Positions 1-49,675 of a stretch of DNA of 49,675 nt are shown piece after piece; the first letter of the stretch is position 1, and each line of letters opens with the position of its first letter. Position numbers and translations under genes: made by a program. The DNA comes from Nitrosopumilaceae archaeon (lineage in GTDB: Archaea; Thermoproteota; Nitrososphaeria; Nitrososphaerales; Nitrosopumilaceae): assembly GCA_030038445.1 (NCBI GenBank), contig JASHOW010000039.1, forward strand, positions 1 through 49,675. The letters are read 5' to 3'. The notes under the pieces were generated by a model. That model saw only the letters and a list, made by a program, of their open reading frames with translations, searched no databases and was not told where the DNA came from.

Positions 1-1
1 G

Positions 2-169
2 CTAATAAGAGCCACCATTCCCATTGCAGATGAGAATAGCAGGTTAGCACATGTCCTATTGCTTTCATTTGATGCTGATGCAGATAATTTTCATCAAATA
101 ATCACAAAAAAAGTGGTGCCTCTAGTTGCAAAGAACATGACTAGATTTCTCAAGGCTACCGAGAAATAA
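2..169 (+). CDS. C-terminal fragment of an unrecognised protein
   Basis: An open frame runs from the window edge to a TAA at 167-169 and encodes about 55 residues (LIRATIPIADENSRLAHVLL at its start, ending FLKATEK). The gene begins outside the window. The fragment reads as alternating strand and helix with no catalytic motif. I do not recognise the family; it somewhat resembles the C-terminal half of small thaumarchaeal sensor-like domains of unknown function, but that is only an impression. Confidence 0.6.
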   Translation, partial: LIRATIPIADENSRLAHVLLLSFDADADNFHQIITKKVVPLVAKNMTRFLKATEK

Positions 170-205
170 CATAAGATAATAATACCAAATGCTACACAAG
201 CATCG

Positions 206-1060
206 ATGCCTGTATCTGCTGATAGTCCCAAGGACATTCTAAATGCAGTACATAATGATACTAAATTACATGACAAGACACTGCATAAAGAATTTTACTC
301 ACTTGCGATAAAGGCGATTATAACAGTAGTAGGCACGTGGGCCTTTCTTCATATGTTTGAGATATTTGTTGCACCGTTAGTTGGAATCACGCATACCCAC
401 ATTCAGATTGCAGCTATCACGGCTACAGTGATCATAGCATTTGTAATAATTACAGCAACAAGACGTTTAGTAAAGAGGTTTGCAAGTAAAACACATCCAC
501 AGTTTTCTTCAAGCTTATCATTTTTTGTCATAATATTTATCTCTCTTATTGCAGCACTCTCAGTTCTATACCAGCTAAATGTCAACCCTCAAGAGATCCT
601 GGTCAGTGGAGGCGTGGCTGCAATCATACTAGGTATTGGTGTATCTACCATTGTAGGAAATATACTTTCAAGTGGGCTGATACTTACAACCTACCCAGCA
701 AAAATAGGAGATTCTATTAGTGTTGTGAGTGATAACGTCCGAGGAAAAATTGCAGAGATAGATTTGTTTTATACTACAGTACAGACAGATGAGGGTAAAG
801 AATACATTGTTCCAAATAATGCCATAATACAAGGCAACATTAGAATACTAAAAGATATCTCAATTTCAGAGCAGCTTCCTTATTCAGAAGGTGACCGCGT
901 GGAAATAACAAGCACTCTTGAAAAATACATTGGAACCATAATCAGAATCACGCCAAAATTCACGACAATATTAGATGACGAGAGAACCAAGGAGTACGTC
1001 TTGGCAAACAGTGTCATCTTGGATGGAAACTTTACAATAGTAAGACACAGAAAGGCATAG
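206..1060 (+). CDS. MscS-family small-conductance mechanosensitive channel
   Basis: This 284-residue membrane protein should open under membrane tension and release osmolytes. Hydrophobic segments lie near residues 31-60, 63-85 and 101-121, followed by the glycine/alanine-rich pore helix (about 131-165, containing GIGVSTIVGNILSSG). A beta-rich cytoplasmic domain follows, with the MscS-type stretch KIGDSISV and later YIVPNNAIIQGNI. It is close to the length of minimal MscS proteins (E. coli 286). The ATG at 206 lies about 26 bases after an AT-rich TATA-like stretch (172-185), which fits a leaderless start. The gene stands alone on this strand. The channel family is clear; which ions or osmolytes pass cannot be told. 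Confidence 0.88.
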   Translation: MPVSADSPKDILNAVHNDTKLHDKTLHKEFYSLAIKAIITVVGTWAFLHMFEIFVAPLVGITHTHIQIAAITATVIIAFVIITATRRLVKRFASKTHPQFSSSLSFFVIIFISLIAALSVLYQLNVNPQEILVSGGVAAIILGIGVSTIVGNILSSGLILTTYPAKIGDSISVVSDNVRGKIAEIDLFYTTVQTDEGKEYIVPNNAIIQGNIRILKDISISEQLPYSEGDRVEITSTLEKYIGTIIRITPKFTTILDDERTKEYVLANSVILDGNFTIVRHRKA

Positions 1061-1065
1061 AGACT

Positions 1066-1422
1066 TTAGCTGCCACCTGCGCCATTGACTGTTATTTGTG
1101 CCATGTCTCTGTGTTCAAGATACATCTGGATCCTAGAGTCAGAACAAAAAGGATAGTTCTGTTCCTGTCCCCTGTTTTGGTCACAGAATTTTGATACCTG
1201 CAACATTTCTTGATCACAGTCTGATGTCGGATTTGCCACGCAAGAGTCTATGTCGCTTGCAATTGTGCTTATTGTATCAGGAGACTGAGTGCTGGAAGTA
1301 AATGGCGAATCAACTTGATCTCCGGACTGTTGGTTAAAAAGTGGAAAGCCAATAAAGAGAAAGAAGAAGACAGATGATATAGCAAGGGCAATGCCTGTGA
1401 TAAGACCGTTTTTTCTATTCAT
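1066..1422 (-). CDS. Small single-pass membrane-anchored protein with four cysteines
   Basis: 118 residues. One N-terminal hydrophobic helix (about residues 8-29, LITGIALAISSVFFFLFIGF) acts as signal anchor. A Ser/Thr-rich linker follows, then a small domain with four cysteines (in DSCVANPTSDCDQ, KFCDQN and PFCSDS) that could form two disulfides outside the cell. A TTATAA box at about 1446-1452 lies 27 bases upstream of the ATG. It ends 5 bases from the convergent MscS gene. No family recognised; probably a lineage-specific surface protein. Confidence 0.65.
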   Translation of the reverse strand: MNRKNGLITGIALAISSVFFFLFIGFPLFNQQSGDQVDSPFTSSTQSPDTISTIASDIDSCVANPTSDCDQEMLQVSKFCDQNRGQEQNYPFCSDSRIQMYLEHRDMAQITVNGAGGS

Positions 1423-1577
1423 AAGGTCTGTTTTATTGACCCCAAATTATAACCAATGCGTAACTAAGTTCTATTAACCAAAGGTTTTCAAAAAGCACCT
1501 TTAATGACATCATATTACACGCTTTTTTATTGCAGCCAAGATGCATTGGCAAAATCTTCGTCAACACAATTCGTAAC

Positions 1578-1976
1578 TTAGGTTACTGTTATCTTCATGG
1601 TAAGAGGCTGCGACAAGGCGCTAGGATTGTTTATTGCAGACCACACGAAGATCTGCGCCGTATAATTTCCTGGCACAGTCGGTGTCCAAGACTGCGATGG
1701 ACTAAGGGACTGGCCAGCACTTAGGGTACCAGTAAGCCAGGAAAGCTGGACTACAACGCCATTTTGATCCATTACTTGTACAAGATAGGCAAATGGCTGA
1801 TCTGTATCAAGTCCATTTGTTACATCAGCTGCAAGCTGCACCTGTTTGTTTACGTGTACTGACCACACTCCATTTTGTATGCTGGCTGAAGCTTGACCCA
1901 GTTGTGCGTGTGCCAACGGTATGACTGACGGCAATACAACTCCCATCACTAGCAGAAGAACATACCACTTTTTCAC
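1578..1976 (-). CDS. Secreted beta-sandwich (Ig-like) protein
   Basis: 132 residues with a clear signal peptide (MKKWYVLLLVMGVVLPSV, probable cleavage after AHA near residue 24). The rest looks like a single immunoglobulin-like or CARDB-type domain: alternating strands, VQLAADVTNGLDTDQPFAYL, and a closing strand pattern PGNYTAQIFVWS. Such domains are common on thaumarchaeal surface proteins, but the partner is unknown. The start is GTG at 1976, about 30 bases after an A/T-rich box near 2000-2010. No enzymatic motif is present. Confidence 0.7.
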   Translation of the reverse strand: MKKWYVLLLVMGVVLPSVIPLAHAQLGQASASIQNGVWSVHVNKQVQLAADVTNGLDTDQPFAYLVQVMDQNGVVVQLSWLTGTLSAGQSLSPSQSWTPTVPGNYTAQIFVWSAINNPSALSQPLTMKITVT

Positions 1977-2236
1977 GGGATTATTTGCTTGTTTCCTATT
2001 TTTTAGGGTTTGTAATTTCTTTTAATCATTTCTTGGCTTGATTGAAAGGATTTCTGTGCCCTATAATTAATGCTAGAAATTTTTATTGGTAGAATTCAAC
2101 ACGGATGATTTTTCAATTACTTTTCAAGTCGTTTATTGCTATCTTCTGCAAATCTAATCCTAAATAGAGATAAAAGATCTTGCAACTATTTTCTGTTTTG
2201 ATGACAGTATTTCCATCTTTTCTTTACCAACGTACA

Positions 2237-3049
2237 CTATTTCACAACTGCTTTGAATCTCAGATCGTCCTTTAATCTGTTAAATGCCTGGTCCTTTATT
2301 GCCCATCCCTTTATTGTCTTTCCATAATATGAAATGGCTTGGGCAAGCAATTCCATAGCCTCTAGATCTTCGCCTAGCTCTACCTTGCTTCTTGCCTTTG
2401 AATAAATCACAGTACCATTTTTTGGATTATCTTTTAGAACGCTGTCAAATAATATAATGGCCTCTTGGTGTTTACCAAGCTCTGCAAGACTTGTTGCTTT
2501 GTAAAATAAGGCCTCAAAATTTTCTGGTTCCTTGTCAATTACCTTGTCAAAACACAACACTGCATCATCATGTTTTTTCTGTTTTCCGAGCACAAGACCC
2601 TTAAAATAAGTTGCAGATATGTTATCAGGTTCAACTGACAAGGCCTGATTAAAGCATCTCAAAGCTTCGTCATATTTCCCAACACCTATTTCTGCAATAC
2701 CTTTGTTGTAGATGACCGGTACATAATTTTGGTCTACTTTTAATGCCTTTTCATAGAAATTAAGGGCTCGCTCAAATTGCTGTTGTTCAGCATACAAGTT
2801 TCCCATGCTATTGAGGGCCAAGAGATGTTCCGAATCCTTTTCAAGTATTTTTTCAAAGCAAGTGATAGCATCCTTATGTTTCTTCATCTGGATAAGCGAT
2901 AATCCCTTATTGTATAGTGCATCTAGGTTCAAGGGATCTGTCTTTAGTGCCTTATCAAAAAATGATATAGCATGCTTATGTTTACCAAGTTTGGCATAGC
3001 TCTTACCTTCTGATACTATTCCAACAGATTCATTTTGATTTTGTGTCAA
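2237..3049 (-). CDS. Tetratricopeptide (TPR) repeat protein
   Basis: 270 residues made almost entirely of about seven 34-residue TPR units from residue 11 onward, each with the pattern A..(F/L)(Y/F)KG..L...KKH.DA...F.K.L. Examples are ALYNKGLSLIQMKKHKDAIT and VIYNKGIAEIGVGKYDEALR. TPR arrays are protein-interaction scaffolds; nothing here gives the partner or enzyme activity. There is no signal peptide or membrane segment, so it is cytoplasmic. The start codon appears to be TTG at 3049. Flanking intergenic stretches (1977-2236 and 3050-3253) hold no further gene that I can see. Confidence 0.85.
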   Translation of the reverse strand: MTQNQNESVGIVSEGKSYAKLGKHKHAISFFDKALKTDPLNLDALYNKGLSLIQMKKHKDAITCFEKILEKDSEHLLALNSMGNLYAEQQQFERALNFYEKALKVDQNYVPVIYNKGIAEIGVGKYDEALRCFNQALSVEPDNISATYFKGLVLGKQKKHDDAVLCFDKVIDKEPENFEALFYKATSLAELGKHQEAIILFDSVLKDNPKNGTVIYSKARSKVELGEDLEAMELLAQAISYYGKTIKGWAIKDQAFNRLKDDLRFKAVVK

Positions 3050-3253
3050 TTCTATATCTGTCTGTAGTTATTATCGACACGTTTGATGATTTAAGCTTAC
3101 ACCTGTGCCATTTTAAATGAGCTAATTAAAATCTGTTTTAACATTTTTAAAAAATATTTTTCTTTTCAATATACTATCATAATCTAATGTTTTCAGTGTT
3201 GGCATCAATCCTCGCATATTTTATACCTTGAAAATTCTCAGTAAAACTATAAT

Positions 3254-4531
3254 TTAATTAGACACAGTTTCTGGGAATGCCTTCTTGATATATCTTGATA
3301 GCAAAGGATATTGAATGATCAGAGACGAAAGGACTACTCCGAATGCCATAGGCTCCAATATATCTTTGAAGTTGCTTTGTGGAAGTGTAGCCACAAGAGC
3401 AACGGATAGGGCTCCCCGCATACCGCCTATCATCACCACGTGTCTCCAGGCATTTGGCCATTTTTCATGTGTAAATCTGTGAGTTGCAGCAAGTATAGGG
3501 TAGGTAGATGCGGCTCGTGCAGCCAAGACTGCACCAAATGCCATTGCAATCAACGGCAAATTCTTTTCCATGTTGAGAATATCCATGCTCAGTCCAAGAT
3601 ATAGAAAAGCCACCGAGTTTGCAAAAAATGCAATCATCTCCCAAAAGTGTGCACTGTATAGCTGTGCCTTTTCACTCATTATGCCCTTTCCTTTCATGAC
3701 AAGATTTCCAAAATATAATCCAGATGCAGCTGCTGCAACAAGACCAGAGAGCTGTAATGCGTTTGCAACAACAACAGAGCCAAACAAGACAGCAACAGAA
3801 AGTGCAGTCTCAGGTAGGGGTTCATTCATCAGTTTCATGAGGAATCTTGCCGCTACTGCAAAGCCAAGTCCAACCGCTATTCCTCCAAAGAATACTATGG
3901 CAAAATGGCCCGTCTGTGCGAGAATATCGACGTTTATCTGGCTGATTGTATCTGATGATTCTAACGTAGAACCTTGGGCAAGAGCTAGCGCTACAATGGA
4001 AGAAAAGATGACAAGGCCGGTAGCATCGTTGAAGCTGGCCTCGGATTCCATGAGCATTGTCAACGCTGCAGGAACTTTGATTTTTTTGAATATTTGAATT
4101 ACAATTGCCGCATCTGTAGGTGCAATCAGTGCTGCAAAGGCAAAGGCAACAATAATTGGAAGTCCGGCAACATACGATAACAAGAATCCACCCACCAGTG
4201 TAGCAAGAACTACTCCGAGAGTGGCAAGCAGTAATGATGAGATTCGCACTGTTTTGAATTGTTCCCTGTCTATCTTCATCATGGCCTCAAAGATTAGTGG
4301 GGGTACGATAAAATATAGAATCAATTTTGGATCAACAAGAAACCTAGATTTTTCAATTGGACCAAATCCTGATACGTGTACAAAAGATACCGCGATTCCT
4401 ATTCCTACCAGAATCATGGTATACGGTACTTTTGTTTTAGTAGCAAATAGCGAGGCAAGAAATATCATGCCAAGAAATATTGGAATAATCCATTCTGTCC
4501 TAAGCAAAGAAGTTATGCTTATGTCAGTCAT
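3254..4531 (-). CDS. CPA1-type Na+(K+)/H+ antiporter (NhaP-like)
   Basis: 425 residues with about 12 hydrophobic segments and no large soluble tail. It should exchange cytoplasmic Na+ or K+ for H+, serving pH and salt homeostasis. The family fingerprints are APTDAAIV (residues about 136-143) and SEASFNDATGLV (about 162-173); the latter holds the ND of the ion-binding unwound helix that marks electroneutral CPA1 members. The ATG at 4531 lies about 27 bases after a TTATAATTT box (4552-4560). Ion preference cannot be read from sequence. Confidence 0.9.
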   Translation of the reverse strand: MTDISITSLLRTEWIIPIFLGMIFLASLFATKTKVPYTMILVGIGIAVSFVHVSGFGPIEKSRFLVDPKLILYFIVPPLIFEAMMKIDREQFKTVRISSLLLATLGVVLATLVGGFLLSYVAGLPIIVAFAFAALIAPTDAAIVIQIFKKIKVPAALTMLMESEASFNDATGLVIFSSIVALALAQGSTLESSDTISQINVDILAQTGHFAIVFFGGIAVGLGFAVAARFLMKLMNEPLPETALSVAVLFGSVVVANALQLSGLVAAAASGLYFGNLVMKGKGIMSEKAQLYSAHFWEMIAFFANSVAFLYLGLSMDILNMEKNLPLIAMAFGAVLAARAASTYPILAATHRFTHEKWPNAWRHVVMIGGMRGALSVALVATLPQSNFKDILEPMAFGVVLSSLIIQYPLLSRYIKKAFPETVSN

Positions 4532-4586
4532 TCCTTACTTTCATGGTATCAAATTATAAAAACAGTTCCAAAATATTGTAAGATAT

Positions 4587-4799
4587 TCACTGCTTTTTGG
4601 TCTTTTGAATCCCCGAGTTGTCTTTTCTCATCTGTTTGAATCCTAAGAAAACCCCAAGTGTTATATTTATTATTCCTAGTGCAGCAAGAGGAAAACTTGG
4701 ATTTTTGAAATAGAAGATTCCCATGGAAAGTCCCCAAACACCAGCTAGTAGAAACATTATGGATATGGCCTTTAGTTTTTTTTGGGACGGATTTGCCAT
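4587..4799 (-). CDS. Small two-helix membrane protein
   Basis: 70 residues with two hydrophobic helices (about 13-31 and 36-53, LAALGIINITLGVFLGF) joined by a short turn and flanked by lysine-rich ends. A TTTAATAA box (4822-4829) lies about 27 bases ahead of the ATG, so it has its own promoter. No family recognised. It lies just upstream of the antiporter on the same strand, but the antiporter also has its own TATA box, so there is no firm reason to link them. Confidence 0.6.
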   Translation of the reverse strand: MANPSQKKLKAISIMFLLAGVWGLSMGIFYFKNPSFPLAALGIINITLGVFLGFKQMRKDNSGIQKTKKQ

Positions 4800-4853
4800 T
4801 AGCGTTTGCTGATTTTATGGCATTATTAAATATTGATAACTTGTCAAAAAGAA

Positions 4854-7346
4854 TTATTGTCCAAATTCTTTTCTTACGTTTTCAAGAAACTTGGTATGGA
4901 TTCTAATTCTTTCAAGGCTCTGAGCAAGTTTCATCTCTGTTCCTGGAACATGGTTTCTTGCAAAAAAGCTGCGAACTTCTTTTTCGCGCTGCATGTCAGC
5001 CATGACAGACACACTTCCAATTATTCTGTTAAGTAGTGGGTTGCCTACACCAAATTTCTTGACTAGTATTTTCCAGTTCTTTCTTATCCAAGGCCACACC
5101 AATTCTTTTCCATGTGGATTTGCCACAATCCTTGCAACAGGCACAAAGAGATTCTGTGTTCGGACATCTTTTGAAAGTGTAAAGGTCAGAGTCTTGGCAA
5201 GCAATTTCTCTTCTTTAAAGTTTGAGAGCGAACCAAGAAATCTTACCTTTTCTTCTTGTGTTGATGCCTTGTGATACAAGCCGATCATTTGGCGATATGT
5301 TTTGGAGTCTCCATCCCATGCAACAGCAGAATATATCGCGTTTCGTAGATCAGGATTTAGTGAGCCTGATTTAAGAAGACCTGTAAACCTTGACTTGGCT
5401 TCTTTTATTATGTCTTGATCGTCAAGCTTTGCAAGTGAGCTTATCAGAATGCTTCTTAATAGTGCATGTGTAGGTTTTTCTCCCTTGACTGGATCCCACC
5501 CTATTCTTTGAAATATTATGCTCATAAAGTATTGATTAAATTCCCTTATCTCATCCCAAAACTCTTCGCCTGAGAGCATCACATACAAGAAGTTTAGAAA
5601 CCCAACTATATCTGACAATACGACATAATCATCCTCATTTTCATAGTGGCTCACAAAGTCCAGATAATACTTGAGTGGATACTGGTTTGAGAGCACTAGC
5701 GCGGTCAGGTCATGATGGATGCTCCAGCGGTCAAGGTTTGATATCTTCTTTTCCTCTATCAATACACCTAGTTTTTCTAATGATTCTGTATCATATTTTG
5801 TCCTGTAGAATCCCTTTTGGCCATCATTTACCTTAAACCATTTATTTGAATGTGAAATAACAATAGTGGAACTCTTCATCATCTTTGTGATCACTTTATC
5901 TTCTGTTCTAATAGAGATCGGTATTATCCACTTTCCAGGAAAAGCCTTGTTAGTATTTTCAAGTGAAAATCTCTTTTGAGATAATTTTATTTTAGAGCCA
6001 ACTTTTGCCGCTTCAATTATAGGATAACCAATCTGTCTTACCCAGGTATTCATCATGCGACGCACTGGCTTTCCTGAGGCTGCGCCCAGTGAGTTCCAGA
6101 GATCGTCGGTTGTCGCATTTGAATATTCATGTTTTTTAAGATAGCCGTGCATTCCGTTTCTGAAATTTTCTTGGCCTATGAAATTCTCTAACATCATAAG
6201 TACGCTTCCACCTTTGTTGTAGCTTATCTCATCAAATATTTGCCTGACCTCTGCTGGGCTCTTTACATCAATGTCAATTGGATGGGATGACTTTAGTGAG
6301 TCAAGACTGAGGCCTCCTGTCATCTCTGAAATCAGAAATTGATCCCAGAAATCCCATTGAGGATAAATCTTGTCTACTGCTTTTGTTGCCATGAAAGTTG
6401 CAAAACTTTCGTTAAGCCACAGATCATTCCACCACCTCATTGTAACAAGGTTACCAAACCATTGGTGTGCAAGCTCATGTGCCACCACTTCAGCTATATG
6501 TTGCAATGTATCAGTAGATGATGTTCTTGAATCGTATAGCAATACTGTTTCCCTAAAGGTGATTGCACCCCAATTTTCCATTGCTCCTGACGCAAAATCC
6601 GGGATTGCTATCATGTCAAGCTTTGGTAGTGGATATTGTATCTTGAAATAATTTTGAAAGTACGATAGAAATTGTTTTGTAAATACGAGCGCCATCTTGC
6701 CTTGTAATTTTTTTCCTTTAGTGGTAACAATTCTTATAATGGTTTTTCCCAGTTTGCCTTGAAGAAATTCAAACTCACCAACCCCCAGATATAGAAGATA
6801 TGTTGACATTACTGGAGTTCTGTCAAATCTAAATATCGTCTTCTTGCCAATCCTCTTGCTTGATACAACAGGCATGTTTGAGATTGCAGTTAGACCATTG
6901 TCCACTATTAGTGAAACATCAAATGTTGCCTTGGCTTCTGGCTCGTCCCAGCATGGAAATGCACGCCTTGCGTCTGCTGCCTCAAACTGGGTGGTTGCAA
7001 GATGTTTTTCCTTTCCGTTGTGTTCGTATTTGCTTCTGTAAAAGCCAACTAGTTTATCATTTAGTGTTCCTACAAAATTAATCAAAAGTATTGCTTTACC
7101 GGATATTTCTTGCGGAAAACTTAGAACAAGTTTCTCATTTTTCTCGTCAAGCGTTGCTTTTGCCTTTAGATTTTTTTCATTCCAGATTATTGTACAGTCA
7201 TTTATCTCAAGTTCTGCCGAATGTAGTACAAGACGTCTGGTTGGCCTTAATATTTTGATGTGAATTTTTTCTTTTCCTCGAAACTTGAATTTGTCAAAGT
7301 CTGGTTCAAATTCTAGATCATAATTAATCGGACAAGCTGTCTTCAC
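4854..7346 (-). CDS. M1-family zinc aminopeptidase
   Basis: About 830 residues; it removes N-terminal amino acids from peptides, probably downstream of the proteasome (role as in the tricorn-interacting factors F2/F3 and aminopeptidase N). The substrate-binding motif GAMENWGAITF lies near residue 253 and the zinc site HELAHQWFGN near residue 288, with the second glutamate in WLNESFA. An ERAP1-like helical domain fills the C-terminal 380 residues. An ATG at 7397 would add 17 non-conserved residues and overlap the next gene. I prefer the GTG at 7346 because a TATATTA box (7370-7376) lies 24-30 bases upstream and the protein then begins directly at the family's beta-domain (KTACPINYDLEFEPDFDKF). 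No signal peptide, so cytoplasmic. Confidence 0.92.
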   Translation of the reverse strand: MKTACPINYDLEFEPDFDKFKFRGKEKIHIKILRPTRRLVLHSAELEINDCTIIWNEKNLKAKATLDEKNEKLVLSFPQEISGKAILLINFVGTLNDKLVGFYRSKYEHNGKEKHLATTQFEAADARRAFPCWDEPEAKATFDVSLIVDNGLTAISNMPVVSSKRIGKKTIFRFDRTPVMSTYLLYLGVGEFEFLQGKLGKTIIRIVTTKGKKLQGKMALVFTKQFLSYFQNYFKIQYPLPKLDMIAIPDFASGAMENWGAITFRETVLLYDSRTSSTDTLQHIAEVVAHELAHQWFGNLVTMRWWNDLWLNESFATFMATKAVDKIYPQWDFWDQFLISEMTGGLSLDSLKSSHPIDIDVKSPAEVRQIFDEISYNKGGSVLMMLENFIGQENFRNGMHGYLKKHEYSNATTDDLWNSLGAASGKPVRRMMNTWVRQIGYPIIEAAKVGSKIKLSQKRFSLENTNKAFPGKWIIPISIRTEDKVITKMMKSSTIVISHSNKWFKVNDGQKGFYRTKYDTESLEKLGVLIEEKKISNLDRWSIHHDLTALVLSNQYPLKYYLDFVSHYENEDDYVVLSDIVGFLNFLYVMLSGEEFWDEIREFNQYFMSIIFQRIGWDPVKGEKPTHALLRSILISSLAKLDDQDIIKEAKSRFTGLLKSGSLNPDLRNAIYSAVAWDGDSKTYRQMIGLYHKASTQEEKVRFLGSLSNFKEEKLLAKTLTFTLSKDVRTQNLFVPVARIVANPHGKELVWPWIRKNWKILVKKFGVGNPLLNRIIGSVSVMADMQREKEVRSFFARNHVPGTEMKLAQSLERIRIHTKFLENVRKEFGQ

Positions 7347-7383
7347 AAGATTTTGTTCTAGTAGACAAGTAATATACCTTGAC

Positions 7384-7878
7384 TTAATGCAGAACATGTA
7401 ACAGCCAGTGCAAAAAGTGAGCGCTAAAGAATACTATTGCAATAGATTTTACGGCCTTGCCGGTTGTCATTGCAATGGAATATTTTATGATGTTATATTT
7501 TTTTGTCCCAGCAATGATTGACACAATATCCCCAATTATTGGAATCCAAGGAGACAGGAAAATTACTGTGCTCCACCCATATTTGGTCATGATACTCACA
7601 CTTTTTTGTTCATATTTTGGAGCGGATTTTCGAAACTTTCCTATCAGTCTGCCGTTATATCCCAGATAATATGCAATGTAGCCCCCGATTATAGAGCCAA
7701 TCGTTAAAACCAAAAAAACATCAATTGGCTTTACACCACCCAAGAGCAAGGTGGAGGTTGTAACCTCTGTTGGTATTGGAATAAATGAAGAAAACACCCC
7801 ATTGAAAAAAAGACCAATCAGACCATATTTTATGAACAGCGCATCACTGAATATTTCATGAATGACGTTGCCTATCAT
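7384..7878 (-). CDS. DedA/VTT-family membrane protein (YqaA-like)
   Basis: 164 residues with about four hydrophobic segments and the SNARE-associated/VTT pattern: F(S)SFIPIPTEVTTSTLLLGG near residues 28-48, GSIIGGYIAYYLGYNGR near 61-77, and the proline-containing FLSPWIPIIGDIVSIIAG near 106-124. DedA/VTT proteins are linked to lipid scrambling and envelope homeostasis; substrate here is unknown. It follows the small gene at 7894 by 15 bases and probably shares its promoter. Confidence 0.82.
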   Translation of the reverse strand: MIGNVIHEIFSDALFIKYGLIGLFFNGVFSSFIPIPTEVTTSTLLLGGVKPIDVFLVLTIGSIIGGYIAYYLGYNGRLIGKFRKSAPKYEQKSVSIMTKYGWSTVIFLSPWIPIIGDIVSIIAGTKKYNIIKYSIAMTTGKAVKSIAIVFFSAHFLHWLLHVLH

Positions 7879-7893
7879 CGCCTGACCTTTCCT

Positions 7894-8121
7894 CTAGCTT
7901 GTTTTAAATGAATTGCCATGTTTTTCATTGTGATCATAAATTGCAACAGATATTTTTTTGAGAAGTTTTTTCTTTGATTTTTCTGCCTTTGCGTCGTGGC
8001 TGTAGTCTTTTTGTTCCAAAAGAGAATGTAGACGCTCAAGTTCAGTTCTTGAAAGTGCGCGTATTCCTTGGTTCATAACTACATCCAAAAGATTTAGGCG
8101 TTCTAGATCTTCACTTGACAT
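7894..8121 (-). CDS. Small charged helical protein
   Basis: 75 residues, highly charged and predicted helical (SSEDLERLNLLDVVMNQGI, then LSRTELERLHSLLEQKDY, then a lysine-rich stretch). It resembles small cytosolic proteins of unknown function found in thaumarchaea. A TATTAAA-like box at about 8141-8148 precedes the ATG at 8121. It is first in a probable two-gene unit with the DedA-like gene. The 25-base palindrome at 8156-8180 sits directly upstream of its promoter. Confidence 0.6.
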   Translation of the reverse strand: MSSEDLERLNLLDVVMNQGIRALSRTELERLHSLLEQKDYSHDAKAEKSKKKLLKKISVAIYDHNEKHGNSFKTS

Positions 8122-8155
8122 ACAAAATATTTACGTTCACGTTTAATATTTGTCT

Positions 8156-8180
8156 TATAGAACATTATTCATGTTCTATA
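8156..8180. promoter_or_regulatory. Perfect inverted repeat between divergent promoters (operator candidate)
   Basis: TATAGAACAT (8156-8165), five-base spacer, ATGTTCTATA (8171-8180). The two 10-base arms match perfectly. It lies between the promoter of the leftward 75-residue protein gene and the promoter of the rightward beta-propeller gene, where a dimeric regulator could control both. There is no T-run after either arm, so a terminator is unlikely. Confidence 0.6.
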
Positions 8181-8269
8181 AAGGTCAGCTTGTTTTACAT
8201 GTGTCATATCAAGACAAAAGACACTAGGCTTCGTATAAGATATAACAAGGTAAAAACAGCCACTTTTCT

Positions 8270-9820
8270 GTGAAGAAGAACGCAAAAAAGCTTTTAGCTG
8301 TTGGGTTTATGGCAGTTTTCGTAATTTCAACTATAACCGTAGTAGGAGCAGGTTACTTTAAAGGCAATCCGCAGACAAGTGTTACACCAGCTGCTTCAAC
8401 TGGAACCCCAGAGGATCACTACTCGCCAGACAAATGGACAACCTTTTGCCAAAGTGATAATGAAACGCATTCGACCAAATACATCAGCGAGTTTAAAATT
8501 CCCACTTTGTGTACACAGCCCCTATCAATTACTACTGACCCATCTGGAAATGTCTGGTTTACTGAAACTAACACAGGAAATATTGGCGAGTTCAATCCTA
8601 TTACAGATTCATTCCAAGAATTCAACAACCCATTATGGCAGAAAGGTGAAAAATCAATGACGTGGGGAATCCAATATGCCCCAGATGGAAACATATGGTT
8701 CAGCGATTCACAACATAACCTGATATGGAAGTTTGATACACAAACAAAGAATTACTCTAGCTTTATTTATCCAAGAACTGCCAATCAATCAGAATCATTC
8801 CCCCAGATCCTCAAACCCGATGGTTCTGATATACTTGTAAATGACTTTACGGGAAGAAAGATCTCCATTTTTAGCACAAATCAGACTGGAACTGACTTGA
8901 ATACGATAAACATCTTGTCTCCTGGAAATTACAACTTTACAAGTGACATGACAGTTGACTCTGCAGGCAAGATCTGGTACACGGTATGGACTTATCAGCT
9001 TGGAGGCTTGCTTGTAAACTATGACCCTAGCACTTCACAGTTCGCAAACTATACGCTTCCTACTGGAATACTTGCGCCAAACGGTATCTCAATTGGGCCA
9101 AGTGGTAAGATATGGATAACAGATACCGCAAGTAGCTATTTTGTTAGTTTTGACCCACAATCGCAACAGTTTACAAAGTACATCACTGTACCGCCGCCAA
9201 TCTCAACATATGGTAATGCTTCAGGACTTATCAAGACACCGATTACAAGGCCATACTGGAACCAATTTGATGATCAAGGAAGACTCTGGTTCAACGAACA
9301 GGTCGCAAATTCTCTTGCAATGTTCGATCCCGTAAAGAAATCTCTCGTGGAGTATCTAGTACCATCAAAGAACCCTAACTGGTCAGATTGCGGTAACCAA
9401 ACAGACTGTGGAGTTGCCCAAGTGTTGTATTTTACAGTCGCACACAACAAAGTATGGTTCCCAGAATGGGTTGAAAACAACATTGGCGTGCTTGATTCAA
9501 CTGTTCCACTACCACTCGGAGTAAATGCATCTACTACAAACGTTATTTTACACAGAGGACAAAATGAGACAGTCGATATCACGCTTAACCCAAATGAACA
9601 GCTAAATGGCACAGTTGAGGTAATGACACAAGAAACAGCAAGTACGCAAGACCTCAGAGTTACTCCTTCTGATAAGATAATTGCCTTGAGCAAACAAGAA
9701 ACGATACCAATAAATCTCTCGGCTGATTATTTTGCACTTTCTGGAACCTATAATGTGGTAGTTGGTGTCAGGTACCAAGATGTGACAGAGTCACAATTCA
9801 TCACAGTCACCATACAGTAG
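8270..9820 (+). CDS. Secreted streptogramin-lyase-like (Vgb) beta-propeller protein
   Basis: 516 residues. An N-terminal hydrophobic helix (about residues 8-27) directs export or anchors it. Residues about 60-420 contain at least six propeller blades of the Vgb type, each with (D/G)xxGxxWFTE-like strands: SGNVWFTETNTGNIGEF, DGNIWFSDSQHNLIWKF, AGKIWYTVW, SGKIWITDTASSYFVSF and QGRLWFNEQVANSLAMF. A C-terminal Ig-like domain follows (about 425-516). Vgb enzymes open streptogramin rings, but many family members are of unknown function, and in a marine or soil archaeon an antibiotic role is unlikely. The start is GTG at 8270, about 28 bases after a TATAAGATATA box (8234-8244). The truD gene begins 4 bases after its stop. 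Confidence 0.82.
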   Translation: MKKNAKKLLAVGFMAVFVISTITVVGAGYFKGNPQTSVTPAASTGTPEDHYSPDKWTTFCQSDNETHSTKYISEFKIPTLCTQPLSITTDPSGNVWFTETNTGNIGEFNPITDSFQEFNNPLWQKGEKSMTWGIQYAPDGNIWFSDSQHNLIWKFDTQTKNYSSFIYPRTANQSESFPQILKPDGSDILVNDFTGRKISIFSTNQTGTDLNTINILSPGNYNFTSDMTVDSAGKIWYTVWTYQLGGLLVNYDPSTSQFANYTLPTGILAPNGISIGPSGKIWITDTASSYFVSFDPQSQQFTKYITVPPPISTYGNASGLIKTPITRPYWNQFDDQGRLWFNEQVANSLAMFDPVKKSLVEYLVPSKNPNWSDCGNQTDCGVAQVLYFTVAHNKVWFPEWVENNIGVLDSTVPLPLGVNASTTNVILHRGQNETVDITLNPNEQLNGTVEVMTQETASTQDLRVTPSDKIIALSKQETIPINLSADYFALSGTYNVVVGVRYQDVTESQFITVTIQ

Positions 9821-9824
9821 AGAA

Positions 9825-11024
9825 GTGGTTCCAAAATTAGATGACATAATTGGCATTTCTGTCTACTCTACCAAAACAAATGGCATTGGTGGAAAGATAC
9901 GAGTAGATAAGGAAGAATTCTTTGTGTCAGAAATATTGCATGAAAAAACACTTGGCAATATTTCAAAGTCTGGAAACTATGCAGTCTTCAAATTAAGAAA
10001 ATCAGGAATTGATACCAATCATGTTCTATCTGAAGTATTCAAGAGATATGGTCTACGATTGAAAGCCCTTGGTCTAAAGGATGCAAATGCCACTACTGAA
10101 CAGTTTGTTTGCGACATGAATGTTTCACGGCATCATGAGAACATATCAACGAACAGGTACACTCTTGAAAGAATTGGCTTTGTACAAAAACCCCTCACAA
10201 AAAAAGACATGATTGGGAATCATTTCAAGATAAGGATTCAGAATGCTGATTTTTCAAAAATTTCAGAGTTTGACCAGTATAACAAGATCTTGAATTTTTT
10301 TGGCTATCAACGATTTGGGAGTAAGAGGGCAGTATCACATCTAATAGGAAAAGCCATACTGCAGAGAAATTTTGAGTATGCAGTTGAGATCCTTCTTTCA
10401 TCAACATCAGAATATGATCTTGCTGAAAATAATGCGATACGAAATATGCTCAAGGACAAGTCAAAGTATTCTAAGACATTCAATGATGTTCCACCACAGA
10501 TGGATATTGAGAGGATTGTTCTAAAAGAAATGATAGAACGTGACAATGCACTAAATGCATTACGGGCCATACCAATCTCTCTTAGACGATTTTTTGTAGA
10601 AGCGTATCAGTCATTTATCTTCAACCGGACCATTAGCATGGCATATGAGATGGGAGAAGATTTGTTCGAACCGCATGTAAGTGACGTGTGCTACGACAGA
10701 AATGGTAACTTGGGAATATATCAAAACGATCCAGAGCAAAAACTAGCAGTTCCTTTTGTAGGTTATTCTTATTCAAAGAAAAATAGATTCGAGTATGAGA
10801 TATCAAAGATACTGGAAGCAGAGAACATAACCCCAAAGGATTTTTTCATCAAGGAGATGCAAGAAGTAAGTGGAGAGGGCGGATTCAGACATGCAGTCAT
10901 GCTCTGTAAAGAATTTTCTGCAGATCAGCCATATGTTAGTTTCACGCTCTCGCGAGGTTCGTATGCCACAATTTTGTTAAGGGAGTTAATGAAACCTTCC
11001 GATCCACTAGTTGCAGGTTTCTGA
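9825..11024 (+). CDS. truD: tRNA pseudouridine synthase D
   Basis: 399 residues; isomerises uridine to pseudouridine at position 13 of tRNA (family activity). The catalytic aspartate is in GLKDANATTEQ (Asp86). The TruD insertion domain follows, and the typical FxxxxYxSFIFNRTIS segment lies near residues 255-270. The archaeal/eukaryal Pus7-type N-terminus (GGKIRVDKEEFFVSEI) is present. The start is GTG at 9825, 4 bases downstream of the beta-propeller stop with no TATA box between, so the two are probably cotranscribed although functionally unrelated. Confidence 0.95.
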   Translation: MVPKLDDIIGISVYSTKTNGIGGKIRVDKEEFFVSEILHEKTLGNISKSGNYAVFKLRKSGIDTNHVLSEVFKRYGLRLKALGLKDANATTEQFVCDMNVSRHHENISTNRYTLERIGFVQKPLTKKDMIGNHFKIRIQNADFSKISEFDQYNKILNFFGYQRFGSKRAVSHLIGKAILQRNFEYAVEILLSSTSEYDLAENNAIRNMLKDKSKYSKTFNDVPPQMDIERIVLKEMIERDNALNALRAIPISLRRFFVEAYQSFIFNRTISMAYEMGEDLFEPHVSDVCYDRNGNLGIYQNDPEQKLAVPFVGYSYSKKNRFEYEISKILEAENITPKDFFIKEMQEVSGEGGFRHAVMLCKEFSADQPYVSFTLSRGSYATILLRELMKPSDPLVAGF

Positions 11025-11088
11025 GCAAATTATATCCCTAAAATTACATACGATAAGAATTTTTATTATCATTCTCCCAGTTCAGATT

Positions 11089-12582
11089 ATGTTTGATAGG
11101 TTTTACACTAGAGTAACAAAGGCACCAGACTTTCCATCGGATTTTGATTGGATCAATTCTGACGAACCACTTTCGCTTGAAAAGCTTGCAGGACACGTAA
11201 TTGTGTTAGATTTCTGGACTTATTGTTGTATAAATTGCATGCATACACTACCAGTGCTTGGGCAGCTTGAGAAAAAGTATGAAGAAAAACCAGTGGTGTT
11301 CATCGGAGTCCATTCTGCAAAGTTCTTCAATGAACAAGACAGAGCAAACATAGAACAGGCAGTTAGGCGATATGAGATCTCGCATCCTGTACTAGTAGAT
11401 AGAAAGATGACTGTCTGGCAGAAATATGATATCAACGGATGGCCTACAATTGTAATTATTGATCCAAAGGGTACTGTCGTATACAAGCAGTCTGGTGAAG
11501 GACAAAAAGAAATGATAGAGGATACCATTGATACGCTATTAGAAAGACATGGCAGAAATGGTACTCTGTCTAAAGAGCCGATTAAGATCACGCATCATAT
11601 TTACCAAGACAAAACGACTCTTTCCTATCCTGGAAAACTAGCCATATCAAATAACAAGATAGCAATATCCGATTCGAACCACAACAGAATCATCATAACT
11701 GATATGAACGGCAAAATTGAGCACGTGATAGGTAGTGGAAGGGTTGGATTTGCAGACGGTGATTTTGAAAGTGCTTCATTTTTCAGACCACAAGGGGTAG
11801 TTTGGAAAGATGATCTGATCTTTGTTGCGGATACTGAGAACCATGCAATACGAAAAATAGACATGATTTCAAGAAAAATTGATACAGTTGCAGGAACGGG
11901 AAGACAGGGCCCGTGGATATCAAGCGGAGGAAGAGGAAAAGAATCTCTGCTTTCGTCACCATGGGATATAGCCGTAAAAGATAATCTGATTTTCATCGCA
12001 ATGGCTGGAAGTCATCAGATATGGACATATGATACTAAGACAGATTTGATACAGCCTTTTGCAGGAAGTGGTTATGAGAATATTGTGGATGGAAATAGAA
12101 TGCAAGCACAGCTTGCGCAGCCAAGTGGCCTTTCAATCTTTGGTGATACATTATATTTTGCAGATAGTGAGACTTCCTCAATTCGCGAGATAGATCTTCG
12201 GTCAGGTAATGTCAAAACGCTTGTGGGTCACGGGCTCTTTGCCTTTGGACATAAAGATGGTCATCTTGATGAAGCCCTGTTTCAACACCCATTAGGATTG
12301 TGTGCAACACCTAACAAGATTTTTGTAGCCGATACCTACAACTCGGCATTAAGAGTAATAGATTTGGAAGATAACAAAGTCTCAACACTGATTGGAAAAC
12401 AAGGAATATCTGGAATTTGTAGAATCGATGATCCAAAATGTGATTCACTTGGGCTCTATGAACCTAGTGATGTCAAATTTTACCAAAATCTACTATACAT
12501 ATCAGATACCAATAACCACCTGATACGAATATACGATCTCAAGACAAATCTTCTGAAGACTCTAGAAATTAAGATTGACTAA
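11089..12582 (+). CDS. Thioredoxin-like domain fused to NHL-repeat propeller (NHLRC2-like)
   Basis: 497 residues from the chosen ATG. Residues about 10-165 are a TlpA/AhpC-like thioredoxin fold with WTYCCINCMHTLPVL; the CINC pair (about 47-50) is the CXXC redox centre, followed by the cis-proline region GWPTIVIIDPKG. Residues about 180-495 form six NHL/beta-propeller blades (FADGDFESASFFRPQGVVW, IFVADTENHAIRKID, LYFADSETSSIREIDL, IFVADTYNSALRVIDL). The layout equals NHLRC2. There is no signal peptide, so cytosolic. An upstream ATG at 11011 would overlap truD; the ATG at 11089 lies about 27 bases after TTTTTATT (11060-11067), arguing for a leaderless start there. Confidence 0.88.
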   Translation: MFDRFYTRVTKAPDFPSDFDWINSDEPLSLEKLAGHVIVLDFWTYCCINCMHTLPVLGQLEKKYEEKPVVFIGVHSAKFFNEQDRANIEQAVRRYEISHPVLVDRKMTVWQKYDINGWPTIVIIDPKGTVVYKQSGEGQKEMIEDTIDTLLERHGRNGTLSKEPIKITHHIYQDKTTLSYPGKLAISNNKIAISDSNHNRIIITDMNGKIEHVIGSGRVGFADGDFESASFFRPQGVVWKDDLIFVADTENHAIRKIDMISRKIDTVAGTGRQGPWISSGGRGKESLLSSPWDIAVKDNLIFIAMAGSHQIWTYDTKTDLIQPFAGSGYENIVDGNRMQAQLAQPSGLSIFGDTLYFADSETSSIREIDLRSGNVKTLVGHGLFAFGHKDGHLDEALFQHPLGLCATPNKIFVADTYNSALRVIDLEDNKVSTLIGKQGISGICRIDDPKCDSLGLYEPSDVKFYQNLLYISDTNNHLIRIYDLKTNLLKTLEIKID

Positions 12583-12591
12583 TTTCAATAT

Positions 12592-12858
12592 TTAATCAAA
12601 GAAGTCTTTTGGTACTATGCCTTGACTTGTTGCAAAATCCATGACTTGTTGAAAATTCATGGCTCCCTTTCTGTACTGCTCCCAGATGAACTCTACATAT
12701 TGCGTTCTCTCTATGCGTTCCCCGTCAACCGATGTGGGTGTTCTTTTTATCACATCAGTACACAGTTTTGCAAGATGAGGATATTCAAACCGGTCAAACA
12801 AAGCCTGCAGTCGTTCTACATTCTTGTCTTTTTCCTTTGTCTTGCCAAAAAGTCCCAT
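12592..12858 (-). CDS. Small conserved-looking cytosolic protein
   Basis: 88 residues, acidic/basic mixed and helical (GLFGKTKEKDKNVERLQALF, then RTPTSVDGERIERTQYVEFI, then QVMDFATSQGIVPKDFFD). I know no function. An in-frame ATG exists at 12870, but a TTTTTAAG box at 12881-12888 is about 27 bases from the ATG at 12858, so I chose the latter. It converges with the NHL gene (9 bases between stops). Confidence 0.6.
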   Translation of the reverse strand: MGLFGKTKEKDKNVERLQALFDRFEYPHLAKLCTDVIKRTPTSVDGERIERTQYVEFIWEQYRKGAMNFQQVMDFATSQGIVPKDFFD

Positions 12859-13002
12859 AGGTCTTCCCATCCATCAAGGCACTTAAAAACTCTAGAATTA
12901 ATTTCCATGTACAAGATATAATGAAACTAGTATAGATGTATGAAAATAGGTGTGTATGCCTGCCAAGTAAGGATTTAAAGCTGTATGCCGAATTATTACA
13001 CT

Positions 13003-13233
13003 ATGGAAAAAGCATACATTCTGATTGGCTGTGAACTTGGCGCAGAAGGCGAGATTGTAAAAAAAATAAAGCATTTGGACAAAGTCAAGGATGCAAGAGT
13101 TGTCTATGGAGACTATGACATAGTTGTGGAAGCAGAGGCCAGCACTGACACCCAACTTGACAACCTAATTACAAAGAAGATAAGAAAGATGGATAAGGTC
13201 AGATCAACTATGACTTTGGGTGTCGTAAGCTAA
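13003..13233 (+). CDS. Stand-alone Lrp/AsnC ligand-binding (RAM) domain
   Basis: 76 residues covering only the alpha-beta ligand-binding half of an Lrp/AsnC regulator: EKAYILIGCELGAEGEIVKK, then KDARVVYGDYDIVVEAEAST, then MDKVRSTMTLGVV. No DNA-binding helix-turn-helix is encoded. Such proteins form oligomers that bind amino acids and may modulate full-length Lrp proteins (one is at 46130). The ATG at 13003 is chosen over 12985 because TTTAAA (12974-12979) lies about 27 bases upstream and homologous domains begin at this point. Confidence 0.85.
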   Translation: MEKAYILIGCELGAEGEIVKKIKHLDKVKDARVVYGDYDIVVEAEASTDTQLDNLITKKIRKMDKVRSTMTLGVVS

Positions 13234-13420
13234 CTGCGATCCCCAATCCAGCAATTCCCATACCTAAAACAGCAATAAAACCTCCGTATGCAATCCATTT
13301 TGGATTAGAATACATAAAAGAAGATGTTGGTCCTACCACAGAGTTCCCTTGTAAATAAAACAATATTCCAAAAGCAAGAATTATCATGCCTACACATATT
13401 ACCGGTATCCCAACTTGCAT
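13208..13420 (-). CDS. Small two-helix membrane protein
   Basis: 70 residues with two membrane helices (about 4-23, GIPVICVGMIILAFGILFYL, and 42-63, WIAYGGFIAVLGMGIAGLGI). The 3' end overlaps the end of the convergent RAM-domain gene by 26 bases. A TTTTATTT box (13442-13449) precedes the ATG. No function can be assigned. Confidence 0.6.
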   Translation of the reverse strand: MQVGIPVICVGMIILAFGILFYLQGNSVVGPTSSFMYSNPKWIAYGGFIAVLGMGIAGLGIAVSLRHPKS

Positions 13421-13526
13421 GTCATCATTACACTATCCAGAAATAAAAGGTAAAATCAGTTGATAAAATAGGCAAAATCATTTTGATTTCTTTCTTTAAT
13501 GCGTCTTTCATAAAACAATTCCCAGA

Positions 13527-14219
13527 TTGGACGAGTGGGGACCTGACCTATTAGATCTTAAAAATAGTAGAAATTGGTTTGACATCAGCATATTTATCGG
13601 AGCGGCAGCTCTATCCCTGTTGATCTCTTTTGTATTTGGTGTTGGCATTGACAAGGTCATAAAACAGGATCCAATTATTATAGACCTTATGTTTATTCCT
13701 TCTTTCTCCATTGGTTTACTCTATGGGGTAAAGATGGCAGAGCGCGTAATGTCGCCGACGGCACCTCGAAGTCCATACAGAAGAGGCCTCATCAAGATAT
13801 TCCTATTTGTCTTTATGATGGGCTCAATATTTACGTCTGTTTCATTTGCATTACATGGTGGAGCTCATCCACCACAAAACTCTATCTTAAAAGAAGGAAT
13901 TATACCATGGTTGAATGAATTTGTTCAAGCAAACGGAGGATTGACATTTTTAATAGTTTCAAGCATTACCATCATGGCTGCTGCAACCAAGCGCATTGTT
14001 GGCATGGATGGTTTTCTAAGTAGAATTTTCACATTTGTTGGGACATACATTTTCTTTACCATGATTGCCCTGAGCTTGACACATAGTGACCCCACGCATT
14101 CCCAAGTTTACCTTTACGCATGTTATCAGGCTGGAATAGTTGGTGGAATATTTTATCAGATAAACAAGTTTACTACACGTTCAAACATGTGGGAAGACTA
14201 TGCAAATGGATACTATTAG
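13527..14219 (+). CDS. Multi-pass membrane protein of unknown function
   Basis: 230 residues with about six hydrophobic segments (near 19-40, 49-66, 87-108, 137-151, 164-182 and 192-208). A periplasmic or cytosolic loop contains ALHGGAHPPQNS and the end is NMWEDYANGYY. Histidines in LHGGAH and LTHSDPTHSQ could bind metal, but no known motif is present. The start is TTG at 13527, about 29 bases after TTTAAT (13495-13500), consistent with leaderless expression. Not recognised; probably lineage-specific. Confidence 0.65.
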   Translation: MDEWGPDLLDLKNSRNWFDISIFIGAAALSLLISFVFGVGIDKVIKQDPIIIDLMFIPSFSIGLLYGVKMAERVMSPTAPRSPYRRGLIKIFLFVFMMGSIFTSVSFALHGGAHPPQNSILKEGIIPWLNEFVQANGGLTFLIVSSITIMAAATKRIVGMDGFLSRIFTFVGTYIFFTMIALSLTHSDPTHSQVYLYACYQAGIVGGIFYQINKFTTRSNMWEDYANGYY

Positions 14220-14722
14220 ATTCTACGATATCTCCAAGTCACAAACAGCATTACAAATGATACTGCCATTATTGCTGGTGCAATTCCAGAAAATTCTGGA
14301 AGATATGTTGTTCCTGTAATATTGGTTTGCACCTTGCCACTATCATTAAACTTTAAGATCACTGTGGTGATATTGCCGTTCTTTAGTACTATTGGCATAG
14401 CTGGTTTGCCGTCTTGGATGGTCGTATAATTTCCTCCAATGAGGTTACTTGGAATCACGATCTCGGCTATGTTTCCCGTGTGAGAGCTGTTACCAAAGAA
14501 CGTCAATGTTTTAGAGTCTTTGTCAAATGTTACATTTTGCATATCATAGTTTGACGTTGTGTTTACTATGAAGGTGTAATTGCTGGCTTTAATTGGCCAA
14601 GTCCACCTTATTCCCGGATGGTTTAGGTGTTGAAAACTGAGTTGTCCAGATGCAGGGGTCAGAAACAGTATAGATGGTAATCCCAGAATAAGTACAAGGG
14701 TTAAAAAAGTGACAGATTTCAA
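14216..14722 (-). CDS. Secreted protein with PEFG-CTERM-like C-terminal anchor
   Basis: 168 residues: signal peptide (about 1-26, ending TPASG), a beta-rich domain with several N-glycosylation sequons (NYT, NTT, NVT, NSS, NIT) and a C-terminal tail PEFS (residues 142-145), hydrophobic helix, then WRYRRI. This is the tripartite layout of thaumarchaeal PEFG-CTERM proteins, presumed substrates of an archaeosortase, with Ser replacing Gly. The TTG start overlaps the L15e stop in a TTGA junction (14719-14722), so translation is probably coupled to L15e. Confidence 0.7.
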   Translation of the reverse strand: MKSVTFLTLVLILGLPSILFLTPASGQLSFQHLNHPGIRWTWPIKASNYTFIVNTTSNYDMQNVTFDKDSKTLTFFGNSSHTGNIAEIVIPSNLIGGNYTTIQDGKPAMPIVLKNGNITTVILKFNDSGKVQTNITGTTYLPEFSGIAPAIMAVSFVMLFVTWRYRRI

Positions 14723-15177
14723 TTCTTCAAGCCAGCAATTTTGCCACGCATTTCTTTATCATGAGATATTCTCGGATGAGATGGATCTGCCAGTATAACT
14801 TCGTACCACAGATACACACCGTCCTGATAAAGATAGTATGAACCAAGAAGCTTCATGTTAGGAAATCTTTCAAGAACTCTGCGTTCTGCAACTTTTTGCA
14901 TACTGAGTGCAGGTTTTATTCTCAATACACCAAGATGTTTGGGTCGTCTTCCCGCAACAGGTCTCTTTTTGCGCATGTTACCTCTGCCAACACGCATTCT
15001 CACTACTACAATGCCCTGTTTTGCTTTGTATCCAAGTTGTCTTGCTTTATACAGTCTGCTTGGCCTTTCAATTCTTTCCAAGGCATGTTGTTTTCTCCAT
15101 TCCACAGCCTTTGCTCTAAGCTCGGTAGAGTTTTCTTTCCACATCTTAAGCCAGACCTGTTCTTGACGACTGGTCAT
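14719..15177 (-). CDS. rpl15e: 50S ribosomal protein L15e
   Basis: 152 residues of the archaeal/eukaryal L15e family, a large-subunit component near the peptide exit region. Typical segments are RQLGYKAKQGIVVVRMRVGRG and KKRPVAGRRPKHLGVLRI, and near the end PSHPRISHDKEMRGKIAGLKN. The length is slightly short of other archaeal L15e proteins (about 190), lacking the usual C-terminal tail. An ATATTAAG box at about 15204-15211 precedes the ATG. It is first in a two-gene unit with the secreted protein that starts inside its stop codon. Confidence 0.92.
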   Translation of the reverse strand: MTSRQEQVWLKMWKENSTELRAKAVEWRKQHALERIERPSRLYKARQLGYKAKQGIVVVRMRVGRGNMRKKRPVAGRRPKHLGVLRIKPALSMQKVAERRVLERFPNMKLLGSYYLYQDGVYLWYEVILADPSHPRISHDKEMRGKIAGLKN

Positions 15178-15274
15178 ATACCCGGCACTACCAAATTCCC
15201 CCTTAATATTCTGTTAGAACAGAGTACGTGTCAAGTTTCAAAACCCTATTATGAAATCAGATTGTTGCAGATTT

Positions 15275-15901
15275 ATGGAAAATTTTGCAGTCGTGGTATC
15301 AGCTATAATTGGAATAATATTTCTTGGTTTGTTTGATGTAGCATATGCATCACCTCAGATCTTAATTGCCACAAGCAAACCAGTTTATGAATATGGTGAC
15401 AGCCTCTCTTTTTCGATAACAGTTTCCAATGTTACTGGAGATACCGCAGTTTTAGAGATTGTGGACCAATCAAACCAATCATCGTCTCCAATCAACATCA
15501 TGATTACAAAACCTATCTCAAATATTACTGCCCCAGTCCCATTTTATAGAACATCTTTTCTACCTGGTACGTATTTTCTCAAAATTCAATATTCTGGATC
15601 TAATGCAACAACTAGTTTTCAGATTACAGATACTAAAAATATTGTAATCCCTCCGCAATTTAAGACAGTGGCAAGCTCTTGGGCCCAGAACCAGACATCT
15701 AACAGATTATTTGGGGAGAATATTGCTTATCTTGTCAGTTCAAACATAATCAAAGTAAATGACTATCAGGAACAAAACGTTACGATGATTCCACAATGGC
15801 TCAAAAATGATGCATTTTGGTGGTCAAGCGGTACCATCTCAGATAATGATTTTGGGCATGTGATAGAATATCTCTTGAAATCTGGCATAATGAAGATCTA
15901 A
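15275..15901 (+). CDS. Secreted protein with thaumarchaeal C-terminal WW-type module
   Basis: 208 residues from ATG 15275 (an in-frame ATG at 15251 would add eight residues). Signal peptide MENFAVVVSAIIGIIFLGLF, cleavage likely after AYA. An Ig-like domain (ILIATSKPVYEYGDSLSFSI to STYFLKI-like strands) is followed by a C-terminal module, IPQWLKNDAFWWSSGTISDN and then DFGHVIEYLLKSGIM. That last module recurs in many thaumarchaeal secreted proteins as I recall, often in several copies; its ligand is unknown. CTATTAT (about 15246-15252) sits 27 bases ahead of 15275. Confidence 0.72.
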   Translation: MENFAVVVSAIIGIIFLGLFDVAYASPQILIATSKPVYEYGDSLSFSITVSNVTGDTAVLEIVDQSNQSSSPINIMITKPISNITAPVPFYRTSFLPGTYFLKIQYSGSNATTSFQITDTKNIVIPPQFKTVASSWAQNQTSNRLFGENIAYLVSSNIIKVNDYQEQNVTMIPQWLKNDAFWWSSGTISDNDFGHVIEYLLKSGIMKI

Positions 15902-15903
15902 TC

Positions 15904-16659
15904 TTATCTGCTCTTGACTATTTTATTTGGTCTTTTTCTTGCAACGCTTGCAACTACAATTATCACAACAAGAGATATAGCTACAATCACCCCCAAATCT
16001 ATAGGACTCAAGGTTATAGCTACATTTGGAACATACGGTATCTTCAAAACAATATTCGAGTTTGTGTTTGCCAAAGGCGATGTATTTGCAATGTTTTTCC
16101 TAGGAATGTTTGACAGGGTTGAATTCTGTGTTACATGCGTATGAGGTACACTGGCAGTAGTTGACTGGGATGACATTTGTTTGGTACTTGGTTGGGTTGG
16201 AGAATTTGAAGATGATGGCAAAGGTGTAATTTGAGCACCTGCACCATTTGGCCCTGGTGCCGCAACATAGGTTCCAATTATCTCAATTTGTGTATTGTCA
16301 GGGACAAGTTGTAGAGAGATGGTTCTTGTTGTAGAAGTCGTAGCCATCTCCTTAGTGTTTACAAAAGTTCCATCAACTACGGTAAGAAATGGTGTGTCAG
16401 TATTGCCTTGTTTAGCATCCAGCAGAGCACGAGGTATTGTAAGCTCAAGAGATGCACTTGGGCTTGAGACCTGAACCATTACGGTGAGTTCGTCATTTGC
16501 TGGATCTGTCTCGATATCCTGTATCTTTACTCCGTTAGCATTGTAATTCACCTGAAATGTCTGTCCAGATACAACAGAGATCACTCCTGTGTCTGCAAAG
16601 GCCGGCATTATAGAAAAGATTACCAGAAGCAATACAGGTACAAGTGCTAGGCGTATCAA
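15904..16659 (-). CDS. Membrane-anchored surface protein
   Basis: 251 residues: signal peptide (about 1-22, ending AFA), a beta-rich domain (about 25-130, VISVVSGQTFQVNYNANGVK and ELTIPRALLDAKQG), a long Ser/Thr/Gln/Pro-rich linker (about 135-210) and a C-terminal membrane helix (about 218-240) followed by a basic tail. The same domain order (beta domain, low-complexity stalk, anchor) is typical of archaeal cell-surface proteins. TTG start at 16659, 2 bases after the stop of the SerA-like gene, so the two form one transcript. Confidence 0.7.
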   Translation of the reverse strand: MIRLALVPVLLLVIFSIMPAFADTGVISVVSGQTFQVNYNANGVKIQDIETDPANDELTVMVQVSSPSASLELTIPRALLDAKQGNTDTPFLTVVDGTFVNTKEMATTSTTRTISLQLVPDNTQIEIIGTYVAAPGPNGAGAQITPLPSSSNSPTQPSTKQMSSQSTTASVPHTHVTQNSTLSNIPRKNIANTSPLANTNSNIVLKIPYVPNVAITLSPIDLGVIVAISLVVIIVVASVARKRPNKIVKSR

Positions 16660-16661
16660 GC

Positions 16662-17594
16662 TTAGATAACGCCACGAAGAATCATTATTATCTTTTCTGC
16701 TATAACATTTGCAGCTAAAGCCTGAGCTTCTCTTGTCTGGGCTCCTATGTGTGGCGTGCAGATAACATTTGAGAGAGAGGTAATCTTGTTTCCTATGGCA
16801 GGTTCTTTCTCAAACACGTCCAAGGCAGCACCTGCAATTGTGCCTTGCTTGAGAGCATTGTATAGGGCTTCCTCATCTATTATTTCTCCTCTTGAAGTAT
16901 TAATGAGATAGGCAGTCTTTTTCATCTTTGAGAGTCGCTGTGCATTTACAAGGTGATGTGTTTCTGGCGTAAACGGTACATGAAATGAGATATAGTCTGC
17001 GCTTGCCAATAACGTGTCAAGATCTGTCTTGATAAGATCTACCTCTCTTGAAAATTCTTCTTGTATTGGAACAACATCATATCCTATAACATTCATGTTA
17101 AGCGACTTGGCATGTCGTGCAAGTTTCTTTCCAATGTTACCCAAGCCAACTATTCCGAGATATTTACCAGACAGTTCGCTTCCCATCAGTTCTTTCTTTA
17201 GCCATTTGCCATTTCGTATCTCCCTGTCTGCTTTTGGTATTTCTCTTGCAAGTGACAGCATCAATCCTAGGACAAGTTCAGCCACTGCGTTCATAGCACC
17301 TTCCACGGCGTTGATTACCCTGATGCCCTTTGCCTTTGCAGCGTCAACATCTATGTTATCAAGCCCTACCCCAACCCTTGCAATTATCTTACACTTGTCA
17401 GCTTTTTCAATCAGATCCTTTGTTATCTTGGTTCTGCTTCGTACTATCACAATTTCGTAGTTGCCAATCTTCTCTTTGATCTGTTCTGGGGTAATCTCTG
17501 GCTCGTATGTAATTTTTAGACCATTTTTTTGTAAAATTTCATTCAATATTTTATCTACCTGATCACAAACAAGAACTGTTTGACTCATACTCAT
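16662..17594 (-). CDS. serA: D-3-phosphoglycerate dehydrogenase-like 2-hydroxyacid dehydrogenase
   Basis: 310 residues from ATG 17594. It should oxidise 3-phosphoglycerate (first step of serine synthesis) or a related 2-hydroxyacid with NAD. The Rossmann motif is GIVGLGNIGKKLARHAKS; catalytic residues are Arg in NTSRGEIID, Glu in DVFEKEP and His in TPHIGAQT. There is no ACT or ASB regulatory domain, so it is the short type and unlikely to be serine-inhibited in the classical way. An in-frame ATG at 17627 adds 11 residues, but GAATATAA (17616-17623, TATA on the minus strand) falls inside that stretch, pointing to 17594. Confidence 0.88.
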   Translation of the reverse strand: MSMSQTVLVCDQVDKILNEILQKNGLKITYEPEITPEQIKEKIGNYEIVIVRSRTKITKDLIEKADKCKIIARVGVGLDNIDVDAAKAKGIRVINAVEGAMNAVAELVLGLMLSLAREIPKADREIRNGKWLKKELMGSELSGKYLGIVGLGNIGKKLARHAKSLNMNVIGYDVVPIQEEFSREVDLIKTDLDTLLASADYISFHVPFTPETHHLVNAQRLSKMKKTAYLINTSRGEIIDEEALYNALKQGTIAGAALDVFEKEPAIGNKITSLSNVICTPHIGAQTREAQALAANVIAEKIIMILRGVI

Positions 17595-17640
17595 GCAAGA
17601 AGGCCGAGATTTACAGAATATAATCATTATGCGGCATTAG

Positions 17641-17681
17641 AATAAAAAAGGAAAAAGTGGGATTAATGGACTTATTGTCCA
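17641..17681 (-). terminator. Hairpin plus T-rich tail at the end of nirK
   Basis: On the minus strand TGGAC-AATAA-GTCCA forms a 5-bp stem (17667-17681) followed by a T-rich run. The nirK stop codon lies in the loop. Confidence 0.5.
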
Positions 17682-19003
17682 GTCATGTTTCCGGCCATAC
17701 TTCCGGTCATGTTTCCTATTTCGTTAGCACGGTCATCAGTACACTCACAGTGAACAAATGTCTGCTGTGGTATGCTTGTATCAGGTAAGCTAGACGGCGG
17801 GGCTACAGCATCCGACGGATTTGGAGCTGGATTTGCCTGAGCTAGCTGTATTGCAGCTGCACCGGTGAAGATTGCGGCATAGTCATGATTGACTATGACA
17901 TACGCGCCTGGTTCATCGTATACAACATCAACTATTGCATCTTGCGAACCACCAATGTTCCATGTCTGAGTGCCCATTGCTTGTACCATGTTACCTTGTG
18001 TAACTCTGTCCATTTGTCCTCCTACAATGTGGAAGAACACTGGCATGTTACCTTGATTCAATACGAAGTATCGTATATGTTGTCCAACTGGTAGAATCAG
18101 CGGAGCTGATTTGTCGTGAGCAACTGGAGCGTTGTTCCATACCTTTGTTACAACTGGATCATAACCAAATGGCTTGCCGTTTATCACGGTCCAAGTTGTG
18201 TTATGCAAGAACATGGCAGTTTGGTCGTAAGAACCATCTGAATTAAGGTATAGTTGGTTGAATTGCAGGGTAAACTCGTATGCTGCTGGGTCAATCAGTG
18301 TTTGATTCAACACTACCTGACCATTCTGCGTTGCAGTTCTCGTGATTAGGAGTTTGTGGTATCCATTAAGTGGATCAACAATTACCATTCCGTACATGCC
18401 GGAAAGGACGTGCTGGTCCATACCGATTACACCTACACCTTCACAGTGATACTTGAAGGCACCAGGAGTGTTTGCAATGAATGCATACGTGTTTGACTTG
18501 CCTGGCATCACAGGACCAAAGTTTGGAACTGCAGAGATTCGACCAGCGTGCATATCAAGGCTGTGACCTGTCAGTTCAGTTGATGGTACATTTAGTGTAA
18601 CCTCAATTACATCTCCTTGTGTTACTCTAATTGTTGGACCAGGAACTTGACCGTCAAAGGTCATTGCATCATACATCTGTCCGCCAGGGATTGGCAGCTT
18701 GACGCTTTCTGCGGTTAGCGTGATCTGATGTACGGTTCGACCAGCAGCTTGTTCAGCTGCAACTTGATCTAACGGAATTGCATCCGCACCGACCATATTG
18801 AATGCTATACCGCCGACGCTTTGTACGTCCTTTGCAGTTACGGAATCAATTGTCTGTGGTGTGACTTTGTCAATTGTAGCTGGTGATACGCTTTGTGCGT
18901 TACCAGACCCTACCTGTGTGTTTGAATATGTGCTACCGAACAGAATGCCGGCCACTGCTACTACTGCAACAATGGACAGTATACTGTATCGCTTATTCAT
19001 CAT
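17672..19003 (-). CDS. nirK: Thaumarchaeal NirK-type two-domain multicopper oxidase
   Basis: 443 residues; annotated in ammonia-oxidising archaea as copper nitrite reductase (NO-forming), exported by the N-terminal signal anchor. Domain 1 has HSLDMH (type 1 His, the catalytic-type Asp, type 2 His) and YHCEGVGVIGMDQHVLSGM (type 2 His, type 1 Cys, His, Met). Domain 2 has the type 2 His in VNHDYAAIFTGAAA. In canonical enzymes domain 2 reads HLIGGH; here it is HIVGGQ, so the second His appears to be Gln. A C-terminal tail of about 55 residues carries HCEC and NMTG repeats. TATA (19023-19030) is about 27 bases from the paired ATGs at 19003/19000. Confidence 0.88.
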   Translation of the reverse strand: MMNKRYSILSIVAVVAVAGILFGSTYSNTQVGSGNAQSVSPATIDKVTPQTIDSVTAKDVQSVGGIAFNMVGADAIPLDQVAAEQAAGRTVHQITLTAESVKLPIPGGQMYDAMTFDGQVPGPTIRVTQGDVIEVTLNVPSTELTGHSLDMHAGRISAVPNFGPVMPGKSNTYAFIANTPGAFKYHCEGVGVIGMDQHVLSGMYGMVIVDPLNGYHKLLITRTATQNGQVVLNQTLIDPAAYEFTLQFNQLYLNSDGSYDQTAMFLHNTTWTVINGKPFGYDPVVTKVWNNAPVAHDKSAPLILPVGQHIRYFVLNQGNMPVFFHIVGGQMDRVTQGNMVQAMGTQTWNIGGSQDAIVDVVYDEPGAYVIVNHDYAAIFTGAAAIQLAQANPAPNPSDAVAPPSSLPDTSIPQQTFVHCECTDDRANEIGNMTGSMAGNMTGQ

Positions 19004-19140
19004 CTCGAATCTTTTTTATAAGTATATTAATCTATTGGGTTTTCGTGCCAAAATAAGTAGAAGTTATGGTTATTACTTGATATATTTTTGTAATTTTTCA
19101 AATGCGAATGAATATTAGGAATTTTAATCGTAAGGTGCAC

Positions 19141-20502
19141 GTGGAATACAGAACAGACAGGGATTCTCTAGGAGAGGTAAAGATTCCTGCAGATGTATAT
19201 TATGGCGCGTTTACATCAAGAGCAATCAACCAATACCACGTGACTGGTCTTAGACCTCATCTCAATTTGATAATGGCCTTTGTCATGATCAAAAGATCTG
19301 CTGCTGTTGCAAACATAAAGACAAAAGCAATAGATGTAAAACGTGGCAATGCAATTATCAAGGCATGTGATGAAATACTGGCAGGAAAATTTCTTGACCA
19401 GTTCCTTGTAGAGCCAATCAACTCTGGAGCCGGTACTGCCTTTAACATGAATACAAATGAGGTTATCGCAAACGTGGCACTTGAGATCCTTGGAGAAAAG
19501 AAGGGAAATGACAAAGTCTTGCATCCCAACGATCATGTTAACATGTCACAGTCAAGCAATGATACGTTTCCAACTGCCATGCACGTGGCGATTCTTTTCA
19601 ACGTAAAACAGGTCATACCAACGCTTGATGAATTAATAAAAATAATAACAAAAAAAGCAAAAGAATTTTCCAGTTATCAAAAAATAGGTAGAACACACCT
19701 AATGGATGCACTTCCGGTAACCCTTGGCGGGGAGTTTGCTGCATATGCAACAGCCATTGCAAAAGCACGTGATGCAATCTTTGTTGCACAAAAAGAATTA
19801 GAACACATTGCACTAGGTGGAACTGCAGTTGGCACTGGCGCAAATACTCCAAAGGGATACAGGGCTATTGCAATATCAGAGCTTGCAAAGATCTCAAAAC
19901 TTCCACTCAAACCACAATCTGATATGCAGTATGGTTTGCAAAGCAGATTTGCAGTAGCATATCTTTCATCAACTTTAAGAAACTTATCCCTTGAGCTTGG
20001 AAGATTTTCAAATGATATCAGGTTAATGGCATCAGGTCCAGTTGCAGGCCTTTCAGAGATTGGCATACCTGCCGTTCACGCTGGCTCTTCTATTATGCCT
20101 GGGAAGGTCAATCCATCTCTTGCAGAGTGTATGAACATGATATGTTTTAACATAATAGGTAATGATACGACTGTTGCTCTTGCGGCCCAATCTGGACAGT
20201 TTGAGCTCAATGTGATGCTTCCTGTAATGTTAAAGGCAGTATTGGAATCAACTGACATGCTCAAGAATTTTGTGCCAATATTTTCACGTAATCTTGTTGC
20301 TGGACTTAGTGCAAACAAGCAGAAACTTCGCCAATATATTGAAAATAGTCCTGTAATAGTTACTCTGCTTGCACCAAAGCTTGGATACTTGGCTTCTGCA
20401 GATCTTTACAAAGAATCACTCAAGACAGGAAAGACCATACGACAACTTGTAGTCTCAAAAGGGCTCTTAAGTGAAAAAGAAGTCACTGCTTTATTGGGAT
20501 AA
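19141..20502 (+). CDS. Class II fumarase / aspartate ammonia-lyase family enzyme
   Basis: 453 residues from GTG 19141. The family eliminates water or ammonia to give fumarate; in thaumarchaea a fumarase is needed for the 3-hydroxypropionate/4-hydroxybutyrate cycle and C4 metabolism. Signatures: DSLGEVKIPADVYYG at the start, NMSQSSNDTFPTAMH, GRTHLMDALPVTLGGEF, and GSSIMPGKVNPSLAE (the flexible catalytic-serine loop). Fumarase and aspartase share all of these, so the substrate is not settled. ATGs at 19102/19108 would add residues outside the family; GTG 19141 gives the standard EYRTDRDSLGEV start. Its stop lies 1 base before the next gene. Confidence 0.85.
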   Translation: MEYRTDRDSLGEVKIPADVYYGAFTSRAINQYHVTGLRPHLNLIMAFVMIKRSAAVANIKTKAIDVKRGNAIIKACDEILAGKFLDQFLVEPINSGAGTAFNMNTNEVIANVALEILGEKKGNDKVLHPNDHVNMSQSSNDTFPTAMHVAILFNVKQVIPTLDELIKIITKKAKEFSSYQKIGRTHLMDALPVTLGGEFAAYATAIAKARDAIFVAQKELEHIALGGTAVGTGANTPKGYRAIAISELAKISKLPLKPQSDMQYGLQSRFAVAYLSSTLRNLSLELGRFSNDIRLMASGPVAGLSEIGIPAVHAGSSIMPGKVNPSLAECMNMICFNIIGNDTTVALAAQSGQFELNVMLPVMLKAVLESTDMLKNFVPIFSRNLVAGLSANKQKLRQYIENSPVIVTLLAPKLGYLASADLYKESLKTGKTIRQLVVSKGLLSEKEVTALLG

Positions 20503-20503
20503 C

Positions 20504-21772
20504 ATGGCAAAGATTTGGGTAGAAGCATATGGATGCTCTGCAAGTTTTGCAGACTCGGAGATGATCACAGGTCTTGTAGTAAATGGCGGGCATGTGCTAG
20601 CAGAAAATCCGGCAGACTCTGACCTTAATGTGATTGTAACATGTTCAGTCAAGGATGCAACTGCAAACAAGATGGTTCACAGAATAAAGCAATTAAAGAG
20701 AAAGCCGTTAATTGTAGCAGGTTGCCTGCCAAAGACAGAGACAACCACTGTAGAAAAATTCAGCCCAAAAGCAAGCCTTCTTGGGCCAAACTCCCTTGGA
20801 AAGACGCTTGAGATAATTGATTCCACATTAAAAGGACAAAGAAGAATCGAGATTGAAGACTCGGACATATCAAAGGTTGGATTACCAAAGGTGCGCCTAA
20901 ATCCTGCCATAGGGATAGTTGAGATAGCAAGCGGGTGTATGAGCGAGTGTACCTTTTGTCAGACAAAGTTATCAAAAGGGGAGCTTCAAAGCTTCAGAAC
21001 AGGCGACATAGTAAGGCAGGTAAGACAAGAGATCGCTGATGGTTGTAGCGAAGTCTGGTTGACGTCAACTGACAATGGTTGTTATGGTTTTGATATTGGA
21101 ACCGATCTTCCAAGTTTAATCAATGCAGTATCGGAGATAGAGCGCAATTTTATGATTCGTGTAGGTATGATGAATCCAATGTACATGCCAAGGATACGCG
21201 ACCAGTTGAGCAAATCATTTGAAAGCCCCAAAGTCTTCAAGTTCCTTCACATACCTGTTCAAAGTGGCAGCAACAAAGTGCTCAAAGAGATGAGGCGGGG
21301 TCACACTTCAGAAATCTTTAGAGGAACAAATGAACTCTTTAGAAGAAGATTTGAGAGATTTACGGTTTCTACCGATATCATAGTCGGGTTTCCAACAGAG
21401 ACAGAGGAGGATTTTGAACAAACGCTTAGACTCATACAGGAAACTCAACCTGACATAATCAATCTCTCAAGATATAGCGCAAGGCCTGGAACAAAGGCCG
21501 CTTCAATGGATCAGGTTGATGTTTCCACGGTGATGCAAAGAAGCAAGACAGTTTTTGATATGGCAAGCAGCATATCTTATAAAAGAAATCAGGAGTGGAT
21601 AGGATGGAAGGGAGAGGTCCTTTTTGATGAGAGTGCAGACGGTACTACAAAGGGCCGTAACTATGCGTACAAACCGGTCATGGTAGACAGCAGAGTAGAG
21701 ATTGGCCAGAGAGTCATGGTAGAGATAACAGGTGCTACAAAACATGGACTATATGGTCACGTTATGAGCTAA
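20504..21772 (+). CDS. Archaeal/eukaryal-type tRNA (t6A37) methylthiotransferase, radical SAM
   Basis: 422 residues. It should insert a methylthio group into t6A at tRNA position 37 (CDKAL1/MtaB-like). Three-cysteine N-terminal UPF0004 domain: YGCSASFADSEM, IVTCSVKDAT and AGCLPK. The radical SAM cluster motif is CMSECTFCQ near residue 146. A TRAM domain ends the protein (VMVDSRVEIGQRVMVEITGA). The ATG at 20504 follows the fumarase stop by 1 base, so the pair is cotranscribed. Confidence 0.92.
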   Translation: MAKIWVEAYGCSASFADSEMITGLVVNGGHVLAENPADSDLNVIVTCSVKDATANKMVHRIKQLKRKPLIVAGCLPKTETTTVEKFSPKASLLGPNSLGKTLEIIDSTLKGQRRIEIEDSDISKVGLPKVRLNPAIGIVEIASGCMSECTFCQTKLSKGELQSFRTGDIVRQVRQEIADGCSEVWLTSTDNGCYGFDIGTDLPSLINAVSEIERNFMIRVGMMNPMYMPRIRDQLSKSFESPKVFKFLHIPVQSGSNKVLKEMRRGHTSEIFRGTNELFRRRFERFTVSTDIIVGFPTETEEDFEQTLRLIQETQPDIINLSRYSARPGTKAASMDQVDVSTVMQRSKTVFDMASSISYKRNQEWIGWKGEVLFDESADGTTKGRNYAYKPVMVDSRVEIGQRVMVEITGATKHGLYGHVMS

Positions 21773-21846
21773 ATTTTTTAGATCGAAATTAGGATCAAAA
21801 CTAAGCAACAAAGTTTTTTAACCATTTTTCTAAGCAAGATAGAGTC

Positions 21847-22800
21847 ATGGAGTTTCAGATGCGAGAACCAATTCTGGTTGTTGGATTGGGAGGGGCAGGT
21901 TGTAGACTTGCCACACGCATAAAGGAAGAACTTGGATGTCATTCTCTCCTAATAAGCCATGATCCAAAAGATCTAAACCATGAATCTCCCAAGATTTTGA
22001 TAAATACGAATCCAATTCTCAACCCTTCTGCATATCTTATTAGGGGTGTGTCATTTGGAGCAAGAAGCTCAATTGAAGAGAGGTTAAAGCCATATGCCAC
22101 CATCATCATAATGGCCAATTTAGCAGGAAAATCAGGTGCTGCCTTGGCGCCAGTTGTGTCTCAGATTAGCAAGGAGGCAAGCAAGAATGTTATCTCCTTT
22201 GGGATCATGCCCTTCAAGTTTGAAAAAGATAAAATTTTCTTCTCCGGGGTATCGCTAAAGAGGCTCAAGGCAAATTCAGATTGTACGGTGATTATTGATA
22301 ATGATGCTTTATTGAATAGTAACCCCGACTTGACGCCTGACTCGTGCAATGTAATCACAAATGCCGCTTTGATGCATGTTATTTCCACTCTGAAGGATTC
22401 ATCTTTGCCATCTAAGACAAATATTTTATCGACAAGTAAAGATGTATCAGATGTTGAAACGTCGCTAAGAGATTCAATTAAAATGCTTTATGAAGATACA
22501 TCTCCAGATAGTGTAAAGAGCGCTTTACTTTATGTAATAGGTGGCAACAAAGTTCCAATAGGTACTTTGAATTCAATGGTAAGCACCATGAGTGGTATAT
22601 TTAGTAATGATAGCACTCGAGTAAGCGTATCTGTCACAAATGGAGAGATGTCCAAGGTTGTTTTGCTAACATCCATAGATGGGGAAACGCGTTTTGACAA
22701 ATACGATCCTCTTGGCATAGTCCCAAAAGAAAACATGCTTGACTGGGATGAACTAGATGCTAGCGTAAAGATAGATTTGGAACTAGAACAGATAGAATAG
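21847..22800 (+). CDS. Divergent FtsZ/tubulin-like protein
   Basis: 317 residues. The N-terminus VVGLGGAGCRLATRIKEELG matches the FtsZ first nucleotide-contacting loop. The place of the tubulin signature GGGTGTG reads MANLAGKSGAALAPVV (residues about 89-104), so the key glycines are mostly lost although the following APVV-helix remains. The catalytic T7-loop Asp region (N..D..D in FtsZ) is also not obvious. Thaumarchaea divide with Cdv proteins and carry a non-canonical FtsZ of unknown role; this fits that protein. TTTTTTAA (21815-21822) lies about 26 bases before ATG 21847, indicating a leaderless single gene. Confidence 0.8.
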   Translation: MEFQMREPILVVGLGGAGCRLATRIKEELGCHSLLISHDPKDLNHESPKILINTNPILNPSAYLIRGVSFGARSSIEERLKPYATIIIMANLAGKSGAALAPVVSQISKEASKNVISFGIMPFKFEKDKIFFSGVSLKRLKANSDCTVIIDNDALLNSNPDLTPDSCNVITNAALMHVISTLKDSSLPSKTNILSTSKDVSDVETSLRDSIKMLYEDTSPDSVKSALLYVIGGNKVPIGTLNSMVSTMSGIFSNDSTRVSVSVTNGEMSKVVLLTSIDGETRFDKYDPLGIVPKENMLDWDELDASVKIDLELEQIE

Positions 22801-22802
22801 AC

Positions 22803-23348
22803 TTATTCTTTTGATTTCTTTTCGGATTTGGTTTCCGAGGAATTCTTTTCTTCCTTCTTTGATTTCTCTTCAGCCTTTTTAACTTCCTTCTTTTCTTTTG
22901 GTTTTTCGGTTTTATTTTCTGTTTTCTTTTCTTCAGTCTTAGGACTTTCCTCTACTTTGTTTTCTTCAGGTTTCTTTGGTTTTTCTTCAATCTTTTTTAC
23001 TTCTTTTTTCTCTTTTGGTTTTTCTTCTACCTTTTTCTCTTCAGACTTCTTTTCTTCTTTCTTTGATTTCTCTTCTATCTTTTTCTCTTCTTGATATTTT
23101 GAAACTATAATGTTACCATCGTCGTCTTTTGAGAGCTTGACTCTGATCTTTCTTGGAGGATGCCTGATGCCACGCTCCCATACCAAGTGGCTAATCTCTT
23201 CCTCAATTTTCACATTTTCAGATTTCATGTGCTTTGAAGCAAATGCACGTATCATGTTTATTGCCCGTTTTGCTCTCTGATTGTTTGGAGAAAGCAGTAC
23301 CTTTCCTAAATTAATGGTATAAATTCTCTCTAATGATTCTACTGACAA
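22803..23348 (-). CDS. rpl31e: 50S ribosomal protein L31e with long Lys/Glu-rich tail
   Basis: 181 residues. Residues 1-85 are a complete L31e domain (YTINLGKVLLSPNNQRAKRA, then HLVWERGIRHPPRKIRVKLS). Residues 86-181 are a low-complexity Lys/Glu repeat (EEK/KEEKK/EKPKEKKEVKK units), roughly doubling the usual length of 80-100. It is translated from TTG 23348, immediately after the L39e stop, so the two ribosomal proteins form one operon. Confidence 0.92.
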   Translation of the reverse strand: MSVESLERIYTINLGKVLLSPNNQRAKRAINMIRAFASKHMKSENVKIEEEISHLVWERGIRHPPRKIRVKLSKDDDGNIIVSKYQEEKKIEEKSKKEEKKSEEKKVEEKPKEKKEVKKIEEKPKKPEENKVEESPKTEEKKTENKTEKPKEKKEVKKAEEKSKKEEKNSSETKSEKKSKE

Positions 23349-23507
23349 CTAGCCAACACCTACATCTGTTCTGCGCCACTGTCTCCTCTTGGGATTTGTC
23401 CTGACTCTTCGCTTTGTCTTTACTATTACCCAAGCCGGAACAGCTGAATTCTGCTTTATCTTACTCATCAGCCTGATCTTCCTTGGAGCGGACTTGTGGG
23501 CAGCCAT
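23349..23507 (-). CDS. rpl39e: 50S ribosomal protein L39e
   Basis: 52 residues, the normal L39e size; a tiny basic protein lining the peptide exit tunnel. Diagnostic: MAAHKSAPRKIRLMSKIKQN and NPKRRQWRRTDVGVG. The ATG at 23507 is the right start; a longer frame to 23588 has no family support. A TTTAAA box at about 23533-23538 sits about 28 bases upstream. It is followed directly by L31e. Confidence 0.95.
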   Translation of the reverse strand: MAAHKSAPRKIRLMSKIKQNSAVPAWVIVKTKRRVRTNPKRRQWRRTDVGVG

Positions 23508-23553
23508 GAAAATTTGAGAAACCTGACCTCTTTTTAAATGAATCTCAGAAATA

Positions 23554-24129
23554 TTAGAATAAGCTATTTTTAGATAGTATTCCAACAATCTGCCTGAGCA
23601 TCCTTGCAGAGGCCCCCCATATCAGGTAGTTTTGAAATTTGAACGTGTGCATCTCTTCGATAGATTTGTGTGTGGGATCGTTGTCGTCGCCCATGGTTTT
23701 TAGGAGTGGAATTATCGGAATTTTCAAGATAGATTCTATCTCAGAGCTTGGTTTTATCAATAGAGCCTTTTCTTGTATTGTGATAAATGGATATATGGTA
23801 AATCCTGAATTTAGTGTTGTGACAGGCCTGAGTTGTCCTATCACCTGATTTCGAGGTATTTTTACACCCATCTCCTCTTCTGTTTCTCGTAGTGCAGTAG
23901 CCAATAGATCAGCATCGTCCTTTTCCCACATGCCTCCAGGAAATGATATCTCGCCTGCATGATGATGCATGGTTTTTGGTCGCTCTGTCATTATGACATA
24001 TGGATCTTTGCCGCAAAGTATTATGAGCACTGCAGCAAGTTTGGTTTTTTTGTCATCATGGACATGGGCATTTATTGCACATGATAGCGCATTTTTTATT
24101 TTTTCCAGTTCCAATGCCATATCAGCCAC
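23554..24129 (-). CDS. Nudix hydrolase, coenzyme A diphosphatase type
   Basis: 191 residues. The Nudix box core is RETEEEMGV, with the CoA-pyrophosphatase companion motif MTERPKTMHHHAGEISFPGG directly before it (family UPF0035; NUDT7/NudL-like). The expected reaction is hydrolysis of CoA or its derivatives to phosphopantetheine and 3',5'-ADP. The start is GTG at 24129 (an in-frame ATG at 24120 is nearly as good). An AT-rich TTTATCATAAAA lies about 27 bases upstream. Its 3' end runs into the promoter region of the L39e operon. Confidence 0.85.
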   Translation of the reverse strand: MADMALELEKIKNALSCAINAHVHDDKKTKLAAVLIILCGKDPYVIMTERPKTMHHHAGEISFPGGMWEKDDADLLATALRETEEEMGVKIPRNQVIGQLRPVTTLNSGFTIYPFITIQEKALLIKPSSEIESILKIPIIPLLKTMGDDNDPTHKSIEEMHTFKFQNYLIWGASARMLRQIVGILSKNSLF

Positions 24130-24165
24130 AGAGTTTGTTATTTTCTTTTATGATAAATAGTTGTA

Positions 24166-26682
24166 CTAGAGTGCAAAGTACTCTGCATCCGGATGGTGTA
24201 CGACTATGGCTGCAGTAGATTGCTCTGGAATTATCTGGCCCAGCTCCGTAAGTGCCATGCCCGATTTTTCTGGCTCCAACAATTTCCAGACAAGATAGTG
24301 TTGTGATACATCAGGGCAGCTTGGGTATCCCCAGCTATACCTCAATCCTCGTTTTTCACCAATCTTGAGATCATCCCTTATCTTCTGGTTTATCCATGCT
24401 GCCATCGCTTCTGCGGTTTCTACAGCAAGTCCGTGTAGATAATAGGCGTCAGTGTATCTGTCTTCCTTGTTCCATTTTTCAATGATATCTGAGACCTTAT
24501 TTCCCACTGTCACTGCCTGAAAAGCTACGACATCATCGTGTCCAAAATAATCAGCAAGGCAAAGATGTTTAGATCTTGACGAACGTGGAAACTCAAACAC
24601 AAGTTTTTCACCATCCTCCCGGTCAACAGTTAAGGTTCCATCTTTTCCATGGCATCTAAAGTATCCATATACCGCCCTTGGCTCAAATAATTTTTCTGCA
24701 AGAACCTTTTTCTTCCACTCGCCAAGAAGCACTTCATGTTCTGCTTCTGATTCCTTGGCAGACTTGCCTCTTACTCCCCATGAAAGTACAAAGAGAGATT
24801 TTTTGTCCAAGAATTTCCACACTTCGTTTAGGTCTACGTCTTTTGGTTCAAACCTTATAGTCTTGTTGAGATGAGGCGGAACTGGTGGAGAAACCGGTAC
24901 TATATTGCTACGTTCAGTGATCTGCCCTTTTGGTTTTTCAGATATGGTTTCAGTCCATTTGTTAATTTTTTCTTGCCATTGTTGAACAAATTTTTGTTTT
25001 TGTGGCGATACCAGATTGTCCATTGTCTTGAGTCCATCAAACATTGTCTTGCAGTAAAATACCCCAGGTCCATATATTCCGCCATCTTTTGCAATACGAT
25101 TTATGTAGTTACTGTTAATTGCTGCTCCTCCACACAGCACTGGAATTTGCATGTTATTTTTTCTTGCATGTTCCACAAAGAACTGCATCTGTTTTGATGT
25201 TGAGACCAAAAGCGCTGACAGACCCACAGCGTCAGCATGTACCTCTTCAATCTTTTCAAGAAACTTTTGCATTGGGACCTGCTTACCCAAATCATACACA
25301 GTGTATCCGTTGTTCTCAAAGATCGTCTTTACTAGATTTTTTCCTATATCGTGAACATCTCCATAAACGGTTCCCAAGACAAGTTTTCCTTTTGTGCTTC
25401 CTTCCTCCTTTAGTAGATATTTTTCAATTTCTGCAACAGCGACTTTCATGCATTCTGCAGATTTTAGCACAAATGGCAGTATCAACTCCCCTGCTCCAAA
25501 CTTATCACCCACCTCCTTCATTGCCGGCAGCAAATCATCATTTAGCGTCTGAATTGCAGCTGTATGTGTTATCTCCTTTGATGCATCAATGATTAGTACA
25601 CCATTTTTCTCAGACATTTCATGCTTGCCTGAAATCTTTTCAGATATTGCACGTACAACATCATTTTCTATGCCTTCACGTATTCTGTTTACTATTCTAA
25701 AGTTAGAGCGTTTTCCTGCAGGCCATGAAGGGTCTACTTCAGCTTTCTTTGTAGTTAGTTGGGTTGTTGCCTTTGTAGTATCAAAATATGCAATAAATTG
25801 GGCAAGGGCATTTGTATGTTTGTTAAATATAAGATCTTCTGCAAGGCTTCTTTCTTTTTCGTCTATCTCAGGATATGGAATGACATCTTTTGGGTTTATT
25901 ATGACAGTGTCCAGTCCAGATTTTACTGCGTGGTATAGAAATACTGCATTTAGTATTTTTCTTGCTTTTGGAGTCAGACCAAAGCTTATGTTGCTCAGTC
26001 CCAGTGTAGTAAATGAGTTTGGGAATCTTTTCTTGACTAGACTTATTCCTTCTAGCGTATTTTTCCCAGCATCAAGAAACTCTGCTTCTCCAGTGGCCAG
26101 CGTGAAGGTAAGTACATCAAAGATAAAATGTTGTTCTTGTAGTCCATATTTTTTCCCGGTCTCAACAAGAAGTTCTGCAGTTTCAAGTTTTTCCTGCGGT
26201 GTCTTGGCCATCCCTTTTGGCCCAATGCACATGGCAATTGCAGGAACTCCAAACTTTACCATTAGCGGAGCTAGTGAGTGAAACCTACTGCCGTCGCCTT
26301 CTAGATTGATGGAATTAATTATTGGTTTTCCTGGGATCTGCTCAAGTGCAGCGGCAATAACTTTTGGTTCAGTAGAGTCTATTACAAGAGGAGCCTCAAT
26401 CTCAAGGCTGATCAGTTTAACAAGTTTTCTCATAAATTCAAGTTCATCTGAGCGCTCTGTTGTGGCAACGCAGACATCAAGACAGTGTGCTCCATCATCT
26501 ACTTGGTCTCGAGCAATTTTTGCCAGCTCTTCAAAATTATCATTTAGTACGCATTCTTTGGCTTTTTTTGATCCTTGTGCGTTTAACCGTTCCCCAATAA
26601 TCAGCGGGGCTGGATCTTGCCGTAGATCTACTGCCTTTAATGCAGAACTTACCCTAGGATCTTTCAATATAGTAACTTTCAA
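24166..26682 (-). CDS. metH: Methionine synthase MetH, folate-, cobalamin- and activation-domain subunit
   Basis: 838 residues. Residues about 25-310 are a pterin-binding TIM barrel (IIGERLNAQGSKKAKE, PLVIDST). Residues about 340-585 are the cobalamin cap and Rossmann domains with the lower-ligand motif DVHDIGKN (about 441-448). Residues about 620-838 are the AdoMet-dependent reactivation domain (RGLRYSWGYPSCPDVSQHYL). The homocysteine-binding domain is absent and encoded by the next gene upstream. Together they transfer the methyl group of a methylated pterin to homocysteine through B12. TTG start, 17 bases after the partner gene's stop; one operon. Confidence 0.93.
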   Translation of the reverse strand: MKVTILKDPRVSSALKAVDLRQDPAPLIIGERLNAQGSKKAKECVLNDNFEELAKIARDQVDDGAHCLDVCVATTERSDELEFMRKLVKLISLEIEAPLVIDSTEPKVIAAALEQIPGKPIINSINLEGDGSRFHSLAPLMVKFGVPAIAMCIGPKGMAKTPQEKLETAELLVETGKKYGLQEQHFIFDVLTFTLATGEAEFLDAGKNTLEGISLVKKRFPNSFTTLGLSNISFGLTPKARKILNAVFLYHAVKSGLDTVIINPKDVIPYPEIDEKERSLAEDLIFNKHTNALAQFIAYFDTTKATTQLTTKKAEVDPSWPAGKRSNFRIVNRIREGIENDVVRAISEKISGKHEMSEKNGVLIIDASKEITHTAAIQTLNDDLLPAMKEVGDKFGAGELILPFVLKSAECMKVAVAEIEKYLLKEEGSTKGKLVLGTVYGDVHDIGKNLVKTIFENNGYTVYDLGKQVPMQKFLEKIEEVHADAVGLSALLVSTSKQMQFFVEHARKNNMQIPVLCGGAAINSNYINRIAKDGGIYGPGVFYCKTMFDGLKTMDNLVSPQKQKFVQQWQEKINKWTETISEKPKGQITERSNIVPVSPPVPPHLNKTIRFEPKDVDLNEVWKFLDKKSLFVLSWGVRGKSAKESEAEHEVLLGEWKKKVLAEKLFEPRAVYGYFRCHGKDGTLTVDREDGEKLVFEFPRSSRSKHLCLADYFGHDDVVAFQAVTVGNKVSDIIEKWNKEDRYTDAYYLHGLAVETAEAMAAWINQKIRDDLKIGEKRGLRYSWGYPSCPDVSQHYLVWKLLEPEKSGMALTELGQIIPEQSTAAIVVHHPDAEYFAL

Positions 26683-26699
26683 TTGCTTTTTCTAAATAC

Positions 26700-27662
26700 C
26701 TAGCGCTTATTTTCTGATTGCTTTTCATCAATTATTTTTCTTAAAAGCGCTATATGGCCTGCATTTGTACCACAGCAACCTCCTATGATTCGAATCTTTC
26801 CGTATTGAAAAAGAAAGTCTTTCATTACCTTTGCCATGTCTTCTGGCCCCATCTTATAGACAGCGTGCCCTCCCTGATTCTCAGGCATACCTGCATTTGG
26901 CACTACAAGAAGTGGAAGGTCATTTTGTTCATTTAACCATTGTACACTTGAAACCATCTCAACAGGACCGGTGGAACAATTAAGGCCAAATGCATCAACA
27001 CCCATGTCTGATACTGTGGTGTATGCTGCCTGAACATTTGTTCCAAGCAACATTTTGCCATATTTATCCAGCGTTACATTTGCAATGACTGGAACTTTTT
27101 TTCCTATCTTTTTCATTGCAATGTGACATGCCTCTATGGCCAGTTTTACCTCCAAGATGTCTTGACTTGTCTCAATTAACAGTGCATCAACACCGCCTAG
27201 TACAAGTCCCTCTGCCTGAATTTCAAATGCTTCTAGGATTGTTTCAAGCGAGATTTGTCCAAGCGATGGATCATTTGAGCTTGGCAGAAATCCAGTAGGA
27301 CCCATGGAACCAATTACGTACCTAGGCCTATCGATAAATTCTTGTGTTACTTCAACTGCAAGATTTGCAATTTTTTTATTAAACTCTAATGTTTTATCTC
27401 CATATCCATATTCTTCAAGCTTGAGCTTGTTTGATCCAAAAGTATTGGTCTCTATACAGTCTGCGCCAGCTTTGAGATAGTTTCTATGAATCTCTTTTAT
27501 CCATTGCGGTCTTGTAAAAGAAAGGCCATCGTTAAAACCATCTTTACCGTCTGGAAAGTCTTCTGGTTTTGGATTTAGCTTTTGGATTTCAGTACCCATG
27601 GCGCCATCAAAGAGTACAATTTTCTGTTTCATCAGTTCTACAAGAGGAGTTTTTGCAGTCAA
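26700..27662 (-). CDS. Homocysteine-binding subunit of split methionine synthase
   Basis: 320 residues, equal to the N-terminal barrel of bacterial MetH. The zinc ligands are Cys in FGLNCSTGP and the Cys pair in IIGGCCGTNAGHI. The start VLFDGAMGTEIQKL is typical. It binds homocysteine thiolate and receives the methyl from methylcobalamin on the 838-residue partner. TTG start at 27662; a TTAATACATC stretch (about 27683-27692) lies 20-30 bases upstream as promoter of the operon. Confidence 0.92.
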   Translation of the reverse strand: MTAKTPLVELMKQKIVLFDGAMGTEIQKLNPKPEDFPDGKDGFNDGLSFTRPQWIKEIHRNYLKAGADCIETNTFGSNKLKLEEYGYGDKTLEFNKKIANLAVEVTQEFIDRPRYVIGSMGPTGFLPSSNDPSLGQISLETILEAFEIQAEGLVLGGVDALLIETSQDILEVKLAIEACHIAMKKIGKKVPVIANVTLDKYGKMLLGTNVQAAYTTVSDMGVDAFGLNCSTGPVEMVSSVQWLNEQNDLPLLVVPNAGMPENQGGHAVYKMGPEDMAKVMKDFLFQYGKIRIIGGCCGTNAGHIALLRKIIDEKQSENKR

Positions 27663-27760
27663 CAGTAAATGATGCTAGTTTTGATGTATTAATTTTCTTT
27701 TGTTTTGTCATCTGTTAATTGCCTTCAAAGGTTATAATCAAGTAGCCGTGACAGTCTTTT

Positions 27761-28516
27761 ATGACAATAATTTACGAATTAAACCCGCCAAAGGTAATAC
27801 AGGACAGAATATTATCTCATGACGAATTACAAGAGTCTGTAGAAAAATTCAAAAAAAAATCAATACAAGTGGGAAAGATTTGTGGCGGAATACATGTAAC
27901 AGATTCTGTGCTTGGTATTCCAAGGATATCTCCAGTAACAGCAGGATTCTTTATTAAAAATACCAATGATAAGATAAGGATCTCTGCAAGTGTAAGAGTA
28001 AGGGACAGAAATCACACATCTATTACTCAAACTGTCTGCGATGCCATACTTTTGAACCTAAATGGTGTGTTGGTAGTTAAAGGTGATCCTCCCCCCACCG
28101 GGCCCAAGGACTCTAGGCTTATTCCAAGTGACGTTGTAAAGCAATTCAACGCTCAGGGATTTGGAGAAAAGATTGACCTTTATCTTTCTATTTCAAATAA
28201 TCCTAACTTTGAAAAGATTCACAAAAAAATTGATGCGCAGCCAAAAGGATTTGTCACCCAAGTCATTAGCTCAGTTGATCAGGTAACAAGAATAGTAGAT
28301 AATCTAAAGCCACAGGGATTTGATATAATACCCTGTATTCTCTTGGCGTCAGAACTCAATCAAAAATCTGCAAATATGCTCAATCTTGATTGGTCGGGAT
28401 ACAGCAAGGACATATCAGGATTTGTAAAAGAGGTACACAAGATTGCAGGCAATGTTCTTTTAAGCTCTCCAAATGATTTCAATGGAGCATTGCAAGTATT
28501 AGAAAGATGCCGATAA
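27761..28516 (+). CDS. Methylenetetrahydrofolate/methylene-pterin reductase-like protein (MetF-like)
   Basis: 251 residues, somewhat shorter than bacterial MetF (about 290). It begins with the family's YELNPPKV and has HVTDSVLGIPRISPVTAGFF, RVRDRNHTSITQTVC and VVKGDPP, corresponding to the flavin- and folate-contacting loops of the barrel. It would make the methyl-pterin used by the split MetH encoded divergently 98 bases away. TTATAATC (27732-27739) is about 27 bases ahead of ATG 27761. Electron donor unknown. Confidence 0.8.
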   Translation: MTIIYELNPPKVIQDRILSHDELQESVEKFKKKSIQVGKICGGIHVTDSVLGIPRISPVTAGFFIKNTNDKIRISASVRVRDRNHTSITQTVCDAILLNLNGVLVVKGDPPPTGPKDSRLIPSDVVKQFNAQGFGEKIDLYLSISNNPNFEKIHKKIDAQPKGFVTQVISSVDQVTRIVDNLKPQGFDIIPCILLASELNQKSANMLNLDWSGYSKDISGFVKEVHKIAGNVLLSSPNDFNGALQVLERCR

Positions 28517-28587
28517 TAGATCTTTTGATATTTTTGTAGTCCTTTTCTATTGATTTTCCTCTAATTACAAAAATAAATTTAGATCAT

Positions 28588-29433
28588 CTAGCGCTCGATT
28601 GGATTACCAATCATGTTTCCCCACTCAGTCCACGATCCGTCATAGTTTCTTACTTGTGGATAGCCAAGTAGATATTTCAAAACAAACCAAGTATGAGAAG
28701 ATCTTTCTCCTATCCTACAGTAGCAGATGATATCCTTATCAGGTGTTATTCCTTTTGCTTCATAGATCTTCTTTAGTTCTTCAGCAGACTTGAAAGTTCC
28801 ATCTGTATCATTGATTGCAGTTGCCCATGGAATATTTTTTGCTCTTGGTATGTGACCTCCTCTTTGAGCGTGTTCAGACGGATATTCCGGAGGAGCAGCT
28901 ATCTCACCTGTAAATTCCTTTGGTGATCTAACGTCAACTAAAACAGAGTCATAGTTGGATAAGGACCTTCTCACATCATTTAGGTATGCACGTAGTCCCT
29001 CATCTGGTGGCTGAGCTACATACTTTGTCGGTATAATTTTGGGCTCTTCTTTTACATATGGCCTTTTTTCTAGCTCCCATTTTTTCCTGCCACCGTCCAT
29101 AATCTTGATATTATTATGCCCATAATACTTGAATATCCAAAACACAAAAGCTGCAAACCAGTTATTAAAATCGCCATATAGCACAACTGGATCATCGTTT
29201 AAAATTCCAATTCTACCCAGTAGTTCTTCAAACTGAGATTTTCTTATAATGTCACGAGTTACCGGATCATTGATATCACGTTTCCACCATATCAGGTTAG
29301 CACCTGCAACATGGCCTTGTTTGTATGCGTTCTCTGGGTCATAATCTACCTCTATAATTTTTATTACTTTTTTTGAGATATTTTTTGAAACCCAATCAGT
29401 GTCTGTTAAAACATTTGGATTATAATAATTCAT
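28588..29433 (-). CDS. Two-domain rhodanese (thiosulfate/3-mercaptopyruvate sulfurtransferase)
   Basis: 281 residues with two rhodanese domains. The N-terminal inactive one is about 8-130 (VLYGDFNNWFAAFVFWIFKY, DGGRKKWELEKRP). The C-terminal domain has the active-site loop CYCRIGERSSHTW (about residues 236-248), whose cysteine carries the persulfide. CRIGER resembles the CRxG(E/K)(R/T) loops of thiosulfate sulfurtransferases. It would move sulfane sulfur to cyanide or thiols and generate or consume sulfite. Its promoter has TGCA boxes shared with neighbouring genes. Confidence 0.88.
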   Translation of the reverse strand: MNYYNPNVLTDTDWVSKNISKKVIKIIEVDYDPENAYKQGHVAGANLIWWKRDINDPVTRDIIRKSQFEELLGRIGILNDDPVVLYGDFNNWFAAFVFWIFKYYGHNNIKIMDGGRKKWELEKRPYVKEEPKIIPTKYVAQPPDEGLRAYLNDVRRSLSNYDSVLVDVRSPKEFTGEIAAPPEYPSEHAQRGGHIPRAKNIPWATAINDTDGTFKSAEELKKIYEAKGITPDKDIICYCRIGERSSHTWFVLKYLLGYPQVRNYDGSWTEWGNMIGNPIER

Positions 29434-29464
29434 TTCTTCTCACAAGTCATGACATTCTGTCTGA

Positions 29465-29497
29465 AATATAATACAAATCAAATATGCAAATTATGCA
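29465..29497 (-). promoter_or_regulatory. Rhodanese promoter with two TGCA boxes
   Basis: Read on the minus strand: TGCA at 29494-29497 and 29485-29488 (9 bases apart), then TGCATATTTGATTTG and TATTATAT (29466-29473). The same TGCAyaTTTGA..TT..TATA pattern recurs in front of seven other genes up to 36.7 kb. Confidence 0.6.
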
Positions 29498-29553
29498 ATA
29501 ATGGCGCAAGAATATCAGAATGAATTATACCAGATATCACATTACAGACTAAC

Positions 29554-30930
29554 CTATCTTGCAAAGAGAAGCCAAGAGACTACTCCTCCCCATGCTATTG
29601 CAATTACAAGAGATATTGCATAAACTGCAACTGGGGTTCGTAGTTTTATCTCCTTAAATCTTGAGAATTTTGTATGTAGTCCTATTGCAAGAAATGTAAA
29701 TGCGAAAAATGCTGTTCTTAGAGGATCAGTACCAAACGTGACTATTGGCGCAACCGCCTTGGCACCGTCAGCAGTTGAATGAAACGTAAGAACAATTAGC
29801 GATAAAATGACACTGGTGGCAAGATATCCCAGAACGAACTTGGGAAACTTGTACCAGAGGACCTTGGGGCTTGGTTTTACGTTTGGATCTTTCTTGAATT
29901 TATACGCCCATATACTAGCAAGTATGAACGATATCACCCCAATCCATATGTCGATCATTACCTTGGTGACTACTGCTGCACTTAGCACAGAACCATTTGC
30001 CTTCATAACACCATCGGCCACTGATGCACTGGCAGAAGCCGCTCCATCCGTTTTGACGCTCAGTCCAAGCCATACACCAGCAGCATTAGCGTGCGTTGGA
30101 AAGAAATGCGCTGCAACAAATGGCATCACGACAATCTCTACTGCTGAAAAGAGTACAATTATCGACGAGATCACCGTAGAATAGATGGCTGGTGCCTCAA
30201 TGGCTGCTGCTGCCGCTATGGAAGCAGAAACTCCACATACTCCTACTCCCGTAGAAAGAGTTGCAGCGAAATTACGATCAAGACCAAACTTTCTAGAGAT
30301 GAAAAATGCTGCTACCCATACTACCGGAAACGAGAGAAAGGCTGCGGCAAGCATAGTTGGTGCAGTTGTGAGAAAAGTTGTAAATAAGATCTTGGCGCCA
30401 AGCAATACTATAGCTGTCTTGATGAAGAGTTCACCTCGTGCTGAACCCAGTAACCATGACGGTAACTTGATTACATTTGTAGCAATTATTCCAACTACCA
30501 GAGCTATTATGTATCCCACCTCTGCACTCCCTATTGCCTTCACAACTGGGGCATAATTGGAAAGTATCCATATTCCCCATGCGGTAAAGAATATGACTGC
30601 AAATCCCTTAAACCAGTCTTTGGGTCTGGTTCCATTGAATTTATTCACTGGTATCAATAACACTGCAAGAAAGACAAAACTTGCGACCAAACCAATCCAC
30701 GGATCAAATATTTTTGTGGTTAAGGCATGACTGATATCAGACCAAGATTTTGCTGCAGGAATCCATCCGAGTGGAAAGAGACCAAAGTATGAGGGCAAAG
30801 ACAATCCAAATATTATCAGTCCTATCCACACCGCCCACCAATCTTCTTTTTTATAAAGCGATGACCATGATGATACAGATTTTACTACACTATCGTCGTC
30901 ATTTGATCTTTCAGTTGGATTTTCAGTCAT
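29554..30930 (-). CDS. YeiH-family (UPF0324) putative sulfate/sulfite exporter
   Basis: 458 residues with about 11 hydrophobic segments. Family segments: SARGELFIKTAIVLLGAKIL, TLSTGVGVCGVSASIAAAAA, and a DGAASASASVADGVMKANGS stretch. Members belong to the family named putative sulfate exporter (TC 2.A.98), some linked to sulfonate degradation. Next to a rhodanese and a sulfonate-type ABC region, export of sulfite or sulfate produced from organosulfur is the likely role, but this is inferred from context. ATG at 30930; TATA lies at 30965-30972, giving a leader of about ten bases. Confidence 0.85.
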   Translation of the reverse strand: MTENPTERSNDDDSVVKSVSSWSSLYKKEDWWAVWIGLIIFGLSLPSYFGLFPLGWIPAAKSWSDISHALTTKIFDPWIGLVASFVFLAVLLIPVNKFNGTRPKDWFKGFAVIFFTAWGIWILSNYAPVVKAIGSAEVGYIIALVVGIIATNVIKLPSWLLGSARGELFIKTAIVLLGAKILFTTFLTTAPTMLAAAFLSFPVVWVAAFFISRKFGLDRNFAATLSTGVGVCGVSASIAAAAAIEAPAIYSTVISSIIVLFSAVEIVVMPFVAAHFFPTHANAAGVWLGLSVKTDGAASASASVADGVMKANGSVLSAAVVTKVMIDIWIGVISFILASIWAYKFKKDPNVKPSPKVLWYKFPKFVLGYLATSVILSLIVLTFHSTADGAKAVAPIVTFGTDPLRTAFFAFTFLAIGLHTKFSRFKEIKLRTPVAVYAISLVIAIAWGGVVSWLLFAR

Positions 30931-30964
30931 GTTTTCTTATCTTTATCCATAAGAAATTGCACTA

Positions 30965-31008
30965 GATATAAGAAAAGTGAAATGTGCAACTAATACGGAA
31001 AAGACGCA
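30965..31008 (-). promoter_or_regulatory. yeiH promoter with TGCA-type boxes
   Basis: Minus strand: TGCG (31005-31008), a degenerate middle position, TGCA (30985-30988) 20 bases further on, TGCACATTTCACTTTTC, then CTTATATC (30965-30972). Only one perfect TGCA, but the 20-base interval equals 11+9 as in the other promoters. Confidence 0.5.
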
Positions 31009-31066
31009 AAAATTTACAATTGGATTTTTCAGATGAATTTTTGTATTTGTCTAAAATGTCAATGTG

Positions 31067-31107
31067 TGCATATCTTGCATGTATTGCACATTTGACTTCG
31101 GTTATAT
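31067..31107 (+). promoter_or_regulatory. wHTH gene promoter with three TGCA boxes
   Basis: TGCA at 31067-31070, 31076-31079 and 31085-31088 (spacing 9 and 9), followed by TGCACATTTGACTTCGG and TTATAT (31102-31107). The start codon is at 31136. The gene product is a DNA-binding protein, so autoregulation is plausible. Confidence 0.65.
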
Positions 31108-31135
31108 CTTATGTTTAGCTGTTCATGTATAACAC

Positions 31136-31357
31136 ATGTATGACGTGCAAGATAGAATATCTGGAGGACCTGCCACTAAATTCATATATTATATAATAAA
31201 AAATAAGCATCCGATAGATCAGACAGAGTTGATCAACATTACACTTTTACCAAGAAGAACAGTACAAAATGCAATAGATGAACTCATAGAGCAGCAAGTG
31301 ATTGCAGAGAAGCTCGGTTCAGAAGATGCGAGAAAAAGGATATACTACCCGGTATAG
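31136..31357 (+). CDS. Small winged helix-turn-helix protein, paralogue of the ComA-fused domain
   Basis: 73 residues, essentially only a winged helix: GGPATKFIYYIIKNKHPIDQ (helix 1-2), LPRRTVQNAIDELIEQQVIA (recognition helix and turn) and EDARKRIYYPV (wing). By hand alignment, 39 of 64 residues are identical to the C-terminal domain of the protein at 38001-39002. It is divergently transcribed from the YeiH gene, with TGCA boxes between. It probably binds the TGCA boxes, alone or in competition with the longer paralogue; this is inferred. Confidence 0.85.
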   Translation: MYDVQDRISGGPATKFIYYIIKNKHPIDQTELINITLLPRRTVQNAIDELIEQQVIAEKLGSEDARKRIYYPV

Positions 31358-31506
31358 GCTGATACAATTCAAAATTCCTAGAGTTTGTTTCAGATCATAT
31401 TTGCAAGAAATACAGATGATTAATTAAATAGCCATTAATAAAATGAGCAAATTCGTGCCTAAATTGCAGGTTTTAGAGTGGATAGAAAAAGTAGGAGAGA
31501 GCGTGC

Positions 31507-31857
31507 CTAGCGTGTCATGTTTTTGCATTCTTGAGCGCACATTCTACACACATCAGCACATTGTTTGCACTGTTCCATGGTTGAATGCTTTTCGCACTCC
31601 ATAGCACATGCCTCGCACATTTCAGCACACATCATGCAAACTTTTTTTGCATATTCGCTTCCTCGTGCCATACATGTTGCAGTCATTACACACATCATAG
31701 CACAGTCCCGCATCATCATCATGCATCTTGTCAACATACCTACGTTTTTCATATCACACATACATGCAGTGCAGCATGCGTCACATGCTTCAGCACAGGT
31801 ATTGCATGCATCAATACACGTTTGGTATTGCGGATTTTGAAGAGTGGTTTTATTCAT
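31507..31857 (-). CDS. Cys-rich four-helix protein (DUF326, Csp-like copper storage)
   Basis: 116 residues with 22 cysteines by count, most in CXXC/CXXXC spacing along helices (CIDACNTCAEACDACCTACMC, split; CAMMCVMTATC; CAEMCEACAMEC; CADVCRMCAQEC). DUF326/Csp proteins form four-helix bundles whose inward cysteines bind many Cu(I) ions. There is no signal peptide, so this is a cytosolic (Csp3-like) form. The TATATTATA promoter is preceded by four TGCA-type boxes. Ammonia-oxidising archaea depend heavily on copper enzymes, so storage or detoxification fits. Confidence 0.85.
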   Translation of the reverse strand: MNKTTLQNPQYQTCIDACNTCAEACDACCTACMCDMKNVGMLTRCMMMMRDCAMMCVMTATCMARGSEYAKKVCMMCAEMCEACAMECEKHSTMEQCKQCADVCRMCAQECKNMTR

Positions 31858-31873
31858 GAGGAGTTTTTATTCC

Positions 31874-31927
31874 TATAATATATGAGCATATACGCAAAAT
31901 CTGCACATTATCTGCATATCCTGTGCA
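31874..31927 (-). promoter_or_regulatory. DUF326 promoter with four TGCA-type boxes
   Basis: Minus strand order: TGCA 31924-31927, TGCA 31913-31916, TGCA 31902-31905, TGCG 31893-31896 (spacing 11, 11, 9), then TATATTATA (31874-31882) before the ATG at 31857. Confidence 0.6.
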
Positions 31928-32009
31928 TTATTATGATGCCAACAAATTATTATTGAGCACATTTTTACCTGCAAATATAATTATAGATTATAAAACTGAC
32001 AACAGTTTC

Positions 32010-32055
32010 TGCATGAAAAAATAACTAGATTGCACATATCATATTTCTAATATAT
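32010..32055 (+). promoter_or_regulatory. Promoter with two TGCA boxes
   Basis: TGCA at 32010-32013 and 32031-32034 (21 apart), then TGCACATATCATATTTC and TATAT (32050-32055), 20-25 bases before the ATG at 32075. The weaker member of the set. Confidence 0.45.
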
Positions 32056-32074
32056 CAAATCTATTACTTTTCAT

Positions 32075-32830
32075 ATGGATTGCATATTCAAAGAACAAAA
32101 AGAAAATACAGTATATCAACAGTCACTATTTTTACAATTACATTATTGGGTAGATAGTCATATGACATTTGGAGTTTTTGAAGAAATTGAGAAATTAATT
32201 GAATATGTACCAATTGAGTCTAGCAATAATGAAAAAAGCGATGCCAAGTTTCATGCAGGAGTACACATAGATTCAAAATTTTCATTTTATGACGGTGATG
32301 GCGTTTCCACAAGACTTGGCGTATTGGAAGTAATAGATGGAAAAACATATGTTAGTTTTAGAGACATAATTAGACTGTTAAACAAATTTTTAAAAGATGC
32401 CACCATAGAAGAATTAAAAGTTAAAAAGTCAGATTCGCAAAAAGATCATGATCATTCTACTGAGGCATATTTGAAATGTTTGTTGTTTGATTTTTGCCTT
32501 GCAACATTAGATGATGATGTTTTTAATGCAAAATTGTATCTTTTACACTCCATACATTTCATCTGGTTACGCAGGAGATTGCTTTTATTACTGTCAGTGA
32601 TTATCAACGAATCTTTATTTAAAGCAAATTCTGATGTGAGATATTTTCTTGTACGTCTAGCAGTAATAGCAGAACCAGACAACATAGACAGATACTTTGA
32701 CGCCGATAATGGAGGTTTTCATAGAAGATATGTTACATACATCAATGAAATACAAAATCTTTCAACACGCGGATTATCTGATCAGGTGTCTGAGAAAAGA
32801 GATCAATCTCAGATCAAGCATATCAGTTAA
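32075..32830 (+). CDS. Orphan protein of unknown function
   Basis: 251 residues; no family recognised. Mostly hydrophilic, with a C-terminal half that looks helical (YLKCLLFDFCLATLDDDVFN, YLLHSIHFIWLRRRLLLLLS, RYFLVRLAVIAEPDNIDRYF). The stretch around residues 160-185 is hydrophobic enough for one membrane or buried helix. The N-terminal part has a beta-like section (HAGVHIDSKFSFYDGDGVST). Very AT-rich codon use relative to neighbours suggests an accessory gene. The ATG at 32075 is about 22 bases after a TATAT box preceded by TGCA boxes, so it is apparently coregulated with the sulfur genes. Confidence 0.65.
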   Translation: MDCIFKEQKENTVYQQSLFLQLHYWVDSHMTFGVFEEIEKLIEYVPIESSNNEKSDAKFHAGVHIDSKFSFYDGDGVSTRLGVLEVIDGKTYVSFRDIIRLLNKFLKDATIEELKVKKSDSQKDHDHSTEAYLKCLLFDFCLATLDDDVFNAKLYLLHSIHFIWLRRRLLLLLSVIINESLFKANSDVRYFLVRLAVIAEPDNIDRYFDADNGGFHRRYVTYINEIQNLSTRGLSDQVSEKRDQSQIKHIS

Positions 32831-32973
32831 AGTCTAATAATGATTATCAGAGATTATTGCAACTAGAAATTCATAGTAAAGATCAAGTTATGATCAGGTA
32901 TTGATGAATGCCATAGAAAAAATGCATTAATCTTTGCTGTAATTTATATTTTCAATATCTTACATACTCAAAA

Positions 32974-33003
32974 ATAAAAAAAGAGGAGACTTCTTAAAGT
33001 CTC
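32974..33003 (-). terminator. Hairpin terminator overlapping the stop codon
   Basis: Minus strand GAGACTT-TAAG-AAGTCTC (32986-33003), a perfect 7-bp stem whose loop contains the TAA stop of the substrate-binding protein gene, followed by CTCTTTTTTTA. Confidence 0.6.
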
Positions 33004-34229
33004 TGAATTACTTTTGTTTTGGATGCGAACACTATGCCCATAACTGCAATTGCAAGAATAATTGGTGCAATTGGACCAAATTCTGGAACTGCATTGGTGT
33101 TTCCTGCATTTTGGATTGTGGTTGTATTGCTAGATTGCACAGGAGGAATGGATTGGGTTTGACTTGTAGTTTGTGGCTGATAAGTTGGATTGGAAGAAAC
33201 TTCTGACAATCCTTTCTCATCTAACACTTGATTTAACAAAGTAAGATCGTAGATCCCAGTCAGGTCTGGTGGACTATCCAAAAATCCAACCTTGTATGTG
33301 TTGTTAGCTTCCTGATATAATGATGAAGCTATTGGATCGTATGTCAACTCAAGTCTCGAAAAGGCCTCTTTCAACTCTTCATCTGGAAGAGTCTTTCCTG
33401 TAAGCTTGTTGAGTGCAGTATTGAATTCTTGCCTAGCTTGATCTGGGTTATTGTTTATCCAGTTTATTTCGTCTACGTTTGCCTCAAGCAATTCCTTTAT
33501 GACATCAGGATGGGCACTTAGAAATTCAGGTCTTACTACAATATTGGTTACTACAAATTTTCCTCCTGGCCATAGATCTCTTTCATCTACTAAGATCTTT
33601 CCATTTGCTTGATGCAAAAGTACCGTAACCCATGGTTCTGGCACCCATGCACCATCAATGCTTTTCTTTAACATGAGGGTCACAATGTCAGAATTGCTTG
33701 CAGGCTGTACTGTCACAGATCCCCCGTTGTCAGTGGTCTGGTACCCATTGTTTAGAAGATAGACCCTCAGAGCTATGTCTTGGGTGTTACCAAGTTGTGG
33801 CGATGAAAACTTTTTCCCGATAAAATCTTGTGGTGAGTTTATTCCAGAATCATTTCTTACCACAAAGGATGCGCCCCCACTTGCAGTACCAGAAATGATG
33901 CGCAAATCACCACCAGATTTGATAAATCCGTTTATTGCAGGACCTGGTCCTACATATGCAACATCTATCTGATTGGCAAACAACGCTTCAATCTCAGAAG
34001 GCCCTGCATTAAAGACGTAAGGATCTATTGTTGTGTTACCCAGACTTTTCTGAAAGTCTCCATTTTCTATTCCAATCACAACAGGTGCGTGGGTCAGATT
34101 AGGAAAGTATCCTATTCGCAAAGTGCTCAGAGCGCTTGCATAAGCATTATGATCATTTCCAGAAAAAGAGGACATGATCACAACAGCTACAACCATTCCG
34201 AGAATTGCAAATGGTGTTTTTCGTTTCAT
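32994..34229 (-). CDS. SsuA/NrtA-type substrate-binding protein with PEFG-CTERM anchor
   Basis: 411 residues. Signal peptide about 1-32 (ending AYA), then an NMT1/SsuA-like periplasmic-binding fold: LRIGYFPNLTHAPVVIGIEN, GPSEIEALFANQIDVAYVGP, GGASFVVRNDSGINSPQDFI, GAWVPEPWVTVLL. This class binds sulfonates, taurine, nitrate or related anions. A Thr/Gln/Ser linker (about 345-378) leads to VPEFG (381-385), a membrane helix and a basic end, the PEFG-CTERM surface-sorting layout. It has no adjacent permease of its own; the permease/ATPase at 39.0-40.6 kb probably serves it. Promoter with three TGCA boxes. Confidence 0.88.
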   Translation of the reverse strand: MKRKTPFAILGMVVAVVIMSSFSGNDHNAYASALSTLRIGYFPNLTHAPVVIGIENGDFQKSLGNTTIDPYVFNAGPSEIEALFANQIDVAYVGPGPAINGFIKSGGDLRIISGTASGGASFVVRNDSGINSPQDFIGKKFSSPQLGNTQDIALRVYLLNNGYQTTDNGGSVTVQPASNSDIVTLMLKKSIDGAWVPEPWVTVLLHQANGKILVDERDLWPGGKFVVTNIVVRPEFLSAHPDVIKELLEANVDEINWINNNPDQARQEFNTALNKLTGKTLPDEELKEAFSRLELTYDPIASSLYQEANNTYKVGFLDSPPDLTGIYDLTLLNQVLDEKGLSEVSSNPTYQPQTTSQTQSIPPVQSSNTTTIQNAGNTNAVPEFGPIAPIILAIAVMGIVFASKTKVIQRL

Positions 34230-34253
34230 TGGTTTTTTGCCTAGTCACAATGA

Positions 34254-34296
34254 ATATAATGGAATTCAAATGTGCAGTTTATGCAAAATATGTGCA
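34254..34296 (-). promoter_or_regulatory. Substrate-binding-protein promoter with three TGCA boxes
   Basis: Minus strand: TGCA 34293-34296, 34282-34285 and 34273-34276 (spacing 11 and 9), then TGCACATTTGAATTCC and ATTATATT (34253-34260), about 26 bases before ATG 34229. Near-identical to the 31102 and 36660 promoters. Confidence 0.65.
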
Positions 34297-34329
34297 AAAA
34301 AATCTACTCATTGTTGTCTTTCATTTTAT

Positions 34330-34383
34330 TGCAGAATCTGCATGAATCATGCACGTTTTGCATGTTTGAGTCAAATTATATTA
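34330..34383 (+). promoter_or_regulatory. pstS-like promoter with four TGCA boxes
   Basis: TGCA at 34330-34333, 34339-34342, 34350-34353 and 34359-34362 (spacing 9, 11, 9), then TGCATGTTTGAGTC and TTATATTA (34376-34383), about 27 bases before ATG 34406. It is the longest TGCA array in the window and lies back-to-back with the array of the substrate-binding-protein gene. Confidence 0.65.
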
Positions 34384-34405
34384 TTTTTATTTTACAAGCC
34401 CCCCA

Positions 34406-35557
34406 ATGACAAATAAGATCATATCAAGTTCAGCTCTTATGCTGATACTGGTAACATCGATGACTTCATTTAGTGCATATGCTAACGAACCTGATCCACC
34501 ACAAGATGGAGTACAGTACAAATTTTATGAAATCACTTCATCTTCTCTTACATCAATAGTCAACAAATGGATTAACGCATACCATGGATTGTATCAAGGT
34601 GTAACAATCAAGTCTGATCGTGTAAATGATAACAATGCCATATATCAATACACAAAAAGGGTAGTACCTATTGTAAATTCAGATGTTCTACCAAGTTCTA
34701 CCATTGCAAAAAAAATATCAGACGCCTTGATAATACCAAGTTCCATACATACAGTTGCCATCATCTACAACATACCTGAATTCAAACAATCAGGATTGAA
34801 CCTCAATGGAACTGTCTTGGCTGACATCTACCTTGGGAAGATAATATATTGGAATGACCCAGAAATCCAATCCCTTAATCCAAACGTCAACCTGCCAGAT
34901 GCAAGAATCACACCTATACATAGAAATGATCCATCTGGAATAACCTATACCTTTACAGAATACCTTTCTTCCGAGAGTAAAATTTGGAAGATAAGCTATG
35001 GAAAGGGAACTAAAATTTCATGGAAGGCAGGTGAGTCTGATCAGAAATTCTCTGGAGACCCCGTAATAGCATCTGATGTAGCAATTACACCATATTCTAT
35101 AGGTTACTCAGACTTGGGAGATGCAGTGAAATACAAACAAACGTATGCGGCCATACAAAATGGCGACGGTACCAAATTTGTGGTTCCGTCACTTGAAGCA
35201 AGTACGTATGCTGCATCAGCAGTTTCTCAAAATCTCCCTGAAGCAAACAAAGACTGGAGTAAGGTATCCATAGTTAATGCACCGGGCACAGATTCGTATC
35301 CCATTGTAGGATTCAACTACATACTGACTTATCATAATCTTGATAAAATTAAATCGCTAGACAAGAATACGTCAGGTACCATAGTGGATCAAATTTATTG
35401 GGATGTTACTGACGGCCAAAAATATCTTGGGCCGCTGTATCTTGCACAATTGCCTGACAATGTAACAGAGATTGACAAACGCGGACTAGGAGACATAGAT
35501 TTCAAGGGCTCTCAACTGTTCGCATATGACGGATTTGTTGTAGAACCAACACAATAG
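34406..35557 (+). CDS. PstS-like periplasmic (phosphate-type) binding protein, orphan
   Basis: 383 residues with signal peptide (about 1-26, ending AYA). Fold features: SSSLTSIVNKWINAYHG, GTVLADIYLGKIIYWNDPEI (the PstS hinge region), ITPIHRNDPSGITYTFTEYL, and YPIVGFNYILTYH near the end. The usual phosphate-binding RSDxSGTT loop reads RNDPSGIT, and the usual N-terminal GAGSTF-type and SDxPL loops are altered, so the ligand may be another oxyanion. No pstCAB genes are nearby. It is divergent from the sulfonate-type binding protein and has a strong terminator. Confidence 0.82.
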   Translation: MTNKIISSSALMLILVTSMTSFSAYANEPDPPQDGVQYKFYEITSSSLTSIVNKWINAYHGLYQGVTIKSDRVNDNNAIYQYTKRVVPIVNSDVLPSSTIAKKISDALIIPSSIHTVAIIYNIPEFKQSGLNLNGTVLADIYLGKIIYWNDPEIQSLNPNVNLPDARITPIHRNDPSGITYTFTEYLSSESKIWKISYGKGTKISWKAGESDQKFSGDPVIASDVAITPYSIGYSDLGDAVKYKQTYAAIQNGDGTKFVVPSLEASTYAASAVSQNLPEANKDWSKVSIVNAPGTDSYPIVGFNYILTYHNLDKIKSLDKNTSGTIVDQIYWDVTDGQKYLGPLYLAQLPDNVTEIDKRGLGDIDFKGSQLFAYDGFVVEPTQ

Positions 35558-35609
35558 ATATTTGGATATCACAAGTTCAAATCTTGAGATATATCCAAAT
35601 ATTTTTTTT
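35558..35609 (+). terminator. Strong hairpin terminator after pstS-like gene
   Basis: ATATTTGGATAT (35558-35569) and ATATCCAAATAT (35591-35602), a perfect 12-bp inverted repeat with a 21-base loop, run directly into seven more T (35603-35609). Confidence 0.75.
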
Positions 35610-35639
35610 ATACATATAATCATTGAGATATCCCACATC

Positions 35640-35699
35640 AAATACGCATGAGGCCATATGCGCCATTTTGGCACATTCTCATCAGTATGATGCGTATTT
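35640..35699. other. Nested inverted repeats upstream of sufU
   Basis: AAATACGCAT (35640-35649) pairs with ATGCGTATTT (35690-35699). Inside, ATGAG pairs with CTCAT and GCCA with TGGC around a TTT loop, so the whole 60 bases can fold as one interrupted hairpin. It lies between the pstS-like terminator and sufU. It might be a second terminator for leftward transcripts, a structured leader or a protein-binding site; the sequence does not decide. Confidence 0.4.
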
Positions 35700-35783
35700 A
35701 GTTTACATTATATCATGAATTGTACGTGCCATTTATGACAGTCAATTTGAAAATACAAAAACGTACGGTAAGGAGGGATTCAG

Positions 35784-36224
35784 ATGAGTAGTAAAGATAT
35801 TTACAGAGAAATAATATTAGATTATTACAGAAATCCAAGAAATTATGGCATATTAGAACATGCAGATATCTTTAGACACGACAGTAATCCATTATGTGGA
35901 GACGAGATCGAGATATACATAAACATAGTCGATAACAAGGTTTCTGACGTAAAATTCTTAGGTAAAGGATGTGCCATAAGCCAGGCTAGTGCTTCAATAC
36001 TCACTGAACTCATAATGGGAAAAGACTTTGATTTTGTGAAAAAACTCACAAAAGAGAGTATTCTTGAGAATTTAGGTCTGCCAGATCTTGGACCGGCCAG
36101 AATAAAATGCGCTCTACTTTCTTTTAAAGTACTCAAATACGGAGTATATTCATATCTTTCTGATACGATAAAAGATACAGAATCTGCTGAAAAGATTAGA
36201 GATGAAGCACTAGGGCTGTTCTAG
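35784..36224 (+). CDS. sufU: SufU/IscU-type iron-sulfur cluster scaffold
   Basis: 146 residues. The three conserved cysteines are in NPLCGDE, GKGCAISQAS and ARIKCALLS, with the Asp of CGD, as in SufU/IscU proteins that accept persulfide sulfur and hold nascent clusters. No sufBCD or sufS gene adjoins. Unlike most genes here it has a strong ribosome-binding site, AGGAGGG (35771-35777), 6 bases before the ATG, so its mRNA should carry a leader. No TGCA boxes. Its setting beside a rhodanese and Cys-rich proteins fits sulfur handling. Confidence 0.9.
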   Translation: MSSKDIYREIILDYYRNPRNYGILEHADIFRHDSNPLCGDEIEIYINIVDNKVSDVKFLGKGCAISQASASILTELIMGKDFDFVKKLTKESILENLGLPDLGPARIKCALLSFKVLKYGVYSYLSDTIKDTESAEKIRDEALGLF

Positions 36225-36253
36225 TCAAGCATGTATCATAAGATCATGTTTTA

Positions 36254-36272
36254 CATGTCATAATACGACATG
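36254..36272. promoter_or_regulatory. CATGTC-N7-GACATG palindrome
   Basis: Perfect 6-base arms (36254-36259 and 36267-36272) separated by 7 bases, 30 bases after the sufU stop. Operator-like spacing for a dimeric regulator; no gene start is close on its right, so function is uncertain. Confidence 0.35.
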
Positions 36273-36283
36273 AACAAAAAAGG

Positions 36284-36359
36284 ATTAGTGAGATCCTTAT
36301 TGGTAGATATGCACAAAGCGATTGTTAGATACAACGTGACCCACAAGGATCTCACTAAT
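36284..36359. repeat. 15-bp perfect inverted repeat with 46-base interior
   Basis: ATTAGTGAGATCCTT (36284-36298) and AAGGATCTCACTAAT (36345-36359) are exact reverse complements. No T-run follows, and no target-site duplication is evident. Could be a structured RNA stem or the ends of a very small element. Confidence 0.55.
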
Positions 36360-36624
36360 TGTTCCACATGACAAGGCGCACATGCAAAGTAAAAAATTCC
36401 TTTGGATGTGATGCATGTTATTGGATACATTCAAAGAGATTTAAGCAAAGTCAAATGTGCAAAAAAGACAGGAAAGATGCAAAATTTCCCCATAGTAACA
36501 ATGAAGTTATTTTTTATGTAACAAATCAATATTGGAAGTGAAACATTTCGTTAGCAATTGTCGTAATGATTTTTCATTAGATCAAATCCATCATCTAAAT
36601 AATTTTTTAAAATGATAAAAATAA

Positions 36625-36667
36625 CGCATATTTGTGCTATTTTGCACATTTGACTTTGCTTATATTA
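36625..36667 (+). promoter_or_regulatory. Zinc-ribbon gene promoter with TGCA-type boxes
   Basis: CGCA 36625-36628, TGCT 36635-36638, TGCA 36643-36646, then TGCACATTTGACTTTGC and TTATATTA (36660-36667), about 27 bases before ATG 36692. The core matches the 31085-31107 promoter almost base for base. Confidence 0.55.
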
Positions 36668-36691
36668 TTTGCAGATCATATTGTAAGAGAA

Positions 36692-36859
36692 ATGCCAGAC
36701 GAGTCTTGCAGAAAATGTGGCCTTTCGCTTATGAGATACTCCATCTGTGCAGTTTGCAGAAAGGTAACAAAACATGTGTGTATAAGCTGCGGCCTGAAAA
36801 CTACAGAGCAATTGCACATAGATTGCTTTTATGAAGTCAACTTGTTGAAGGCGTACTAG
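36692..36859 (+). CDS. Tiny zinc-ribbon protein
   Basis: 55 residues with three CXXC pairs: CRKCG, CAVCR and CISCG, plus a late Cys and His (HIDCF). It looks like one or two treble-clef/zinc-ribbon knuckles binding Zn. A longer frame begins at 36632, but the TTATATTA box is inside it; ATG 36692 lies about 27 bases after that box. No family recognised. The TGCA promoter puts it with the sulfur/metal genes. Confidence 0.7.
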   Translation: MPDESCRKCGLSLMRYSICAVCRKVTKHVCISCGLKTTEQLHIDCFYEVNLLKAY

Positions 36860-37920
36860 TTTGATATGGTGGGAAGATTCTTTTCTTTGAGCACTTGGTT
36901 TAGTATACTTAGATCAAAAATACCATCAAGGTCAGGTTTGTCATTTCCCAAAAATCCTAATCCATAAGCATTATCTGCTCCCTTGTAAAGGGAGGCTTGT
37001 ATAGGATCATATGTGACATCTATTCTTGAAAACGCCTCTTTTAGTTCAGTAACTGGAAGAGTTTTTCCCGTCAGGTTTTCCAACTGTTCATTAAATATGT
37101 CAATTGCTTGATCCTTGTTATTGTTTATCCATAAAGTCTCATTTACGTGTGCCTCAAGCAATTCTTTTATAACATTAGGATGGTTTTGCAGATAATCAGT
37201 TCTTACAACAATCAAAGATGTAACAAATTTTCCTCCTGGCCACAAGCTCCTTTCATCCACAAAGATTTTTCCATCGGCTTCTTGTTCAATTTTGGTTCCC
37301 CAAGGCTCTGGCAACCATGCACCATCAATATCTTTTTTTACCATCATGGTAAAGATGTCCGCATTTGCCGCATTTACTATTTGTACATTTCCTCCATTGT
37401 CCGAAGTCTTGTATCCATTTTTGAGTAAAAATGACCTTAGTGCAACATCTTGGGTATTTCCAAGTTGAGGCGATGCAAATTTTTTCCCTCCAAGGTCAGT
37501 AACAGAGTTGATTCCGGAATCATTTCTTACCACAAAGACAACTCCTCCACTTGCAGCACCTGCAATTACTCGCAACCCTTGGCCATCAGATTTTATGTAT
37601 CCGTTTATGGCAGGATTTGGTCCAACATATGCAACATCAATCCTGTTTGCAAAGAGTGCTTCTATTGCAGAAGGTCCTGCATTGAATACCTCTGTCTCCA
37701 CCTTAACTCCAGCAATTTCTTTTTGATAATCTCCAGTTCCAAGCCCAATCACTGCCTGTATATGGCTGATATTTGGAAAGTATCCTATTCTTAGAATTTG
37801 ATTTGAAGAGTTTGTTGTCGTATAATGATTTTGGGCAGCCTCTGGTGTTGAAATAAAACTAGCAACAATAACGACTGCAATTATTGCACCAGCAATTCCA
37901 AACTTTACGATTGGATTCAT
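36856..37920 (-). CDS. SsuA/NrtA-type substrate-binding protein (membrane-anchored)
   Basis: 354 residues. N-terminal helix about 7-25 (FGIAGAIIAVVIVASFI) and no C-terminal anchor. Binding fold as in the protein at 32994: LRIGYFPNISHIQAVIGLGT, GPSAIEALFANRIDVAYVGP, VVFVVRNDSGINSVTDLGGK, GAWLPEPWGTKIE. The two are clear paralogues over their whole binding domain, so they probably recognise related ligands. It is the last gene of the ATPase-permease-ComA/wHTH cluster (80 bases after the regulator gene) and also has its own TATA (37947-37954). It overlaps the zinc-ribbon gene end by 4 bases, convergently. Confidence 0.88.
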   Translation of the reverse strand: MNPIVKFGIAGAIIAVVIVASFISTPEAAQNHYTTTNSSNQILRIGYFPNISHIQAVIGLGTGDYQKEIAGVKVETEVFNAGPSAIEALFANRIDVAYVGPNPAINGYIKSDGQGLRVIAGAASGGVVFVVRNDSGINSVTDLGGKKFASPQLGNTQDVALRSFLLKNGYKTSDNGGNVQIVNAANADIFTMMVKKDIDGAWLPEPWGTKIEQEADGKIFVDERSLWPGGKFVTSLIVVRTDYLQNHPNVIKELLEAHVNETLWINNNKDQAIDIFNEQLENLTGKTLPVTELKEAFSRIDVTYDPIQASLYKGADNAYGLGFLGNDKPDLDGIFDLSILNQVLKEKNLPTISN

Positions 37921-37946
37921 CAGATAAACGACCTCAAAGATATTCC

Positions 37947-37965
37947 AATATAACCGAATTCAAAT
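37947..37965 (-). promoter_or_regulatory. TATA box of the second substrate-binding-protein gene
   Basis: Minus strand ATTTGAATTCGGTTATATT: the downstream part of the regional promoter (TTTGAnTTnGGTTATAT) without any TGCA box. About 28 bases before ATG 37920. Confidence 0.45.
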
Positions 37966-38000
37966 TACCCATATAAGACAAGTTTAGTAAGACTAGATTT

Positions 38001-39002
38001 TTAGAGCCATTCTGACTTGATTGGATAGTATACTCGCTTTCTTGCATCGTTTAGGCTGGTCCTCTCTATTATGAGGCCTTGATTTTTCAATTCTTCAACA
38101 GCGCTTTGTACAGTCCTTCTGGGCAGATAGCTCAGGTTCATCAAATCACTTTGCTCTATTGGAAACTTTGTCTTTATTATATAATAGATGAATTTTGCGG
38201 CAGGACCTCCTTCAGGCTCTTCTCGCAGATTTACTGCAGTAAAAGCAGATTTAGACAAGATTCCTCTACGTTCAGATTCAACAGATATAATCGAATCCAC
38301 ATATACCTCAGACAAGTTAACCCGTTCTCCAAATTCTGCTATCAGTGCAAACTGTTGTGTTTCAAGTGGAGCCTCAAAGATGAAAACGCTTGGTGGATAT
38401 TTGTTGGTAAGGGTGGCTACCGTACCCCATTTCACATTTCCATTCTCATCGTAGATTCCAACTCCAAATCCTTGATTTGCTTCCACTATTACCTTTTTTG
38501 AGCCTAGATTTACCAATTCTTCTACTTTAGATAACGTGTCTTCGGTTGTAATCTGATGTCTTGGGTCTCGTTTTCCAACTTTCCATCTTGGTTCCATTTC
38601 TAGCGATGTGACTAGTTCGTTTATCTTCTTCTTTCTTTCAGTGCTCAGATCAACAATGTTCTCGCCAACTTCTATCACATCAAATCCAAGACTGGCAGCC
38701 TCTTTAGCATACCTTTCAAACGAATTTTGTGCTATAGCATATTCCGTGCTTATGTTTCCTGTCGATACTCGGATATCAAGATCATGGTAGAATTTTATTT
38801 TCTTGGTAAGGTTAGCATCAGATGCCAAAAGAGGCAGTGCTCCATTTATCTTGACAACGTCTACAAACGAAGACAGTAGATCCCAGTTTTCTTTGTTGTA
38901 GCTCTCCAGTCTATCAACTACATATGTCAATCCCTCCTTTCTAGGCTTTTTCGAATCTACTCTGTTCTTTACAAGATCGTCAAGCAATTTGTCCTTCACC
39001 AA
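38001..39002 (-). CDS. Phosphosulfolactate synthase (ComA)-like barrel fused to winged helix
   Basis: 333 residues. Residues about 22-250 match the ComA family, which joins sulfite to phosphoenolpyruvate: GLTYVVDRLESYNKENWDLL, FVDVVKING (Lys51), VGKRDPRHQ (Lys144 at the position of the ComA catalytic Lys), VIVEANQGFG and IFEAPLETQQFALIAEFG. Residues 265-333 are a winged helix (LPRRTVQSAVEELKNQGLII, DARKRVYYPI). Either an enzyme with attached DNA-binding domain or a regulator using the barrel to sense sulfite, PEP or a sulfonate. It lies inside a sulfonate-type ABC operon. TTG start; GTG at 38999 is the alternative. Confidence 0.87.
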   Translation of the reverse strand: MVKDKLLDDLVKNRVDSKKPRKEGLTYVVDRLESYNKENWDLLSSFVDVVKINGALPLLASDANLTKKIKFYHDLDIRVSTGNISTEYAIAQNSFERYAKEAASLGFDVIEVGENIVDLSTERKKKINELVTSLEMEPRWKVGKRDPRHQITTEDTLSKVEELVNLGSKKVIVEANQGFGVGIYDENGNVKWGTVATLTNKYPPSVFIFEAPLETQQFALIAEFGERVNLSEVYVDSIISVESERRGILSKSAFTAVNLREEPEGGPAAKFIYYIIKTKFPIEQSDLMNLSYLPRRTVQSAVEELKNQGLIIERTSLNDARKRVYYPIKSEWL

Positions 39003-39017
39003 AAGTTTTGTTCATGG

Positions 39018-39818
39018 TCAACGGTGATGATCAAGCCCCCATTTTCTTCGTACTTTTTCTTCTAGTTTCTGGAGTAAAAATTTGTCTACTACCAAACCTA
39101 TCGCAAATATTGTTATCATGCTAGCAATTACTTCCGACATGTCCAAGAAATCTCTTCCAACAGAAAGAATGTGTCCCAGTCCTACAATTGACATTAGTAT
39201 TTCTGCTGCTATTATTGCATGCCATGCAAATGACCATCCCCCCCTCAATCCAATTATCAGAGATGGAGTAGCAGCAGGAAGTGTAACATACCTAAATAAA
39301 GCAAGTCCCTTTGCCCCCATGTTTTTTGCGGCATCAAGATAGATTGGCGGTATGTTTCTTACACTGCTATAAGTTGACATCATCACAGAAAAGACTGAGC
39401 TCATTACGACTACAAATATGATTCCAAGATCATTAAAACCTATAAACAGGATTGAAAACGGTACCCATGCGACACTTGGAAATGCCAATAGACCAGCCGA
39501 GAATGAGTTAAGTGTCCTACCAAACCCCTTGAATCGTAACATTGCAAGCCCTACAAGCGTGCCCAGAATTATCGAGATTGAAAATCCTGCAACTAGTCTC
39601 TCCAATGTTACCCCAATTCCTATGGGCAGCGACATGTTAGATATTAGCTTTGCAAAAGATTCTGCAACCATGATGGGTGACGGTAGAGATATTTTAGGAA
39701 ATATACCCAACATGAATACAAGCTGCCAAACTCCAACAAAGATTGCTACAAGTAAAGATGCATTTGCTGCGTCGTGTAAGTTTTGTGATTTTTTCTCTGA
39801 GATTATTTTTTCACTCAT
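39018..39818 (-). CDS. ssuC: SsuC/TauC-type ABC transporter permease
   Basis: 266 residues with six membrane segments. The BPD-transport EAA loop is present: YLDAAKNMGAKGLALFRYVT followed by LPAATPSLIIGLRGGWSFAW, typical of the nitrate/sulfonate/taurine permeases. ATG overlaps the ATPase stop (ATGA at 39815-39818), and the ComA-wHTH gene starts 15 bases after its end, so the three are one translationally linked operon. Substrate unproven; sulfonates are favoured by the context. Confidence 0.9.
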   Translation of the reverse strand: MSEKIISEKKSQNLHDAANASLLVAIFVGVWQLVFMLGIFPKISLPSPIMVAESFAKLISNMSLPIGIGVTLERLVAGFSISIILGTLVGLAMLRFKGFGRTLNSFSAGLLAFPSVAWVPFSILFIGFNDLGIIFVVVMSSVFSVMMSTYSSVRNIPPIYLDAAKNMGAKGLALFRYVTLPAATPSLIIGLRGGWSFAWHAIIAAEILMSIVGLGHILSVGRDFLDMSEVIASMITIFAIGLVVDKFLLQKLEEKVRRKWGLDHHR

Positions 39819-40591
39819 TGGACATCATCTTTTATCTGTGCAATGACTTCGTTTTTGAGCGCTTCAACAATTTGATGATAGTATTTCTGGAGATTTTCAT
39901 CTTCAGCAAGTCTTGGTCTTCTGTAATCTATGACAATCTCTTTTTTTATTTTAGAAGGTCTGTTTGTGAAAACTACTACTCTATTTCCAAGAACAACAGA
40001 TTCGGAGATATTATGCGTCACAAATATTATAGTCTTTTTTGTCCTCTCCCAGATAAGCTGGAGCTCAACAAGAAGCAAGTCCCTTGTCTGTGAATCAAGA
40101 GCCGCAAACGGTTCATCCATTAAAAGAATTTCTGGATCCATGGCAAATGCTCTTGCAATGGCTACTCTTTGTTTCATTCCGGTAGACAATTGATACGTAT
40201 ACGAGTCTGCAAACTTTGTAAGCTGCATCATGTCAAGATATCGTTGTGAGATTTGCCTGCGTTCGTCTTTTGGAATACCTGCCATCTTCAGTCCAAATTC
40301 CACATTATCTATAACTTTGAGCCACGGAAAGAGAGCACCTTCTTGAAATACCATAGTTCTGTCCGGCCCAGGAGTAGAAAGAGACTTGCCGTTAAGCAAG
40401 ATCTCGCCAGAGTCTGGTTTTTCAAGACCTGCAGCAATGTGTAGAAATGTGGTCTTGCCACATCCGGAAGGACCTACGATGCAGACAAAGTCTCCTTCCT
40501 GCACATCAAGGTTTAGCCCATCCAGCGCAAGTACCGCGGTGCCATTGTGATCAAAGTGCTTTACAATGTTTTTTGCTTGAAGCTTGGTCAT
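39815..40591 (-). CDS. ssuB: SsuB/TauB-type ABC transporter ATPase
   Basis: 258 residues. Walker A GPSGCGKTTF (40-49), Q-loop in VFQEGALFPWL, signature LSTGMKQRVAIARA, Walker B ILLMDEPFAALD and switch His in VTHNISESV. Closest in style to the nitrate/sulfonate/taurine family. First gene of the operon; a leader of about 60 bases carries an AAGGAG ribosome site 8 bases before the ATG, unlike the leaderless genes nearby. The palindrome at 40653-40669 overlaps its TATA. Confidence 0.92.
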   Translation of the reverse strand: MTKLQAKNIVKHFDHNGTAVLALDGLNLDVQEGDFVCIVGPSGCGKTTFLHIAAGLEKPDSGEILLNGKSLSTPGPDRTMVFQEGALFPWLKVIDNVEFGLKMAGIPKDERRQISQRYLDMMQLTKFADSYTYQLSTGMKQRVAIARAFAMDPEILLMDEPFAALDSQTRDLLLVELQLIWERTKKTIIFVTHNISESVVLGNRVVVFTNRPSKIKKEIVIDYRRPRLAEDENLQKYYHQIVEALKNEVIAQIKDDVQ

Positions 40592-40652
40592 CTCTTATCT
40601 CCTTTTTCTATTGCTATGGCACACTGTATTACCCGTAGTCAAGCCGACCTTC

Positions 40653-40669
40653 ATATAACAGCGTTATAT
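40653..40669 (-). promoter_or_regulatory. Operator-like palindrome over the ABC operon promoter
   Basis: ATATAAC (40653-40659), AGC, GTTATAT (40663-40669): perfect 7-base arms that contain the likely TATA of the leftward ssuB operon. A repressor bound here would block TBP. No TGCA boxes are present at this promoter. Confidence 0.5.
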
Positions 40670-40822
40670 TATAGTCGTTAAATAGTGTTCGAATTTTAGC
40701 TTGGACTAATTTGTTACATCTCACAAGTTGGAAAATAATTATATGATTTTTTGACAACATGAAACAAAAAAGAATAAAGATCATAAAAGATAAATGCGAA
40801 AATCTGATCACAGAAAACCTCA

Positions 40823-42010
40823 ATGAAAGGAAAGGCAGTTTTAGCTTTCTCTGGCGGACTTGACACATCCGTCGTAATAAAATATCTACAAGAAAAACAC
40901 AACCTGGATGTAGTCACCATTACGGTTGATGTTGGGCAGGGTGACGATCTCAAAAAAATTTCTGCCAAGGCAAAAAAACTTGGAGTAGTAAGACATTACA
41001 ACGTTGATGCAAGAAACGAGTTTGTCAATGACTTCATCATGCCGTCAATCAAGGCAAATGCACTGTATCAAAAGAAATATTGCCTTGCAACAGCACTTGC
41101 ACGTCCCCTAATTGCACAAAAAGTTGTAGAGATTGCAAAAAAGGAAAATGCAGAGGCACTGGCCCATGGATGCACTGGAAAAGGAAATGACCAAGTGCGA
41201 TTTGATGTCACGATGCGATCAGACTCTACGCTTCCAATTATAGCTCCCATACGAGATCTTAATCTCACCCGTGACGTGGAATTAAAATTTGCAAAAAAAC
41301 ACGGAATAGAGATTGACACTACAGCAAAAAGGTTCAGCATAGATCAAAACCTATGGGGTAGAGCAATAGAGGGCGGAGATCTTGAAGATGCGTACGCAGA
41401 ACCGCCAGAAGATGCGTTCATTTGGGTCAAGACCAAGAATCTTCCAGACAAACCACAGTATATGGAAATAAAGTTTGACAAGGGAGTTCCAGTTGCAGCA
41501 GACAGCAAAAGTCTAAAGCCAATTGAGTTAATTGAATACGTCAACAAAAAGGCAGGTGCATCTGGCATAGGAATAGTCGATCATATAGAAGACAGGGTTG
41601 TCGGAATAAAATCTCGTGAGGTGTACGAAACACCCGCTGCTCTTTGCCTCATTGAAGCACATACTGATCTAGAGAAAATGGTTTTGACAAAACATGAATT
41701 GAAATTCAAGGCAATGGTTGATTCGGAATGGTCATGGTTAGCGTATTCTGGACTCTGGCAGGACCCTCTGAAAACAGATTTAGATATGTTTATCAATGCG
41801 TCTCAAAAGAGAGTTAGCGGAACTGTAAAGCTAAAAATGTTCAAAGGAAGTCTTAGAGTTGTTGGTCGAAAATCAGATTATTCATTGTACAGTCATGACT
41901 TGGCAACATATGGTTCGGGTTCCACTTTTGATCAGACCCTTGCAAAGGGATTTGTAGAATTATGGGGACTGCAATCAACAGAAGCTAATAAATTACTAAA
42001 AAAGAGGTGA
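40823..42010 (+). CDS. argG: Argininosuccinate synthase
   Basis: 395 residues; condenses citrulline and aspartate with ATP. P-loop AFSGGLDTS (8-16), HGCTGKGNDQVRFD and IDQNLWGRAIEGGDLEDAY are diagnostic. The full length matches the family. ATG at 40823 follows an AT-rich box near 40785-40798. It leads the LysW/ArgX cluster, and lysW follows its stop by 11 bases, tying that cluster to arginine. Confidence 0.95.
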   Translation: MKGKAVLAFSGGLDTSVVIKYLQEKHNLDVVTITVDVGQGDDLKKISAKAKKLGVVRHYNVDARNEFVNDFIMPSIKANALYQKKYCLATALARPLIAQKVVEIAKKENAEALAHGCTGKGNDQVRFDVTMRSDSTLPIIAPIRDLNLTRDVELKFAKKHGIEIDTTAKRFSIDQNLWGRAIEGGDLEDAYAEPPEDAFIWVKTKNLPDKPQYMEIKFDKGVPVAADSKSLKPIELIEYVNKKAGASGIGIVDHIEDRVVGIKSREVYETPAALCLIEAHTDLEKMVLTKHELKFKAMVDSEWSWLAYSGLWQDPLKTDLDMFINASQKRVSGTVKLKMFKGSLRVVGRKSDYSLYSHDLATYGSGSTFDQTLAKGFVELWGLQSTEANKLLKKR

Positions 42011-42021
42011 AAAGTTAAAGA

Positions 42022-42189
42022 ATGAATTGTCCAGAATGTGATGCAAATTTAAAAATTCCAGGTGATGCTAGTGTTGGCGAGATAGTATCTTGCCCTGATT
42101 GTGGAGCAGATTTTGAGATTGCTTCCAAAAGTGGCGCCACGTGTGAACTAAAACATGCTGAAAAAGTAGGCGAAGATTGGGGAGAGTAA
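42022..42189 (+). CDS. lysW: LysW amino-group carrier protein, copy 1
   Basis: 55 residues, a small acidic zinc-binding carrier on whose C-terminal Glu the substrate amino group is attached. Cys pairs CPEC and CPDC bind zinc; the C-terminus is the canonical EDWGE. It lies between argG (11 bases) and lysX/argX, which starts at the base after its stop. A GAGGTGA ribosome site precedes the ATG. Confidence 0.95.
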   Translation: MNCPECDANLKIPGDASVGEIVSCPDCGADFEIASKSGATCELKHAEKVGEDWGE

Positions 42190-43050
42190 ATGCCCAAAGT
42201 CCGTATCGTGTTTGATAGGGTGAGGCTAGAGGAAAAAATGCTTGAGGAAAAAGCTATCGAGCTTGGACACGATACAAAAATGATTGATGCAAAGACAACT
42301 AATGTTAATACTGAAAGCAAGAAAAATGATTTTGATTTTGGCGATGTTGTGTTGGAAAGATGCGTTAGTTATTTTCGTGGACTGCATTTTACAGCGTGCC
42401 TAGAATTTCTTGACGTTCCAGTTTTCAACAGATTTGAGGTTGCCAACAACTGTGGAAACAAGATGTTGACATCGTTGTTGTTGAAAAAACATGGTGTTCC
42501 CACTCCAAAGACGTATTTTTCATTCTCACCCGAGTCAGCAGTTGAGACGCTAGACAAGCATGGATATCCACTTGTCATAAAGCCAATCATTGGAAGTTGG
42601 GGTAGGGGAGTCATATTGCTAAAGGACAAGGATACAGCAGATGCCATAATAGAGGTAAGAGAATTGACAGATGGTCCACTAGACAGGATATTTTATCTTC
42701 AAGAGGCGATAAAAAGGCCGCCAAGGGATATACGCGCAATTGCGGTAGGAGACCAAGTCATAGCAGCGATGTATAGGACATCGCCTACTGGAGGATTTAA
42801 GACAAACATTGCACTGGGTGCAGAGCCCATCCCATGCGAGATAACAAAAGAGCTTGAGGATATTTGTATGAAAGCGTCAAAAGCAGTAGGGGGAGGAATT
42901 CTTGGAATTGATGTCATGGAAGATGAAAAAAGAGGACTTGTGGTTCATGAAGTAAACAACACTGTAGAATTCAAAGGCCTTGCAAAGGTTGCCAAATGCA
43001 ACATCCCAAAAGAAATGATACAGTATGCAGTTAGCTTGGCTGTTAGATGA
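42190..43050 (+). CDS. argX: LysX/ArgX-type LysW ligase, copy 1
   Basis: 286 residues, ATP-grasp ligase. It couples the carboxyl of the LysW C-terminal Glu to the amino group of glutamate (ArgX) or aminoadipate (LysX). Motifs: KPIIGSWGRGV (P-loop), AIKRPPRDIRAIAVG, GGFKTNIALGAE and VHEVNNTVEFKG. Genomic linkage to argG suggests glutamate as substrate, but the sequence alone does not settle ArgX versus LysX. ATG directly after the lysW stop. Confidence 0.9.
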   Translation: MPKVRIVFDRVRLEEKMLEEKAIELGHDTKMIDAKTTNVNTESKKNDFDFGDVVLERCVSYFRGLHFTACLEFLDVPVFNRFEVANNCGNKMLTSLLLKKHGVPTPKTYFSFSPESAVETLDKHGYPLVIKPIIGSWGRGVILLKDKDTADAIIEVRELTDGPLDRIFYLQEAIKRPPRDIRAIAVGDQVIAAMYRTSPTGGFKTNIALGAEPIPCEITKELEDICMKASKAVGGGILGIDVMEDEKRGLVVHEVNNTVEFKGLAKVAKCNIPKEMIQYAVSLAVR

Positions 43051-43107
43051 AAATGGAATTTAGAAAATTGAGTTTAAATTATACCACGTTATGCTAGGAG
43101 ATCACTT

Positions 43108-44160
43108 ATGAGAATAGGAGTAATTGGGGCATCAGGATATGTCGGAGGAGAGATTCTCAGACTGCTTGTTAGCCATCCCAAAGTTGAGATCACCACAGTA
43201 ACTTCACGACAGTATGTTGGAGAATATATTTCCAGAATACAACCAAGCCTGAAAGGGTTTACAGATCTTACATTTTCAGAATTAAATTATGACAAGCTAT
43301 CGGACAAGTGTGACTTGGTTTTTACTTCTGTGCCGCACGGTACCGCAGTTGATATTGTAAAAGAACTGTATGACAGAGGAATGAAAGTAATTGATTTGAG
43401 TGCAGACTATAGATTACATAATGCATCAGATTATGACAAGTGGTACGGCTGGAAGCACACACATCCAGATTATCTACCAAAATCAGTATTTGGAGTACCA
43501 GAACTTCACAGAGAAGAGATCAAAAAGGCACAACTTGTTTCATGCCCGGGATGTATGGCAGTCACATCAATACTTGGACTATACCCATTAGTAAAGAAAG
43601 GAATCATAGATACAGAACACATCATAGTGGATTCCAAGATAGGTTCATCAGGTGCAGGTGCTGGTTCTGAGGCTGGAACTCATCACGCAATGAGATCAGG
43701 CGTCATCAGACCATACAAGCCAGCAAAACACCGACATACAGGAGAGATCGAACAAGAGCTAAGCCAAGCAGCAGGAAAGAAGATTAAGGTATCAATGAGT
43801 CCACATGCAGTTGATATCGTAAGAGGGATTCTGTGTACAAATCACACTTTTCTTACACAGCAAGTAACAGAAATGGACCTTTGGAAGATATATCGTGAGC
43901 AGTACCAAAACGAGAAATTTGTCAGACTGATTCGTGACAAGAAAGGATTCTATAAATTTCCTGATCCAAAGTTTGTCGTAGGCTCGAACTTTTGTGATGT
44001 AGGATTTGATATTGACGAAGACAATAACAGGTTAGTGGTATTATCAGCATCAGATAACCTAATGAAGGGTGCAGCAGGCTCTGCCATACAAAACATGAAT
44101 GTAATGGCAGGATTCAATGAGATGGATGGCCTTACCTATTCTCCGCTAACTCCTGTGTGA
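43108..44160 (+). CDS. lysY: LysW-gamma-glutamyl/aminoadipyl phosphate reductase (LysY/ArgC)
   Basis: 350 residues, NADPH-dependent reductase making the semialdehyde on LysW. N-terminal Rossmann motif IGVIGASGYVGGEILRLL; active-site Cys in SCPGCMAVTS; HRHTGEIEQEL; SPHAVDIVRGI. A GGAG ribosome site (43097-43100) is 7 bases before ATG. An AT-rich TTTAAATTATA box at 43073-43083 could give an additional promoter. lysZ starts 4 bases after its stop. Confidence 0.93.
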   Translation: MRIGVIGASGYVGGEILRLLVSHPKVEITTVTSRQYVGEYISRIQPSLKGFTDLTFSELNYDKLSDKCDLVFTSVPHGTAVDIVKELYDRGMKVIDLSADYRLHNASDYDKWYGWKHTHPDYLPKSVFGVPELHREEIKKAQLVSCPGCMAVTSILGLYPLVKKGIIDTEHIIVDSKIGSSGAGAGSEAGTHHAMRSGVIRPYKPAKHRHTGEIEQELSQAAGKKIKVSMSPHAVDIVRGILCTNHTFLTQQVTEMDLWKIYREQYQNEKFVRLIRDKKGFYKFPDPKFVVGSNFCDVGFDIDEDNNRLVVLSASDNLMKGAAGSAIQNMNVMAGFNEMDGLTYSPLTPV

Positions 44161-44164
44161 AAAG

Positions 44165-44965
44165 ATGATCACGATCAAGATAGGAGGAAGTGTGGTAGAT
44201 GGACTTCATCCTTCTACAATAACAGACCTGAAAAAGGTTTCAGAACAAGAAAAGGTTATCATCGTACATGGCGGAGGAAAAGAGGTAACAAAAATTTCAG
44301 AGGCGTTAGGCAAAGAACAAAAATTCATTGTTTCTCCAGGTGGTATCAAGAGTAGGTACACTGACAAGGAAACTGTAGAAATTTTTACCATGGTGATGTC
44401 AGGCAAGATAAACAAAATGATAGTATCAATGTTACAGAAAAATGGAATCAATGCGGTGGGCCTTTCCGGCATAGATGGCAAGATAATCCAAGCAGAGAGA
44501 AAAAAGAAACTCATCATAATGAACGAGAAGGGAAGAAAGATGATAATTGACGGTGGCTACACCGGAAAGATACATGAGATCAACTCTGGCCTTATCCAAA
44601 TGATTTTAGATCATGGATACGTTCCAGTGATATCTCCTATTGCTACAAGTGAAGAATCAGATTTTCTAAATGTTGACGGTGATAGGGCAGCTGCATATGT
44701 TGCTGGTAAGATGAAATCAGACAAGATTTTGTTCCTTACTAACGTTGATGGTCTTTTGATGGATGACAAACTTGTCACAAGGCTCTCGCTTGAAGATGCC
44801 AAGGCAATACTTCCAAAGATAGGGTTTGGCATGGAAAAGAAGATACTAGCAGCTACAGAAGCAATTGAGATGGGTGTAAAGCAGGCACTGGTTGCAAACG
44901 GACAGAGGGAAAATCCAATATCAAAGGCTATAGATAACGACAACTGTACGGTGATCTCAAAATGA
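44165..44965 (+). CDS. lysZ: LysW-glutamate/aminoadipate kinase (LysZ/ArgB)
   Basis: 266 residues, amino-acid kinase fold; phosphorylates the side carboxyl of LysW-bound glutamate or aminoadipate. Motifs: IKIGGSVVDG, IVHGGGKEVTKIS, NAVGLSGIDGKII, FLNVDGDRAAAYVA and FLTNVDGLLMDDK. The ATG of lysJ overlaps its stop by 4 bases (44962-44965). Confidence 0.93.
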   Translation: MITIKIGGSVVDGLHPSTITDLKKVSEQEKVIIVHGGGKEVTKISEALGKEQKFIVSPGGIKSRYTDKETVEIFTMVMSGKINKMIVSMLQKNGINAVGLSGIDGKIIQAERKKKLIIMNEKGRKMIIDGGYTGKIHEINSGLIQMILDHGYVPVISPIATSEESDFLNVDGDRAAAYVAGKMKSDKILFLTNVDGLLMDDKLVTRLSLEDAKAILPKIGFGMEKKILAATEAIEMGVKQALVANGQRENPISKAIDNDNCTVISK

Positions 44966-46137
44966 CAGAAGACCAATTTATGGGAAATATCTACCAGAGA
45001 TTTCCTGTTACAATAGAGCGTGGCCTAGGAGCTCATGTTTGGGACATCAATGGTAAAGAATACATAGATTGTATGGGAGGCTATGGAGTTGCCCTTGTTG
45101 GTCATTGTAATCCGCGCGTAGTAAAGGCATTAAAGGCGCAGCTTGACAAAATAATTACCGTTCACAGCTCTCTATACAATAAGACAAGAGAAGAGTTTCT
45201 TGAAAAATTAATCAAAATTGCGCCATCTAGTCTTGGCCATGTATACCTCAATAACAGTGGTGCAGAGGCAACTGAAGCTGCAATAAAATTTGCTCGCAAG
45301 TTCACGGGCAAAAAGAAAATGATTGCCATGAACGGCTCATACCACGGAAAAACATTTGGTTCACTCTCAGTTACGTTTAATCAAAAATATCGCAAGGCAT
45401 TTGAGCCTCTTCTTAGTGATGTATCATTTACTCCGTTTGGTGATATTGAGGTACTACGAGCTACAATAACCCCCGATACGGCACTTGTCATATTAGAACC
45501 AATTCAGGGAGAAAGTGGCATTCATGTAGCTCCAGATGGTTTTCTCCAAGAGGTAAGAAAAGTGTGCAATGAGAACGGAGTAGTTTTGATATTTGATGAG
45601 ATTCAATCTGGCCTTGGCAGGACAGGCAAAATGTGGGCAAGCCAACACTGGGATACTGTACCAGACATCATGTGCCTAGCAAAAGGGATTGCTGGCGGTG
45701 TTCCAATGGGAGCAACCCTTGTCAAGCCAGATATTCTTTCATGTATAGGAAAGGGAGAACAGTCGTCTACCTTTGGCGGCAATCCTCTTTCATGTGCAGC
45801 AGGAATTGGAGCAATTGAAGCTTTGACTGAAGACAGATTGGTTGAAAATGCTGCAGTGATGGGTAAGCTATTCCGAGATGGATTTGAGAGATTAAAAGAA
45901 AAACACAAGATAATTCGCGAGGTACGCGGAAAAGGATTGATGATAGGAGTGGAGATGAAGTTTGAAGTAAAAGACATACTGTTTGACGGTATTGCAAATA
46001 ATTTGTTACTTCTTTATTCTGGAAAGAACATACTAAGATTGTTGCCACCTCTTGTTATTTCAGAGTCAGACATAAACAAAGCTTTAGAAACTCTCGATAT
46101 CATATTAACAAGGGAGGAGCAGAGAAGAAATGTCTAG
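44962..46137 (+). CDS. lysJ: LysW-lysine/ornithine aminotransferase (LysJ/ArgD)
   Basis: 391 residues, class III PLP aminotransferase giving LysW-bound lysine or ornithine. Motifs: NNSGAEATEAAIKFAR, NGSYHGKTFGSLSVT, IFDEIQSGLGRTGKMWA, and the PLP lysine in CLAKGIAGGVPMGAT. Translationally coupled to lysZ (ATGA overlap); the Lrp gene begins within its last codons. Confidence 0.93.
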   Translation: MTEDQFMGNIYQRFPVTIERGLGAHVWDINGKEYIDCMGGYGVALVGHCNPRVVKALKAQLDKIITVHSSLYNKTREEFLEKLIKIAPSSLGHVYLNNSGAEATEAAIKFARKFTGKKKMIAMNGSYHGKTFGSLSVTFNQKYRKAFEPLLSDVSFTPFGDIEVLRATITPDTALVILEPIQGESGIHVAPDGFLQEVRKVCNENGVVLIFDEIQSGLGRTGKMWASQHWDTVPDIMCLAKGIAGGVPMGATLVKPDILSCIGKGEQSSTFGGNPLSCAAGIGAIEALTEDRLVENAAVMGKLFRDGFERLKEKHKIIREVRGKGLMIGVEMKFEVKDILFDGIANNLLLLYSGKNILRLLPPLVISESDINKALETLDIILTREEQRRNV

Positions 46138-46549
46138 GGATAAGACTGATGAGATAATAATCGAGATGCTAAAGAAAGACTCTAGACAGTCTTTTGTTGA
46201 GATAGGCCAGAAAATTGGGCTATCCGAATCTGCGGTACGAAGAAGAGTAAAAAATCTAACCGATGGAGGTATAATAAAAAAATTCACCATAGAGACAGGC
46301 GACAACAATGCGACTAGTGCTATAATATTGATATCTGTGGACTCTTCTACTGACACTTCAAAGGTTTCTACAAAACTTTCAAAACTTCAGGGTGTCTACA
46401 CGGTATATGAGATAACCGGACAGTACGACATTGCAACAGTGATCAGGGCACCAAACATTACAGAGATTAATGCATGCATAGATGCACTACGTAAAGTGCC
46501 TGGCGTTTTTGACACAAATACGGTCATAATATTAAGAACTGTATCATAA
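46130..46549 (+). CDS. Lrp/AsnC-family regulator (LysM-like)
   Basis: 139 residues. N-terminal helix-turn-helix KTDEIIIEMLKKDSRQSFVE and IGLSESAVRRRVKNLTDGGI, then a RAM domain (ATSAIILISV...VYTVYEITGQYDIATVIRA). Lrp proteins near lys genes (LysM) sense lysine or arginine. It overlaps lysJ by 8 bases and has a GGGAGGAG ribosome site, so it is cotranscribed and likely autoregulates the cluster. Confidence 0.9.
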   Translation: MSRDKTDEIIIEMLKKDSRQSFVEIGQKIGLSESAVRRRVKNLTDGGIIKKFTIETGDNNATSAIILISVDSSTDTSKVSTKLSKLQGVYTVYEITGQYDIATVIRAPNITEINACIDALRKVPGVFDTNTVIILRTVS

Positions 46550-46665
46550 AACGGAATTCGGCTTTGCATTATAATCATTAGCGAAAATCGTTGTTAAGAG
46601 ATTAAATATGGACGAAATCTGTACGAATATGTTTATATTTGTAAAATTTTGCTACTAAATTAGCA

Positions 46666-47856
46666 ATGGATGATCCGAATTATTATGCATACAAGTACAA
46701 TGAAATGGGACCAAAACCAAAGAAGATACAAATTCTAGATAGCACTCTAAGGGAGGGAGAACAGCATCCTGGTGTTACATTTTCTAATAAACAAAGAATC
46801 CAGATTGCTTGGATGTTAGATTATTTTGGTGTCAACCAGATTGAGATTTCACCTGTAGTATCACCAGATCACAAGGAAGCTACCAAGACAATAATCAAGC
46901 AAGGACTCAAAGCAGACATTGTTGTTCATGTGCGTGCATTAAAGGAAGATGTAGATGTTGCGTTGGATTGCGGTGCAACATGGATGGCAACATATCTTGG
47001 AATTTCCGAGATTCACATGAAAGACAAATTGAGGATAACACGAGAAGAGGCACTAAGAAGGGCAGTAGAGACAGCTGAATATGCAAAGTCCCATGGACTG
47101 AAAATGCGATTTACAGTGGAGGATGGAAGTAGAGCCGACCCAGAATTTCTTGTCAAGATTTGCAAGGAGATAGCAGACGTTGGAGTTGATAGAATCAGCA
47201 TACCAGATACGGTTGGAATAATGAGACCAATAGGCATGTATAATTTGGTAAAGACAGTTCATGATAGTGTAAATACTCCGCTTGATGTGCACTGCCACAA
47301 TGACATTGGTCTTGCACTAGCTAATGCACTTGCAGGGTGTGATGCTGGAGCAGACCAGATTCATACAACTATTGATGGTATTGGAGAGAGGACTGGCATA
47401 CCTGCACTGGCAGAGACTGCAGTGGCACTAACATATCTTTACGAATCACCAAATAATTTCAGACTTGATATGCTGATGGATCTTTCAAGATTGATTGAGC
47501 AATACACAGGAATTGTGCCATATGATTCAAAACCAATTGTTGGTGCCACGGCGTACAAACACAAGGCAGGAACACACCTAGCAGCAATACTTCGAAACCC
47601 TGCAGCCTATGAGCCAATAGAGCCAAAGGTCGTAGGCAATAGAAGAAAGATTGTTTTTGGCGAGCTTGCAGGCAAGAACGGTGCTGCATACCTCATGTCG
47701 TTGTTGGGTCTTGATCAAGACGAGGAACATGCAAAGAAAGTAGCAGCAGGGCTCAAAAACCTAAGGATGGGCGACCTTCTTGAGATACCTCTTGATGACA
47801 GGCTTGAAAGAAAGATAATTAATGACACCCAAGTGAAGGTTAAGACAGGTAAATAA
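46666..47856 (+). CDS. Homocitrate synthase / isopropylmalate synthase family
   Basis: 396 residues, DRE-TIM metallolyase. It starts with ILDSTLREGEQHPGVTFS; metal His pair in LDVHCHNDIGLALANAL; GIGERTGIPALAE. Position before a LysW/LysX pair and lysK favours homocitrate synthase, the first step of aminoadipate formation. The C-terminal regulatory LeuA dimer domain is missing, as in homocitrate synthases. TTTATATTTG (46631-46640) about 27 bases before the ATG gives a leaderless start. Confidence 0.88.
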   Translation: MDDPNYYAYKYNEMGPKPKKIQILDSTLREGEQHPGVTFSNKQRIQIAWMLDYFGVNQIEISPVVSPDHKEATKTIIKQGLKADIVVHVRALKEDVDVALDCGATWMATYLGISEIHMKDKLRITREEALRRAVETAEYAKSHGLKMRFTVEDGSRADPEFLVKICKEIADVGVDRISIPDTVGIMRPIGMYNLVKTVHDSVNTPLDVHCHNDIGLALANALAGCDAGADQIHTTIDGIGERTGIPALAETAVALTYLYESPNNFRLDMLMDLSRLIEQYTGIVPYDSKPIVGATAYKHKAGTHLAAILRNPAAYEPIEPKVVGNRRKIVFGELAGKNGAAYLMSLLGLDQDEEHAKKVAAGLKNLRMGDLLEIPLDDRLERKIINDTQVKVKTGK

Positions 47857-47857
47857 C

Positions 47858-48022
47858 ATGAAATGTTTAGAATGTGATGCAAACATCAACCCCCCAAAAG
47901 ACTCCATGGAAGGCGAGATTGTGACTTGCCCAGACTGCGGTGCAAGTTTTGAGCTAGCAAAAGGATCCTCAGGATTTGAGTTAAAACCAGCACAGACTGT
48001 TGGTGAGGACTGGGGCCAGTGA
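47858..48022 (+). CDS. lysW: LysW carrier protein, copy 2, ending in Gln
   Basis: 54 residues. Zinc pairs CLEC and CPDC as in copy 1; the C-terminus reads GEDWGQ, i.e. CAG instead of a Glu codon before TGA. The start is 2 bases after the homocitrate-synthase stop; the second LysX gene begins inside its last codons (GTGA, 48019-48022). Canonical LysW needs the C-terminal Glu for substrate attachment, so this copy is non-canonical. Confidence 0.93.
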   Translation: MKCLECDANINPPKDSMEGEIVTCPDCGASFELAKGSSGFELKPAQTVGEDWGQ

Positions 48023-48867
48023 GCTCAGGCCTATCGATACTCTACGATACCATCAGGTGGGAAGAAAAAGCTCTGTTTGACGCCGCAAAGAAAAAGGGCG
48101 TCGATACAAAGATGGTTGATTGTAAGAGCATATCCATTAATTTAGATGGTAGTAAAGAAGAATACGATACCGCCATACAGCGATGTGTCAGCTATTATCG
48201 TAGTCTGCACTCCACTGCAGCTCTAGAAGGAAAAGGAGTCAATGTAATCAACAGCCTAAATACCAGCATATTTGCAGGAAACAAGCTTTTCACACATATG
48301 TTATTAGTAAAAGCTGGAGTGCCCACCCCATTTAGTGCAGTTGCATTTTCTGAAGATGCAGCACTCAGTCTTTTAGAAAAGAAAGGATATCCAATGGTAC
48401 TCAAGCCAACTGTAGGAAGTTGGGGTAGGATGATAGCTTTACTAAAAGACCGTGATTCTGCAGAAGGAATAATGGAAACACGTGAAAAAATGTATCCAAT
48501 CTACCAAGTATACTATCTCGAGGAGTTTGTCAACAGGCCTCCTCGCGATATTAGAGCAATCATGATAGGTGATGCAGTAGTTGCTGCAATATACCGCTAT
48601 TCTGGAGATGGTCAGTGGAAGACAAACATGGCGCTGGGCGGAAAGGCCGAACCGCTAAAGGTGACAAAAGAGATGGAAGAGATTTGTATAAAAGCAAAAG
48701 ATGCAGTACAGGGTCAGATAGTTGGTATCGATCTAATGGAGAGCAAGGAAAATGGCCTCGTGGTGCATGAGGTCAACAACACAACGGAATACAAAAATAC
48801 CGTGAGGGTTACTGGCGTAGATATACCAGCCTTGATGATAGATTACGCCATACAGTCGAGAAAATAA
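48019..48867 (+). CDS. lysX: LysX/ArgX-type LysW ligase, copy 2
   Basis: 282 residues, ATP-grasp. Motifs KPTVGSWGRMI, FVNRPPRDIRAIMIG, GQWKTNMALGGK and VHEVNNTTEYKN. It differs from copy 1 in the GG(F)KTN and NNT(V/T)E(F/Y)K substrate-proximal segments, consistent with a different substrate. Linkage to homocitrate synthase suggests aminoadipate. GTG start overlapping the LysW stop. Confidence 0.9.
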   Translation: MSSGLSILYDTIRWEEKALFDAAKKKGVDTKMVDCKSISINLDGSKEEYDTAIQRCVSYYRSLHSTAALEGKGVNVINSLNTSIFAGNKLFTHMLLVKAGVPTPFSAVAFSEDAALSLLEKKGYPMVLKPTVGSWGRMIALLKDRDSAEGIMETREKMYPIYQVYYLEEFVNRPPRDIRAIMIGDAVVAAIYRYSGDGQWKTNMALGGKAEPLKVTKEMEEICIKAKDAVQGQIVGIDLMESKENGLVVHEVNNTTEYKNTVRVTGVDIPALMIDYAIQSRK

Positions 48868-48870
48868 GAA

Positions 48871-49675
48871 TTGGACTCTTCAATTACCATTACGCCAAGA
48901 TTTTCAGTAAAGATGCTAGAGAAGGCTCTAAGGCTTTACACACCATCGCTTTCTGAAAAGGCGCTAGCAGAGTTTCTTGCTGACAAGTGCGATGATTTAG
49001 GTTTTGAGAATATTCGCATAGATGAAGTAGGTAACCTTATTGCAACAAAAGGATCGGGTTCTCCAAAGATATTGCTTTGTGGTCATATGGATACGGTACC
49101 AGGAAAGATCAAAGTTAGAAATGAAGATGGTCACATATATGGTAGGGGAGCCTCTGACGCAAAGGCGCCTCTTATGGCAATGCTTCTTGCCGCTGCCTCA
49201 CTTCAGAATAACAATGGAACTGTGGTCTTTGCTGCAGTGGTAGATGAAGAAGGAAATGCAACCGGAATCAAGAGTCTGGTTAAACAGAAGATGGATATAG
49301 ACTATGCAATCTTTGGAGAGCCCAGTAGCATAAGAAATATTACAATTGCATACAAGGGAAGGATTGCCATAAACCTGAAGGTAAATGTTGGAGACAGTGC
49401 ACATGCCAGCGCTCCATGGCTTGCAAAAAATGCAATTGAGGAATCATACGTGTTTACTAATGCAATCAAAGAATCTCTGGAGAAAAACCAAGAAAATAAA
49501 GCAAAGAGTATGATGCTGACAGCAGCTCTTACCGAGATAAAAGGCGGTACGAGCCACAATGTAACTGCCGTAGAGTGCGATGCAATAATGGATATCAGAA
49601 TTCCAGTAGACATGAACTGCAAAATGATTGGAGAGAAAATTGCAACAACAGTGCAGGAAGTGGCCAAGAAACAGG
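48871..49675 (+). CDS. lysK: LysW-lysine/ornithine hydrolase (LysK), cut by window end
   Basis: The first 268 residues of an M20-family metallopeptidase that frees lysine or ornithine from LysW. Zinc ligands and catalytic residues: CGHMDTVPG (His, Asp), GRGASDAKAP (Asp), VVDEEGNATG (Glu pair). TTG start at 48871 follows the LysX stop by 3 bases; an internal ATG at 48913 is less likely because it would cut the first helix. The frame is open to the window edge. Confidence 0.9.
   Translation, partial: MDSSITITPRFSVKMLEKALRLYTPSLSEKALAEFLADKCDDLGFENIRIDEVGNLIATKGSGSPKILLCGHMDTVPGKIKVRNEDGHIYGRGASDAKAPLMAMLLAAASLQNNNGTVVFAAVVDEEGNATGIKSLVKQKMDIDYAIFGEPSSIRNITIAYKGRIAINLKVNVGDSAHASAPWLAKNAIEESYVFTNAIKESLEKNQENKAKSMMLTAALTEIKGGTSHNVTAVECDAIMDIRIPVDMNCKMIGEKIATTVQEVAKKQ

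Follow-up and report, generated by a model that had tools for sequence, protein, structure and literature searches.

A helically phased TGCA operator in a predicted sulfur regulon of Nitrosopumilaceae, with a ComA-winged-helix fusion as candidate regulator

Ammonia-oxidizing archaea rank among the most abundant nitrifiers, and how they control transcription has for the most part not been characterized. In a window of 49,675 nucleotides from a Nitrosopumilaceae archaeon (the whole stretch of DNA analysed here), a first-pass annotation had described phased TGCA boxes ahead of eight promoters and read them as a local regulon for sulfur and metal handling, served by a winged-helix activator. This raises the question of whether the boxes constitute a single operator and, if so, which protein binds it. 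The analysis below identifies an operator, puts a name to its candidate regulator, lists targets conserved in two families and proposes a kind of ligand. Full-text literature searches found no description of the element or of a ComA-winged-helix regulator.

The arrays exist as first described: TGCA occurs at 34330, 34339, 34350 and 34359 (9-11-9 spacing) and at 34293, 34282 and 34273 on the minus strand (11-9), with 9-9 and 11-11-9 series at the small winged-helix (small wHTH) and DUF326 promoters (Table 1). Relative to a core, TTGCAYATTTGA, the additional TGCA-type boxes lie at constant offsets of -9, -20 and -29. Boxes at these offsets (9-11-9) are the main rule; the zinc-ribbon promoter is spaced 10/8 and orf251 about 21. 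The TATA box had been placed 12-15 bases further on; its distance is in fact constant, TTATAT starting 18 bp after the core start. TGCA-N5-TGCA pairs form 13-bp palindromes that repeat every 20 bp, or two helical turns. The array sits immediately upstream of BRE/TATA, and at six genes the TATA box lies 30-41 bp ahead of the start codon.

Pattern searches of the window and the genome indicate that the arrays and the composite core are real and far above chance. Allowing up to one mismatch, TTGCAYATTTGA-N6-TTATA has seven copies in the genome, all within a 7.2-kb island (29467-36664), against no matches for the reversed control. The triple pattern TGCA-N5..7-TGCA-N5..7-TGCA has 16 occurrences in the 1.49-Mb genome, five of them inside the 3.3 kb between 31067 and 34362. 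A matrix trained on Nitrososphaeraceae promoters only recovered exactly the same seven sites in the window, with scores of 11-32 against 5.1 for the next-best site and at most 2.9 after shuffling. The remaining window promoters therefore lack the element, as had been claimed. Chance clustering of TGCA where the sequence is rich in AT, or a motif generic to promoters of the phylum, could appeal to the abundance of the tetramer, with 421 copies in the window, but is refuted by the genome-wide rarity, the constant offsets, the cross-family prediction and the near-zero reversed controls; we give it practically no weight.

Of the eight promoters first listed, those of DUF326 and orf251 have weaker cores, which are backed by their orthologues. 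Weaker matches add DUF326, orf251 and iscU as members. The original list had missed two promoters, that of iscU and an orphan promoter on the minus strand.

Table 1. Promoters and genes of the island and its flank. Positions are those of the window; bracketed offsets are relative to the core.
Feature	Position	Strand	Element or family evidence	Related genomes
Rhodanese promoter	29466..29508	-	TGCG(-20), TGCA(-9), core TTGCATATTTGA, TTATAT; 0 mismatches to composite	Core conserved upstream of G067 orthologue
Two-domain rhodanese (sulfurtransferase)	28588..29433	-	PF00581, 1e-35	Element also at rhodanese genes of G361 and G373
YeiH-like transporter promoter	30966..31008	-	TGCG(-20), core TTGCACATTTCA, TTATAT	TGCA(-20) and core kept in G067
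YeiH-like putative sulfate/sulfite exporter	29554..30930	-	PF03601, 7e-29; TIGR00698 below cut-off	
Small wHTH promoter	31065..31107	+	TGCA 31067, 31076, 31085; core 31084; TTATAT	Element upstream of G067 orthologue
Small winged-helix protein, 73 aa	31136..31357	+	Paralogue of ComA-wHTH C-terminal domain; MarR_2 below cut-off	
DUF326 promoter	31874..31927	-	TGCA 31924, 31913, 31902, completed to 11-11-9 by TGCG at about 31893; core TTGCGTATATGC at 31897; ATTATA	Core and -9 box retained in G067; ssuC promoters of Nitrososphaeraceae share the variant core
DUF326/Csp-like Cys-rich protein	31507..31857	-	PF03860; TIGR04401 (Csp1-type) below cut-off	
orf251 promoter	32010..32053	+	TGCA 32010; core TTGCACATATCA at 32030; TAATAT	CTGCATATATGA and TGCA(-20) in G067
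Orphan 251-aa protein (orf251)	32075..32830	+	No Pfam or NCBIfam match	58% identity in G067, 45% in Nitrososphaeraceae G373; in regulon clusters of both
SBP1 promoter	34254..34296	-	TGCA(-20), TGCA(-9), core CTGCACATTTGA, TTATAT; 0 mismatches to composite	Conserved in G067
SBP1, aliphatic-sulfonate-type substrate-binding protein	32994..34229	-	TIGR01728 SsuA_fam, 203.1 bits (cut-off 163.5)	
PstS-like promoter	34330..34381	+	TGCA(-29), (-20), (-9), core TTGCATGTTTGA, TTATAT	Conserved in G067
PstS-type substrate-binding protein	34406..35557	+	TIGR00975, 217 bits (cut-off 205)	
Probable iscU promoter	35658..35713	+	TGCG/GGCA boxes, core ATGCGTATTTAG at 35690, TTATAT	G067 orthologue scores 35 with matrix
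IscU-type Fe-S scaffold	35784..36224	+	PF01592, 7e-30	
Predicted non-coding RNA	36270..36438	-	Hairpin AAUUAGUGAGAUC..GAUCUCACUAAU, then U tract; folding z = -5.2	
Orphan promoter	36439..36481	-	Promoter at 36462; TGCA(-20), core TTGCACATTTGA, TTAAAT	Conserved at same location in G067
Small zinc-ribbon promoter	36623..36665	+	Core TTGCACATTTGA at 36642, TTATAT	Conserved in G067
Small zinc-ribbon-like protein, 55 aa	36692..36859	+	CxxC pairs; no Pfam or NCBIfam match	89% identity in G067
SBP2 degenerate promoter	37948..37980	-	TTTGA-N6-TTATAT retained at 37971, TGCA box lost; score 2.7	Full element in G079
SBP2, aliphatic-sulfonate-type substrate-binding protein	36856..37920	-	TIGR01728, 219.6 bits (cut-off 163.5)	
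ComA-wHTH fusion (proposed regulator)	38001..39002	-	Sensor domain ~17-249, linker 249-261, wHTH 267-327	
SsuC/SsuB-type permease and ATPase	39018..40591	-	PF00528, PF00005; adjoin comA-wHTH	

The regulon is not private to the window genome. Two related Nitrosopumilaceae (G067 and G079) carry the element at the same genes as the window, so that the operator is common to the same promoters in related species, and in Nitrososphaeraceae the genes that have it encode SsuB/SsuC, SsuA-type binding proteins, rhodanese and small Cys-rich proteins. In the window itself the element is absent from the ssuB promoter and degenerate at SBP2, which counts against the overall reading. The earlier idea of a local regulon built on helical phasing is nevertheless strongly supported, since the element is rare genome-wide, is conserved in relatives and can be predicted from one family to another; the island is almost certainly a unit defined by a shared operator. 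Its proposed role in sulfur handling is supported by the SsuA-type proteins, SsuB/SsuC, the rhodanese, the YeiH-like protein and the ComA-derived protein; the metal part draws only on the DUF326/Csp-like, IscU and small zinc-ribbon proteins.

In seeking the protein that binds the operator, attention falls on a gene outside the interval covered by the first-pass annotation (29465-36667), encoding a ComA domain fused to a winged helix. Of 399 genomes, 11 have perfect composite elements, and every one of these encodes ComA-wHTH, which is present in 68 of the 399 overall (Fisher p ~2e-9, uncorrected for phylogeny; the genomes are related, and the value therefore overstates their independence). The elements usually lie within a few kb of comA-wHTH. 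Within the family of the window, the fusion is found only in the window genome (G000), G067 and G079, and a perfect core is confined to the same three. Since the element tracks ComA-wHTH through evolution, the fusion is probably the common control protein and the binder of the operator. Against this, some ComA-wHTH genomes lack a clear element (much of genus g50, and f2, f3 and f17), so that in these either the specificity has changed or the domain serves another purpose. ComA-negative genomes contain scattered single cores with one mismatch; most of these have no -20 box, and they were taken as chance. Five core copies in G069 (C18) were discarded for their look of a repeated protein-coding unit.

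The structural model of the fusion matches the solved ComA structure 1qwg (TMt 0.87, E 6e-19), and the TIM-barrel fold is thus retained, joined by a flexible linker to the winged helix. The protein scores 199.7 bits against PF02679 (cut-off 25.2; 6.6e-59) and 153.5 bits against the equivalog TIGR03849, below its cut-off of 280. ComA proper, phosphosulfolactate synthase, makes phosphosulfolactate from PEP and sulfite. The motifs FGWGTS, GGTLFE and RESG, common to the M. jannaschii and B. subtilis enzymes, are replaced here and in most Nitrososphaeraceae, and largely retained in f17. Loss of the conserved enzyme motifs together with the TIGR03849 miss suggests that the ComA domain is a metabolite sensor; that the signal is a sulfur metabolite is somewhat more likely than not. 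ComA-wHTH is probably a further example of an enzyme recruited as a one-component regulator, and other lineages of the class have apparent intermediates. Its C-terminal domain shows, at moderate-to-high model confidence, the three helices and two-strand wing of a winged-helix fold (H267-278, H284-291, H295-307, E311-315, E323-327). Scores against the MarR-type profile PF12802 are 18.0 bits for this protein and 22.0 bits for the small wHTH, both below the gathering score of 27. An RRTVQ helix is near-invariant among ComA-wHTH proteins and is the same in the small wHTH.

The small wHTH, 56% identical to the C-terminus of ComA-wHTH, is itself a predicted target, its own promoter carrying the element. 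It could be the main regulator in this lineage, with ComA-wHTH an enzyme that uses its winged helix for something unrelated: its gene lies inside the island behind a strong 9-9 array, and G067 has it together with the element. Clear stand-alone copies were found only in G000 and G067, however, yet the same operator is present in G079 and the examined Nitrososphaeraceae, which have ComA-wHTH without a clear small wHTH. The two winged-helix domains are moreover homologous and share a recognition-helix signature, and we consider this reading very improbable. Most Nitrosopumilaceae also gave matches to the small wHTH, but these are NAD-kinase-wHTH fusions with about 30% identity, not orthologues. 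A winged-helix regulator, as first proposed, is plausible in kind, but the comparative evidence favours ComA-wHTH over the small wHTH.

Alternatively, an Lrp/AsnC-type or other non-local regulator might bind the operator, ComA-wHTH being merely a co-inherited neighbour of the sulfonate transporter. Archaeal Lrp dimers bind clustered palindromes of the 13-bp class at two- or three-turn spacing and act as activators when bound immediately upstream of BRE (PMC2995911). An Lrp/AsnC protein with a ligand domain is encoded in the window (46130-46549), and two genomes carry the element without a detected ComA-wHTH: G066 (96% complete), at ssuB and a second site, and G390 (79% complete), at ssuC and a binding-protein gene. 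Against this, only a few genomes carry the element and its distribution follows that of ComA-wHTH, and the Lrp protein of the window sits outside the island in an amino-acid biosynthesis cluster where no element was found. A profile search found no Lrp domain at E <= 0.01 in either protein that tracks the operator, ComA-wHTH or the small wHTH. On this evidence an Lrp-type binder is quite unlikely. A CopG-type ribbon-helix-helix binder, considered for its TGCA boxes, had no local candidate.

The position of the array also bears on the direction of control. MarR-like winged helices are often repressors, and the core ends only 6 bp ahead of the TATA box, so that a bound protein could overlap BRE and block TFB/TBP until a sulfur signal released it. 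Archaeal repressor sites, however, usually overlap or follow BRE/TATA, whereas the arrays here extend upstream only; repression is accordingly the less likely mode, though one we take seriously. Activators in archaea occupy sites immediately upstream of BRE (PMC2995911, PMC5512572, PMC4706686), and judged solely from where the array lies relative to BRE/TATA, the bound factor probably activates.

Taken together, an operator-defined regulon with ComA-wHTH as regulator, a sulfur metabolite as signal and sulfonate uptake as output is a likely explanation of the locus. Each TGCA-N5-TGCA pair would bind one winged-helix dimer, and neighbouring dimers would bind cooperatively on one DNA face beside TFB/TBP to activate transcription. 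The TIM barrel, its phosphosulfolactate-synthase motifs lost, would sense sulfite, a sulfonate or a phospho-sulfonate while the C-terminal winged helix holds the operator; the 73-residue wHTH would amount to the DNA-binding domain alone and is probably a competitor or modulator of ComA-wHTH at these sites. The predicted output comprises the uptake of sulfonates through SsuA-type proteins (and SsuB/C in other genomes), the handling of sulfur by the rhodanese and the YeiH-like protein, a set of accessory proteins (Cys-rich DUF326, IscU, small zinc ribbons, PstS-like) and one small RNA, which would make organic sulfonates such as taurine a regulated resource. In its fullest form, which we offer tentatively, a ComA-type enzyme turned sulfur-metabolite-sensing activator in ammonia-oxidizing archaea would multimerize on 20-bp tandem TGCA-N5-TGCA repeats beside TBP/TFB and control sulfonate scavenging and a small RNA, and a few Nitrosopumilaceae would have received it, together with its operators, from soil Nitrososphaeraceae.

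Parts of this arrangement have parallels. BirA-type regulators fuse a metabolic enzyme fold to a winged helix and couple ligand state to DNA binding; ComA-wHTH shares this layout, but its sensor is ComA-derived, the enzyme signature is apparently lost and the winged helix is C-terminal. The operator of the ribbon-helix-helix repressor CopG likewise repeats TGCA boxes on one DNA face, whereas the associated protein here is a winged helix, and no gene for a ribbon-helix-helix protein was noticed in the island. EarA, at the archaellum operon of Methanococcus maripaludis, is an activator that binds several short boxes repeated immediately ahead of BRE/TATA (PMC5512572), a placement seen here too; the boxes, genes and regulator are different, and an enzyme-like sensor domain is not described for EarA. 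Ptr2, Ss-LrpB and LysM, often small-molecule-responsive, use a dimer site just upstream of BRE with others two to three turns away (PMC2995911), and our operator resembles theirs in both respects, although the candidate combines a ComA TIM barrel with a MarR-like wHTH and lacks the Lrp ligand-binding domain. TrmBL1 of Pyrococcus furiosus governs a transporter regulon through the palindromic motif TATCAC-N5-GTGATA and activates when this lies upstream of the promoter (PMC4706686); both systems pair a transporter regulon with a palindrome, but motif and protein family differ.

One member of the regulon is of a different kind. The orphan promoter faces no gene and points instead at a conserved transcript with a hairpin and U tract. 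This predicted RNA has no Rfam match and no long conserved ORF in comparison with G067; the interrupted reading frame in G067, where the stem and U tract are both retained, led us to reject a protein-coding reading.

The TGCA arrays from which the first-pass annotation had proposed a local regulon were all found in the sequence. Triple TGCA arrays with spacers of 5-7 occur at 16 places genome-wide, five of them inside 3.3 kb of the island, and a genome-wide pattern search for the extended core, TTGCAYATTTGA-N6-TTATA (<=1 mismatch), returned seven copies, all seven inside the island. A weight matrix trained on promoters of the Nitrososphaeraceae only was scanned across the 49.7-kb window and recovered exactly seven sites, all within 29489-36642 and scoring 11-32; the next-best window position scored 5.1, and the best of ten shuffled windows 2.9. 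The element is therefore conserved and specific, and is not a generic promoter feature.

Box offsets played no part in site selection. Relative to the core TGCA, extra boxes stand at -9 in 9/16, -20 in 12/16 and -29 in 3/16 sites in the Nitrosopumilaceae, the window's own family, and at the same offsets in 7/24, 14/24 and 16/24 sites in the Nitrososphaeraceae (shuffles, 0.2-0.5). The 9-11-9 phasing noted at first reading is recovered in these offsets, in the second family as well. BRE/TATA follows directly after the boxes. At six genes TTATAT starts 30-41 bp upstream of the start codon, so it probably serves as a genuine TATA box, and leaders would be short or lacking.

The genome carrying the window (contig C71, 49.7 kb) spans 1.49 Mb and is 89.7% complete; among genomes that share these genes, G067 and G079 are its nearest relatives. 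ComA-wHTH and the element were compared across 399 genomes of the class. The fusion protein is present in 68, and within the Nitrosopumilaceae in the window genome, G067 and G079 only. The composite element, made up of box, 20 bp, core and TATA, occurs without mismatch in 11/399 genomes, all 11 of which encode ComA-wHTH (p ~2e-9, kinship of genomes ignored); with at most one mismatch, the tally is 19/68 ComA-wHTH genomes versus 2/331 others. These two exceptions, with no detected ComA-wHTH, are G066 (96% complete), whose contig C15 (L226) has strong elements at 6743 (+) and 8390 (-), one of them upstream of ssuB, and G390 (79% complete), with elements at ssuC and a binding-protein gene. Judging by the genes they precede, the elements in these two genomes appear genuine even though no fusion protein was detected. 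The small wHTH was rejected as a general binder because clear copies were found only in the window genome and G067. Co-occurrence gives good support to ComA-wHTH as the candidate regulator. Its Nitrosopumilaceae sequences form one clade (100/100) nested among Nitrososphaeraceae sequences, where some deep forks are weak; together with its rarity in the former family, this suggests that the system was transferred laterally.

The cis-regulatory finding was confirmed and extends from one island to a regulon conserved in two families. Element-bearing genes in the close relatives are listed in the table.

Location of the fusion protein and genes associated with the element
Feature	Genome	Position	Description
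ComA-wHTH	window genome	38001-39002 (-)	ComA-like TIM barrel + C-terminal winged helix
Element	G067		upstream of rhodanese, SBP1, PstS-like, zinc-ribbon, small wHTH and YeiH-like genes
Element, weaker form	G067		upstream of iscU, DUF326, orf251 and ssuB
Element, further genes	G067		PAS-kinase gene and a winged-helix gene downstream
Element	G079		upstream of SBP2

Both SBP1 and SBP2 score above the aliphatic-sulfonate (SsuA) family cut-off. In at least 10 Nitrososphaeraceae genomes the element directly precedes ssuB, ssuC or a binding-protein gene beside ComA-wHTH, and it also precedes the rhodanese genes of G361 and G373. The G373 cluster (L229, contig C154) carries several elements on one 7-kb contig, with rhodanese, DUF326 and orf251 homologues, a carbonic-anhydrase-like gene and small Cys-rich proteins. 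Small Cys-rich (CxxC) proteins also lie downstream of elements in G361, G387, G391 and G392. Variant elements with TACA for TGCA stand upstream of small Cys-rich genes at three loci of genus g58 (L176, L177, L224), which suggests drift of binding specificity. At L055 in G067, an element at 9872 (-) precedes the PAS-domain histidine kinase gene, adjoined by iscU and ssuB homologues. Adjoining the sulfur island in the window, methionine synthase is encoded as two genes (24166-27662), a homocysteine methyltransferase part and a B12/pterin part.

Each TGCA-N5-TGCA pair forms a palindrome of 13 bp to which one winged-helix dimer might bind, and pairs recur every 20 bp, or two helical turns. Similar geometry upstream of BRE/TATA is seen in archaeal activators: Lrp dimers occupy a site just upstream of BRE, with others at a distance of two or three turns (PMC2995911); EarA recognizes four boxes of 6 bp located immediately 5' of BRE (PMC5512572); and for TrmBL1, binding at an upstream position leads to activation (PMC4706686). 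By this analogy, activation would be favoured over repression.

A minus-strand element at 36462 has no conserved open reading frame downstream. The sequence that follows it (36438-36270, minus strand) has a more stable predicted fold than any of its shuffled versions (z = -5.2), found no match in an Rfam search, and is matched at significant length in the window genome and G067 only. Its hairpin (AATTAGTGAGATC..) and the U tract after it are kept in G067; the reading frame is not. We infer that this orphan copy of the element may drive a small RNA of the regulon.

The ComA domain of the putative regulator retains its fold (TMt 0.87 against 1qwg), with a flexible linker (249-261) before the winged helix. 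Motifs common to the M. jannaschii and B. subtilis enzymes are replaced, and the protein does not reach the ComA equivalog cut-off (153.5 versus 280 bits). Homologues in a further family, f17, retain most of these motifs, a pattern that resembles a progression from enzyme to sensor. In view of ComA chemistry and of the target genes, natural candidates for the ligand would be sulfite, PEP or an organosulfonate. At L063, L064, L066 and L087, and in most Nitrosopumilaceae genomes, an NAD kinase carries at its C-terminus a winged helix that is related to the one in ComA-wHTH; this second enzyme-wHTH fusion may be a regulator too.
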